A stretch of 64,000 bases of DNA from Polytrichum commune (Eukaryota > Streptophyta > Polytrichopsida > Polytrichales > Polytrichaceae). Positions 1-64,000 of the stretch are shown piece by piece. A model generated the notes under the pieces. That model saw only the letters and a list, made by a program, of their open reading frames with translations. It searched no databases and had not been told where the DNA came from. The stretch lies in NCBI GenBank assembly GCA_950295325.1, contig OX485805.1, positions 54,770,758 to 54,834,757 on the forward strand, read 5' to 3'. The first letter of the stretch is position 1, and each line of letters begins with the position of its first letter. The position numbers and the translations under genes are program-made.

Positions 1-126
1 AGTGAAAGTAGTGTATTGGATTAGTTCATGAATTAGGAGCAAAGAAAAGAAAGGAAATAAACAAAAAAAAAAAAAAAAGTATTTGAAAAGAATCTTTGAT
101 TACCGGACTAGAGGGGTTGTGTAAGG

Positions 127-461
127 TGTCACGGTATGCGGCGTCGGCGGCCGCACCTTATCCGTTGGGCTTCATCCATTTAGAGTTGGATGGATGAACC
201 TTAGTTTTGGAAAGTGAGGCTCCTAAATGAGGAGCCTCCTCCTTGGCTTGGCATTCTTGCCAAGTCAAGTCTTGTGAGTTAGTGTGTGGAGAGAACTTGT
301 GTGAGGTGTTGATTGCATGATTTTGCAATAAATCTTGAGTTCTTCTTCCTCTACTTACACTCTTGGATTCTCCCTTGGTGGAGTGAGAGATAGCTTGACT
401 AATTATGTGCATTTGAAGAGAGATTTAGAGCTCTTATGAGTGTTCTACTCTCTTCCTTCTC
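127..461 (+). repeat. LTR-like direct repeat, left copy (335 bp)
   Basis: This segment starts TGTCACGGTATGCGG and recurs at 25894-26228 with two differences that I can see. Its position outside both ends of the coding part of the host element fits the first part of its LTR. At its right end the left copy continues into unrelated sequence, while the right copy runs into a 107 bp repeat. No target duplication was found. Confidence 0.6.
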
Positions 462-771
462 ACTTGGCAAGAATGCTTCATCTTTGATGTTTTCTTCTTC
501 ATTTTTGAGATGTAACGCGCAAGGGAGGGCGTGAAGACAAGGAGTGACAATGTTGTGAAGTTCCGGAGCGAGAACACCACGGATTTGTGAAGCAACATGA
601 AGAATGCTTGCTTGTGAAGGTCACTTGAAGGTGAATTGTGATGATAAGGTGTTGAATTCTCCACAGAATTTTATGTCAATTGATTGTCTGCAAGCTTGAA
701 TTCACAGCATTGAGTTGTGAGGAACTATTCTTGTTTGTATTTGAAAACATTTCATTCATTCAAAAACAAAA
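462..771. other. Leader or LTR remainder, no gene seen
   Basis: This is non-coding sequence between the left LTR-like repeat and the SINE-like block. The phrase ACTTGGCAAGAATGC occurs at its start and a partly similar phrase near 600. No convincing ORF or promoter is visible. Confidence 0.4.
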
Positions 772-1001
772 ATTAAAAAAAAAAAAAAAAAATTTAGAAG
801 AAGAAGCCAAGAGCCGGCTCCGGGAGCTGGAGCTCCTGGCCGGCCCCTGGCCGCCTCTGCTCTGTGTTCGTCGGTCGCTGCCAAGCCTCGCTGCCCGCCT
901 CGCTACCCGGCCGCCTGCCCCGTTACCCGTCCGAGACCGGGTTCGAACCGGGGACTTCGGCGATAACGGCTGAAGGTGCTAACCGCCTACGCCACCTCAC
1001 C
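772..1001 (-). repeat. tRNA-derived SINE-like element
   Basis: Read on the minus strand, the block begins GGTGAGG at 1001. It has an A-box-like TGGCGTAGGCGG just inside and a perfect B-box core GGTTCGAACCC at 939-949. It then passes through a GC-rich body and ends in an oligo-T run (A-run on the plus strand, about 776-793). A polymerase III promoter head with a simple-sequence tail is the layout of tRNA-derived SINEs. The anticodon arm is not tRNA-like enough for a working tRNA. No target duplication was identified, so the borders are approximate. Confidence 0.45.
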
Positions 1002-1019
1002 TTGGTGGTAGGCAAGGAG

Positions 1020-1310
1020 CAGGGAGACTTTTGGGCATAACCGTTTGAGGACCTGGCTGCCTCCCTGGCAGCCAGGTATCGGGGAGACTTTTGGGCATAA
1101 TCGTTGAGGACCTGGCAGCAGGTATCGAGGAGTTTTTTTGGGCACAAGGTTGAGGCCCTGGCTGCCTCCCTCGCAGCCAGGAGAGCAGGAAGATTTGTGA
1201 GCATTATCGGTTGAGGGGCTGCCTCCCTGGCAGCCAGGGGATCGGGTTGATTTTTGGGCATAAGGGGTCGAGGTTGCCTCCCCGATCGGGGAGCTTGTTG
1301 GGCATAATTG
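1020..1310. repeat. Degenerate tandem repeat of about 60 bp
   Basis: About five diverged units carry the phrases GACTTTTGGGCATAA and CTGGCTGCCTCCCTGGCAGC. The second phrase is itself a short inverted repeat. Units vary in length through internal deletions. The array lies upstream of the host element's gag and may be part of its LTR or leader. Confidence 0.6.
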
Positions 1311-1377
1311 ATTGGGACCCAGGTGCTTGCAAGTCCAACCGGTTACATTTTATTTTTGTTTTGTTTTTGTGTTTGTT

Positions 1378-1450
1378 TTAATTAATTAAGGCATTAATTA
1401 ATTAAAACCGGATTTTTTTATTTTAATTAATTAATTAATTACTTTAAATT
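1378..1450. repeat. ATTAATTA-rich low-complexity tract
   Basis: Repeated TTAATTAA/ATTAATTA words make an AT-rich stretch between the 60 bp array and the structured leader. No gene is visible. The rest of 1450-1790 is also non-coding. Confidence 0.6.
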
Positions 1451-1794
1451 TCCTTACAACTTCTAATCCTTTCTCTTCTCTCTAAGAGGTTAATTTCTTG
1501 GGCTCATTAATCAAGGATACAAGGAATAAACCTTAAGCTCTTATGAAGTATTAAACATACTTGGGATTTCTTTTAGGAGTTGTGTTGTACAAAATTTCCA
1601 AGAGGAGTGTCATTGGGAATTGGATGGCATGTGGAATTTTCGTTCGGCCTACAATAAATTGTTATTAGGGTCGAATTGTGTTTATCAACACATATTCCTG
1701 GCATTGTTGTGAGGAGAGATTCTTAGGTAGTGGTGGGAAAAATGAGAGATGTGCATTCTTTTTTCCTAAGCAACAAGGGCTCTTCGTTTTGACC

Positions 1795-1821
1795 ACCAAC
1801 CGCAGGCGGGTGCCGGTTGGT
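1795..1821 (+). promoter_or_regulatory. Leader hairpin 1
   Basis: ACCAACCG (1795-1802) pairs with CGGTTGGT (1814-1821) around an 11-nt GC-rich loop, a perfect 8-bp stem. It lies about 380 nt upstream of gag, in what would be the RNA leader of the host element. Function is not known; packaging or translation control is only inference. Confidence 0.4.
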
Positions 1822-1996
1822 CGCGGTCATTTTTATTTTTGTTTAAGTGTTGTTTTGGGGAAGAGGATCCAGTGTTGTTCTTGCATTGTTCCTTGTATTT
1901 TGTTGTGGTACCTTTCCCCTGTGGTGGGCTTGTTGTGTTGGAGTCTTCCAACATTGCCCCAATTTGTTTGTCCTAGATTGTGATAGGGTATTGTGG

Positions 1997-2028
1997 GGGT
2001 GAGGTCGGATTAATGACCGACGAGACCC
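1997..2028 (+). promoter_or_regulatory. Leader hairpin 2, two-helix stem
   Basis: The outer helix GGGT/ACCC (1997-2000, 2025-2028) and inner helix GTCGG/CCGAC (2004-2008, 2017-2021) are separated by GAG on both sides and capped by ATTAATGA. The same architecture recurs at 2063-2101 with different but again complementary bases. Confidence 0.5.
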
Positions 2029-2062
2029 TTGTGTGTGCACCAAGTGGGCGGTGCTTGTTTTC

Positions 2063-2101
2063 CTTATGGTGAGGCTGGGTTGATGACCAGCAGACCATAA
2101 G
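2063..2101 (+). promoter_or_regulatory. Leader hairpin 3, covarying copy of hairpin 2
   Basis: The outer helix CTTATGGT/ACCATAAG (2063-2070, 2094-2101) and inner helix GCTGG/CCAGC (2074-2078, 2087-2091) are capped by GTTGATGA. Relative to hairpin 2, the stems differ in sequence but keep pairing, while the loop stays similar. That is the signature of selected RNA structure. It lies 100 nt upstream of the gag start codon. Confidence 0.5.
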
Positions 2102-2169
2102 TTTGGTGGTGTTTGCAGGTGCAGGTTGTCTTTTACCCTGTACCTTTATACCACATTAGTTTAGATTGT

Positions 2170-2183
2170 TGGCTCCAGTGACC
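2170..2183 (+). promoter_or_regulatory. Possible primer binding site of the host element
   Basis: TGGCTCCAGTGACC begins with the TGG that pairs with a tRNA CCA end and lies just upstream of gag. The nearest LTR-like end (CA near 2155) is about 14 nt away, farther than usual, so this call is weak. Confidence 0.2.
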
Positions 2184-2200
2184 GAACCCATTGCGGGTTT

Positions 2201-3310
2201 ATGGTTACAACGAGGAGCCAACATTATCGTTCGCCGTCTCCAACATCATCACAAGGTCGATCCTCAGACCTTTTGGACAGTGAACCAGTGGTAGCACCCG
2301 ACGAGGCTTTTAAGCCTACTTCGGCGTGGGGGACTGCCACTCGGTCTTACGTCCATTGGGTGGGATCCTTCGACGAGATGGAGGAGGAGTCAAGAGGCGG
2401 CATTCGAGACCGATTTTCTGGTCGAGCAGGGACCATTTCCTTGCAAGATTGGAAAATCCGGTTCAGAACATGGATGAGGGAGAAACGTCAACGCAATACC
2501 AACTTCAACGATTGGTACGCGTTCGAGCTTCTACCACAACATTTAGAGCACGAAGCTCTCCAGACCTATGAGCAATGGACGGATGCTCATTGGATGGAGT
2601 TGCGCCAAGTGGAGCGGTACTGGGAGACTCGGGTTGAGTTGGTATCCGCATTGAAGGAAGGCGCAGCTTCCAGTATGATGGCCGTTCCTGAGGTTAAGAC
2701 GGAGGTACAGGAGGGAGTATACGAGGTGGATGTGGAGGAAGCTTTTCCTATCAATCCCACGGCTCAGGGCCAAGCTCCCGCAACGGCGAGTACCTCGAGC
2801 CCCATTCTTCCACTGTCACGTTATGCCCAGGCTACCCAGGCGGCATTAGCTTCTTTAGGAGCTCCGCCGGGTTTTGATCCTCTACAGGAATTCCAACTCC
2901 ATTTGGAGGAGGAATATGGAGGCTTCCGCCGCGATCAAATGCAGCGTATCCAGGACTTTCGACGGGAGAAAGATGACACACCTCGTACCATGTACACGAG
3001 GTTGGCGAGGTTTGCCAGAGAATCTGGAGGTGTTTTCGCCGAGAGCCAGTTGGTAAAGGTGTTTTTGTCAAAGCTTGACAAACGCCTCATTGACTTAGCT
3101 TTACCCAGGATCATCATGGATCATGGTGGCCGAGCGACACTTGCGGAAGCTTTCGCCATTGTTGAGCAGTGTGATCGTGCCTTGTGTCAGCACGACGCCA
3201 CTGACTTGGTGTCCATGCTAGTGGATTCTAGCAAATCCCGGAAGGTTCCGGTTGCGGCTGCGGGATTGGCGGAGGCAGATGTGGACAAGATCTTGCATTG
3301 TTGGTCTTGT
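2201..3310 (+). CDS. Gag, N-terminal part (host element ORF1, piece 1)
   Basis: This is the structural protein of the DNMT-carrying Ty3 element. The start is the ATG at 2201 (MVTTRSQHYRSPSP), a basic, Ser/Pro-rich N-terminus common in plant gypsy Gag. The segment LQDWKIRFRTWM and the later FRREKDDTPRTMYTRLARFA resemble the retrotransposon Gag capsid domain that assembles the virus-like particle. The frame is cut at 3310 by a solo LTR with CTTGT target duplication. It resumes at 4288 in the same frame, completing the zinc knuckle whose first two cysteines are just before the break (CWSC). The frame reads on into LTR sequence to 3559, but that extension is an artefact. ORF1 has no stop from here through the methyltransferase. 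Confidence 0.85.
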
Positions 3311-4282
3311 TGTCGCGCACCTCTCCATGAGGAGTGCCCGAAACACCATGGGCACAAGGGGGACCCCGGAGTGACACCCGGGACTTGTGGCGCCGTTGGT
3401 GAGAAGGCCCAAGTGATCCTAGTGTGGGTGAGGGCCCCGGGCGTTGGGAACGCCTCCCACCCACGGAGACTAGGAGGCAGAAGGGTTAGGCATGAGCTAT
3501 GCGTAGCTCATGGCGTGGTGATTCTAGAATGCTCAAGATCACCTCAATCGGAGGTGTGAGCTAGGAGTTATGGCCATTTGAGTGGGGCGCTGTCCCGGGA
3601 CAGCGCCCTGGTACAGCAGTGCCTGGGAGTGATTCCCGGGACTGCCAAGGTTCAAACAGGCATAACTTCCTCAAGACTTTCCCGAATGGGGCAAGTGAGG
3701 AGTCCATCGGCATCTACGTGAAGCGTAGATGAAGATAGAGTGGTCAAGTGTTAGCATCAGACATCATACAAGGAAGTTATGATGGTCTGAAGCTGCTGGG
3801 GGGTTCTAGGCCCAGCAGCTAAGGGAAAGTGTCCACTTGGCCCCAACTCTTGGTAGAGAGACAAGAGGTTGGTTGACGGCAGGGTAGGGGCCCCGCGTAG
3901 AGTCCTAGAGGCTTATATGGGTGAGGTAGTGTGGCCTCACCCACCCGAGGCCGAACGGCAAGGCCTCCATGGGCATTGGCCCATTGTGAGGCCATAGTTG
4001 CCTAGTATGGTTCAGGTTGTTGTAGTGTTGCTCCGGCAATGCGATGATCAACATGAGATTGGACTTCCATGGATGGAAGTCCACATCTAGGAATGGGTTA
4101 CCGATTAAGGGGTGAGTCCCGAAAGCAAAGTAGGAGGGTTGGTTCCCTCCTATGAACTATAAGGTCCGGGGTAGGAGGAGCTAACCATTGGCATGGCGGA
4201 ATGCGAATGATTAGCGCTCGTAACCTTTGCTAGAATTGAAAATTGGCAAGATTGTCAAGGGGGGCTAGCAAGGGTTGCGACA
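3311..4282 (+). mobile_element. Solo LTR, plus orientation (family L)
   Basis: This 972 bp solo LTR starts TGTCGC and ends GCGACA. It is flanked by the 5-bp target duplication CTTGT (3306-3310 and 4283-4287). It matches the LTRs of E1 and E2 along its length with scattered differences. It interrupts the first zinc knuckle of the host Gag. A solo LTR with intact duplication implies full-length insertion followed by LTR-LTR recombination. Confidence 0.95.
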
Positions 4283-4628
4283 CTTGTGGACAGGCGGGCC
4301 ATGCTAAGAAGGATTGTCCTTCGAAGCATAGGCAAGCCCAGACCGTCACTACTCCGAAGCGGAAACCATTTGTTCCCGCTAAGGGCTCGACGAAGGGGAC
4401 GGGTAATCAGTTATCCAAACAGTTGAAGTGTTCTCATTGTGGGCGGAACAATCACGCGGTGGAGAATTGCTTCGCTCTCCATCCTGAGAAACGTCCTTCT
4501 TCTGACCGGGAGAAGACGTTGGAGGCGAAGATTGGAGCCTTGGAGGAGAGGTTCAAAAGCTTGGCGTCATCCGGCCAAATTTTGGCCTCACCGTCTTCCT
4601 CCGCAGCTCAGGCTAGTTCTTCCACTCC
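4283..4628 (+). CDS. Gag zinc-knuckle region (host element ORF1, piece 2)
   Basis: This is the nucleocapsid part of Gag, which binds the element RNA. The first knuckle is completed here (GQAGHAKKDC after the upstream CWSC), giving C-x2-C-x4-H-x4-C. A second full knuckle follows: CSHCGRNNHAVENC. Downstream is a short heptad-like stretch (EKTLEAKIGALEERFKSL) that could form a coiled coil, then an Ala/Ser-rich linker. The frame is interrupted at 4628 by E1 (duplication ACTCC) and resumes at 11686 in phase. Two successive knuckles are typical of many plant Ty3 Gag proteins. Confidence 0.85.
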
Positions 4629-5603
4629 TGTCGCGCACCTCTCCATAAGGAGTGCCCGAAACACCATGGGCACAAGGGGGACCCCGGAGTGACACCCGGG
4701 ACTTGTGGCGCCATTGGTGAGAGGGCCCAAGTGATCCTAGTGTGGGTGAGGGCCCCGGGCGTTGGGAACGCCTCCCACCCACTGAGACTAGGAAGCATGA
4801 GGGTAAGGCCATGAGCTATGCGTAGCTCATAGCGTGGTGATTCTAGAATGCTCAAGAACACCTCAATCGGAGGTGTGAGCTAGGAGTTATGGCCATTTGA
4901 GTGGGGCGCTGTCCCGGGACAGCGCCCTGGTGCAGCAGTGCCTGGGAGTGACTCCCGGGACTGCCAAGGTTCAAAGAGGCATAACGTCCTCATAACTTGC
5001 CCAAATGGGGCAAGTGAGGAGTCCATCGGCATCTACGTGAAACGTAGATGAAGATGGAGTGGTTGGTTGTTATGATCAGACATCATACAAGGAAGTTATG
5101 ATGGTCTGAAGCTGCTGGGGGGTTCTAGGCCCAGCAGCTAAAGGAAAATGTCCACTTGGCCCCAACTCTTGGTAGAGAGACAAGAGGTTGGTTGACGGTG
5201 GGGTAGGGGCCCCGCGTGAAGTCCTAGAGGCTTATAGGGGTGAGGTGGTGTGGCCTCACCCACCCGAGGCCGAACGGCAAGGCCTCCATGGGCTTTGGCC
5301 TATTGTGAGGCCATAGTTGCCTAGTATGGTTCGGGTTGTTGTAGTGTTGCTCCGGCAACGCGATGATCAACATAGGATTGGACTTCCATGGATGGAAGTC
5401 CACATTGGGGAAATGGGTTACCGATTAAGGGGTGAGTCCCGAAAGCAAAGTAGGAGGGTTGGTTCCCTCCTATGAACTATTGGTCCGGGGTTAGAGGAGC
5501 TAACCATTAGCATGGCGGTATGCGAAGGGTTAGCCACTCGTAACCTTTGCTAGAATTGAAAATTGGCAAGATGGTCAAGGGGGGGCTAGCAAGGGTTGCG
5601 ACA
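4629..5603 (+). repeat. E1 5' LTR
   Basis: 975 bp, TGTCGC to GCGACA. It contains a perfect 24-bp palindrome with arm GGGCGCTGTCCC (4903-4926) and several smaller hairpins (for example arm GACTTCCAT near 5381). Family-diagnostic variants are CCATAAGG near the start and GCCATTGG at the hairpin region. Confidence 0.93.
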
Positions 5604-5605
5604 CT

Positions 5606-5623
5606 TGGTATCAGAGCAGGGTT
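5606..5623 (+). promoter_or_regulatory. E1 primer binding site
   Basis: TGGTATCAGAGCAGGGTT lies 2 nt after the 5' LTR. TGGTATCAGAGC is the standard plant site complementary to the 3' end of initiator-methionine tRNA. Confidence 0.9.
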
Positions 5624-6225
5624 CCAATATTTGAGCTAGCACTTTGAGGTAGACATGGGTATCAAAAATGCGGGTTATGATGGTGAGCCCGGGGTTTCCA
5701 AAAGGTGTGAGGCTCAAATTGGAACAAGGGTCATGTGCAAATGAATTTTGACCATACCATTGATTCTAATGACAATGGTGGGCATGAGGGTGGATTTGGT
5801 AAGGAAAATGGAGGAGTGCTTTGAAAAGGGCTCCCGCAAACCTCAAAAAACATTTGGGGCCTAGAATACCGAAAGCACCCAAAACCTTGGAGGGCATTAA
5901 TGTTGGATTGAAATTCCAATTCGAAATGCTTGGAAGGCATTGATGTTGGAATGAATTTGGTGCTAATGAGGCACCCGGGGCCTCTTAAGGCCTATGTGTG
6001 CTATTCAAACGCACAAATGAAGGATACACCTAAAACGGACGAACTTTCTAAGAAATGCATCCTTTTAGGTGGGGTTTTAAAAGCGGGTGGTGGATGCCTT
6101 GTTTAAGTCCCCAAGGCTTCTTGAGGACATGGTGGGGACCATCAAGTTTGCAAGAGCATTGAAGCCGATGGTCCCAAAGAGAAGTTTGGCGGCGCATCAC
6201 CACAAGCGGCTTTAGCAAAAGTAGG
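5624..6225 (+). pseudogene. E1 gag-region relic
   Basis: Only short open stretches remain and no Gag motif is recognisable. The position after the primer site and the presence of a matching segment in E2 (from about 16419) suggest former gag. I cannot support any protein function. Confidence 0.3.
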
Positions 6226-6600
6226 TCCCAAAGAAATGAGTGCAAATTGTTTGGTCCATTTTACTTAGGCAAAACATGTTGGTGCCGCGGACGGAATGTT
6301 GAAAGGTGGCTTTATGCTTCCAAAGCAAATCATACTTGTGCCGCGGACGGAATGTTGGGAGGTGGGTTTGTCCTACCAAGGCAATTCATGTTCGTGCCGC
6401 AGACGGAGTGTGGGAAGGTGGCTTTGTGCTACCAAGGCAAAACATGTTTGTTTTGCGGACAAACTATTAGAAATTGGTTTTGTGGCACCAAACCAATTTG
6501 TCCCGCGCACGAAATGTTTGAAGTTGGCTTTGCGGACCAAGCCAAGCCAAGTTGCGGAGGACCAAATGTAAGACGATGGCATTGTGGCCAAGGCTAGTAG
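6226..6600 (+). repeat. E1 tandem array of about 56 bp units
   Basis: About six units share the phrase GTGCCGCGGACGGAATGTT, with clear starts at 6282, 6338 and 6394. The period is about 56 bp, so successive units fall in different frames. Translations are rich in Cys and Gly (for example GKTCLFCGQ). A homologous array lies at about 17020-17395 in E2. Confidence 0.7.
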
Positions 6601-6723
6601 CCTTAAGCCGAGGCCAAGTCTTTTGTACCTTGAGGCTCAAATGAATGGGAGGCTTGTCTCATGGGTTGACAAAGAGTTAAGGCATTCTTTCATGACGCCG
6701 AAAGCTCACAAGGGAGTTGGGGT

Positions 6724-7430
6724 TTGCCGATTGGTAGAGTGGTGAAGCCCACCAAGGTGCGGTTTGGAAAGGGCGAACCGCATGAGACAAAGGAGGCCGC
6801 GATGCATGTAACTTTTCAATGTGGGACATTGGAATTTTGTCAAAATTTCACACCATGGGAAATAGATGAAATGCATGTCATTGTGATGGCCGCCTTCTTT
6901 GAAACTCACATGATAGATGTGAGGTGCAAGCCGGTGTGCTTGCAGTGCATTATGATGTGTCATAATGGCAAAGAATTGAAGTTCAAATTGACAAGAACTC
7001 CTATGGTAGGAGGACCCGAGTTGAATTTGGTCTTAATAGACCAAATGAAAAATAGAAAACATAATGGTCATGGTTCAATTGGAGCAACTCCAATGAACGT
7101 ATGGGGAGGCTAGGAAAGATGGGCCTCCCCCAAACTACATTGGTGGGATGTTGGTGAAATACAAGGATGTATTCACCAATGTGTTGCCCAAAAAGTTACC
7201 GCCAAGGAGTGAAAAAGAACTTTGCTTAACGAGAGATTGAGTTCTTGAGGTATGTGGTGACAAAGGAAGTTGGTGGACGAACATGAAGAATGTGAAGGCA
7301 ATCCAAAAGGAGAATTGGCCCTTCATTCAAAAAAGGCTTAGGTCATTTGTTGGCCTAGCCAACTACTACCACCACTTCATTCGAGAGTTTTTGAAGGTTG
7401 CTAGGACCTTATTCACCTTATTGAGGGAAA
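6724..7430 (+). pseudogene. E1 protease/RT-region relic
   Basis: An open stretch at 6724-7113 has no recognisable active site. At 7337-7400 a frame gives RSFVGLANYYHHFIREF, matching the conserved end of gypsy reverse transcriptase before RNase H. Most of the reverse transcriptase itself, including the YxDD box, is missing. Confidence 0.5.
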
Positions 7431-7431
7431 T

Positions 7432-8110
7432 GGCTATCCCAAGAGTGGGATGAGCCTTGTCGCCAAGCCTTTGGGGAGCTCAAGAGCAAGTTCTCTTCAC
7501 AAGATGTGATTAAGTTTCCGGGTTTTCATAAGCATTTTGAAGTGCACATGGAGGCGAAGGATTTTACCATTGGTGGATGTTGATCCAAGATGGATGACCA
7601 TTGCTTGTGGGAGCATTAAGCTCCATGGTTGTCGAACCTTGTCCGGCTTGTCCAAGGAATGGTTATCCCAAGAGTGGGATGAGCGTTGCCACAAAGTCTT
7701 TAAGGAGCTTAAGACGAAGTTCTCTTCGCCGCCCGTGCTCAAGTTTGCGAAATTTGACAAACCTTTTGAGGTGCATACGGGGGCGAGTGACTTTGCCATT
7801 GGCGGATGGTTAACGTAAGATGGATGGCCATTGCATATGAGAGCGTTAAGCTTGATGGTTATCCGACCTTATCCGACTTGTGGAAGAAATGAGTATCCCA
7901 AGAGTGGGATGAGCCTTGCCACAAAGTCTTTGGGGAGCTTGAGAGCAAGTGTTCTTAGACGCCCGTGCTCAAGTTCGCGGAGCTTGACAAACCTTTTGAG
8001 GTGCATACGGGGGTGAGCGACTTTGCCAATGGTGGATTATGTGTAATTAGATGGCCATTGCATATGGGAGCATGAAGCTCGATGGTTGTCAAAGAAGACA
8101 ACCAACTCAA
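7432..8110 (+). repeat. E1 triplicated RNase H-start segment
   Basis: Three tandem units begin TATCCCAAGAGTGGGATGA at about 7434, 7663 and 7893, a period of about 229 bp. Each encodes a version of the start of the gypsy RNase H domain (FKELKTKFSSPPVLKFAKFD, then the FEVHTGASDFAIGG part). Units are diverged and carry stops. The same triplication is in E2 (18227-18860), so it predates both insertions. Confidence 0.75.
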
Positions 8111-8504
8111 GATAAAGAATTTCTTTGCCGTAGTGCATTGCTTGAAGATGTGGCGACACTATTTGGGGTTGCACAAAGCAAAGGTCTACATGGACAATGT
8201 GTCCTAAAAGAATTTTGACATTCAAGCGTAAGGGAGCGCCAAGTCATTGCGGTGACATGATAGTTTGGCGCTTATGAAGGTGGATTTGATCCACAAACCG
8301 GACCGTGGAAATGTGGTGCCGGATGCGCGAAGTAGACCGGAAAAATTCCAAGCAATGAGAACCATCCAAACCTTGTGGCTAATGTGTGCCGGCGAAGGAA
8401 ACTTGTGATGCAAGATACGGGAGGGGTAAATTAACTACCCCAAAGCACAAAAGCTTTTAGGTGAGCTTCGCAAGAGCAAGGTGCTCAAATAGGTTAAGTT
8501 GGTG

Positions 8505-9461
8505 GACGGATTGTTCAAGTGCAAGCAAAGTTGGGTGTATGTGCCACAAGGCAAGTTGAGGCTATCGGTTTTGAAGGAGGAATTTGATAGTCCTATTGCC
8601 GGCCTTAGAGGAGAAAGAAAAAAACGCCATAGAATGGAGGTACCATTGGCGGTGCATAAAGGAAGATATAGCCTACTTTGTGAAGGCTTGAATCAAAGTG
8701 CCAAGTGAACCGAGCCTCTTACCAAAAGCAAGGCGGTCTCTTGCAACCGTTGCCTATCCCGTCGGCGCCATGGCATAGTATGTGCATGGACTTGATCACA
8801 AGTTTGCCGGAGTCACATGGATATGATGCCATCTTGTTGATGGTTGAGCGGTTTGCCAAGTTGGCACACATGGTGCTGATTGTGGAAACCGCCACCGCGT
8901 TGGAGACCGCATAGCCTTTTCTCAAAGGATGGTTGAGGCACCACGGGTTGCCAAGAGTGATTGTGTGGGATCAAGATCCAAAAGTTCACAAGTGCATTTT
9001 CAATGCATTTCTCTAAGGAGGTCGGAATGAAACTAAGGTTTAGCACGGCCTTGCATTCCCAAATGAATGGGAAAGCGGAGCATGTGAATGGAGTCTTGGA
9101 GCAATACTTGAGGAACTTGGTGGGGGCGGACCAAGGAGATTGGGCGGACTATGTGGGTCGAGCGGAGTGTAATTGCAATGTAGCCACGCACTTGGCTACC
9201 AAGGGGTGGTCTTTGGTGGTGGCTTATGGAGTGGATGCGCTCCAACCTATTAACCTAGCTCTCGAGGGGGCACATTCAACACTAGAGTTCAACCAAGATG
9301 GTGAGGATTTGGCCAAGGATGGTGAACAAGTCTTGGAGATGACCAAGTTGTTGGTGGAGAAAGCCCGAAGGTGCTACGGAGTGCAAGTCAATGCCGGAAG
9401 ACGCGAAGTGGAGTATGAGGTGGGCCAAAAGGTGTTGTTGAATGTGAACAACTTCACTTAG
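8505..9461 (+). pseudogene. E1 integrase relic
   Basis: Gypsy integrase core remnants are visible in order. There is MCMDLITSLPESHGYDAI with the first catalytic Asp, a damaged IVWDQDP around the second Asp, and an Asn-rich GKAEHVNGVLEQYLRNL around the catalytic Glu. The zinc-binding region has lost a cysteine to a TGA at 8689-8691, and a TAG at 8912-8914 cuts the core. E2 has both stops at homologous places. A one-base frame change near 8980 is specific to E1. No functional integrase can be made. Confidence 0.8.
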
Positions 9462-10690
9462 CCGGAAGGCCTCACTCCAAAGTTCATGTCCAAAATTGGA
9501 GCTTTGTTTTCCATTGTGGAACAAGTGTTCAAGGACATGTATAGATTGGAATTACTACCGGAGATCAAAGTGCATCCGACATTTCATGTCTCATTACGAA
9601 AGTCATTTTAGGACGACACCTTGTGGCCTGAACACAAGCAAGTGATTAGGCCATGTCCCGACCTTGTGGACGTCATTTGGAACATGAGGTAGGAGGGCAT
9701 CCCCAAGTGTAGGAAGCCCAAGTGAAAATGAAAGAAAATGTACAAAGGAGTAGTTGGTGAAATGGTGAGGATACCATGAGAAAGAAGCCGTTTGGGTAGC
9801 GGCAAGAGACATGATGAACGCCAAGGAATTGGTAAAGCACTTTGAAGAAACTAAGGCTAGACATTCCAATAAAATGAAGCGTAGGCATTGATGAGGACAT
9901 CAATCTCCTTTAGTGGGGGAGAGACGCTAGTAGCACACTTAGCTTCGAGGTTAATTATGCCACAACATGAACTTGTTCTTTGGCTTGAGGGAATAAAGTC
10001 CAAACTTTAGTGGTGCAAAGAGAAAAGTATGAGATGAGGTCCTAGTCTTGTACTTGTGCTTGGTTAATGGAAGAGGGGGAATAGATATGCCAAACTAGGT
10101 TGGGTAAGCCGAGTAATTGGGGGCCATGGCTTGGAGGGGCCTTGGATAAAACCAAGAAACTTCTTAGTTGTGGGCTTGTCCGGGCGGGGGCGAGGTGATG
10201 GCGCGTGCTCATAAAAGTGCTACCCGTGAGCTAACGAGAGTTGGCGCATGGGAGTCATGAACCCATGTCTCGAAAGAGCAAAGTGGGAACCGAGTCGGGC
10301 GGGACTTGGCATCACCCCCGTGCGATCGAGGCGTGGCTTAACAATGGAAAGCCATCTCGGAGTTGCAACCGAGACAACTTAGTGGAAGCGTTGAGGTCTC
10401 GCCTAGATGTGTCACGTTAGGCTAGTGGAGCCTAACGGGGGAGGCCCCAAAGGAGGGGCAACCCAAGTGAGTCCCAAAGTAGGTGGGTCTAGTATAGGTT
10501 AGGTCCTTGGATAAGAGATCCAAGGTCGCTAACGGACCACCTAGGAACGACACCTTTGGGACTATGCCAAATTTGAAGATGCATTGTGGGGGTCGCGCCC
10601 TAAGGTAAACACAATGCCGCACCATAGAGGATGGCAACTTGAGAATTGGTGTGCCGACTACGAGTATAGTCGATGAGGGCATCGACTCCG
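9462..10690 (+). other. E1 3' internal region, no intact gene
   Basis: The first part (to about 9890) continues the end of pol, with a PEIKVHPTFHVSLRKSF-type tail like the region before a chromodomain, broken by stops. From about 9900 the sequence is non-coding and closely matched in E2 (20700-21490). Confidence 0.5.
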
Positions 10691-10705
10691 TTTGGTGGGG
10701 GTGAG
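10691..10705 (+). promoter_or_regulatory. E1 polypurine tract
   Basis: TTTGGTGGGGGTGAG ends immediately before the TG of the 3' LTR, where plus-strand DNA synthesis would start. The E2 copy at 21491-21505 is identical. Confidence 0.8.
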
Positions 10706-11680
10706 TGTCGCGCACCTCTCCATAAGGAGTGCCCGAAACACCATGGGCACAAGGGGGACCCCGGAGTGACACCCGGGACTTGTGGCGCCATTGGTGAGAG
10801 GGCCCAAGTGATCCTAGTGTGGGTGAGGGCCCCGGGCGTTGGGAACGCCTCCCACCCACTGAGACTAGGAAGCATGAGGGTAAGGCCATGAGCTATGCGT
10901 AGCTCATAGCGTGGTGATTCTAGAATGCTCAAGAACACCTCAATCGGAGGTGTGAGCTAGGAGTTATGGCCATTTGAGTGGGGCGCTGTCCCGGGACAGC
11001 GCCCTGGTGCAGCAGTGCCTGGGAGTGACTCCCGGGACTGCCAAGGTTCAAAGAGGCATAACGTCCTCATAACTTGCCCAAATGGGGCAAGTGAGGAGTC
11101 CATCGGCATCTACGTGAAACGTAGATGAAGATGGAGTGGTTGGTTGTTATGATCAGACATCATACAAGGAAGTTATGATGGTCTGAAGCTGCTGGGGGGT
11201 TCTAGGCCCAGCAGCTAAAGGAAAATGTCCACTTGGCCCCAACTCTTGGTAGAGAGACAAGAGGTTGGTTGACGGTGGGGTAGGGGCCCCGCGTGAAGTC
11301 CTAGAGGCTTATAGGGGTGAGGTGGTGTGGCCTCACCCACCCGAGGCCGAACGGCAAGGCCTCCATGGGCTTTGGCCTATTGTGAGGCCATAGTTGCCTA
11401 GTATGGTTCGGGTTGTTGTAGTGTTGCTCCGGCAACGCGATGATCAACATAGGATTGGACTTCCATGGATGGAAGTCCACATTGGGGAAATGGGTTACCG
11501 ATTAAGGGGTGAGTCCCGAAAGCAAAGTAGGAGGGTTGGTTCCCTCCTATGAACTATTGGTCCGGGGTTAGAGGAGCTAACCATTAGCATGGCGGTATGC
11601 GAAGGGTTAGCCACTCGTAACCTTTGCTAGAATTGAAAATTGGCAAGATGGTCAAGGGGGGGCTAGCAAGGGTTGCGACA
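10706..11680 (+). repeat. E1 3' LTR
   Basis: 975 bp, same length as the 5' LTR and no difference found by eye. It ends GCGACA, directly followed by the ACTCC duplication and then host coding sequence. Confidence 0.93.
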
Positions 11681-11685
11681 ACTCC

Positions 11686-14020
11686 GGATTACTATATGTT
11701 CGGAGCCTCGGGCGAGGTGGTGAGTTCTGCAGCTGTGACACGTGCTCAAACCGTGTCACGAGCCACGCCTTCGACCACAGGAGAGTCTGTGGACAGCTTA
11801 CGAGCTCGGCACAATGGTCCCGCGGATCAGATTGGTCAGGCATGCCTTCCATTGTCTTTTGGATTGGCTGATGCTGCCCAATCTGTCAGTGGTCGCAATT
11901 CGAGCTTGGAGGCTTCGAGTCCGTCGACCGACGTGGTGCACACTTTGGCATCCAAAGTGTTGCACACGCCTTTGTTCACAGCGATGGATTGGTCGTCATC
12001 CAATATCCAACCAGCTAAGGTTTTTTACCTAGCAGGTAGGATATTGGAGGGGAAGGCAACCCCGTCTTCTCTTACTGTGGCTCAAGCAACCGCAGACCTT
12101 CCTACCACGGAGGATCCTGAGGAAGCCGCCAAACGGCGAGCGAGGCTTGCAGAGGAGGCCATTGCGTCTTTTGACGCACACACCTTGGATGGCCAGGAGC
12201 CAACTACATCTTATCATTCACCAGCCTCTGCAGGCGCAGCTTATCTATCCGATGTAGCTGCTCGACCTGCTCGCGAGCGTCGAGGCATTCGACCTGGCGT
12301 TGTACGGATGGTGAATGATACCGGCATTTTGGTGGTCAGTCGCACTGGGAGCAATGTTACTCAGGTTGCTCCCCGTTGTGTGATGATGGATTCAGGGGCA
12401 CAGCCAGTTATGATCGGCAAGAGGCTTGCCCAAGAGTTGGGGTTGACGGCCGAGGATTTGGCTCCCTGTCCATTCACCATTGTCACATCCATTGGTCACG
12501 TGGAGCGGGCCACGGGATATACTCGGGAGCCATTACAGCTTAGCTTCCGAGTGAAGCCTGGAGATTCACCCGCACCTCTTCTTCTTAGGTGTGCGGTGAC
12601 GGATGCGACCAACTATGACATTTTAGTTGGTCAGCAAGCACTTTATCCTCTTGGTTTTGGTTTGGACAACTGGACTGAAGAGGCGTGGATCCGACCAGGT
12701 TGGTCAATTGGGGATGGCCGCAGGGAACTTATTCCCGTGGCTTTCGCGGCAGCCGCGACCATAGCACCATTATCTATGGTTTTTGGATGTGGTGCTATGG
12801 TGGACGCATTGTCTTATGGTTCCGCATTGTTGGATGAGTCATTGGCGTTCATGGGGAGTACAGACGATCCACGGGATATGGCACCTAAGGGTGCATTGGT
12901 GCGCCATCCCAAGGATCCCCTCCCTCCTTGGCGTGATTCCGCCGAGCTATTTCGAAGGTGCGAGAATATTGTTCACTCTCTCACTCCTAGGACACCGGTC
13001 ATACCGGGTGTCCTCTCGGCATTGGCACATCCCATTTTATGGCAGCCGCCAGACGCGGGAATTACTTTGGTGGAACTGTTTGGGGGCATCGGCACAGGCT
13101 TAGCGGCCGTATTGGAGGCTGGCCTCACGGTTAGACGATATGTCTATGTGGACAACTCTCAAGTGTCCACCCGTGTGGCTCGTCATCATCTTCACCAATT
13201 GATGGTATTGTACCCCCAGCAGTTACCTCCAACTGCCATTCGTGGGTGTTTTTCACGTCTCCCTCGTGATGTCACACTCATCAGTGAGGCCGATTTACGA
13301 CACTTGGGTCCAGTGGATATGGTGATTGCGGGATGGCCATGCCAGGGCCATTCACGTGCTGGAGCAGGCGGAGGACTAGAGGATACCAGGTCTAGTCTAT
13401 TTTGGGACCTCATTCGTCTCATGCAGTGGTGGTATTCCCACCAATTTTCCCCTCCAGCGTATATTTTCGAGAATGTACCTATGTTCGGAGACTCCCGGGC
13501 CAAGGTGGTGGAAGGCGATCATTATGTTCGTCAACACCTTGGAGATCCAATTTTTGTAGATGCTGCGAGCATTGGTTCTTATGCCCACCGGCCTCGGTGG
13601 ATTTGGACCAACCTCACACCATCATCTACATTAGCTGCAGCATTTTCTGCAGTGCCTCCACCTTTTGATCAAAAGGTGGACAACATCTTGGATCCAAACC
13701 GGACTTCTTTGCCGGTTGTCCGAGATGATTTACCCCCATTGGCATTGGTCAACAAAGTGGGGGCACCACGGCGGGCTTTTCCCACATTTATGACGTTTCC
13801 ACAGTCATTTGCTTTCCGCGATCAGGGGCCAGGTATGGTGTGGGATGCTCACACCAAAACCCACACCGAACCATTGGCAGATGAACGGGAGCGTGCAATG
13901 GGATTTCGCACTGGCACCACCGCAGCTCCTGGCCTTTCTGAAGGCCAACGACGCTTCGTATTGGGCCAAGCCATGGATCTTCATACTATGGTGTGGACTG
14001 TTGGTTTATGTCTTTCATAG
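11686..14020 (+). CDS. Protease and C5 DNA methyltransferase (host element ORF1, piece 3)
   Basis: An aspartic protease comes first (CVMMDSGAQPVMIG; active-site Asp codon at 12388, later YDILVGQQAL). The second half is a cytosine-C5 methyltransferase. Motif I is VELFGGIGTG (about 13069-13098), the catalytic GWPCQGHSRAG has its Cys codon at 13340-13342, and motif VI is IFENVP (about 13464-13481). The motif VIII-like AHRPRW and the C-terminal ERERAMGFRTG and RFVLGQAMD complete the fold. All landmark residues of an active enzyme are present, so it should transfer methyl groups from S-adenosylmethionine to cytosine. It is fused in frame downstream of Gag-protease. The ORF ends with TAG at 14018-14020. 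Sequence upstream of 11686 in this frame is nested LTR. Why the element carries it is unknown; silencing of rivals or protection of its DNA are inferences. Confidence 0.9.
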
Positions 14021-14319
14021 CAAAGGCATTGTGGTGACCAGTGGTTGCCTCTGGGGGCAGAGAACTCTGGTCAGGGGGCACAACGGTCCACATCCATTGA
14101 GGAGGGAATTCATGCCATGGTTGGAGAAGCCGAACGAATTTCTCAATTCGAGCAGCATGTAATGGAGGAGCTTCGAGCTCAACATTTTTACACTGCTTCG
14201 GCTTCTTCGCCTCCGGTGGTGGCTTCATCATCACATATTGGTGGTGTGATGAAGAAATGCCAGACTCTAGTGCTAGCACTGAGACTGGGGGCATGGTTAA
14301 TGCTCCCTCCTCTCATTAG
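14021..14319 (+). other. ORF1-ORF2 junction with two stops and a frame change
   Basis: After the TAG at 14018 the same frame stays open to 14326 and looks coding (for example EAERISQFEQHVMEELRAQH). The RT frame, one base back, looks coding from about 14256 (DEEMPDSSASTETGG) but has a TAG at 14317-14319. Two stops and one frame change fall within 300 bp, while neither ORF has any over the remaining 6.9 kb. This may be a translational control region, or the only decayed part. Confidence 0.5.
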
Positions 14320-15424
14320 CAATTAGAGTCTGTGCCAGCATCAGGTAGTTCTCCTTTGGTGGAGAGGGAGACTACAGAGTTTGATGATTGGCCACTTGAA
14401 TTAGGCCCTCGTCTCACTGGTGCTGAGGCACGTAAGGTACGAGCATTTATTCGCTCGTACCGTAGATGTTTTGCTTTTAGTCTTCAGGATCTTGAAGGTT
14501 ATAAAGGAAAACCCATCCACATTCAGTTGGAGGACGACCATCCCATTTTTCGGAGACCTTACAGGCTCAGTGTTTCCGAGCGGATTGGCGTTCAGGCTCG
14601 TTGCCGAGAGCTCTTGGCAGCAGGGCTAATCGAACTTTCCAACGGGGAGTATGCTTGTGCTACGGTTATGCCATCGAAGAAGGATATCTTTGGCAATTGG
14701 ACGGAGAAACGGATGTGTGGGGATTACCGTCCAGTTAATCGGAAGACCAAGTCGGATCGGTATCCCATGCCGATTCCGGAGGAGTTGTTCGATGCCATCG
14801 GATTTTCTCGGGTCTTTAGCACCTTGGACTTGAGATCCGGATATCACCAACTTCCATTACTTACGGGAGATCGGGTGAAGACCGCATTTTGGGGAGTTGA
14901 TCAAGATGGGAAAGATCAACTTTATCATTGGAAGTTTCTTCCATTTGGCCTGAAGAATGCACCCGCTAAGTTTCAGCGGGTGATGGATCAGGTTCTCTCT
15001 GGCTTGCCCTTTGCTCGGTGTTACATAGACGATGTGATCATCTTCAGCACAACACCACAGGAGCATGTGAGGCATCTGCAAGCCGTTTTTGAACGGTTGC
15101 AGCGGTGGGGATTGCGCTTGCACCACGGCAAGTGCAAGTTTTTCCATGACCGGTTGGCATATTTGGGACATATGATTGTTCCAGGAGGTCTTGGGGTACA
15201 ACAAGCTAAGGTGGACGCATTGCAGAAGATTCCGGCACCGGTAGATGTGCCGAGACTTCGTGCTTTCTTGGGCTTGGCGAATTACTATCGGCGATTCGTC
15301 AAAAACTTTAGCTTGATTGCCAAGCCGCTCACCATTCTCACGAGCAAGGACCAACCTTGGTCTTGGGGTCGTGAGCAGCAACAGGCATTTGAGACATTGA
15401 AGCAGAAACTGGGTACGGCTCCAG
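14320..15424 (+). CDS. Reverse transcriptase (host element ORF2, piece 1)
   Basis: This is the RNA-dependent DNA polymerase of the element. The approach segment HIQLEDDHPIFRRPYRLS leads to the canonical gypsy RT: CGDYRPVNRKT, FSTLDLRSGYHQL, FLPFGLKNAPAKFQRVMD and the catalytic YIDDVIIFS (codons 15022-15048). The thumb and connection follow (LRAFLGLANYYRRFV). The frame opens at 14320 after a TAG; no ATG is obvious, so entry by readthrough or frameshift from ORF1 is plausible. At 15424 the frame is cut by E2 and resumes at 22484 in phase. The tail to 15444 is LTR sequence. Confidence 0.9.
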
Positions 15425-16398
15425 TGTCGCGCACCTCTCCATGAGGAGTGCCCGAAACACCATGGGCACAAGGGGGACCCCGGAGTGACACCCAGGACTT
15501 GTGGCGCCGTTGGTGAGAGGGCCCAAGTGATCCTAGTGTGGGTGAGGGCCCCGGGCGTTGGGAACGCCTCCCACCCACTGAGACTAGGAAGCATGAGGGT
15601 AAGGCCATGAGCTATGCGTAGCTCATAGCGTGGTGATTCTAGAATGCTCAAGAACACCTCAATCGGAGGTGTGAGCTAGGAGTTATGGCCATTTGAGTGG
15701 GGCGCTGTCCCGGGACAGCGCCCTGGTGCAGCAGTGCCTGGGAGTGACTCCCGGGACTGCCAAGGTTCAAAGAGGCATAACGTCCTCATAACTTGCCCAA
15801 ATGGGGCAAGTGAGGAGTCCATCGGCATCTACGTGAAACGTAGATGAAGATGGAGTGGTTGGTTGTTATGATCAGACATCATACAAGGAAGTTATGATGG
15901 TCTGAAGCTGTGGGGGCTTCTAGGCCCAGCAGCTAAGGGAAAATGTCCACTTGGCCCCAACTCTTGGTAGAGAGACAAGAGGTTGGTTGACGGTGGGGTG
16001 GGGGCCCCGCGTGAAGTCCTAGAGGCTTATATGGGTGAGGTGGTGTGGCCTCACCCACCCGAGGCCGAACGGCACGGCCTCCATGGGCATTGGCCCAATG
16101 TGAGGCCATAGTTGCCTAGTATGGTTCGGGTTGTTGTAGTGTTGCTCCGGCAACGCGATGATCAACATAGGATTGGACTTCCATGGATGGAAGTCCACAT
16201 TGGGGAAATGGGTTACCGATTAAGGGGTGAGTCCCGAAAGCAAAGTAGGAGGGTTGGTTCCCTCCTATGAACTATTGGTCCGGGGTTAGAGGAGCTAACC
16301 ATTAGCATGGCGGTATGCGAAGGGTTAGCCACTCGTAACCTTTGCTAGAATTGAAAATTGGCAAGATGGTCAAGGGGGGGCTAGCAAGGGTTGCGACA
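15425..16398 (+). repeat. E2 5' LTR (mosaic)
   Basis: 974 bp. Up to about 15875 it carries the variants of the E1 LTRs (ACTGAGACTAGGAAGC, AACGTCCTCATAAC). After about 15910 it carries those of its own 3' LTR (GTGGGGGCTTCTAGG). The switch falls in a shared stretch at about 15875-15911. Confidence 0.9.
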
Positions 16399-16400
16399 CG

Positions 16401-16418
16401 TGGTATCAGAGCAGGGTT
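16401..16418 (+). promoter_or_regulatory. E2 primer binding site
   Basis: TGGTATCAGAGCAGGGTT lies 2 nt after the 5' LTR, as in E1. It fits initiator-methionine tRNA. Confidence 0.9.
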
Positions 16419-18226
16419 CCAAGTTTTGAGCTCGCACTTTGAGGGAAACATGGGTATCAAAAATGCGGGTTATGATGGTGAGCCCGGGGTTTCCAAAAGG
16501 TTGTGAGGCTCAAATTGGAAAAAGGATCATGTGCAAATGGAGTTTGACCATACCATTGATTTTAATGGTAATGGTGGGCATGAGGGTGGATTCGGTGAGG
16601 AAAATGGAGGTGTCCTTTGAAAGGGCTCCCGCAAACCTCAAATAGTATTTGGGGCCTAGAATACCGAATGCACCCAAAACCTTGGAGGGTATTAATGTTG
16701 GATTGAAATTTCAATTCGAGATGCTTCGAAGGTTCGGATGTTGAAATGAACTTGGTGCTAATGAGGCACCCGGGGCCTCTTAAGGCCTATGTGCGCTATT
16801 CAAATGCACAAATGAAGGATACACCTAAAACGGACGAGCTTTCTAAGAAATGCATCGTTTTAGGTGGGGTTTTAAAAGCGGGTGGTGGATGCCTTGTTTA
16901 AGTCCCCAAGGCTTCTTGAGGACATGGTGGGGATCATCGAGTTTGCAAGATCATTGAATCCGATGGTCCCGAAGAAAAGTTTGGCGGCGCATCACCACAA
17001 GTGGCTTTAGCCAAAGTTGGTCCCAAAGAAATGAGTGCAAATTGTTTGGTTCATTTTACTTAGGCAAAATATGTTGGTGCCGCTAACGGAATGTTGAAAG
17101 GTGGCTTTATGCTTCCAAGGCAAATCATACTCATGCCGCGGACGGAATGTTGGAAGGTGGGTTTGTCCTACCAAGGCAATTCATGTTCGTGCCGCATACG
17201 GAGTGTGGGAAGGTGGCTTTGTGCTATCAAGGGAAAACATGTTTGTTTTGTGGACAAATTATTGGAAATTGCTTTTGTGGCACTAAACCAATTCGTCCCA
17301 CGGACGAAATGTTAAAAGTTGGCTTTGCGGACCGAGCCAAAACATATTGTTGCGGTGGACGGAGAATTAGATGGTGGCTTTGTGGCCAAGGCTAGTAGCC
17401 TTAAGCCAAGGCCAAGTCATGTATACCTTGAGGCTCAAATGAATGGGAGATATGTCTCATGAGTTGTCAAAGAGGCAACGGACTCTTTCATGAGCCGAAA
17501 GCTCACAAGGGGGTTGGGGCTCGCGGACGGGTAGAGCCGGCAAGCCCACCAAAGTACGGTTTGCAAAGGGCAAACCGCATGAAGCAAAGGAGGCGGCGAT
17601 GCATGTAACCTTTTGATGTGGGATATTAGGTTTTTGTCAACATTTCACTCTATGTGAAATAAATGAGGTGCATGTCATTGGAAAGGTCACCTTCTTTGAA
17701 ACTCACATGAGAGATGTGAGGTGCAAGCCGGTGTGCTTGCGGTGCATTATGATGTGTCATAATGGCAAAGAGATGAAGTTCAAATTGATAAGGACTCCTA
17801 TGGTAGGAGGACCCAAGTTGAATTTGGTCTTAATGGACCAAATGAAAAATGGCCAACATAATAGTCGTGGTTCAATTGGAGCAACTCGATAGAACTTATG
17901 GGGAGGCTAGGAAAGATGGGCCTCCCCTAAACCACTTTGGTGGGATGTTGGGGAGATACAATGATGTATTCACCAATGTGTTGCCCAAAAATTACCGCCA
18001 AGAAATGAAAATAACTTTGCTCAACAAGAGATTGAGTTCTAGAGGTATGTGGTGACAAAGGAAGTTGGTGACAAACATGAAGAATATCAAGGCCATCCAA
18101 AAGGAGAATTGGTCCTTGACTCAAGAAAATGGCTTAGGTCATTTATTGGCCTAGCCAACTACTACCACCACTTCATTCGAGGTTTTTCTAAGGTTGCTAG
18201 GACCTTAGTCAATTTGTTGAAAAAAT
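16419..18226 (+). pseudogene. E2 gag/protease/RT-region relics with 56 bp array
   Basis: This is homologous to 5624-7431 of E1. The array of about 56 bp units lies at about 17020-17395. The RT-end relic RSFIGLANYYHHFIRGFSKVAR is at about 18135-18200. No catalytic motif survives and stops are frequent. Nothing here can be assigned a working product. Confidence 0.5.
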
Positions 18227-18860
18227 GGCTATCCCAAGAGTGGGATGAGCCTTGTCACCAAGCCTTTGGGAAGCTCAAGAGCAAGTTCCCTTCACAAGAT
18301 GTGGTTAAGTTTCCGGGTTTTCATAAGCATTTTGAGGTGCACATGGAGACGAAGGACTTTATCATTGGCGGATGTTGATCCAAGATGGATGCCCATTGCA
18401 TATGGGAGCATTAAGCTTAAAGGTTGTCAAACCTTGTGCGACTTGTGAAAGAAATGGCTATCCCAAGAGTGGGATGAGCCTTGCTACCAAGTCTTTGAGA
18501 AGCTTAAGAGCAAGTTCTCTTCGCCGCCCGTGCTCAAGTTCGCGGAGTTTGACAAACCTTTTGAGGTGCATACGGGGGCGAGTGACTTTACCATTGGCGG
18601 ATGTTGAGGCAAGATGGATGGCCATGGCATATGAGAGCATGAAGCTCGATGGTTGTCCCACCTTGTGCGACTTGTGGAAGAAATGGCTATCCCAAGAGTG
18701 GGATGATGTTTGTCACGAGTCTTTGGGGAGCTTAACACCAAGTTTTCTTCGCCGCCCGTGCTCAAGTTCGCGGAGCTTGACAAACCTTTCGAGGTGCATA
18801 CGGGGGTGAGTGCCTTTGCCAATGGTGGATTATGTGTAAGATGGATGGCCATTGCATATG
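18227..18860 (+). repeat. E2 triplicated RNase H-start segment
   Basis: Three units start at about 18227, 18456 and 18685, a period of 229 bp, as in E1. The third is followed by a partial fourth-like tail. Confidence 0.75.
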
Positions 18861-19277
18861 GGAGCATGAAGCTCGATGGTTGTCAAAGAAGACAACCAAC
18901 TCATGACAAAGAACTTCTTTGCCGTAGTGCATTGCTTGAAGATGTGGCGACATTATATGGGGTCGCACAAAGCAAAGGTCTACATGGACAATGTGTCCTA
19001 AAAGTATTTTGACATACAAGCGTAAGTGAACGCCAAGTCATTGCGGAGGCATGATAGTTTGGCGCTTATGAAGGTGGATTTGATCCACAAACCGGACCGT
19101 GGAAATGTGGTGCCGGATGCGCGAAGTAGACCGGAAGAGTTCCAAGCAATGAGAACCATCCAAACCTTGTGGCTAATGTGTGCCGGCAAAGGAAACTTGT
19201 GATGCAAGATACGGGAGGGGTAAATTAACTACCCCAAAGCACAAAAGCTTTTAGGTGAGCTTCGCAAGAGCAAGGTG

Positions 19278-20231
19278 CTCAAAGAGGTTAAGTTGGTGGA
19301 CAGATTGTTCAAGTGCAAACAAAGTCGGGTATATGTGCCACAAGGCAAGTTGAGGCTATCGGTTTTGAAGGAGGAATATGATAGTCCTATTGCTGGTCAT
19401 AAAGGAGAAAAAGACAACCGCCGTAGAATGGTGTCAAGGAGGTACCATTGGCCGAGCATAAAAGAAGATATAACCCACTTTGTGAAGGCGTGAATAAAGT
19501 GCCAAGTGAACCGAGCCTCTTATCAAAAGCAAGGCGGTTTCTTGCAACCGTTGCCTATCCCGTCGGCGTCATGGCATAGTATGTGCATGGACTTGATCAC
19601 AAGTTTGCCGGAGTCACATGGGTATGATGCCATCTTGTTGATGGTAGAGCGGTTTGCCAAGTTGGCACACATGGTGCCGATTGTGGGAACCGCCACCGCG
19701 TTGGAGACCGCATAGCCTTTTGTCAAAGGATGGTTGAGGCACCACGGGTTGCCAAGAGTGATTGTGTGGGATCAAGATTCAAAGTTCACAAGTGCATTTT
19801 CAATGCATTTCTCTAAGGAGGTCGGAATGAAACTAAGGTTTAGCACGGCCTTGCATCCCCAAATGGATGGGAAAACGGAGCGTGTGAATGGAGTCTTGAA
19901 GCAATACTTGAGGAACTTGGTGGGGGCGGACCAAGGAGATTGGGCGGACTATGTGGGTCGAGCGGAGTGTAATTGCAATGTAGCCACGCACTTGGCTACC
20001 AAGGGGTGGTCTTTGGTGGTGGCTTATGGAGTGGATGCGCTCCAACCTATTAATCTAGCTCTCGAGGGGGCACATTCAACACTAGAGTTCAACCAAGATG
20101 GTGAGGACTTGGCCAAGGATGGTAAACAAGTCTTGGAGATGACCAAGTTGTTGGTGGAGAAAGCCCGAAGGTGCTACGGAGTGCAAATCAATGCCGGAAG
20201 ACGCGAAGTGGAGTATGAGGTGGGCCAATAA
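19278..20231 (+). pseudogene. E2 integrase relic
   Basis: The integrase core is better preserved than in E1: MCMDLITSLPESHGYDAI, then VIVWDQDSKFTSAFSMHF, then DGKTERVNGVLKQYLRNL, covering the catalytic D, D and E. It has the same TGA in the zinc-binding region (19491-19493) and the same TAG (19713-19715) as E1. A frameshift near 20229 ends the last open part. The shared stops show that both elements descend from an already broken source. Confidence 0.8.
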
Positions 20232-21490
20232 GGTGTTGTTGAATGTGGACAACTTCACCTTGCCCAAAGGCCTTACTTCAAAAGTTCATGTCCAAAATTG
20301 GAGCTTCGTTTTCCATTGTGGAACAAGTGTTCAAGGACATGTATAAGTTGGAATTACCGCCGGAGATCAAAGTGCATCCGACATTTCATGTCTCATTACG
20401 AAAGTCATTTTAGGACGACACCTTGTGGCCCGATCACAAGCAAGTGATTAGGCCACCTCCCGACCTTGTGGAGGTCATTTGGAACATGAGGTAGGAGGGC
20501 ACCCTCAAGTGTAGGAAGCCCAAGTGAAAATGAAAAAAAATGTACAAAAGAGTACTTGGTGAAATGGTGAGGATACCATGAAAAAGAAACCGCTTGGGTG
20601 GCGGCAAGAGACATGGTGAACACCAATGAATAGGTGAAGCACTTTGAAGAAACTAAGGCTAAGGATTCCAATAAAATGAAGCGTAGGCATTGATGAGGAC
20701 ATCAATCTCCTTTAGTGGGGGAGAGACGCTAGTAGCACACTTAGCTTCGAGGTTAATTATGCCACAACATGAACTTGTTCTTTGGCTTGAGGGAATAAAG
20801 TCCAAACTTTAGTGGTGCAAAGAGAAAAGTATGAGATGAGGTCCTAGTCTTGTACTTGTGCTTGGTTAATGGAAGAGGGGGAATAGATATGCCAAACTAG
20901 GTTGGGTAAGCCGAGTAATTGGGGGCCATGGCTTGGAGGGGCCTTGGATAAAACCAAGAAACTTCTTAGTTGTGGGCTTGTCCGGGCGGGGGCGAGGTGA
21001 TGGCGCGTGCTCATAAAAGTGCTACCCGCGAGCTAACGAGAGTTGGCGCATGGGAGTCATGAACCCATGTCTCGAAAGAGCAAAGTGGGAACCGAGTCGG
21101 GCGGGACTTGGCATCACCCCCGTGCGATCGAGGCGTGGCTTAACAATGGAAAGCCATCTCGGAGTTGCAACCGAGACAACTTAGTGGAAGCGTTGAGGTC
21201 TCGCCTAGATGTGTCACGTTAGGCTAGTGGAGCCTAACGGGGGAGGCCCCAAAGGAGGGGCAACGCATGTGAGTCCCGAAGTAGGTGGGTCTAGTATAGG
21301 TTAGGTCCTTGGAGGAGTTCCAAGGTCGCTAATGGACCACCTAGTAACGACACCTTTGGGACCATGCCAAATTTGAAGATGCATTGTGGGGGTCGCGCCC
21401 TAAGGTAAACACAATGCCGCACCATAGAGGATGGCAACTTGAGAATTGGTGTGCCGACTACGAGTATAGTCGATGAGGGCATCGACTCCG
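20232..21490 (+). other. E2 3' internal region, no intact gene
   Basis: This is homologous to 9462-10690 in E1. It has a broken end of pol to about 20690, then non-coding sequence. Confidence 0.5.
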
Positions 21491-21505
21491 TTTGGTGGGG
21501 GTGAG
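21491..21505 (+). promoter_or_regulatory. E2 polypurine tract
   Basis: TTTGGTGGGGGTGAG lies immediately before the 3' LTR, identical to E1. Confidence 0.8.
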
Positions 21506-22479
21506 TGTCGCGCACCTCTCCATGAGGAGTGGCCGAAACACCATGGGCACAAGGGGGACCCCGGAGTGACACCCGGGACTTGTGGCGCCGTTGGTGAGAG
21601 GGCCCAAGTGATCCTAGTGTGGGTGAGGGCCCCGGGCGTTGGGAACGCCTCCCACCCACGGAGACTAGGATGCACAAGGGTAAGGCCATAAGCTATGCGT
21701 AGCTCATGGCGTGGTGATTCTAGAATGCTCAAGAACACCTCAATTGGAGGTGTGAGCTAGGAGTTATGGCCATTTGAGTGGGGCGTTGTCCCGGGATAGC
21801 GCCCTGGTACAGCAGTGCCTGGGAGTGATTCCCGGGACTGCCAAGGTTCAAACAGGCAAAACTTCCTCACCACTTGCCTGAATGGCGCAAGTGAGGAGTG
21901 CATCGGCATCTACGTGAAGCGTAGATGAAGATGGAGCGGTCAAATGTTAGCATCAGACATCATACAAGGAAGTTATGATGGTCTGAAGCTGTGGGGGCTT
22001 CTAGGCCCAGCAGCTAAGGGAAAATGTCCACTTGGCCCCAACTCTTGGTAGAGAGACAAGAGGTTGGTTGACGGTGGGGTGGGGGCCCCGCGTGAAGTCC
22101 TAGAGGCTTATATGGGTGAGGTGGTGTGGCCTCACCCACCCGAGGCCGAACGGCACGGCCTCCATGGGCATTGGCCCAATGTGAGGCCATAGTTGCCTAG
22201 TATGGTTCGGGTTGTTGTAGTGTTGCTCCGGCAACGCGATGATCAACATAGGATTGGACTTCCATGGATGGAAGTCCACATTGGGGAAATGGGTTACCGA
22301 TTAAGGGGTGAGTCCCGAAAGCAAAGTAGGAGGGTTGGTTCCCTCCTATGAACTATTGGTCCGGGGTTAGAGGAGCTAACCATTAGCATGGCGGTATGCG
22401 AAGGGTTAGCCACTCGTAACCTTTGCTAGAATTGAAAATTGGCAAGATGGTCAAGGGGGGGCTAGCAAGGGTTGCGACA
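21506..22479 (+). repeat. E2 3' LTR
   Basis: 974 bp. It carries private variants in its first half (GAGTGGCCGAAAC, CAATTGGAGG, a mutated centre palindrome GGGCGTTGTCCC) but matches the E2 5' LTR in the second half. Confidence 0.92.
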
Positions 22480-22483
22480 CCAG

Positions 22484-24369
22484 TGCTTCGACGTCCAGAT
22501 GTCTCCAAATCTTTCCAGTTGCATACAGATTGGAGTTCATTGGGTTTGGGAGCAGTTCTTACTCAGAAAGATGACGTTGGCCGGGAGTATGTTGTTGCTT
22601 ACGCGTCGCGAAGCAACAACACGGCGGAGGCCAATTATTCGTCCTATGAGGGAGAAGCATTGGCGGCGGTTTGGGCTATTGCCCATTTCCGGCCATATCT
22701 TTATGGTCAACACTTTACTTTGGTGACTGACCATCAGCCGTTACGGTGGCTCATGGAGTCGGATAAGCTTACTGGCAAGCTTGCCAGGTGGGCTTTGTTG
22801 CTCCAGGAGTATGACTTTGAGGTGGTACACCGTGCTGGGATTACCAACATGGATGCAGATGGACTCTCACGCAATCCAAGTCCTTCGGATGAGGACTTGA
22901 CCGAGGCCAGGTGGCATGGAGATTGTGATCGAGAGGCGGTTCCAGGTTGGCACGCGGCTGCCTACCTCACTTTATTTTCTGGTTCATCTGTTGAGATTCC
23001 GATACAGGGCTCGGATGATGAGACTGATCGGCCTCAAGCTATTGCGGATATATGGGAGGATCTTCCCGTATTGCATAAGCTTCAACATGGTACCTTTCCT
23101 TTGTCTATTTCGGCAATGGAAAAAGATGGGATTGGACATCGAATAACAAGGTTCCGTTGGGAGAACGGTTTGTTATTTCGATTGTGGCCGGATGGGACAA
23201 GGCGTATTGTTCCTAGGCCGGATCAGAGGGCCTCCTTGGTGCGACAAGTGCACGAGGAACTTGGCCATTTTGGCATATGCAGGACACATTTGATGTTGCG
23301 TGGCCAATATTGGTGGACTGGCATGTATCAGCAGGTGGCTGCATATGTCGGGAGGTGTGAAGTTTGTGACCGGGTCAGGTCTAGCTTTAACACCTTATCA
23401 CCTCAGTTACAGCCCTTACCTATCATGGGATTAGGCTACCGTTGGTCGCTGGACTTTGCAGGGCCGTTGGTGGTTACACCACGTGGATCAAAGTACGTTT
23501 TGGTGATGGTGGAGCATTTTAGCAAGTGGATTGAGCTTGTTGCTCTACCCCAGAATTCTGCAGAGTTGGCCGCGGCCGCCTTTTTGGATCGTGTGTTAGC
23601 ACGTTTTGGAGCACCGGCTGAGGTGTTGACGGACCAAGGGAGGGAGTTCCTTGGTGCTTTTGAGGAGTTGTGCACTAAGGCTCTCATAGATCATCGCACC
23701 ACCTCTCGGGATCATCCGGAGGCAGATGGCTTGGCTGAACGGGTTGTTCAGACAACCAAGCGTGGCTTGAGGAAGTATGGATTACTTCGGGGAAGCCACC
23801 GGGATTGGGACCTTACGTTGCCGTGGATTGCTATGGGCTATCGATTTAGTAGGCAGGCCTCTTTGGCATCCTACAGCCCGTATCAATTATTGTATGGACG
23901 TGAGCCTATACTCCCGAGTTCTATTCGGGAAAAACTAGCTCCTGTTGTGGACTTAGATGACCCAAATATTTGGGCAGAGTGTTTGCAAGAGCGGGCTCAA
24001 TTCTTCCAGAGAGCCATGCCTATGGCCATGGAGAATTTGTCCATTGCTCAGCACCGTGACACATTGCGTTATGCACGCATTCGCAGTGGTGCTTACCGAC
24101 CTCAGTTGCGGAGATTTCGGCAAGGGGATTATGTTTATCTTCAACGTGAGGCGCCTACGACATTGGATGTCAGGGCGGGGCGCACTATCCTTCGGGTGAA
24201 GGAGGTGTTGCCGAGTGGTTTGTTGTTGTTGGAAGGCAAGGATGGCAGGGAATGTCGCGAGCATTCCAAAAACTGTGCCCCATGTCATCTACCCATTGAG
24301 GGTACAGTTTATCCTGAACTGGCCGTCGTGCCAGAGGGTCTTCCATGTTTTGTGTGTGGAGAGAAGAAA
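22484..24369 (+). CDS. RNase H and integrase (host element ORF2, piece 2)
   Basis: This continues the RT frame. RNase H comes first: VLRRPDVSKSFQLHTDWSS with the first Asp, YEGEALAAVWAI with the Glu and VTDHQPLRWL with a further Asp. It degrades the RNA strand of the hybrid. The integrase zinc domain follows (HEELGHFGI and CEVCDRV, about 23248-23370). The core is WSLDFAGPLVV, VLTDQGREF and HPEADGLAERVVQ, giving the D,D,E triad. The C-terminal part includes FRQGDYVYLQRE, then runs directly into the first half of a PHD finger (CFVCGEKK). The frame is cut at 24369 by an inverted solo LTR (duplication AGAAA) and resumes at 25348. No stop or missing catalytic residue is seen. Confidence 0.9.
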
Positions 24370-25342
24370 TGTCGCAACCCTTGCTAGGTCCCTTAACAAT
24401 CTTGCCAATTTTTAATTCTAGCAAAGGTTACGAGTCGCTAACCCTTCGCATTCCGCCATGCTAATGGATAGCTCCTCTTACCCCGGACCAATAGTTCATA
24501 GGAGGGAACCAACCCTCCTACTTTGCTTTCGGGACTCACCCCTTAATCGGTAACCCATTTCCCCAATGTGGACTTCCATCCATGGAAGTCCAAGCCCATG
24601 TTGATCATCGCGTTGCCGGAGCAACACTACAACAACCCGAACCATACTAGGCAACTATAGCCTCACAATGGGCCATTGCCCATGGAGGCCTTGCCGTTCG
24701 GCCTCGGGTGGGTGAGGCCACACCACCTCACCCATATAAGCCTCTAGGACTTCATGCGGGGCCCCTACCCCACCGTCAACCAACCTCTTGTCTCTCTACC
24801 AAGAGTTGGGGCCAAGTGGACATTTTCCTTTAGCTGCTGGGCCTAGAACCCCCCAGCAGCTTCAGACCATCATAACTTCCTTGTATGATGTCTGATCATA
24901 ACAACCAACCACTCCATCCTCATCTACGCTTCACGTAGATGCCGATGGACTCCTCACTTGCCCCATTCGGGCAAGTGGTGAGGAAGTTATGCCTGTTTGA
25001 ACCTTGGCAGTCCCGGGAATCACTCCCAGGCACTGCTGTACCAGGGCGCTGTCCCGGGACAGCGCCCCACTCAAATGGCCATAACTCCTAGCTCACACCT
25101 CCGATTGAGGTGTTCTTGAGCATTCTAGAATCACCACGCCATGAGCTACGCATAGCTCATGGCCTTACCCTCGTGCCTCCTAGTCTCCGTGGGTGGGAGG
25201 CGTTCTCAACGCCCGGGGCCCTCACCCACACTAGGATCACTTGGGCCCTCTCACCAACGGCGCCACAAGTCCCGGGTGTCACTCCGGGGTCCCCCTTGTG
25301 CCCATGGTGTTTCGGGCACTCCTCATGGAGAGGTGGGCGACA
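24370..25342 (-). mobile_element. Solo LTR, inverted (family L)
   Basis: This 973 bp solo LTR is in minus orientation. On the plus strand it starts TGTCGCAACCC and ends GGGCGACA. The target duplication is AGAAA (24365-24369, 25343-25347). It splits the PHD finger of the host integrase ORF between its first and second cysteine pairs. Confidence 0.95.
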
Positions 25343-25347
25343 AGAAA

Positions 25348-25503
25348 GGAGCGGCTACTATGCTCTTGTGTGATCAGTGTCAACGTGGTTGGCACATGGC
25401 ATGCTTGAGGCCACCCTTGACTTCTCTACCATCTGGACAGTGGAGTTGTCCTCGCTGTCGAGGATCTTCGGTACGCGGTGCTCCCACCAATCGTACTGAA
25501 TGA
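25348..25503 (+). CDS. PHD finger and C-terminus (host element ORF2, piece 3)
   Basis: With CFVCGEKK from the other side of the solo LTR, this makes a complete C4HC3 PHD finger: C-x2-C, 11 residues, CDQC, QRGW, H-x2-C, 14 residues, then C-x2-C (WSCPRC). PHD fingers usually read histone H3 tail methylation. At the end of an integrase it occupies the place of the chromodomain in chromoviruses, so a role in choosing integration sites is a reasonable inference. The ORF ends at TGA 25501-25503 after an Arg/Ser-rich tail. Confidence 0.85.
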   Translation, partial: GAATMLLCDQCQRGWHMACLRPPLTSLPSGQWSCPRCRGSSVRGAPTNRTE

Positions 25504-25784
25504 TCATGTGTGGTTTTCATCATCTTGTGCCTGCTCAAATGGAAGATGAGGAGTTATGGCTTCGAGACGCAATCGACATGAGGCGGTGAAATTAATCCTG
25601 TGGAATCTGATGGCCAACCATCAGAGGCGATTAAGGATGGGGCTCACATTGCACCCAGCCTACAGTTCTTTGGGATGACGTTCGCCACGCTAGTTGGTTG
25701 CGGAGCAATCCGTCATTATTCCACCCTTGGATTGGCGTTGGTCCTAGCTGCTTGGCGGGATTCCATAGTCAGCTAAGGGGGGCA
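25504..25784 (+). promoter_or_regulatory. Host element 3' untranslated region with polypurine tract
   Basis: This is non-coding sequence after the PHD stop. It ends in TAAGGGGGGCA (about 25774-25784), the best polypurine tract candidate of the host element, directly before TGTCGAG at 25785. By this criterion the 3' LTR would begin at 25785. Confidence 0.5.
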
Positions 25785-25891
25785 TGTCGAGATGTGTTGT
25801 TCATGTGTGACATTGCTATGTTTTTAGTGTTGTTTGTTAGTGGTAGTTGGTACTCGAGCTGCAGTGACACACGATCGGTATTTACACGACA
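25785..25891 (+). repeat. 107 bp direct repeat A, first copy
   Basis: It starts TGTCGAG, ends CACGACA and is identical to 26229-26335. TGTCG/CGACA ends look like LTR termini. It is followed by GC and then by the LTR-like repeat, making the junction palindrome GACAGCTGTC. Confidence 0.7.
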
Positions 25892-25893
25892 GC

Positions 25894-26228
25894 TGTCACG
25901 GTATGCGGCGTCGGCGGCCGCACCTTATCCGTTGGGCTTCATCCATTTAGAGTTGGATGGATGAACCTTAGTTTTGGAAAGTGAGGCTCCTAAGTGAGGA
26001 GCCTCCTCCTTGGCTTGGCATTCTTGCCAAGTCAAGTCTTGTGAGTTAGTGTGTGGAGAGAGCTTGTGTGAGGTGTTGATTGCATGATTTTGCAATAAAT
26101 CTTGAGTTCTTCTTCCTCTACTTACACTCTTGGATTCTCCCTTGGTGGAGTGAGAGATAGCTTGACTAATTATGTGCATTTGAAGAGAGATTTAGAGCTC
26201 TTATGAGTGTTCTACTCTCTTCCTTCTC
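25894..26228 (+). repeat. LTR-like direct repeat, right copy (335 bp)
   Basis: This is the counterpart of 127-461, bracketed by the two 107 bp copies. It ends abruptly where the left copy continues, so it is truncated or recombined. Confidence 0.65.
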
Positions 26229-26335
26229 TGTCGAGATGTGTTGTTCATGTGTGACATTGCTATGTTTTTAGTGTTGTTTGTTAGTGGTAGTTGGTACTCG
26301 AGCTGCAGTGACACACGATCGGTATTTACACGACA
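26229..26335 (+). repeat. 107 bp direct repeat A, second copy
   Basis: Identical to 25785-25891 over all 107 bp, which implies a recent duplication, conversion or template switch. No short target duplication flanks the A-B-A block. Confidence 0.7.
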
Positions 26336-26383
26336 AAGGGTAGTTAGTAGCTGGATTCACTATAAAGTCACTAGGACTGGGGT

Positions 26384-26655
26384 GAGGGTAGCTGCAGGCA
26401 GCAAAGGTTCTGAATCAGGGAGATTAGCGTTGGACAGCAAAGGAGCTGGACGAGGGTAGCTGCAGGCAGCAAAGGATCTGAATCAGGGAGATTAGCGTTG
26501 GGCAGCAAAGGAGCTGGACGAGGGTAGCTGCAGGCAGCAAAGGTTCTGAATCAGGGAAATTAGCGTTGGGCAGCAAAGGAGCTGGACGAGGGTAGCTGCA
26601 GGCAGCAAAGGTTCTGAATCTAGGAAATTAACTGCTGGGCAGCAAAGGGGCTGAC
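26384..26655. repeat. 68 bp tandem repeat, four copies
   Basis: Units start GAGGGTAGCTGCAGGCAGC at 26384, 26452, 26520 and 26588, an exact 68 bp period with few substitutions. A CACTATAAAG word lies just upstream (about 26359). The array could be U3 enhancer-like repeats of the host LTR or local satellite. Confidence 0.8.
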
Positions 26656-27307
26656 TGGGGTGAGATTAAGCTACTGGGACCCGGGGTAACCAAAGGACCG
26701 CCGGTAACGAGGCGGGATCGTACCAATGTTTAATTAAATAGTTGGTAGGTTAGCAAGTAATATTAAGGTGGTGTAGAGAAAGTTACTAAACCATCCAATA
26801 GGGTGTTAGACCCATCGTAGACTAAAGTAGTTCTTAGACAAGTGTTAAGCTTAATAGGATTGACAAGGTGTGTGGAAGCCTCATGTGATTGAATGTAACA
26901 TTGACTATAGAGTAAAATGTTTTTTAACACTTGCACCTATCGTTCAAAATTACTCACTTGCATTATTAATGGAGAATGGGGAAGACTCTTGCAATGACAA
27001 GAAGAAGGAAGTGAAGGTTAAACGAGCAAGGGGAATGTCCTTAAGGGCATGTGTGGCTAAAGCCGCGGGGTGGACTCTTGAGAAGGCCAACTCTAGCACA
27101 AGCCAAGAGGCTAACATTAATAAAGTACAATGAGTGAGACAAGACGTGTTCAATTGAACATGAAAATTACCTTGCACATGGTTCAACGTTGTAATAGATA
27201 AATGTGATTCTCAAAGTCATCACCCGGACTAGGACGCTTAAGGGTGGTGGATTTGGCCTCACAATATGAAAGGAATGGAAATTCAGAACTAATTAATGAA
27301 TGGTTAC
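26656..27307. other. No gene seen
   Basis: Short ORFs occur on both strands, none with a recognisable motif. The 3' end of the minus-strand methyltransferase-like gene could extend into this interval, but I cannot place its exons. Confidence 0.3.
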
Positions 27308-30300
27308 ATGTTCCTGCCTTCCAGTCGAGGACTATGTCGCCGGGCTTGGTCAGCTGCTCAATGAGGGCCTGCATGAACAAAGGGGCTTTCTCCCTTGGTC
27401 CTCTCCATGGAACGTTCTCATTCATGAGCTGAGTCTCCGCAGTGGTGAAGTTGAACAGGGCATCACTCTTGGTTATATTAACGTCATCATGTATCACCTC
27501 GGATTTCTTCGTCTGGAATGAGAAAGTAGATGTCACGTCGCCACCACGAATAAAGACGTGAATCCAGAACCGAATAGACTACAGTCAACCAAAACATGTG
27601 AGAGTAAATAAAATAAAAAGTTATCAATAAACATAAACAAGGAATGATTACGGTGTAAATACCTTGGAGTCGGGGTCCGTAGGAGAAGCCAACTCGAGGT
27701 CATTCATGCCCCACCAGTCCTTGTGCATCACAAAGTCGTAAGTCTCAGCCTGATCGAAAATGTCCGCAGTAAGCTTTCGATCATTGTTGTGGATGAGGAG
27801 GAGAGCACCATCGTTTTGCAAGTAATGACTTGCAAATTCGAAGATGGACACCACATATTCGGGATCCCGGGAGCTCCAAGGTGGAACAACTGATGGAGGA
27901 TTGGACACGGAAGGGACGGGTAGATTCTCAGGGATGTCGGCAATGATCAAGTCGATCCCAAAGTGCTTCTCATTTTCGCACCGTTCTGGAACTTGGATTT
28001 GGCGGCCTTCTCCCATTTTGAAGAAACCATGAAGGAAAGTTAGACTTTATAATATGTAAAAAAAACCTGATGCATCCAAAACGAGTCGAAGCAACGGATT
28101 GTACCTTGCGAATGAAGTCTAGAATTTGAACCCATCTTGGATCGCCACCGTTGTCAGACAACTTCGTATGTGAAGTCATCAACGTCTCCACAGATATGCT
28201 GGAGACAAAAATATGGGCGGAATGTGGAATTCCACTGGAAGAGGTGCTCGTGGGAAATAGTTTTGCCTTCCTCTGGTCAATGAGACCTCTCGTCATCTCC
28301 AGTGCACTGACCAAGGAAGGTACGGTCGTAGAAGAGGGAGCAGTCCAAAGAACGACTTTAGATTGAGAAGCAAGGAGTGCCTGCGACCCGGGAGCGGATG
28401 ACTCCGTCTGCCCTAGCTCTGATGCTTGTGATTTCGAACCCAAGGAGACAATGTCCGTCCCTCGACGCAAACGACGCCCTCTCTTGGGCTTCGGTGGTGG
28501 TGCAGAGGATTGATCCTGGTGCCCTTCGTCATCTTCAGTAACTTGCGTGATATCTTCTTCCACATCCACTCCGCCATCATGTAAGGTCTTCACCTCCGCC
28601 TCTGAATCAAAGACAAAACCACGAGCACAGTCGAGATACTAACATCCTGCATGCAAGTGTGGTTGTTTGTACCTTTTTAACTGCTGGGCAGTATAGATAC
28701 ACTGGTCTGAACCTTTCTGAATCCATGCAGCAAAGTACTTCGGGAGTGCTTCAACATCGATGGTACCTTTGGGAACTAGCTCCTTCTTGAAGTACCTAAA
28801 AAATGACAAATACAATATGTTATAGGACTCATTAACGATATAAAGAGAAATGAACATGATTGATATAGCAAGGGAGGTTGAGTTTATATTCATACCGGTA
28901 TGTAACCCGCCTGACAACCTCTGTCGTTCCCGGAAATTTGGTGAAATGAGATTTCTTATCGAAAACCTTCTCAGTCCGGGAACCTAGGAATGCAGGGAAT
29001 GTCTTATCCCATAATAGAATACGCCAACAGTCCACATATGCGCCCGGTCGCAGAACATCTGGAAATGCCTTCCAGTTGATAACGAGCTTCTCCGCCTTGC
29101 ATATGTCCTCGAACTCGTGGATGACGGTTTCCTCCAATTAGCAGAGAAAATTAAATTGATTAGAGACGAGTATGGATCGAGCCGAATGGAGAATAATTAA
29201 ATTAATCACAAGAGAGTTTTGGGGTACTATACCCCTGCCCAAAATACGGCCTTGTTCAACCAAAGGTCAAGGTCGGCTTCCTTGAATTCTGGTGGTAGAA
29301 ATCTATAAGAAAACCTTGAACTCGGAGAAGAGTTCCACCACCTCAACCAACGAGCTTTGTATTTGGCATCCACAGTCGCTGGAACTATCTTCTGAAGCTT
29401 GTCCAATGTCATCTCTGGTTTAGAGAATTCACTGAAATGCCGATTGATCTGCGAGAAGAACAATATAGTAAAAGATAGGTAAATAGTACGATGATGGAAA
29501 GAGAATGATGTATCTACAGTATAAGAAGTTAGAGTCTCACCTCTCCGAAGAAATCATCACCGTTTTTTAGATTCGCTATAGCCAAGTACTTGGTGAAGTC
29601 TTTCTTCGAAATGGCCTGGACCATATTATCTGATGCCTCTGTCATCGCATCCCAAACACCGGTTGCAGTTTGGTCCTCCTTTGGGGTTCTCTCAATGTAG
29701 GCCCTAGCGGCTTCATCCGAAGCCACTGCAATCTCCCGCTGTAGAAGAAGAACAATATTTAGAAAGAGAACACAACTTCAAACCTTTGAGAAAAGAAGGT
29801 AATGTATTCAATTCTTGGAAGTAATTCTTACCCGGTATAGGAACGCAATGAACACTTTTGTTGTCAAGGTAAACCATCGATCTTTAGCCAGTTTGTTCTT
29901 CTTGCAGACATCGAACTTTTCTAGACTGAGGAGATCCTTGAATTCTTCCAACTTCATCACACCGAAAAAACGGATGCGGTAAAGCTTCGCTGGAAGATTA
30001 TTCTTTACGTGGTCATTTTCAGTAGACCTGAACATGGAATTCAAAAATTAGAGAATGAAAAAGAACAATATATGTATTAATACGGTTGGAGAAATAGAAT
30101 TAGGAAGGTACTCACCAGTTGATATCGTGCATGACATTAAGAAGTAGGCCTACTTGGCCGCGTGGGTCTAAAATAATGCAATGCACGGAGATGTGCCATT
30201 CGGGATCCTCGGCATGATGATTGTTAATATGTCTTAATCATGCGGCCATGCAATGGTTACCTTCCTAGACGAAGAACATCTTGCCAGAGAATTGCTTCAA

Positions 30301-30756
30301 ATCAGGGTCTGCTTGAAGCTCGTCTTCAAAAGACTGATTCGCCTTTTCCCAACATGGGCTCCAATCGGCCTTGACCTCCTCCGTAACATCCGATGACAAC
30401 TCTTCGTTGTTGTACATAGAAATGTACATGACTCGGTCTCCATCTCGATATCCGTTCACAAACTCCCGCTCTAGATGTTGTATCCCTATTTCACCGACTG
30501 GTCTCACTTTAACCATTGATATCATCCTACACAAGGGGACAAGCAACCGGGACTTCTTCAAGGGTTGAAATCGAACGTTGTTGATAACGTTGATGGAGTC
30601 CACCTTGTGTTGTGTTCGATGTTGCAATTCGCTATCTACAGCATTCGTCAAGGTTGAAGGGCGAGATGATGTTTGCAACACGTCTTGTGTTTGAATTTCT
30701 TGCGAAATGTCATGCAAATTAATACTTGAACACAACACTGTAGAAAGTGAAAACAA
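27308..30756 (-). pseudogene. Spliced ParB-like / permuted N6- or N4-type methyltransferase gene, damaged
   Basis: Approximate exons on the minus strand are 30756-30116, 30027-29832, 29738-29541, 29448-29233, 29131-28896, 28795-28673, 28591-28105, 28009-27663 and 27512-27308, mostly with GT..AG borders. The first exon looks ParB-like: VKVRPVGEIGIQHLEREF, then FFV-stop-EGNH, where ParB folds have a G-N/H-H-R box. The late exons resemble a beta-class DNA methyltransferase: FGIDLIIADIPENLPV (motif IV position, DPPY replaced by DIPE), then KAPLFMQALIEQLTKPGDIV leading into LDWKAGT (motif I). Two in-frame stops sit at Trp-like positions (TAG 30265-30267, TGA 30238-30240). Two late splice joints do not keep frame as I drew them. 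Homology is inferred from motifs only. The fold call is moderate and activity is doubtful. Confidence 0.5.
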
Positions 30757-32640
30757 AATAATTAAATCACATAAAAATCATCTCAAAACCTTGTCATTAA
30801 TAAAATACTATGAGAACAACTCAAACATCGTAGTCGGCCCTAAGTATCACTTGCGAGCCGATCTACGTGGAGCACGTGTGTAGTAATCCCTAGACTCTCT
30901 ACTAGTCCAAAGAAGGCGCTCCCTCCAAATACGTCTTGTGATTGGGGCATTACGACGCAGAAGGAAGAGGAACTAGAGACGACGGTGGTGTTTCCAAACG
31001 AGGACACGTGGGCATATAACCCGGCGAGGTTGGCTCATAAACCTAAAATTTACACAAAAAGGGTCCCGTTAACGGCATCCCTTGGGATGCCCCAGCACCT
31101 GCAAGCACAAAGCCTTAATCTGCGTACCTGTTGCCATTTTGCTCAAAACAATCACCCCCGAAATTTGCACAAAAAAATGGTGTCGTTTACGGTACCCCCT
31201 GGGATGCCCCAGATCAATATACCTGTTGTCATTTTGCTCAAAACATGTACAAATCTAAAGAAATTCAAAAAAAGAAAGTACTGTATGCATGAAATTCAAC
31301 AATATTACATCAAAATACCTCTGTTTCTTCTTGAGTAGGGTGAGGATCTTCCATCTCCACGTTTTGATCCGATGACTCCTAAATTACAAACAGTAATTAA
31401 AAAACACACATGAGAATACCCCATGCCCCACTCACGTATTTGATATACAGGGCAAATTGTGCAAGCCCTTGCTCTGTTTTCTTGAGTTGAAACATTTAGC
31501 AAAGTCATCCTCTTTTTGTAGATTTCTTCTATGTAGCTAAGGTTCTTCACAGTTATCTCCGCACACCACAGCCACCTTTTCTTGGACAGAAGATGCAATG
31601 TAATCATGTAACGTACGTTTTTTTTATTTGTAAAAAAAATCCCAAATTAGTACACTTTTGACAGCTACAGAAGTACTGTCCACTAGAGATTCCCATGCCT
31701 TATATGCTTCACTTGAACGTCTCTCTTAGTTCCGAAAGATGCAATTTCCAATTTTCAAAGCATTTGTAGTAGGACGAATTAGGACAAATGGTTGTTGGAT
31801 CTGGGTTTCTCAGTCTAGAAAAATGTTTTCCACAAACCATCAATCACTTTTACAAGTGTCCAGATGGTTGCAAGTAGCTTCTTCATGACAAAATCTATAT
31901 TTACATCCAGCAGCAAAAACACTTGTTACTTTGAAAGTCCTTTCTAGGCCCAATAGAAAGTTGATTCATTAGCACCACACTCAACATCCGAATTAGTGTG
32001 ACCCAAGTGAAAGGCCTTGCCATCACTGGGTGGCTATTAGAGAGCGTGTCCCTTGACACTTGGTACAACATGACTATTCATGACAACTATTCTGATTAAT
32101 ATGGCACGGCAATTTTGACGCCACACTAAAACAAAATGTTTAGAATAGCATACCTTTTCCATGCAAAAACAATTTACAAAAAGAAAAAGAAAACAAGGAA
32201 TACACATCATGACACAAGGACCCCCGACCACATGCTAGAGTGCAACGGAGAAGTGGTCATGAAGAAGATTGCTCTGTTATAGGTGTGCACACAACCACCT
32301 TCCGTTTGGAGCATCTTATCATTGCTGTCAGTCCAATGTCTCCTGAAAGTGGCAATGAACCCAACAACCGAGAGGAGATTGTGTTTAACCTCTGCTTCTA
32401 GTGTTCCCTTCAACACCCAATCATGTGGACAAAAATGCGCGGGGCCCGTGGACAAAGAGGTGATCTGAACTCTAGAGAGACAAAACTGATCACACGATGT
32501 ACATGCGGTTTGCAAGATCTTGCAAAACGTGAATAGATCCTTGGAAATTTTGAATGAAAGAATCCACCTTAGCCCTTTGAGGGCCAATCATTTTTTGGTA
32601 ATAAATCCGAAGAAATAATGAACAAGCCCTGCATAACGTG
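30757..32640. other. No gene seen; diverged 110 bp duplicate
   Basis: Two diverged copies of a segment with GGGATGCCCCAG and TTTTGCTCAAAACA lie at about 31040-31150 and 31160-31250. Other ORFs here are short, carry no motif and are probably chance. Upstream exons of the minus-strand gene could lie here but were not recognised. Confidence 0.3.
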
Positions 32641-32757
32641 TCAACCCTAAAACACTCGTCGAAAGGATTCAAGGTGAACACTTATGAATAGATTTGATAC
32701 ACTCGCTGAGAAAACAGATGCCCGATCGACTCTCATGAAAACTGCAATGCCGAACAA

Positions 32758-32849
32758 GGTTCCATCGACCCCGGGGGAGGGGGGGTCCTCGGAAGTGCTT
32801 TCGGAGCAGAAAGCACTTCCTCTCCCTCTCCTATTTCTCGAAACCCTGA
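32758..32849. repeat. Hairpin module H, copy 1
   Basis: It begins GGTTCCATCGACCCC, passes a G-rich run and a perfect hairpin (arms GGAAGTGCTTTC/GAAAGCACTTCC, loop GGAGCA, 32791-32820), and ends CTCGAAACCCTGA. It is one of four near-identical copies in 4.3 kb. About 90 bp of further sequence (GTGATTCACCGTGG...) is shared with copy 4. Confidence 0.85.
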
Positions 32850-33023
32850 GGTGATTCACCGTGGAACAGAAGGGTAAAAGCTCATTTGATTTTGATTTTC
32901 GGAGCGAATACAAACTGTGGATGCATGGCCTATCGATCCTTTAGTCTTTCGGAGTCGGTGAAGATACTAGTGATTCTAAATCCAACCGGTTGCATGTTGA
33001 CAGACATCTTCCGGTTTTGCTGC

Positions 33024-33135
33024 TTTCATTCAGTTGAGGTAGATTCTATAGATTCCTCTAAAATGATAGGTAAATTTCCTGAAGTCTTGAACTTCAGCCG
33101 ATTATTTCTCAAACTCAACAATTTCATCTACCTAA
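33024..33135. repeat. Module M, copy 1
   Basis: TTCATTCAGTTGAGGTAGATT through CAACAATTTCATCTACCTAAACC. It recurs at 34610-34718 and 36789-36913. Its last bases (CCTAAACCGAACAAGG) lead directly into module H at copies 3 and 4. Confidence 0.75.
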
Positions 33136-33962
33136 ACCGTTTCCTCTGCTAGCTGTTGAACTGTGTCGGTGCAAAGTCCGTCCAATACTTCCTAGTCACT
33201 ATATCATGTAGATGACACTCTTACACTCTAAGTAGAAGGGGCTTTGTTCTTGAATGGAACCAGAGTATTATACCCCTATTATAAAACCTGCATTCAATTA
33301 TCGATGCTCATTTGAAATCACAGAGCTCGAGCGTCAGCAGCTTTAGAGATGCTTGCTGATGCTCGAGCTCACCACTGGTCATTGTCAGTCGATCTGAAAA
33401 GCAACGCCTACAATCGATTACACTTAGGATCTCCGTAATGCTGATGGACTGTGCAGCAGTCATTCTGCAGACTTACATAATTTCAGGTTGTGACCATTTC
33501 AAGGTCGTGCATCACTTACATTGACTGGCACTCAAGTCTGTAGAAGTGAAGATGCTCTGCGATGTGTTGGAATTTCGATCTAATGCAAAACTTGGCAGCA
33601 TGTGCAAAAACACGCCATTGAGAGGAATACCATGACACCAAGATAGGTGTCTAACCTATGAAAGTTTTGGACCTCGCTCGAGCTTTTGTGGTGTTAAGGT
33701 GGGCATCGATGGATCAATGCAGGTTTTAGGATGCTGTAATTGCGATTTAAGTAGACAGGATTTTGTCCTTGAAAATTGTAGAACAAATCCCTGTATACGT
33801 AAGGATGCAAAAATATCATCTACATCATGCATCAGTCGGAAGAATTGGACGGAGTACACACCGATCAATTGAACAGCTAGCAGACAGAATTTCTGGACGC
33901 AAATGCTAAGCAAATGCGTCTGATAAGTGAACACGAGCATTTCGAAAAGCAGTGTCAATATT

Positions 33963-34053
33963 GTTCCATCGACCCCGGGGGAGGGGGGGTCCTCGGAAGT
34001 GCTTTCGGAGCAGAAAGCACTTCCTCTCCCTCTCCTATTTCTCGAAACCCTGA
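33963..34053. repeat. Hairpin module H, copy 2
   Basis: Hairpin at 33995-34024. It is followed by a truncated module M (about 34060-34086). Confidence 0.85.
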
Positions 34054-34516
34054 TGCTTTCATTCAGTTGAGTTAGATTCTATAGATCTGCAAACTAGCGC
34101 TCCTATGGACTCCGTCAGAGTAGAAGCAGCCATGACCTATAACGACGACGCTCTACCAGTGATGACAGTCGCCTGGTCTTCAAAAGCAAACGTCCTCATT
34201 TTTTTGTCATCGAATGCAAGACTTTGAATCCAATATATTGACTTGTCCGTGCTACTTTGTTGTAACATCATGCTGGCTCAGTGCAAGTTTCTTAGGCCAT
34301 TACAAGGGTTGATGTTTTACATCGAAGGTTTCTCTCTTTCTTCCTTGTCTTCCAGCTCAATAAGGAATACTAACTTACCATAGACTTAAATTTCATCTTC
34401 TGTGGCAAGGATGAGAAAATAAGATGAAGGATTTTTTGGTTTCAGGTGCTCATTTGTGGATTTGAACAGATTGCTCAGTCTACTGGCAAGCCTGGTTGGT
34501 GCCTAAACCGAACAAG

Positions 34517-34607
34517 GTTCCATCGACCCCGGGGGAGGGGGGGTCATCGGAAGTGCTTTCGGAGCAGAAAGCACTTCCTCTCCCTCTCCTATTTCTCGAA
34601 ACCCTGA
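34517..34607. repeat. Hairpin module H, copy 3
   Basis: Hairpin at 34549-34578, with one variant in the G-rich part (GGTCATCGG). It is followed directly by module M. Confidence 0.85.
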
Positions 34608-34609
34608 TG

Positions 34610-34718
34610 CTTTCATTCAGTTGAGGTAGATTCTATAGATTCCTCTAAAATGATAGGTAAATCTCCTGAAGTCTTGAACTTCAGCCGATTATTTCTCAAA
34701 CTCAACAGTTTCATCTGC
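34610..34718. repeat. Module M, copy 2
   Basis: It directly follows module H copy 3 and has the same content as 33024-33135. Confidence 0.75.
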
Positions 34719-35162
34719 AACTAACCGCCGGTTCTTCCTAGAGTTTTCAAGTCCAACTGGTTGCATGTTGACATCCTCCAGTTGAAATCTAACCTGCCAA
34801 AAAAGTTTCCCGATCACTACTGAAGTACATGTTATTTATGGACTCAATGATTCTCCCTGTCCAGGGAGACTAATCTCAATACAGGGGAAGTTAGTTACAG
34901 ATGAACCGGTTGAGTTTGGAGGATACCCGGTTGAAGTTCAAGACATCATGAAAACTAGCGACTGTAAATGGCTTGTCAAAATTTCACTGAGCTCCATTAT
35001 CATTCACGTAGCAGAATAAAAGTAAGCTGTATATCAATGTGGTTTCATGTGGTTTCATGTACGTTTGTGTTAGGATGGCGAATTGCTCTAATATTTCTTG
35101 ACCAAACTTGTTGTTTATTCTTGCCATGAATGTTTTTGCTCTAATACATTTTGTGGAAGGCA

Positions 35163-36443
35163 GGTTCTCTAATTAGTCATGTGTATAAGGAGAGATCTGC
35201 ACTGGGGGGAGCCAAATTTGATGAGACAGTCAGGCTAGTTTGGTCCATGATGGAGTTCGACATGGCAAGGACTGCACAAACCTTAGGTACACTTCTAGAC
35301 CAGTTTGAATCTTCCGACCTAGATCAAGTTTCATATTACAAAACTTGGTAAAACAATTAATGATATGTGCATCCATGAATAATTGTGTTTTATCTATCTT
35401 TGACAAGTGTTTAAACTTAATTTCTTCTGAACCTCTTGGCTTAGCCATTTACTCAATCTAGTCATTTGTGAAGGACCCACAAATGACCATCTTAGAAATG
35501 CTTTTCAGCTCACCTATTTTAAAGGACTTGTTTTGCGCTTTCATGAACTAAATGCAATCTTCTCAGCTGATCATGGGAGGTTTGTTTATGATCAAGGATT
35601 AGTCCTCTGCAAACTCACTTCTCTATGGCACTAAAAAGGAGAATTACATCAAAAAGTGGCAATTTGCATGCAGGGCATTGGTTGAAGAATTCGAGGACAT
35701 TGACAAACTTTCTGCCACTGAAAATGGCCTTTCACTGCTACAACTGATAGAGGTATTACATCTTACCTTCTTTCTTCAATATGCAGCATCATCTACTGAG
35801 TCCTATTCTGATGTGTCACACGTTTCATTTGCACAATACATATGCAACTACAGCCCAAAGTGGGTTCTCTTTAATCCACTCTTTAAATCCTTACTTAAAA
35901 AAATATGACTGCTATATTTGAGTGGTGTTAATTTAAGAACGGACATCAAAAAGATATATGTTTAATAGATATTGGACTACCTGCTCAAACTTATTAGCCA
36001 TTCTAGGCTCAATAGTCAACATAATTGGGGGGGACCTATTTGACCATTTACTGAGTTTGAGAATTTACACTTTTATGTTCCAAAATATGAGCTCCAAAAA
36101 CAAAGAGGTAAATGGCTAAGGACAAGATCTGGGATTGGCAATCATCTTGCACTAAGTTTTGAATAGCTTAACCCTTTTGTCTGTTGGGCATATATTGAAG
36201 CATTTAAAGACTTCTGGATTGCAGAACGAGTCTGCGATGTCTCACATCCCAGATCCCACAGATAGGAGGCAAGGTGAAATTGCGAGGAGCAAAAGAGTTC
36301 GTTCACCCCCAGAATTAAAAAAGAGAGCCTTAAAGCAAAGCATTCGCAGTGGAAGTTCGAGTAGGCTAACAACAGGAAGTCGTGCCATCACATATTCAGA
36401 ATCAGAGGGAAGTAGTCAACCCTCATTTAGCTTGGGATTTTGA
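35163..36443 (+). pseudogene. Terminal exons of an unrecognised spliced gene
   Basis: Three exon-like stretches have plausible splice borders. About 35163-35286 gives SLISHVYKERSALGGAKFDE and VRLVWSMMEFDMARTAQTLG. About 35674-35753 gives ALVEEFEDIDKLSATENGLS. About 36223-36443 gives MSHIPDPTDRRQGEIARSKR and a basic, Ser-rich tail ending in TGA. The last looks like a natural C-terminus with nuclear-localisation-type basic clusters. I do not recognise the family, and no 5' exons are visible, so this may be a captured fragment. Confidence 0.4.
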
Positions 36444-36452
36444 CACTCAACC

Positions 36453-36770
36453 TTAAACCCTAAACCCTCATTTAGCATCAATGATTGTGCAGTCAATGGG
36501 CTTTTTCAAACGCCTTATACAGAGGTAAGTTTGAAAGCAATGATTAAATCATAACAGCACAAGTTCAACTCAGGAATCATCTTATGAAATCTTGTAGAAC
36601 TAGAGTCAACAGTTCCCATGTACACTAGTTGGTGATTATTTTGACAATAGGATAGCCCAAGTATGTAACTGTATAGCGGTAGGCCCCGAACTTGAGGTTG
36701 TCCACATTATTTGGGAAGTGTAAGAGATCGTGACCAGTGTGAAACTGCCCACCTCACAAATAAGATGTGG
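36453..36770. other. No gene seen
   Basis: Spacer after the unrecognised terminal exon. It contains two telomere-like AAACCCT words, too few to be a telomere relic. Confidence 0.4.
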
Positions 36771-36788
36771 ATGTATTAAAACAGGGCA

Positions 36789-36913
36789 GAAAGAGCATGC
36801 ACTTCTCAGTTGAGGTAGATTCTATAGATTCCTCTAAAATGATAGGTAAATTTCCTGAAGTCTTGAACTTCAGCCGATTGTTTCTCAAACTCAACAGTTT
36901 CATCTACCTAAAC
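36789..36913. repeat. Module M, copy 3
   Basis: Near-identical to copies 1 and 2. It precedes module H copy 4. Confidence 0.75.
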
Positions 36914-36920
36914 CGAACAA

Positions 36921-37012
36921 GGTTCCATCGACCCCGGGGGAGGGGGGGTCCTCGGAAGTGCTTTCGGAGCAGAAAGCACTTCCTCTCCCTCTCCTATTTC
37001 TCGAAACCCTGA
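36921..37012. repeat. Hairpin module H, copy 4
   Basis: Hairpin at 36954-36983. Similarity to copy 1 continues to about 37100 (through CATGGCCTATCGA). Confidence 0.85.
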
Positions 37013-37241
37013 GGTGATTCACCGTGGAACAGAAGGGTAAAAGCTCATTTGATTTTGATTTTCGGAGCGAATACAAACTGTGAATGCATGGCCTATCGAA
37101 TTGAAATTTAGTATTAACACCAGCATTATATTTATACTTCAAGAGATGAGTTTAATATCACTTGCTGTAGATTATTCTCAAAAGGCAAAGTATTGATGAA
37201 GATGGCTTGTATTTAATGGGTCACGCTTTCTGTTTGTGCAG

Positions 37242-37367
37242 GTGATCTTTTATGAGCAAGACTGGAATCCACAAGCAGACAAACAGGCATTACAACGTGC
37301 TCATCGTATTGGTCAAAAGTCTCCAGTTTTGGCTATCAATCTCATTACGCCTAACACTATCGAAGAG
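37242..37367 (+). pseudogene. SNF2-family helicase exon (ALC1/CHD1L-like)
   Basis: A 42-codon exon is flanked by TTTGTGCAG and GTGAGT. It encodes [20 protein letters not shown], the conserved helicase motif V-VI region of SNF2 chromatin remodellers, including the arginine finger RAHRIGQ. The flanking VIFYE and [16 protein letters not shown] resemble the plant ALC1-like (CHR10) subgroup. Exons for the rest of the ATPase are not found upstream or immediately downstream, so this is an isolated piece in a patchwork. Confidence 0.75.
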
Positions 37368-37889
37368 GTGAGTACTGTTAAAGGCATGATACTGTTAAGT
37401 CAACATGGCTTTTGGTTGGGAGTCGATTGTTTTGCATACAACACCTTCCAGTCGGGGAACTTCAGTGCAGGCTTGGAGGTACATAGGGTGGAGGTTTAAA
37501 TGAAGAACATTAAGTATTCAATCATTGAGGATCAAACTCATTTTGGCATTCCAAGAGGTGCTAAATGAGACTGGCCAAATCGAAATAGCTTCCTCTTCGT
37601 TCAAATTCAAAGAATATATCAGAGAATGCAGCATAAGTGGAAGAAAAAAAATAGTGATTTTGTATGCAGGACCACCAAAGGAAAATCACAGGGGACCGAC
37701 TCCTGATGAAAAGTCCAATTAAGACAAAGGATAACTCTATTTCTGTAGTCCCTCAAACTGGAATATTGGCAGACTTTGTGAAGCAATTTGTCAGGTTTAA
37801 ATCCATACCATGCTAAAGTCATTTGTCTCTGGGACCTTCAATAGGTGAACTAGTTGTCCAGAATTGACTTGTGACATAGCCTAAGACTT

Positions 37890-38263
37890 CTGGTATGTTG
37901 GATGCATTCCAGCCAGCAGATAAAGCAGTATTGGACTCATGGGTTGCAGACTCAAAAGTTAAGGCAGCAACATCACAGGAAACTCGGCGCTCACAGAAAC
38001 GGCGAGTGTCTGAATCTGTCGAAGATGACAAAAAGAAGGATGATATGAAGAGACAGAAGAAAAAGAAAGCTGAAGACAAGAAACACGCAAAGTGGCTATC
38101 AATTGGGTACCACTCATTGGCTGTTGATGACCCAACTGACACCACCCTTCGAAGCTATGCTTCAACCGATGATGATGGTGATGGCACAAATATTCACTTT
38201 GTAATTGGAGACTGCACTCAACCTTCAACGAATTCAGACGAGACATACATCATACTCTCGAGG
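37890..38263 (+). pseudogene. Linker and macro-domain start (ALC1/CHD1L-like)
   Basis: It encodes a Lys/Asp/Glu-rich linker (SVEDDKKKDDMKRQKKKKAE), then WLSIGYHSLAVDDP and IHFVIGDCTQPS, then TYIILS. The G-D-(C/V)-T-x-P-x box is the start of macro domains, which bind ADP-ribose; ALC1/CHD1L remodellers carry one at the C-terminus. The rest of the macro domain does not follow, and the frame stops at 38283. The order with the SNF2 exon matches ALC1, but a stretch of the protein between them is missing. Confidence 0.6.
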
Positions 38264-38400
38264 GGGGCAGAGAAGAGGTACTAGGGTGGGGAGGAAAGGC
38301 AAGTCTTTTCAAGATTATCAGATTGTTTAGTCTAAAGCCTTAGGGGCTCCAAAGCAGGTTCTAAATAGTGCAAATAACTAACTTTGTGTATTGTGGGTGT

Positions 38401-38473
38401 AGGAAAAAGCTGCGCTGGAACAGAGCAAGAATAATGAGCTTAGTGAGTTGACGGACCGTGTTGAAATCATAAA
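38401..38473 (+). pseudogene. Possible coiled-coil exon
   Basis: Between a TGTGTAG acceptor and a GT donor the frame gives EKAALEQSKNNELSELTDRV, a heptad-like sequence. It is isolated, has no known family, and is shown only because the borders look spliced. Confidence 0.3.
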
Positions 38474-38497
38474 GGTTGGTGGTTTACCTAATTGAAT

Positions 38498-39470
38498 TCA
38501 ACATGGGGAGATTTTTGGGCATAACCTAATTGAAAACATGTAACCTATTGGACTTGGAAACACTGTGACCTCATATAGTGAATGAAAAGTTAGGGTTTGG
38601 GGGAGAAACCTGGATTGGAGAGGTTTTCTCCTCTTCTCCATCAATCCCCTCTCTATTGCCATCCTCCTTGGAATGATGCTTGCCATCCTCTTCCTCGCCC
38701 TCTCCTCCACTTTCTTCATCTTTGTCTTCTTCTTCTTCTTCCTCCTCCCCTCCTCCTCCTCCCTTAGTTGGTTTGCCTCATTGTCATCTTTGTCTTCATC
38801 TTCTTCCTCCTCATCCTCTCCCATATGGCCTTCCTCCACTCTCTCCAATGCCGCCTCATGGATGTTTCCGACTTGCTCCTCTTCAACCACTCCCACGGAT
38901 CTCCGCATTGATCTGCGGCATGGCAACATTGGTGGTCGGGGAGAAGTGGCGGTGAGAGGCATCGTGGCACTCCCCCTCCCATTAGCCTTCTTTGCCATCG
39001 AATGAGGCCGTTCGGAATGAGAACCCGCCCTTGCCTTCCCAACACCCCATTCCAAACCCTAAATTCAATAACCAATGAGATTCGACTTCCACTCTAGGCA
39101 ATGACTAGGAAACTAACTTTCAATAGAGATTAGGTCAAATAATTACTTCTAGTGTGGGTTGGGACTCCACTTCTTCTTCAATGTCTTGGATATCAAGCCT
39201 CGTTTCACTAATAATTTCCACATCCTCATGTGCATAGATGTCGGGTTGTTCCGTATCAATCCCATCTTTGAGGAGGTCCGCGTCTTCAAATGTTAGAGTT
39301 CGCGTGGTCGCACATATGCCGTGTTTTGTAATTCTAGTCAAATTCCTCCCCATCCTCGACCGCTCTAATGCTTTCCGCGTCGAATACTTGGAGGATCCTT
39401 TCCGTCTGTGTTTCTTCAAGGGAGTTGAAAACTTTGAATGTGCGGACACATCTTCATTGAACATTTGCAC
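38498..39470 (-). other. Low-complexity acidic/basic ORFs, no known family
   Basis: Two open minus-strand frames lie here. 38498-39055 is dominated by Glu/Asp/Lys runs encoded by CTC/TTC-rich plus-strand sequence. 39135-39470 contains KKHRRKGSSKYSTRKALERS and an acidic tail. They could be exons of one gene or simple-sequence artefacts. No domain is recognised. Confidence 0.25.
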
Positions 39471-39596
39471 AAATCAAATTGGAAATTAATTTGCAAAACG
39501 AATAAAAATGGAAAGTCTCATGTTTGATTGTTGTTTTGCTTCAAGAATGATTGTCCCTCCTCCACATCCATGTATATTTAATGTCATCGTATAGCA

Positions 39597-39625
39597 TAAC
39601 AACAATAACAACAACAACAACAACA
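39597..39625. repeat. (AAC)n microsatellite
   Basis: AACAATAACAACAACAACAAC-type run. The surrounding 39480-40080 is AT-rich and without a gene. Confidence 0.8.
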
Positions 39626-40271
39626 TGCCGTAACTATTAAAATCTTAGGGTTTCACATTTCCATACGTCATATCTTATTATTGGCCGGTACACATTTTGA
39701 ATATGTGTGTAAATACATTGTGTGTGGTGGCGTTCTTATTTACAGTATATAACACCCTTGCATTATTTCAAATCCTACGTGAGTTGTCATTGCAATATTT
39801 TTAATTTTTTTTAATGTATGCCATGTGAATTCTAATAATGAAACCACTCATACTATTCAAATTGTGAAGATGTATTGTCATTGTTGTTTGTATCCATATT
39901 ATTTAACGTCTATGTTATGTATCGTTTCCATTCTTCATTTTTGTGAGTATGCATAGAATTTGTTTATCTTTCGATGGCATCTCTTCGTGCAGGATGTCTA
40001 CCATGACTTGTCAAGTAGAATGTCTACCATGACTTGGCTGATATAATTTGGGATATCGTGACAGCCTTACCGCTCTCTTCCAGACTCCTTGGTTTTAGGG
40101 TGTTGGACATTTGAAAATATTTTTCATGCTTTCCTCCATAGTTCATCCTTCGTTTGTATCATGTTTATCATCGTTGTCTTTGGCAATGCAGTTCTAATAA
40201 ATAGATATCCTAGAATGTTGAGGGTTCTCTTCCATATTTCCATCTTCGCTCGAAGGCTCATTTCCCTCATC

Positions 40272-43200
40272 ATGGCTCACCTTCCTGCTATCGGAGATTT
40301 GGGGTTGGTTGTCCTCTATGTACATGGAGTGGGAGTCCCACTTACCTTTCAGAAGGATGAGGATGGTCTAGCAATTGTTACGGCACAACGTCTGAGTCTT
40401 CGGTTCGGCTTCAGAGAGGACACTATTATTGTTGACGAGGATGTTTTTGATGTTGTCACTTCAGAACTTACACACACACTTGATCGGGTTTCACAGCGAG
40501 ATGAGAACAATAACTTGTTTTGGAGTCTTCATCCAGGTCGTTACCGTGTGTTTGGCCTCACTGATTCTCAGATGGCTGCGTCCACAGAGATCCTCACTCC
40601 TCGTAATTCCTCTACGTGCACTATTCAAACTTCTCTGCCACGCGATGTGAAGGTCAAGATCGAGCCCGGTCTCGAGACGCCTATTGTGGAGAACGTTAGA
40701 GTTCCGTCTGTAATTACACTTTCTTCAGATGAAGAGGGCAGTCCCACCAAACCCCCTCCTCAGATTGTACTTGGTGTGAACGCTCCGAAAGTATATCCTT
40801 TGTCGCTAGATACTGTTAGCATTTTACCATTATTAAAACAACTTGCAACAATGCCGGGAAAAAAAATGTTCTTAAAAAAATAGACTACTCGGTGATTAGA
40901 CACGAGAGGGTAGAGTACCTTCCTGCTTTGTTCGATGGTCCCGTCATATTTGAGTTGCCTCCTGCTGGTCACACGGCTGCACGGTCACATGCCAAGTCTA
41001 TGCAGGGAATGGACAAACGTTACGACGGCCATGTGTGGACGAAGACCATCACCACCAACATCACAAACGACTTTGGTTTGTCATTCCGTTCTTCCTCCTG
41101 CGTTGGACACCTGCGTTGCAACAATAAGGAGTGCGAATATCTGATCGGCCGACCTCGTATTTTTGAAGTCAACGAGACAGAGTTTGAGGGTTGTACCCTC
41201 CAAGCCTTTGTAGTGGATCAAGCACCCCCAACTGAGTCTACGCTTGTTTGCAAGGTTTGCAAAGAACCCCCGTCATGTATTGCTACATGTGGAGCTAAGA
41301 TTTATTATGTAGCTGGCAAAAGCAATCATACAAGAGCGTGTATCCACCTTGGAAATCACGATCACCCAGTCAAGGTGGGCGACTACAGAGACACTAAGGC
41401 TGAGATCAGTGGCCTAATTGAAGAACAGATCGAGAAGACTCCTCAGGCTACCAAGAGTGCAGTTGTGCTGGAGGCGAGCAAGGTTCTAATTGGCAGCTAT
41501 CTCCTTCAACCCGATGACACGCCACCAAAGAAGCTTTCTCTAGAGGAATTTGTTCCTGTATTTGACCGATGCAAGGACATGGCTTCCCCGAACATCCGTA
41601 ACAAGGTCATGAGCTTCCGTTTCCTCAGAAGGTATGGTGTCATGGACTCTATCACCAAACTCCGTGGAATCAGTTTATGGTCCTTTGTTCAGGAGAACAA
41701 ATTTCCAGGGCAAGGGGCTGATCTTGACAAGGTTTTTGTCTTCAAAATGTCGGAAGTCGGGCCTGGTAGTGGTGTAGACTTGGTGAAGCGTATGCAGCCC
41801 GGCGAAGATCTGGAGAATGCCTGGATGATGTTCGACCATATCAAACGTGTAAGACAATGGACCATAATGGCATGCCACGTGTATGACTCCACATATTGTC
41901 GTGTCATGACCATTGCGAGTTGTGACATGCAATCGGAGGACTGTGATGCCCAGATCGTTTTTTGGAAGAATCTCAATGCTGTGATGGAGAGGAATGGTGT
42001 TGTCGATACGAACTTCAAGGGTTTAATGGCCGATAGCGCCCAGGCCAATTGGAATGCAGTTCGGGTCATATATGGCAACGGGAAGAAGGAGGACCGCATG
42101 GATGACCGGGAGAGAACTTGTCAATTTCACTGGACCCAATCTATGGTTAAGTATACTAAGAAGTACATTCCCGAAGAATTCTGGGAGCAGCACAAGAAGA
42201 TGTGCCACCAGTATAGGACGGCGAGGACCATGGACGAAGCAGAGAGTATGTACCACGGGCTACGTGCATGGTGGGTATCCGCCGGGGCAGTGACAGAGAA
42301 GGCCCTAAACAAACTAGAGCTCTGGCTTGCATTCTGGCACTACCGTTATCACCAATGGGGAGGCTTCATGACTGGGGTATGTTTTCCCAATACATTTCAT
42401 TTTATTTTCATTCTTTTCACTGTGCTCTTATCTCAAACAACTCTTCTGTAATCTCTAATTACTACCAATGTGTATCGCAGAATTTTTCAGAAGAAGAACT
42501 AGCAGAAATGCCTTCATGTAACCTAGCTGAAACAATACACAACAAGTGGCTTCAAGCGTCTGGAAACAACGGCGGTGACCTCTACGTTGCTACAGTTGAC
42601 GACTTCGTTCGAGGCTTCTTACAGGTTGTCAATTACTACCAGTTCCTGAAAGGTGACGTCGGCGGAACATGCCCTACAAAGAAGGAGCTCAAACTAAGGA
42701 TGGCAGAGCGCAGGGCGAAGCAAACAGGTAATCCTTTAGTGCTTGAAGACCCCATGTTGGACATGCCTGGAGCAGAAGAGTTTTGTACCCGTGTTCCTCA
42801 CATGTCTGGAGAAGAGGTATTCGGGTCCACTAAGCGGAAGGCAGATCTACCTCTTGGAGCTGAAGAGGAGTCTCATCGGCCGGACAAGGTTAACTTCTCA
42901 CATCCAAGAGGTTCAGGACGTACTGTGAAGGCTCGTACTGTGCATATGCCCATCATTCTTGAAGATACTAAAGATGATACTGACGTCCAAGAAATTCATC
43001 CTCAGCCTGAGCCTGAGAGCATCCCTGCGTCCCCGCCGAACGATGGGGGGATCCGTCATGTCAGTGCTATCGAAGAGACAAAGGTTAACATCAAGGAGTG
43101 GCACATATCAAGACTTCCCAAGACATCGGCGAAGTGCTGCTGGGCCCAGAGAGCTGTCACAAAGAAGAAGTGTACTGAGAGAATTGTGAGAGGCGCCAAT

Positions 43201-43968
43201 TTCACCGCTGCGCCTACCTACACCGGAGTTTGGACTAACATACGCAGGAATTTATTAGAGAGGACAGAATTCTTCTTCTGCTCCGATGACATTGACCGGT
43301 GCGTGAAGGGTACAAGGCGCAAATGGGTTGCTAAGCACTCAGCAGACCATGAAATGCCGCCGATTCCATACGTTTGGCCAGTGAAGCTAGGCACAAACCT
43401 CAAGCCTACTGAAATTCTTGCCCTTGAAGCGGCTGGATTCCAGCTCCCGCTGAAGAAGCCGGTCTCTCCAAGACGTTTGTTCTCTTCTGCTCCGCCGCCT
43501 GTAAATCTGAGCGCGGTACCCATTCCTGCAGAACCAGACCGCTATCCTGGCAAGAAAGACGGCAAGATTGTGAAACGCACTGCCACTCGCCCAAATCCCG
43601 CGCAACGACTCTCCATGGCCTCCTCCGACTCTCTGAAAGCTTGCATCCGTTCCATCAATATGATACCTCACCCAGGACATGGTTGCATTATCGGGTTGGA
43701 TTCGGGTGTTTCTCCTGCCATCACACAGTATCAGGTCACCATCAGCTCTTTCGTGGGTTGCACTTGCCTTGCATTCAAGAAGACGATGACTAAGTTCCGA
43801 GGGAGGACCCAATTCTCTTATTGCAAGCATGTGTATTTCATATTTTTGAAGGTTTGCAACCGTGATCCCGAGGCCGACCTTTTCATTCACGCGCCTACCT
43901 TTAGCTTCAACGAGGTCAAGCTAGTCCTAGAAAGCGGACTCTTAACTCACCCTTTGGCTAAAAACTAG
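40272..43968 (+). CDS. Mutator-like transposase with N-terminal zinc-binding domain and C-terminal SWIM finger
   Basis: The ATG at 40272 (MAHLPAIGDLGLVVL) opens a frame to 40883. An A8 run at 40859-40866 then requires a -1 shift to enter the main frame, which runs to 42376. A 104 bp intron (42377-42480, GTATGT..CGCAG) leads to the last exon, 42481-43968. The middle holds a Cys/His region (LRCNNKECEYLIG, CKVCKEPPSC, ACIHLGNHDHPV) like the GCM/WRKY-type zinc folds of many mutator-like transposases. A transposase core follows (WMMFDHIKR, TIASCDMQSEDCDAQIVFW, FKGLMADSAQANW, CQFHW). The tail has a SWIM finger (CTCLAF...YCKHVYFIF). It would catalyse cut-and-paste of its own element. Terminal inverted repeats were not found. 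The A8 shift is either a decay mutation or a programmed A-AAA-AAA slip. Confidence 0.75.
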
Positions 43969-44307
43969 GAGGCAACCTACAAACATCCTAGATTCTTTTC
44001 AATGGACGGTGGTCACTCTAAATTTCCTTGTCATTACATGTACTGAGTCAGCAAAACAATATTCATATTGTCTTTTTCAATAAAAAGTGTTTTGTCATTC
44101 AGACTATATAGACTATGCACGGCTACCGCATGTTACTAGCAGCTTAGGCAGAAAATAATTATTTACAAGACTGAGGTGATGCTTCTACACAGCTGATCAC
44201 ACTTTAGGTGAAGCAATAATTGATTGATTTAATAAAGGTATAATTTCAATGATTCTTTTTATTTACTTCAAAATTTTGAATTACAATGTTTCCTATGTCT
44301 ATCAACT
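43969..44307. other. No gene seen
   Basis: AT-rich sequence downstream of the transposase stop. An AATAAA-like AATAAAAAG at about 44080 could serve as its polyadenylation signal. Confidence 0.35.
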
Positions 44308-44820
44308 TTATTTCCGTTTCGCATACTTCTTGGATGATTCCGAGGGAGGTGGACCCGGTCGAAGCAAATCCATATAAGAAATTGTCTTATCTCTTATTCG
44401 ATCCTTCAACGGCAGATGATGCGGCGGCAAGGCTCTCATCCGTTCGCGAAATGAAAGAGACTTCGAAGATTCCCCTACAACCTTCACCTCCTCCTCCTCC
44501 GTTTCGTTCGATTTGTCTTCATCCACATCAACGTCCTTCTCCGGCATATCTTCCTGCCTCTTTTCTTTTTGCTCACGTTGTTTTTGCTCCTCCCGCGTCC
44601 TCCACCTCCATGCTTGTGTAGACTGCGAAAATGGAGTCAGGTCGTAGTCATCACTACTTCGATTTCCAGCAGCAAACTCAAATTCCGGCGATAAATTAAC
44701 CGGAATATGAGGATCTGCTAGACTCCTAATTTCCTTCTCCCATCCTATTCCAGCAAACATATCTCTCTCATCACCCATTGTATGCAAGTGTTTATACAAT
44801 GATGTTGGGTATGAGTCCAA
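44308..44820 (-). CDS. Unrecognised 170-aa protein
   Basis: An open frame runs from ATG at 44820 to a stop at 44308. It starts MDSYPTSLYKHLHTMGDERD, has a central region rich in Glu/Lys/Gln (TREEQKQREQKEKRQEDMPE) likely to be helical, and a basic C-terminus (SSKKYAKRK). It is longer than chance in this composition, but no domain is recognised. It is convergent with the transposase gene and could be an accessory gene of the same element, or a final exon of another gene. Confidence 0.35.
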   Translation of the reverse strand: MDSYPTSLYKHLHTMGDERDMFAGIGWEKEIRSLADPHIPVNLSPEFEFAAGNRSSDDYDLTPFSQSTQAWRWRTREEQKQREQKEKRQEDMPEKDVDVDEDKSNETEEEEVKVVGESSKSLSFRERMRALPPHHLPLKDRIRDKTISYMDLLRPGPPPSESSKKYAKRK

Positions 44821-45257
44821 TATATAATCTATTCGGCCACATACGATAATTGCTAAAGTCCAAGCTATAGAGTAGACTCACATATAAGACAAAGAGAAAA
44901 GTGATGAAACAAAACGAAGGAAGTTCATTATTTTGATTCCTTTGTATTTTGATTGACTCGTTCTTCAATTATACCAATCTCCGAAAATCCATTTTCATTG
45001 ATTTTTTCTTGTGATCATCATTCGTTTTAATAATTCAACCACCTCACGGTTTCCAAACTTAATGAGACCATTCCAAATTCAGGGCCATTTTTTAAATTTT
45101 ATGACCTATACATCCCACGGAAATAGGTCCAAATTTTTACTATTATTGGCAGATTCTGGAATATTCTAGGTATATTCTAGGATGTTTTTGAAATACCCAA
45201 ATTTTAGTCTTGCAAGTTTACTATTTTTATTTCATCTACGCTCTCCGCTCTCCAAAT

Positions 45258-47732
45258 CTACGCTCTCCGCTCTACGCTCACATACAAGTCTCGCTCATCC
45301 ATAGTCTTAAAAACAACATAATCCACCTTATACTCTATGTTAGCAATGAGGGTGGGGATTTGTTCTAAGACTCCCAATGGCTTAACTCGACTGCTATCTG
45401 CCATTTTTAAAATAATGGTAGTAGACACTACATTGGATATTCCCAATTCATTTATGGTGTTAACATTCATCAAATTGACACTTGATCCAGTGTCAATTTG
45501 GAATCCCGGTATAAGAGCACCTCCTATAATGACATCAACTGTAGGAGTTCCAGGATCTCGACTCAAGGTAATATCATGTACTGCGGCGGGTCTCGACCTT
45601 CTACGTATCATGGATGAACTCAAGGAACTACGACATTGTGGTGCTACTGCCAACAATTGTTTCATCGTGATTATGGGTTGTATTTTATCCAGATCTTCCA
45701 TGATATCATAGGGTTTAAGATCCTTAGACAACATCATCGTCCGTGATGATCGGGCAGATGATGGCTTAATCTTAGGTCTTTGGTTTTTTATGGGTATCTT
45801 TGGGTAAGGATAAAAGTTATCCGTCGGTGACATAGGTAAACGGATTGAACTTGGGGGGTTAACCACAACAGTAGGTAATGGAACTCTTGCATTGTCAGGA
45901 ATTACGACAGGTGGTAAATTTGTCAATGGTAAATTAGGTTCCACTGTTGGTTTATCCTTTGAGTCTCTCATCAAAGGAGCTTGTGAGTATTCCGAAAAAC
46001 TAGTTCCATCATCACTATGTTGTTTATTAAACCTCTCAGTACTAGATCCTTCTCGTTGTATGGCGGGTTTCTTGTGGGATCTAGTAGTAACAGCGTTGAC
46101 GTGTTCTTCCATTCGCTCAATTTTTGACAACTGTACCCTATGCACATTACGATCTTGCCCCTCATCTTCTCGTATAGTCACATGTTTATTCTTTTTCCAA
46201 TCTCTCTCAGAAGGTGGACCTTCCTTCTTCTGTTGGGTACACTCAACTGTAGGATGTCCTGCTTCTTTACAGTTCCCACATAATGGGATATACTGTTGAA
46301 CTTTTCTAGGGTTGGGACAATCTCCTGCATAATGACCTATCTCTCCACATCGGAAGCATACTACAAACTGGTTGGGCATTGGTGTCTTATAATTTTGGGT
46401 TCGGGGGTTATATGGAGGACCCTTCCAATTGGGTGGTTGGTTAACTTCACCCCAACTTGGTCGATTCCCAAAATTTAGAGGCACCGGCCTACGGTTGAAA
46501 TTCTTTTTGGGATTGTAACTTGCGTTAGGCCCACTATCCATGCGCTCTTGTTGCCAAGGTCGCGACTGATTGGCGTCTATTTGGTGAACAACTCGACTCT
46601 TAGACAAATTCCAACACTCATTTACCGAATGGTTCCCTCCGCAGAAGGTGCATTTAACTCTCAGCCCTTTTGGTGTGGGGCACTCATTGGATAAATGACC
46701 ATGTCCCTTACAATTATTACACCAAATATTAGTCCTTTCCTCAGTCGGTTGTGGTCGTTTATTAGCCCCTCTAGTTATTTTGACTTCCAAGTCTGCTAAT
46801 TTCTTAGTAATGTCCATAAGGGCTAATTCTTGTGGAGCGGATTGAACAACTGGTGAAGGCTTTTGTATGACCTTAGGTGGTGCAAACAAATCTGCACTCG
46901 GGTGTTTGAATTGTGTGGCGTCAACCATGGGTTTAGCGCCCGGATATGTCAGTGATTGTCCCGGTAAAATTGGATGATAGGCTTGGTCCTTCCTAGGTTG
47001 TTCATAAAGGTCGTAATTGTAGGTATCGAAAGTATATCGATCCTCAACACGAGACTCCTCCCAAGCCTTTGCCAATGCAAACGCATCCTCTCTGGTGGCT
47101 GGGGTGCGTTCTCTCACATAGAGTTTCAACTCAAAGGGGTATAGTCCTCCTATGAAGATATTCCTCAAGAAATTATCTGGGATCTGATGAGCTCCCATTC
47201 TCAGTAGGATGTCACTCATTCTCCCCCAATAATTATCAACAGTTTCATTTGTACCCATACGAATGGTTCTCAATCTTTCCATTAGACTGTTCTCAAACCC
47301 TAAAGGTCTAAAGTATACAAGAAATGCATCTTTAAGGGCATCCCAGTCAGCAAATGGTGTCTGACGGGAAAACCATAAGAACGCATTTTCTTGCAAGGTG
47401 GCGGCAAATACTTCCATCATTTTATTCTGTGGAACATTGTTTGCGGCACACGCAATTTCAAATTTTATGACATGGACATCAGGGTCTGTTCCTGGTCTAC
47501 CCTGAAAATAGGGTAAATTCACTACACTATTGATTCTAGGAGGATTGGCTGCCATATTGAGCAGTGGTACTACAGGTTGTAGTTGTACTACGGTTTGTAA
47601 GGGAGGAGGTATTAATTGTGCTACGGGTACAGACGGTGTGTAGGGTGTAAACAATGGGTTGCCTTGCACATTGGCGTAAACCGATGTGTCAAGCACAGGA
47701 GATGGTGTACGTTCATAGGCAGTAGCCCACAA
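45258..47732 (-). pseudogene. Gag and aspartic protease of a truncated Ty3/gypsy element
   Basis: This is an 824-codon frame. Near the N-terminus is a capsid domain (FALCRE-like order: PYFQGRPGTDPDVHVIKFEI, LWFSRQTPFADWDAL, FRPLGFENSLMERLRTIRMG). Four zinc knuckles follow (CNNCKGHGHLSNEC, CTFCGGNHSVNEC, CFRCGEIGHYAGDC, CGNCKEAGHPTVEC). The aspartic protease has GFQIDTGSSVNLMNV. The frame continues upstream of 47732 to 48044 through one TGA (47847-47849), so the Gag N-terminus is probably longer and broken. At 45258 the protease ends in a repeated GCTCTCCGCTCT sequence with no reverse transcriptase beyond. The element is therefore truncated at that end. Confidence 0.85.
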
Positions 47733-48060
47733 CGGTGGAGTAGGTGAACTGGTGCGAGGTGAATTATCAGTAAATAAAACTTTCGGTGATAAGAAATCCC
47801 TCTCAGCACTTGTTGTAGGTTTATTTACTGGTGTCTTAAAAATATCTCATGGGATACTACCAGAACCCTCTCTTGCTTCCTCTAAAAATGGCTTAACCCA
47901 ACTTCGTCTTCTATCCTGTGTTTGTTTTCTATACTCCCTGGCTGCCGCTCTATCTTCTCTAGCTTTATCACTCGCTGCCTTCCTTACGGATGCAGATTGA
48001 GAATGAGATTTTTCATGTGCGGATTCCAGTTTGACTGCCTCTCCCTAACTATTCAACTTT

Positions 48061-48249
48061 CTACTTACATAGGGTTCTAAAATCGATTGGGTTAAGGTAA
48101 AGGTATAAAGGGTCCCGATGCATGAAGTCAGGTATAAAGGGTGTAGCTCGGTAATTCGGTCTTCCGAACACAAACTTATACTTTGTCCTAGACACTTTGG
48201 TTCCTTGCCACGTACCGTCAACTGGTGGTACTATTTTCGACGTCACACT
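48061..48249 (-). pseudogene. Leader ORF of the minus-strand retroelement, 3' part
   Basis: This continues, in frame, the ORF that begins at 50667 and is split by the 2.1 kb insertion. Its part reads SKIVPPVDGTWQGTKVSRTK and ends DFRTLCK-stop. Function unknown. Confidence 0.6.
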
Positions 48250-50347
48250 CACGGGGGGATCACACCCCCTTACATTTTGTAACTACGTGCGATAATGGGG
48301 TATTTAATGGGGGGATATTTATGCACCTCTCAATATTTTTTCCCTCCCTATATGTAGATATAAAGTTACTTTGACGTATTTTTTAACACCCTATATTTAT
48401 TTGTAATTGTTTAGAAAGGCTAATTTTGGGCATCATATTTTTTTTATAAATCGTACAAGTACCAAATAGTAGACGGAATACTATAGCATTGCAAAGTTGA
48501 CTATGTGAGCAACAAACGTTCCATAGCATCCATCTTGTCATTTAATCGGTTTCAATTAGTTTTACCAATGCTAAACCATTCAAAATGCCGTTCAAAACAC
48601 AATCAATAACACTTGGATATTCTTTAAAAGGTTACTAATAAACATGGAGATAACAAAATGTACAAGCTAACATAGACAAGTTATAAAAACGGATAGAACA
48701 AAACAAGTAACACAATCAATTATCACAAAACATGATTTTTTGCACAACTATGTACTCCAAAAACAAAAGATTGCATTCAAATGAAAGAAAGTTAAATACA
48801 CAAACTGAAAATATTTACCTCAATTGTGTTCACACACATTCAACCTTGTACCAAATATTTACAATGTAAAGGGTTAGGATATAACTATGCACCCTCCAAT
48901 ACATGTCAATATCCTCTACAATGTCATGATAAGACTAAACAATTTGGAGAGATTTGCTTAACACCAATGATGACGAATAACTAAAACTAATTGATGGCAT
49001 GAGGCGGGTAACCTTTGAAGTCTCCAACCACTCTACCAAGTCTTCCTCCAAGGCAGAGTGCAAGGCAAAGCGCAATCCTCTACGTCTACCACGGTGACAT
49101 TGCCAAATGTTATAGCGCATCATCGATCATTTACAAAAGATTGTTGGAGCAAAAATATAATCAATATAATGTTGGCATATTGGACACTACTAATATTACT
49201 ATGATTACATAATGGAGTTTGTAATTTTATGTTTGAAATCTTTGAAAGAAACCTATAATTCTAGGGTTGAAAATGATCATATGAAAAAAATTGGCTCACA
49301 TTTCCGAGATGATCCCAATATCGGCCTTTCTAGAACCCAATTCCAACCTCACGGATTTTTCGTAATCTCTTTTTTATTTGAGTAATCTTCTAGTTTCCAC
49401 GACATTAGTTCCAGTTCGATGACAAAATTGGCCTCTCATGGAATGACACTGCAATCTCCAGTAGGACCTCGTCCTCTGACTACGAAACCACATGTTGCAC
49501 AAAATCCGAATGATACATCTCATCAAAACGTACACATTTTTACAGCTATTGGTAGCGACATCAGAACATCCCACTTGAAGTAGATGTCTCAAAGAACAAG
49601 ATACAAGTACAGAATAACTTGGAAAGCATCTCATCTTTCTACGCTCACATTCAAGTTTTGTAACTCTTCATCTTTCTACATCTCACATTTAGGAGGGCGT
49701 CGGAAATCAATAGCATATCATCAAAAAACAGACAGTAGAAGGGAAAAATCAAGGAGTTGGAGTTTGAAATCAATTCTTACCGCATGCAAGCGGAGCAAGC
49801 TGAATATTTGGCGCTCATGAAACACCTTGTGTGAACGTTATGAAGCAAAGAAGAAAACTCCAAAAAATGTGTCTTACCTACCGCCTATGCGCCACACTTC
49901 ACCAACGCAAGACCTCTTACCCAAACGCTTCACCGTCTTCACGCCACTGTGTTTGCCCAACCCTAAGTAAGCCAAGGGCCATTGAGAAGTCACAACATTC
50001 CTTCCCCAAAAATAATCCACAACATTTCCCTCCATACTAACGCGTTTCATTCAAATTTGGACAAAACTTACACAATTTTTCATCCAAGTAGTCAAACCCA
50101 TAATTATTCTATTGATCCTACTACACACATTTGGGGGGATCCAATATCTAATACCCTATTTTTTTTCTACTGATTACTAAAATGGAGGAATTATTCACCA
50201 CCCTACTTTACAAATAATCATGTAGAGGACATATTTCCAATGCTATGGTAGATCTAACGAATTTGTAAAATTTACCCTCGATGAATTAAATTGACCCTAT
50301 TTTTTATCTCACGTGGTTTCTAAAATTTCAATAGTCACCTCCCCGTG
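48250..50347. mobile_element. hAT-like non-autonomous DNA transposon (2.1 kb)
   Basis: The ends are CACGGGGGGATCAC at 48250 and its near-complement GTCACCTCCCCGTG ending 50347. They extend to an imperfect inverted repeat of about 40 bp (ATTTTGTAACTACGTGCGA against ATTTTAGAAACCACGTGAGA). The 8-bp target duplication GTCACACT is at 48242-48249 and 50348-50355. Eight-base duplications and CA-GGG-type ends are hAT features. The interior is AT-rich with no transposase. It interrupts a retroelement leader ORF, whose frame is restored on removal. Confidence 0.85.
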
Positions 50348-50667
50348 GTCACACTCTTCAATCTTCCGTAAACACAAAATAAGAACCAAAGGGACAAGGG
50401 CAAGGCGGGGATATTATTGTCCACAATCACTCTTCTATATCCTTCTCCTTGGTTCCAAATTCGGTTGGTAATATCACGTTGTAAATCTAAAGGTAAAGCT
50501 ACAAATCGCTCTATAAATTCCTTGGGTAAGGTCACTCTCTCAGGAGTAATATAGAATCCATCCCCGTGATGAGTGAGGCGGAAGAATCTATACAAAGCTG
50601 AGAATAAATACCCTCCCGAATATATTTTTAGTTTAGCAGATCCCGGGACTTGCCAACACCACTCCAT
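50348..50667 (-). pseudogene. Leader ORF of the minus-strand retroelement, 5' part
   Basis: It starts ATG at 50667 (MEWCWQVPGSAKLKIYSGGY) and runs to the hAT-like insertion (VYGRLKSV), resuming at 48249. Together it is a protein of about 170 residues with no recognised domain. Extra ORFs between primer site and gag are known in Tat/Ogre-type plant Ty3 elements, which fits the primer site here. Confidence 0.6.
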
Positions 50668-50681
50668 TAGTTAGTCAAGAC

Positions 50682-51155
50682 CTAACTAGAACAATAACGA
50701 CATTGGGTGATGTCGATGGTTCTAGGCTTTCCTGATGACTCTATCGGATCATCTCTATAATATCCTCTACGGTTCTTTCTAGTTTGGTTTCTAGGCACAC
50801 TATTTTCTACTCTAAATTCTCCTGCCTTTCCTAGTTGGATTTGTCTCCACAATGCTTCGGCACCGGGAAGATTATCCTCTCGGTATTTATCTCTCTTCAA
50901 TCTCTCCGACGTGTTATACACGTAATGCTCTAATCTAGTGAGTCTATCGGTAAAGATACTCAAAAGTTCATAAATTCGGTTGTCAACTCTCACAATGGGT
51001 TCTGACACTCGACAAATATTGTAAGGTAAAGGGGGTAAAGTAGAATTGGGGATAGGTGGGCAATGTCGGTTTTGGTCTACACTGACCCACACCTTATCTC
51101 TAGTTCTCCGACCTCTCAACCTCCATTTGTTTTGCATATTCATTGTGGTTGACAC
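50682..51155 (-). CDS. First leader ORF of the minus-strand retroelement
   Basis: A 157-residue frame starts at ATG 51155, 57 nt inside the primer site. It has a basic N-terminus (KWRLRGRRTRDKVWVSVDQN), a helical middle (YELLSIFTDRLTRLEHYVYN) and an Arg-rich C-terminus. No known domain. It is likely the first protein of the element's genomic RNA, with an RNA-binding character judged only from charge. Confidence 0.5.
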   Translation of the reverse strand: MSTTMNMQNKWRLRGRRTRDKVWVSVDQNRHCPPIPNSTLPPLPYNICRVSEPIVRVDNRIYELLSIFTDRLTRLEHYVYNTSERLKRDKYREDNLPGAEALWRQIQLGKAGEFRVENSVPRNQTRKNRRGYYRDDPIESSGKPRTIDITQCRYCSS

Positions 51156-51211
51156 TGACCATTTGTTATTTTGTTCCTTTCCAACTTAACCTTAAAAGAC
51201 GACCACAGCCT

Positions 51212-51229
51212 TCCCCGGCAGCGGCGCCA
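51212..51229 (-). promoter_or_regulatory. Primer binding site of the minus-strand retroelement
   Basis: On the minus strand it reads TGGCGCCGCTGCCGGGGA, 4 nt inside the LTR end. TGGCGCCGTTGCCGGGGA-type sites are typical of the Tat/Athila group of plant Ty3 elements. Confidence 0.88.
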
Positions 51230-51233
51230 AAAA

Positions 51234-52998
51234 TGTAGTAGGTTTTTGCTATGACTTTAAAACAACAAAACCCAGGGAACAAAGTCTCCAGGAAGACTGA
51301 GATAGTGTCTATAAGGGTTAATGTCACATTGGATTAAGGATTTTAATAACATATTAGGGTCTTTCTTCCTTCTTTACTTCTTAATTCCATTTATTCCCCC
51401 ACTCTTATGGTTCTTTTGTGCTTCCTCAGTAGTGAGTGACTCCGTCCTATCAAAAGGTAATTTTCTATCATTCTATGGTTTCAACCTATGGCAGTCGTGA
51501 AGCTCAAAAGCTTGGCAAGTAGTCATTGGCAATTTGTCAGGACCGAAGTCCGGGGTAATGTCTTTTAGTAACCGCATCGTCTTTGATCAATGTAAATCAC
51601 AATTGCAATAATTCAACATTTTAATTCCCTTTTAATTTAACTTACAACCATCATGCATGTCTTCACATACTCAAGTCACCACCTTAGTCTTCAACCATCT
51701 GGTGACTCATCTCAAACAATCATCCATTTGTCAATACGGAATCAATACATCAACAGCTAGGCGATATTCTTCCTTAAGTCTTTAGTCCTCTATAAACTAA
51801 TCAACAACATTCAAAGGGTAAAGTCTTACTCCAGTAAGATATTGTTTCCTTCTTGGGAAGGTAATGTCTTGGCAGCCTATGGCCTGCCTCTAGCCCTTCC
51901 ATATCTTCTGCAGGCAATTGGCTTAGCTCTCCTTCTCTCTCTCTCTCTCTCTGGCTCATCGGCTACTGGTCATTAATGGGAGGCGCTAGCCCAGGCGATA
52001 GCCTCACTCTAGCCTCTCCGTCTGTCCCTCTTTCTAAGACTATTGCCCTTCTCGGCTGGCTACTAGGCAGTCTTTGGGACCTCTCAGTTATCTCCATAGA
52101 CTATGGCTATCATCCTTCTTGAGGGGCCCATTGCCTGTTCTCCCTGTTCCGGGCTACTAGCCTTTAGTTAAGCCTATTGCCTATCTTGCTTCTCGTCAAG
52201 CTTTTTCTTACTTGCCTTCTTCACGACAGGCTGTATGTATCCGTCAAACTCTCTCTCTGACTAGTTGCCTTGCCACTCTCTGGCCTTTTATCATACTATT
52301 GCCACATCTTGGCTTCAGCTTTTCATAGCCCTCAGACACATCTCTCAGAATATTGCCTCAGTGTTTCTCATCACTCTACAACTTCTCAGCCTCCTGTGCT
52401 TCACTTCTATCACTCACATTTAATCAGCATTGTCTTGCCCAAATACAAACTTCCTCTCAGCCTATTTGCATGATCTTGACATTATAATGCTAAGTCAGAC
52501 TACTTGCTCAAACTTACTTCTCAAACACCACTCACAACCTTACACATAACACTCTTCAGCAATCCTGTCCACTCATAAGACGAACAACAACACATTGCAA
52601 TTTGCTCATAAATTCCTCATTAACACAAAATGTAATTCCACTTCAGGGTCCAGTTATTGTGGCCCTTTAACTTCCTATCACTGAGATCTCAAGCTTCTTG
52701 CTTGGTCCCGACTATGGCCTGGCTCAATCACTGAGCGACAGACTTCTACGCCTATTGCTAATCTGAGACTATGTAAGATCTTGCTGCTTGCAAATAGCCT
52801 ACCTTTCTTCCTGACAACCTCTTCCTTAATGCCGAGAGAGAGAAGGTCAGGTGGTTAGCCGTCATAACCACTTCTTAACGGCTATTGCCTGCTTTCATCC
52901 CTCTGGATGGCTACTGACTGCCCATAGCCAGATGAAATACGTTAGATTTCAAGAATTGCCCTTTTCAGACGGGCGATAGCCAAAAAATCAGTTCTACA
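51234..52998 (-). repeat. 5' LTR of the minus-strand retroelement (1765 bp)
   Basis: On the plus strand it starts TGTAGTAGG and ends GTTCTACA, giving TGTAG/CTACA termini. It abuts the primer site. It is pyrimidine-rich in the middle, including a (CT)n run at 51933-51952. No partner LTR is in the window, in agreement with truncation near 45258. Short frames within it are not coding. Confidence 0.8.
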
Positions 52999-53000
52999 AT

Positions 53001-53525
53001 CCCCTTGTAACGTAAAGTAAACACTTTGTAGGTTTCTAAGCCAAAGGTTGGTTTGCATTTAGCTTTAGTTTACAAATAAACTATTCTAAGATTTTGAAGT
53101 TTTAGTGAGTTAAAAGATCATAATTAGTCTTCCTAAACGTCTAACTAGTCCAATACAAGTTTAGTTACTTTGGAGTAGGCAACTTAAACCATTTTAATAT
53201 ATTTTTTTACTATAATTCAATGTAAGGTGATTATCAAATGAATATGATCCTTTAAAATTCTACACTATTGTAAGGAAAAGATGAGAATAAGAGGTTTTTA
53301 TAAGGGGTCTCACAAAAAAAATTTCAACTTCATGTGAGAATTTTAGATTGAAACAATACTAGTTAGACTAGAGAAATAACTTCAATATTTATCTAAAATT
53401 ATAAGACTCGTATTAAATGCTTACTCTAGAAAACCGTGTTGAAGCTACAAAGTTTGTGATACCAAAACAAAGGCTATCTTACGGAAATGCTCATAACTTC
53501 TTTAAAAAGCTGTAAATTGTTATAA
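53001..53525. repeat. Dispersed repeat R, left segment (copy 1)
   Basis: CCCCTTGTAACGTAAAGTAAAC onward matches 62797-63344 at roughly 90 percent by eye with small indels. The minus-strand LTR is inserted immediately to its left. Confidence 0.75.
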
Positions 53526-56500
53526 AATGAATTTTGTTAGAAATTTTTTTATAGGAATTTATAGATACAAGACATGATAGGATTGAATTTAAGATCAAAA
53601 TGTACTAAGCTTCTAAAGTCTATTTGTTTTCAGCCTAAAACTACTACTTGATGTGACACTTTGTAAAAAATATAATTTATCAACAAAAGAAGAAAAATTA
53701 GTGTGCAACTTCAATAAAATTAAATTAAATTAAATAAACTAGTTTAATTTTTTAATTTAATAAAGACAATAATTTTATTATTTGTTAATAAAAGATTTTT
53801 ATTTACAATGACAAAATAAACTAAACAACGGATCTTTTGATTAAAAATGAGATCGATCGAGTTAAAGTGGTTGGGGTTGGAGAAAATAAAACTAGAATTG
53901 AAGGAGTTTGATTTTGCAGAGGTCCGAGACCGAGAAGACGACTGAAATCAAAGAATAAGAGATAATTCGATAAAAATCCGACACCCTTAGGTGGAGTTAT
54001 CTCACGCGGCGGGGGTTAAGTTTATTTGTTGACTATTTTCACCATGTCTCACTTGCATTGGATCATCTTCTTGAAGATTTAGACAACATCAAGTTTTTCA
54101 ATCTAAATATTTAATCTATTTTTGGTTTTTTGGTTGAAAGATAATTATCAAAATGAATATTACATTGTCAAGACGAATTGGCTAAATTAATAATTTTTAA
54201 TGTTATTCATTTTACTTGTTTGATCATTTTGGCATATCATTATATTGGATCCTCGAAATATTTTCTATGATTATCATTTTTTACCACTTATTATTTGACT
54301 TTAGCTTTATCAATCATAATAAAAATCATCTAATAATTCTTTGGCGCTCATTATCTTAGGATTTTATTTATTAGGCTAGTTTCTAAATCTAATTTTTTCT
54401 AACCGATCCAATCCTAATAAAAGTCAGTAATGCCAACCCTAGAAGTTCTTCTCACTAAGGTGTCTAGGTAGCATACGGAAGGTTGATATCATCTTTTTAC
54501 TTTAGTTTTTATAAATAAATAAGTATTTGGGCATTTTTTGGTTTTGTCATTTGGTACAGTCATAAATTTTTTAATTTTTTTCTATGCTAATTTAATACAA
54601 CGAGAAGGCAATGGTGGTGGTGGGCAAGAAATCATGATAAAAAATTGTCATGTTTTGGACAAGACTTTTGATACAAACATGCTCTAAATGTTGAGACATG
54701 ATATATGTTATGAGGTGCAGATGATATTAGAATTCTAGGGTCATGTCGGACATGCCTTGAATCCATCACAAATTGTGACAAAGGGAGAAATGCCATAGCA
54801 TTTTGTTGAAATTAGATTAGGTTACAATTGTCATTGTTGATAATCACCAAAGTAAATTTAATTTTATCATGACATATTATAGTATGTAAATTCATATTAT
54901 TACTAAGATACTTTCATATTATATATTTTATTATTGTTACTAATGTTATGTTTAGAAGGATTTTTTTACAACTCTGTATATTTCCAGTTCTCCATATATT
55001 ACCTTTAATGTGATCAACTTACTAGGTCAAGGATATGAACATTTTTTACCCTCACCTTATGGCTTCCAGAGGAACTACACAACATATGGTATTTAATGTC
55101 ACTATGTTAATTTGTTGGATGACACTTCTTGTGAATAAGTGAACAAATATTTTCATGGATGATTGAAATTTGGATGAAAAATCATTTGGTAAGTAACAAT
55201 AATATGCAATTTTAAAAAGTTTGTTATTTGGATTTCACAAGTTTCATCAAATTCTCAAACTACTGAAAGTTTAGCTAGTGTAAAGTGACCATGTTCAATG
55301 TGATATAGAAAGAGGGCCCACAAAATGAAAGGGCAAATTCCACAAGGTAAGACACAATTTATGGTCATTAGTTTCACTTACTGTCCAAAGTATTGTTGTG
55401 CTATAATTTCTTACTTAGAATGGAAGTTTTTCCTGAGTAATGCCATCAATGTTCTATAATGTCTAAACCAATTGTTTGGCCTTTGTAAGAAAAAAATGAA
55501 CCCTATAGCAAGAATTTGAAGCATTGTGTAATTCCACATAATGCGTAACAATGATTACCATAAATGGTACAGTGGCTTAGGATTATGACCGAAAGAACCT
55601 TGTAAAAAATGACTGTGAGGTCATAGTTGTAATCATTTCACAACATAATGCACAAATATGTTTTTTATTTATTTAGTAGAAACACAAAGGAGTATAGAGA
55701 CTTGTGAAATGGAATAGAAAAATGAAGACCAAAAAAGTAGACCTTGATGTAGATGTAATCCATGATATTGTAGAAGAATTCCATGTTCAAAACGAGGAAG
55801 AGGAAGAAAGTGACAACAATAGGAGCTTTGAAGAAAACGAAAACAACACCAATGACAAACACAAAGCAAATGAAGGAGGAGGTGATTTGCGAAGCGTAAG
55901 TATACAGTTTGAACCTATTTTATTTGAAGCAAATCAAAGTGCTACAAAGATCATAAGGAATTTAACAACAAGTTCTAGATTTCCAACTAATAGGCATTAA
56001 CAATATAACAAAAATGAAATGACTGTACTGGTATGTAAATCAATATAATAATGAATGCACATAAATAGCTTGGGAAGGTGACTTTCATTAACATATGCAC
56101 AAGGTCTTGTTTTTGAAAGAGGAGAACCTAGATAAAAAGATCCCTAAACTAAACTAGAATATGACATTCCTCAATGCACATTAAATAATACACACAATCT
56201 ACACTAAATATGATATTTAGTGTTAGATACACTAAATAAGAACACTACACTAAATATCACTAACCCTATGAAAGTAAGTAACATTAAATGTAAACTCAAA
56301 CACTAAATATCATCTATGGTAATATGTGAAAATTACATGCACGAATTTAGTGTTTAGTAGGAAAGAGGTGGCAACAAGGAAGGCGATTGATTGTTTCTAA
56401 GAAAGAGGTGGCAACAAGGAAGGCGGCGGCGGCGCATTTATGTCTAACACTAATTATCAAAGAATTGAAAATTAGTGTTGAGCAGAGTAGGGTGGTAAAA

Positions 56501-57274
56501 CACTAAATCTAATCAAACACTAAATATCATATTTAGTGTAGTGAGTATGTGGCTTGAAAATCTTATAAGTATCCCAAAATGTGACACACCTTCTGCATGA
56601 CACTGTCATGACACAACTCCCATATCTCCCATGATTGCCGACGACAAGGATGAATTTTGTGTCATGGGCAAGTGACCAAAACACCGGCTTGAACCCTCCA
56701 ACGGCTAGATGGGGGTACACCATCAGGCGATCCATCATCACCCGAACTTCCAGAACCTGGATGCACGTCCTCGCTGCACGCCAATTGTTCTGATTCAATA
56801 CCCCAGTCCGGTGATGAGTTGCAGGGAGGTGTCTCCTGGATGCACTTTGCATCATCTCCAGCGTCCCCAGATCCACCCATGTTTCGCGATCAGATGCACA
56901 AGGACGCAATTAGTTGGTGGTGGTTGTCGACTCTATTATGCAAGCCGGCGCGCACTGACTCCTTGAGGTTCAAATCATCCTCAGCATGTTGCCTTGTTAA
57001 ACCGATTTTCTGCAGCTGACACACAGAAAATCCTGTTCTCGATCGCTGGTGGTTGCAACTTCTGAACATGTACGCTGCCACCAACTCTGATTCAATTGCT
57101 GTAAGGATTATTTGTGATGACACCTGCTCCTTGGATTTCTCAAAGCAGATTCCCTCATAGCTTTATGATACAACTAGACATTGCAAAGGGTGATCAACTT
57201 CCCAGGTTCTACGTGAAACAGGTGATAGCACATGAGAAGAGTAACAAGATAACCAAATTTTCCAACACATATGA
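53526..57274. other. AT-rich DNA absent from the second copy of repeat R
   Basis: In the copy at 62797-64000 the two ends of this interval are joined directly. This is therefore a 3.7 kb insertion here, or a deletion there. It contains a MITE (56199-56541), a tandem phrase GAAAGAGGTGGCAACAAGGA (about 56363 and 56401) and a short Glu/Asn-rich ORF (55704-56000) of doubtful reality. Confidence 0.4.
56199..56541. mobile_element. MITE with palindromic terminal repeats
   Basis: Each end is an 11-bp-arm palindrome (arm ACACTAAATAT; 56201-56223 and 56517-56539). The two ends are exact reverse complements, with similarity extending to about 30 bp (CTACACTAAAT..GTTNGAT). It is 343 bp, has no ORF and shows no clear target duplication. 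A single related palindrome stands at 60127-60149. Confidence 0.55.
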
Positions 57275-57720
57275 TTATAAGCCTCTCACGAAGACTTTCA
57301 CCTTGCAGGCACTCACAAACCACGGGTTAGGATTTACACATCTCCCAACAGAGTTGTGTGTGTCTCAGAACGCAAATACCAGTCCAATTCTTTATCCAGA
57401 GATAGTATCCCAAAACACATTCAATGAGATTGGGATCCGAAATTAAGCCACCCCCTTCAAAATATCTAGCAACGTTCCCAATATGTCTCAAAAATATTCG
57501 ATTTCAATTTCTCTCCGGACTTTCTTGGAATCTTTGACAATCTCAGAAGAAGACAAATGTCAGGTTTGTCGTAAGCACCGACGGATCTAGCCAAAGAGCT
57601 TGATTCATGGAAACTTCAGTGCCCCACTCGATGCAGAAGGTTGTTTTTTTTTTCCAGGGCTGTCGTAATTGCTGACAGATCTAGCCAAAAGAGCTTGATT
57701 CATGACAACTTCAGAGCCCC
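57275..57720. repeat. Dispersed repeat R, right segment (copy 1)
   Basis: It matches 63345-64000 (shared phrases GGACTTTCTTGGAATCTT and ATTCATGG), apart from the pogo-like MITE in the second copy. An internal duplicate of AAGAGCTTGATTCATG occurs at about 57594 and 57686. Confidence 0.65.
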
Positions 57721-57725
57721 ACTCC

Positions 57726-57765
57726 ATGCAGAAGGTTTTTTATTTTATTTTATTTTATTTATAGT
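57726..57765. repeat. (TTTTA)n simple repeat
   Basis: Short ATTTT units. No gene is seen in 57766-58690, only AT-rich sequence. Confidence 0.7.
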
Positions 57766-58692
57766 TTTTTCGGTTTTTTAGTTTATGTATATTATAGTTT
57801 TGTTTTATTTGTGTGGTGGTGGTGAGACAGAAGGCCAAAAAGCCAACGCCATATGAATTAAGAACACGGGAGAGCATGCCGAGTTCAAGGAGAGGTGGAG
57901 CCCTTCGGACCCGTAACATTGCCATGTAAAGAGCAACAAAGGAACCAGGACCCCACCTAGGACAACCCACCAAGCCACCCAACCAAGGACAACCCTTGTT
58001 CCACCACTGTTGATTTGACAAAGGGTCATGGCTTCCATATGACGGTCATATTTTATGGGTTGGTCAAATTTCAACATGTCTTTGGACACCTAATTTTCAA
58101 ATTAATAGCTTCATAAACTCTTATTATTTTTCAAGTTTTTCAAGTTTTTTAATCACAACAACATTTAGAAGTACAACAAGATTGACATTATGCAATCAAT
58201 TCACTTTCACTATGTAGTTGTCAATGACCTCTATAATTATCACTTTGTGGAAATTGGAATTATGCATTTGTGAGCCTATGTACAAAAAACCTCCCTTACC
58301 GTTTAGTGCTTCCTCAAAATTAACACCAAAATCTATTCACGCTTCAAATACATTACAATGCTAATAAACCACCGGTGATTGGAAAGATAACCCACTTGCT
58401 CTTGAATAACAAGCAAAAACATGTGAAATGCGAGCTTAATAAGTTTTAACCTCCAAAAAAAATTGCAAAGGTGGATGCACGGAGCTCCAAGCACACTATA
58501 TTGACAAATCTTGGTGATAAAATGTTGACAAATATTAAGACTTGATTATTAAGAACTATTAAGAACACATCCATAATTAGATTACCAAAAAAAACCAAAT
58601 GGTGAGTATTCTAGGCTTCCAATGGCTATTTAATTAGAGCACGTACAAGTCCAACATATCATATTTTAAATATAATTGTGTTGAATGAAATT

Positions 58693-59120
58693 CACGGGGG
58701 GGTCACTCCATTGTCAAGTTGAACACTATGTGCGAACAATGTTTGCTACCCCTATATTACATGCCATAGATAATTTTAGAATTTATGATATTTTTTTCTA
58801 CATATACATAACCATTGATAGTATAATTTTTAATTTTTTTTAATTTTTAGTCATATTTATTTTTGTGGTAATGTTTTGTGTTCAATTATGCATCATTCTA
58901 GTTAGAAACGGTATGTTTTTTTTGTATTAAAAAAACAAATCATCAAATTTAGTTACCATTTTTTTACTATGTAATAGGTACCGTGTATATTCTACTCATG
59001 AAGAAAATCTGATAAAAGTTTGACCCATTTTGGTAATGCTTTATGTAAAAAGTAGGATTTTTTACATGTAAAGTGTTTGCACGTGGTTGTTCAACTTTAC
59101 AATGAAGTGACCTCCCCGTG
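58693..59120. mobile_element. hAT-like MITE (428 bp)
   Basis: The terminal inverted repeats start CACGGGGGGGTCACTCCATT at 58693 and CACGGGGAGGTCACTTCATT on the other strand from 59120, about 28 of 32 matching. The flanks ATGAAATT and ATAAAATT form an 8-bp duplication with one mismatch. The ends match those of the 2.1 kb element at 48250-50347, so both belong to one family. There is no coding capacity. Confidence 0.8.
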
Positions 59121-62100
59121 ATAAAATTGGACCATGTGGTCAAAATATGCTAATCATTGTAGGCTCTTAGTCACTATAATTAGTGGGACGTACATGATCA
59201 TGTGGAATGCATGAGAATCTTGATCAAGTAGACATATAGATCCATTCTATCATGTTTCATGGACAAATTTCAATGTTAATATGGGATTCATCCATAGGAT
59301 CTTGGAACATGGAAGAATCACTAATTTGAGGTTAAAAAAGGTCATGAATAACCCTTTGGATTTTACATTATAACAAATGAAGGAAGGGATGCACCAAAAA
59401 TTGTCATGTTATATCCCTAGAAAAGACCTTTGGCCAAACAAAGAAGGACATATAATAAGTGGAATGTTTGTGTGATCCATTAGATGAGAACAACTCAAAA
59501 ACATGAGCACCTCCACCAATTCTTCGTGCAATAAATTGTGTAAACCTCAATAGGGCCTAGGCCAGCCACCTTGCATTTTAAGTATGTAAATGTCCCATAT
59601 TTAAGGACTACATATATGCAACGAATCTCTTAAAAATCAAAGAGTGTCTAAAAGTTAAACTAAACATTTCATGTAAGCACAAAGGCCGTTTTTACATGAA
59701 CATCAAGAAATATGCCACTTATACCAAAATAACCATCATTGATGCTCATGCACAAGTGGCCATATATTAATGATATGTGGTTAGGTGTGGAACTAGGAAT
59801 GATACGTGTCTAGAGCTATTGGACTCAAACATGACACATGTTTAAGGAGATTGGATTAGGGCTCAAAATATGTGGAACATTGCGAGAATCTTAGAGGCAA
59901 CATAATTGGTTGAAAATTAACCAATTAAAGTGATTATTTATCCAAATTTCAACCATCCATGAAAATATTTCATTGTGTAAATGTGAGGATGTAGGATATA
60001 CCAAACTTGGTTTCAATGTTTTGCATTTGAATGAACTAAAAAGTAAGTTGGGATGGCAGTACTTGTAAACATATCTCTAAGAAGTGTCATTAGAATTGAT
60101 ATCACAATGACATGAAATACCATCTGACACTAAATACAATATTTAGTGTAGTATTAACTTAGTAGGGTAGGTTCACCTGAAAGACCAAGATCAAAATCAA
60201 GTAATCGTATTGCTCGAGAGTGGTTTTTTTTCTTTAAAAAAATTATTTAAAAAATAAATATTAATATTAATATTAAAAAAAACTCAAGGAGTTTACATGT
60301 GGGTCTAGGTGTAAGGAATGAAAAAATGAAGCAGAGCTACTCAGTAGCACCACTTTCTCACCTAATCTCGACATTGACATTCCCAAGTAATTATCCTCTT
60401 AGCTAGGGTGGGTAAGTCTATCGGGTCTTGTGCTCAAAAACCTTGGTGCCCAAAAAAGACCTTTTGATTGGACTCACGATTGAAGCAAACTTGGAAATTG
60501 TTTCTCAATTTTAGGTAGAGTATTTTTTTGAGTGGAGACCTCTAGTGCCCAATTTAAGGCATGTGCTAGGTTACACCAATGATCAAAAAAATTACACTCA
60601 ATGTCACCTCATAACACTTGGCGTTCAAGTGCACTTGCTAGTTTCTTGGCATGACTATATTCGATATTGTTATGAGGTGTATGCCCATGTTACATAATGG
60701 TCTACAAGGTGACTAAAGTGTATATAAATGACACTTGACAATAGTATGTTTAAGAATATCTTTGCAACGATGTGAGAGATGTCTCCAACGGGTTATCATT
60801 TGTGGGACATTTCTTGTTATGTAGAAGGAGGTAATAGTTGTATAAATATGGTGATGATACTAAAAATTTGTCTCTATACATTGGTGGGTGCACAATTTTG
60901 TTTAGATAATGTTTCGAGCCGTTCTAGAAATATGTGTTGAAAGGTGAAATGAGCCATTTGGGCATTCCAAGGCACACTAATACCATTTCTCTGTGGACCC
61001 TCAAAGAGTGTCGTTGATGTTATACAAAGAGTTTTGTATATATGTAAGCTAGGTGCTTGGAGGAGGAATTCTACTTTGGAATTTGGACCCTATCACGAGA
61101 AAACCATGTTTTTGACAAGTTAGCATGTATTTTGTTTGTGTAGATGTAGAAGTGCATTAGAAAAATATATGGTGTCATCACGGTACCTACAAGTGATCAC
61201 GTGCGATTTGCCCGCACGTGATATTGCACTGAGCTCAATGTACGTTTATTTTTGCAGGGTGTTCCCATTCCGTTCCGAGAAGGGTGATGAAATATTCCAT
61301 GAAGATAAAGCTTGGCGTAAAAATTTCTATTAAGTTTGGAAGGATACAACAAATTGAGACAATACAGTTCAATATATGAAGTCCATTGTGCCAACAATCT
61401 TGTATTGGGAGATTATGCTTGTTGGTATGGACAAGTGATTTATGACCCTAATTTGGCGCATTTCAGGTCATCATGCTCATTCATTGGGATTGTGCAGTAT
61501 GCACCGGTCCTTAGATGAACAAACAAGAAGACCGTGGACCACTTTTATGAGGAATGGGACATGGCAATATCATTAAGATGGACGACACTCAGTGAGTACG
61601 CTCAAGCTTATCAGTCCCTAGACTATGTTGTGGCATCTTGGGAGAGACATAATAATGCATCTGATGACAATGCAATGATTATTTTTGTAAAATGTAATTT
61701 AGAGAGATGCACAAGAGGGGAGACAATTACGAGTAGAGGTCAATCCGAGAATGGGGTAGGGGGTACCAACTGCAAACATCTAGATTGAAAATGCATTGCC
61801 CATTGAACCCTGGTAGCCACATGTGAACTCCTATGGTTGGGCATCCAAGGTTGCCATTGATCATTATTTTGTATATGAAGCACTATGGAGGTCAAATTGT
61901 TTGGTGCTACACTTTTTTAATATTTTACATCGTGAAAAAATTGTTTCTCCCATTTCTTCATAGTAACTAGTCAAAGGTTTCTTGTAGTTGGTAGTATGGG
62001 TGTACCCTTGTTGTCATTGTTTATCCACAGTGGACACTCGTGGTTGGCTACATTTGTAGACATCGTCAAAGATGGACCTGATTATAATTTACTATATTTA

Positions 62101-62796
62101 TTTTGTGAGTATAGATTGGGGGCCCCATACTTTGACACTTGTCTAGGATATTGAAATTCCCATGTGCAATGACATCATTGATGATGAACTTCAATGTGCA
62201 TTCTTATATTTTACGACACTCTTGAGAGCAATCAAAACATAACATTGATGATATAAAATGACTTTTTCCATACTCGTGAACTTGTATAATAGATGCCCAT
62301 TCAAAATCAGTTTTTCCAAAGTTGTAGTGCATTCCAAAAGACTAGAAATTGAGTTGGCCCTAGAAGGAAAAATAACAAAATAGACAAACTATCACATGTG
62401 AATGCAATGTTTTTGTGAATACTACAATAAGGACTTGTTACCATCGAATGATGAATATCACACACTCTTGGCTTTGAATGGATATTTTATAGCTTTGCAA
62501 TAATTCCTTATAGGATATGAAACACATAATTTGTCGAACCAAGATTGTATTTGTATGAATTTTTGTTGATTATCAAAAGAAATTTTCTTGAGTTCATTAA
62601 TTTGCCAAACAAGTCCCACCAATATGTATTCACTATTGACCCTAGTATGATTAATAAATAAAAAACGTGTAGTCCATACTCTTGTATTTTTTCATGTCGA
62701 TTCTTAGATATATAGTGAACCATATACCACTCAAATAGTTATATGAGTAAGTGAGGACAATAGTTTTGACTTTTAACCCTCTAAAATATAGAACTT
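59121..62796. other. AT-rich DNA, no gene supported
   Basis: The longest open stretches (61136-61333, 61336-61518, 61534-61788, all plus) are adjacent. They might be remains of one gene, for example HFYEEWDMAISLRWTTLSEY, but no family is recognised. A single ACACTAAATA palindrome is at 60127-60149. Confidence 0.35.
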
Positions 62797-63344
62797 GTTC
62801 CCCTTGTAACGTAAAGTAAACACTATGTAGGTTTCTAAGCCAAAGGTTGGTTTGCATTTAGCTTTAGTTTCAAATAAACTATTCTAAGATTTGGAAGTTT
62901 AAGTGAGTAAAAATTAAATCATAATTAGTCTTTCTAAACGTCTAACTAGTCCAATACAAGTTTAGTTACTTTGGAGTAGGCAACTTAAACTATTTTAATA
63001 TAATTTTTTTACTATAATTCAATGTAAGGTGATTTTCAAACGAATATGATCCTTTAAAATTCTACAATAATGTAAAAAAAAAAGATGAAAATAAGAGGTT
63101 TTTATAAGCCGTCTCACATATTAAGTTTTTATAACTTCATGTGAGAATTTTAGAATGAAACAATTATACTAGTTAGACTAGAGAAATAAATTCAATATCT
63201 ATCTAAAATCATAAGAGTCATATTAAATGCATATTCTAGAAAACTGGGTTGAAGCTATAAAATTTGTTATACCATAACAAAGGCTATCTTACGGAAATGC
63301 TCATAACTTCTTTAAAAAACTGTAAATTGTTATAAAATGGTATT
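62797..63344. repeat. Dispersed repeat R, left segment (copy 2)
   Basis: Counterpart of 53001-53525. It joins directly to the right segment at about 63345. Confidence 0.75.
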
Positions 63345-64000
63345 AAGCTTCTCAGGAAGACTTCACCTTGTAGGCGCTCACAAAATGTCAGAAATAATAT
63401 TAGACACCTCCCAACAGATTTCTGTCTGTCTCAGAACATAAAATATCCGAAACATCGGTACAGTAACCTCCCGCTTAAGTACGCACCCGTTTAAGTACGC
63501 ATCCCGGTTAGGTACGCATTTTTTGGAAAAAAAATTAGGGTTCAAGATTTCTTAGTTGAACATGTCGTGAATCGTCATTTGGTGTAAGTTTTGAAGTTTT
63601 TTTGCGTTTGGCTTTGAGGTCGACCGCTCGCGATTTGGGAAATCCTAAATCCTAAAGTACGCACCTACCAGCTAAGTACGCACAAACTGCACATGTTCAA
63701 GTTGCGTACTTAAGCGGAGGGTTACTGTACCTCCAATTCCTTATCGAAAGATAGAATCCCAAAGCACTTTTTTTGAGATTAGGATCCAAAATTGAGCTAG
63801 GCCCTTCAAAATCTCAAGATACGTTCCCAATACGTCTTAAAATTAATATATGATTCCAACTTATCTGCACCGGACTTTCTTGGAATCTTGGAGTTAATAT
63901 TGAGTCACGCAAAGACTTCCTTGACAATTTCAGAAGAAGACATAAATCAGGACAGATCCAGCCGAAGAGCTCGATTCATGGTTCAAACTTCAAAGCCCTA
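63345..64000. repeat. Dispersed repeat R, right segment (copy 2)
   Basis: Counterpart of 57275-57720, interrupted by a MITE at 63461-63727. It continues past the window edge. Confidence 0.65.
63461..63727. mobile_element. pogo/Tigger-like MITE (267 bp)
   Basis: The ends are CAGTAACCTCCCGCTTAAGT at 63461 and its near-complement ending GGTTACTG at 63727, an inverted repeat of about 27 bp with two mismatches, flanked by TA on both sides (63459-63460, 63728-63729). CAGT-type ends followed by a CGCTTA-like motif, with TA duplication, are pogo-like. Inside are further copies of AAGTACGCA. Homologous sequence in repeat R copy 1 lacks it, confirming an insertion. Confidence 0.8.

Follow-up and report, generated by a model that had tools for sequence, protein, structure and literature searches.

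Does a cytosine-5 DNA methyltransferase (DNMT) located among retrotransposon genes of Polytrichum commune form a standing part of the mobile element, and what might the element do with it? The locus lies in a stretch of 64,000 nucleotides (the window), for which a preliminary description had proposed a Ty3 retrotransposon with an apparently intact C5 methyltransferase between protease and reverse transcriptase (RT). The domain set and order bear this out. Self-comparison and inspection of flanking bases delimit one Ty3-type retrotransposon at positions 127-26335, with four family-X insertions inside it that are flanked by 4- or 5-bp duplications (Table 1). The start of 11686 given earlier was nearly right for the open reading frame at 11624-14020, whose first 57 bases (11624-11680) belong to the LTR of an inserted X element, but the element as a whole is far longer. 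Likewise, "apparently intact" is accurate for the DNMT domain but not for the window copy, in which ORF1 stops early (14018-14020) and ORF2 is in another frame; its coding pieces are each open when translated apart.

Table 1. Features of the retrotransposon copy in the window, numbered from the first nucleotide of the window.
Feature	Position	Strand	Remarks
Left target-site duplication AAGG, 4 bp	123..126		Partner 26336..26339
Terminal repeat A1	127..461	+	Starts TGTCACGG; 2 differences/335 between A1 and A2
A1 segment complementary to primer site, candidate self-primer	251..265	+	
Candidate primer-binding site	462..476	+	Adjoins A1
ORF1 piece 1, Gag	2201..3310	+	Colinear with uninterrupted copies
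Insertion, solo LTR of family X	3311..4285	+	Duplication CTTGT
ORF1 piece 2, CCHC zinc-knuckle region of Gag	4288..4628	+	Pfam zf-CCHC weak
Insertion, full X element	4629..11680	+	Identical LTRs; duplication ACTCC
ORF1 piece 3: linker, aspartic protease, DNMT	11681..14017	+	Protease DSGA, ~12380-12520
DNMT3-type C5 methyltransferase domain	13055..14017	+	Motifs I to X, normal order
ORF1 stop of window copy	14018..14020	+	Earlier than in uninterrupted copies
UAG-CAA-UUA	14317..14325	+	ORF1/ORF2 stop of related copies; putative readthrough
ORF2 piece 1, RT (YIDD)	14320..15422	+	
Insertion, full X element	15423..22480	+	LTRs 96.9% identical; duplication CCAG or CCAGT
ORF2 piece 2: RNase H, H2C2 zinc finger, DDE integrase core, PHD first half	22483..24366	+	
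Insertion, inverted solo LTR of family X	24367..25345	-	Duplication AGAAA
ORF2 piece 3: PHD second half and C-terminus	25348..25500	+	PF00628 E=2.5e-11
Polypurine tract	25775..25784	+	Adjoins B1
Repeat B1	25785..25891	+	Ends CACGACA; 0 differences/107 between B1 and B2
GC of fused-end joint	25892..25893	+	CACGACA-GC-TGTCACG
Repeat A2	25894..26228	+	
Repeat B2	26229..26335	+	Right end of element
Right target-site duplication AAGG	26336..26339		Partner 123..126

The order of domains is Gag with two CCHC knuckles, protease, DNMT, RT, RNase H, H2C2 finger, DDE integrase and PHD finger. Protease, RT, RNase H and DDE integrase in this order, together with a Ty3-like RT, make the element a member of the Ty3/Gypsy group, the protease match being weak. 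The RT matches PF00078 and has Ty3 RT as its best solved match; the Pfam matches of protease and zinc knuckle fall below the cut-off, and these calls draw mainly on the DSGA and CCHC motifs, while the Gag piece at 2201-3310 has no Pfam match above the cut-off. Plant chromoviruses, which are also Ty3 elements, carry a chromatin-reader domain downstream of the integrase. A reader also occupies this place here, but it is a PHD finger (uninterrupted in copy L021), and no Chromo match was found after the integrase at E values up to 1.

The X element at 15423-22480 poses an age paradox of its own. Its LTRs carry ~30 differences in 977 positions compared to 2 in 442 for the repeats of the host element (Fisher p 0.0015), so the younger insertion looks older than the element that it entered; mixed LTRs or gene conversion may be the explanation. 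Elsewhere in the window are a 68-bp tandem repeat just downstream of the element (26373-26653), a different retrotransposon Gag ORF on the minus strand (45258-47732; 824 aa, zinc knuckle; PF03732, PF00098), three long ORFs at 40089-43968 that have no Pfam match at E up to 0.001, and a pair of 540-bp repeats that are 91% identical (53000-53529 and 62799-63339).

By nearest sequence and nearest fold among solved structures, the methyltransferase is of the DNMT3 type. The ORF matches Pfam DNA_methylase above the cut-off (E=4e-12), and its first sequence match among solved structures is DNMT3A (7e-11). An AlphaFold model of the domain (14 sequences, mean pLDDT 85.8) retrieves DNMT3B and DNMT3A first in Foldseek (8xee, E=2e-17). 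Motifs I, IV (PCQ), VI (ENV) and VIII, along with the protease DSG pattern, are present in all eleven copies compared (the window and ten others), and motif X is present in all except L019; the motifs that had been named in the preliminary description thus all match the window copy and nine of the ten others. Some distant relatives have Glu in place of the Pro that precedes the catalytic Cys. Because its motif order is normal, the domain is not a DRM, and a DRM origin was rejected on this ground and on the rearranged order in the DRM of the host itself. The latter gene (L057) has its rearranged motifs spread over at least two exons and DRM2 as its best solved match (1e-46). The available text of a 2025 paper describes DRM as confined to streptophytes (PMC12344493).

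It had been asked at the outset whether the domain might belong to a host gene present once in the genome, or be missing from other copies of the element. We searched the 407.8-Mb genome, of which seven long contigs make up 406.1 Mb. A PF00145 profile search gave at least 123 matches from 353 first-look candidates, a DNMT3A query gave at least 148 matches of 150 scored, and the two combined define at least 176 distinct places, one of which is an exon of the host DRM. The domain is therefore no single-copy gene, and this domain-rearranged DRM is the only host gene recognised among the places listed; none of the 148 matches listed for the DNMT3A query, in which element copies dominate, could be recognised as a true host DNMT3 gene, which does not imply that the host lacks one. 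Nor is loss of the domain general. Among the 112 best RT loci (of 2337 first-look candidates), 109 have DNMT sequence upstream, some as fragments only: 83 have a listed DNMT place 0.7-3.7 kb upstream, and 26 of the remaining 29 reveal DNMT sequence by tblastn, several fragmentary, in the 1.3 kb that were read. Only L072, L074 and L085 have no DNMT in that 1.3 kb.

Twenty further copies were picked from the PF00145 matches for a long open ORF1 (1289-1386 codons), ten of them read over 15 kb and ten at the ends only, and the sample is mostly young as a consequence of this choice. The DNMT sits with Gag and protease in ORF1 in all ten uninterrupted copies that were fully read. In nine of these, ORF1 (1366-1386 codons) ends with UAG-CAA-UUA or UAG-CAA-UCA, and likewise in nine of ten ORF2 lies downstream in the frame of ORF1. 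In L011, L019 and L023, ORF2 is truncated or disrupted, and a frame change is found in L027. Tobacco mosaic virus has its leaky stop in the context UAG-CAR-YYA. A DNMT encoded ahead of such a stop would be produced in Gag amounts.

Two repeat layouts are found among integrated copies. Sixteen of 21 copies have the arrangement A-body-B-gc-A-B (the window, L013, L015, L017, L019, L021, L025, L027, L029, L031, L033, L035, L037, L039, L041 and L047), and the other five are A-body-B with the same ends (L009, L011, L023, L043 and L045); the layout of L037 and L043 was read at the right end alone. Every one of the 19 copies with both ends seen has a perfect 4-bp duplication at the start of A and the end of B, judged by eye from the flanks, and neither a second isomer nor ordinary LTR ends occur among these 19. 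The joint CACGACA-GC-TGTCACG has 138 exact occurrences, compared to 0 for the reversed control. It lies 3.52-3.55 kb downstream in 12 of the 14 RT loci on contigs C1-C4 that have an uninterrupted ORF2, and within 2.8-6 kb of 34 of the 68 RT loci listed on these contigs.

DIRS and PAT elements, which use a tyrosine recombinase, have direct repeats that are split, and they carry the joined ends again internally. The present element has both the split repeats and the internal joined-end copy, but it encodes a DDE (rve) integrase and no tyrosine recombinase, and it is bounded by target-site duplications. Assignment to the tyrosine-recombinase elements was ruled out on the integrase and on the 4-bp duplications in 19 of 19 copies.

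With the polypurine tract adjoining B1 and the primer site adjoining A1, reverse transcription should yield [B-gc-A]-body-[B-gc-A], whereas the integrated ends are the start of A and the end of B. Such ends would follow if the integrase cut the joint, most simply on a circle, which suggests DDE integration from a fused-end intermediate. This circle model does not explain the absent second isomer. Random cutting of a two-unit circle is not favoured, since two isomers would be expected and a single one is present in 16 of 16 copies, assuming that the copies are independent.

The same one-sidedness among the 16 copies speaks for a route that dispenses with the circle, in which templated reverse transcription would produce a linear A-body-B-gc-A-B, and A-body-B copies would derive from it later, when recombination between B1 and B2 deletes the intervening part. 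We regard this as a real possibility, if not the leading one. Within a subfamily the A2/B2 junction does not vary (eight copies compared), and B1 and B2 are direct repeats at short distance, so A-body-B could indeed be a later product of their recombination. However, A-body-B copies are ~99.4% identical to A-body-B-gc-A-B copies (L011 versus L013, L023 versus L027), and any such deletion must therefore have been quick.

Initiation of reverse transcription may be self-primed. Nucleotides 462-476, the 15 nt after A1, are an exact complement of 251-265, and the second subfamily uses another pair, of 11 nt, with a primer site that starts 4 bases further left. Complementarity of 11-15 nt is present in 8 of 8 copies tested from the two subfamilies. 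When the leader of the window copy is folded in silico as RNA, the segment pairs with the primer site (z -4.42; none of 200 shuffles did as well). In Tf1 of fission yeast, the 5′ RNA is complementary to a primer site that directly follows the terminal repeat. A Tf1-like mechanism is thus predicted from sequence complementarity, with the difference that the 11-15 nt complement lies inside repeat A here.

Purifying selection on the DNMT is evident from comparison of coding sequences between two subfamilies, for which dN is ~0.27, dS ~2.4 and dN/dS 0.11-0.13 (Nei-Gojobori; dS near saturation). The corresponding ratios, with dS again near saturation, are 0.09-0.13 for protease, 0.04 for RT and 0.05 for integrase. 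Values from near-identical pairs are noisy, as with the protease of the window versus L021 (1.35), or the linker (2.8) and integrase (0.41) of L021 versus L025. Within subfamily 1, dS between L021 and L025 spans 0.007 to 0.24 by region, and the copies accordingly look like mosaics.

Around the architecture, copy number, purifying selection, 4-bp duplications and two repeat layouts, all established from the genome sequence, we place a reading that we consider moderately probable: this is a high-copy Ty3-type family whose Gag-side polyprotein includes a DNMT3-type enzyme as a permanent component under selection. ORF1 would be translated in surplus, with Pol (RT, RNase H, integrase and PHD) arising by readthrough of the leaky UAG, which would place many DNMT molecules in each particle. 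The 5′ RNA would anneal just after repeat A and prime reverse transcription. The DNMT would then methylate the new DNA copy or a circular intermediate, which would arrive marked like host heterochromatin; the DDE integrase would cut the fused-end joint and insert the element, creating a 4-bp duplication. The PHD finger may help to choose chromatin at insertion, and the products would be A-body-B or A-body-B-gc-A-B.

Selection on the DNMT does not name its substrate, and the enzyme may be kept by selection because it acts on the host, or on RNA, instead of on the DNA copy of the element. The accessible text of the 2018 study of algal and dinoflagellate elements considers that LINE-type enzymes might methylate RNA, and that the host genome might be a target (PMC5890265). 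Nor was CpG depletion, as a sign of self-methylation, found in ten copies relative to two X elements: observed/expected CpG is 0.65-0.74 in the former, 0.59 and 0.61 in the latter, and 0.41 to 0.88 in the flanks. As the copies do not fall below the X elements, there is no trace of methylation decay, and CpG content lends no support to the proposed self-methylation. Against a host or RNA substrate, encoding the DNMT in the Gag-side polyprotein suggests that it acts inside the particle, and the modelled fold is nearest to the DNA-acting DNMT3 rather than DNMT2. We consider such a substrate unlikely.

The enzyme encoded within the Gag-side polyprotein has relatives elsewhere. A length-limited protein search in which 7992 candidates were scored recovered at least 44 of them. 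Among the matches listed, environmental relatives range from 70% to 36% identity, with the best fourteen at 65-70%, and the named relatives are from Calypogeia fissa (51%), Marchantia polymorpha (43-50%) and Closterium (35%). The closest relative listed, P0001 (70%), is filed under a Candidatus Obscuribacterales MAG and is probably plant DNA binned as bacterial. The DNMT is joined with RT and RNase H in a single Marchantia protein (P0027), and it follows RNase H or precedes the integrase in P0034, P0037, P0038, P0041 and P0042. In two of these, the environmental Pol proteins P0034 and P0038, the DNMT immediately precedes the integrase and a PHD finger is also present; P0034 additionally carries a Tudor-like domain.

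In a 44-row tree, which omits the fragmentary P0035, P0036, P0039 and P0040 and has an unsure root on a distant DNMT3A fragment, those five proteins form a clade (100/99), as do Marchantia, Calypogeia and P0018 (100/99), and the window copy is placed with the other copies of the element and with environmental rows (100/99). One capture followed by relocation within Pol fits this pattern, short of proof. The idea that a host DNMT gene was captured recently and by chance, and now decays in a small number of copies, can be dismissed given DNMT sequence at 109 of 112 RT loci, a dN/dS of ~0.11 at near-saturated dS between subfamilies, and relatives in liverworts, a desmid and environmental contigs.

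Retrotransposon-borne DNMTs are already known as a kind, having been described in LINE and DIRS elements of dinoflagellates and in a Gypsy element of Klebsormidium (de Mendoza et al. 2018, PMC5890265). In the accessible text of that paper, the Klebsormidium DNMT had no activity in yeast, a test that its authors called inconclusive. A 2019 opinion paper states, in the text available, that DNMT-bearing transposons are absent from land plants (PMC6338049), and we found no report of bryophyte examples in the accessible open-licence PMC literature.

The question left by the preliminary description, whether this is the charophyte element, receives a mixed answer. Compared by text description only, KnitGypsy-Dnmt3 of Klebsormidium nitens shares the Gypsy domain set, an intronless DNMT3-type domain, DIRS-like repeats and purifying selection on the DNMT (PMC5890265). 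However, its DNMT is in the Pol ORF rather than with Gag and protease before an in-frame stop, and the main text of the paper makes no mention of PHD. SymbioDIRS-Dnmt3 of dinoflagellates, as described in the same text, has a DNMT3-type domain and A-body-B-A-B repeats but a tyrosine recombinase in place of a DDE integrase with 4-bp target duplications (PMC5890265). Orchid Gypsy elements with an AlkB m6A demethylase likewise combine Ty3/Gypsy with a nucleic-acid modification enzyme, but from the text consulted it is an RNA demethylase rather than a DNA methyltransferase (PMC9289625). Split repeats had been noted in 2018, and the available text gives no mechanism for them (PMC5890265). The details that are apparently new are the high copy number in a streptophyte genome, the liverwort relatives, the location of the DNMT with Gag ahead of a UAG-CAR-YYA stop, the presence of a PHD finger downstream of the integrase and the occurrence of two integrated forms.

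Tyrosine-recombinase elements are believed to cut a fused-end joint in circular cDNA. A more speculative and distinctly doubtful extension is that a Ty3 lineage left ordinary LTR integration, with its DDE integrase cutting the joint of circular cDNA and a packaged DNMT methylating the circle before joining or integration. If true, the DNMT would contribute to replication itself, and the association of DNMTs with split repeats in both DIRS and Gypsy elements would have an explanation.

These findings extend retrotransposon-borne DNMTs from algae into land plants, with proteins named for Marchantia and Calypogeia in the same family. The fused-end joint and clean 4-bp duplications offer a handle on a DDE integrase that works with split repeats, and a genome with many copies is a place where self-methylation could be examined on long reads. 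An element of a sort normally silenced by host DNA methylation may itself methylate DNA.
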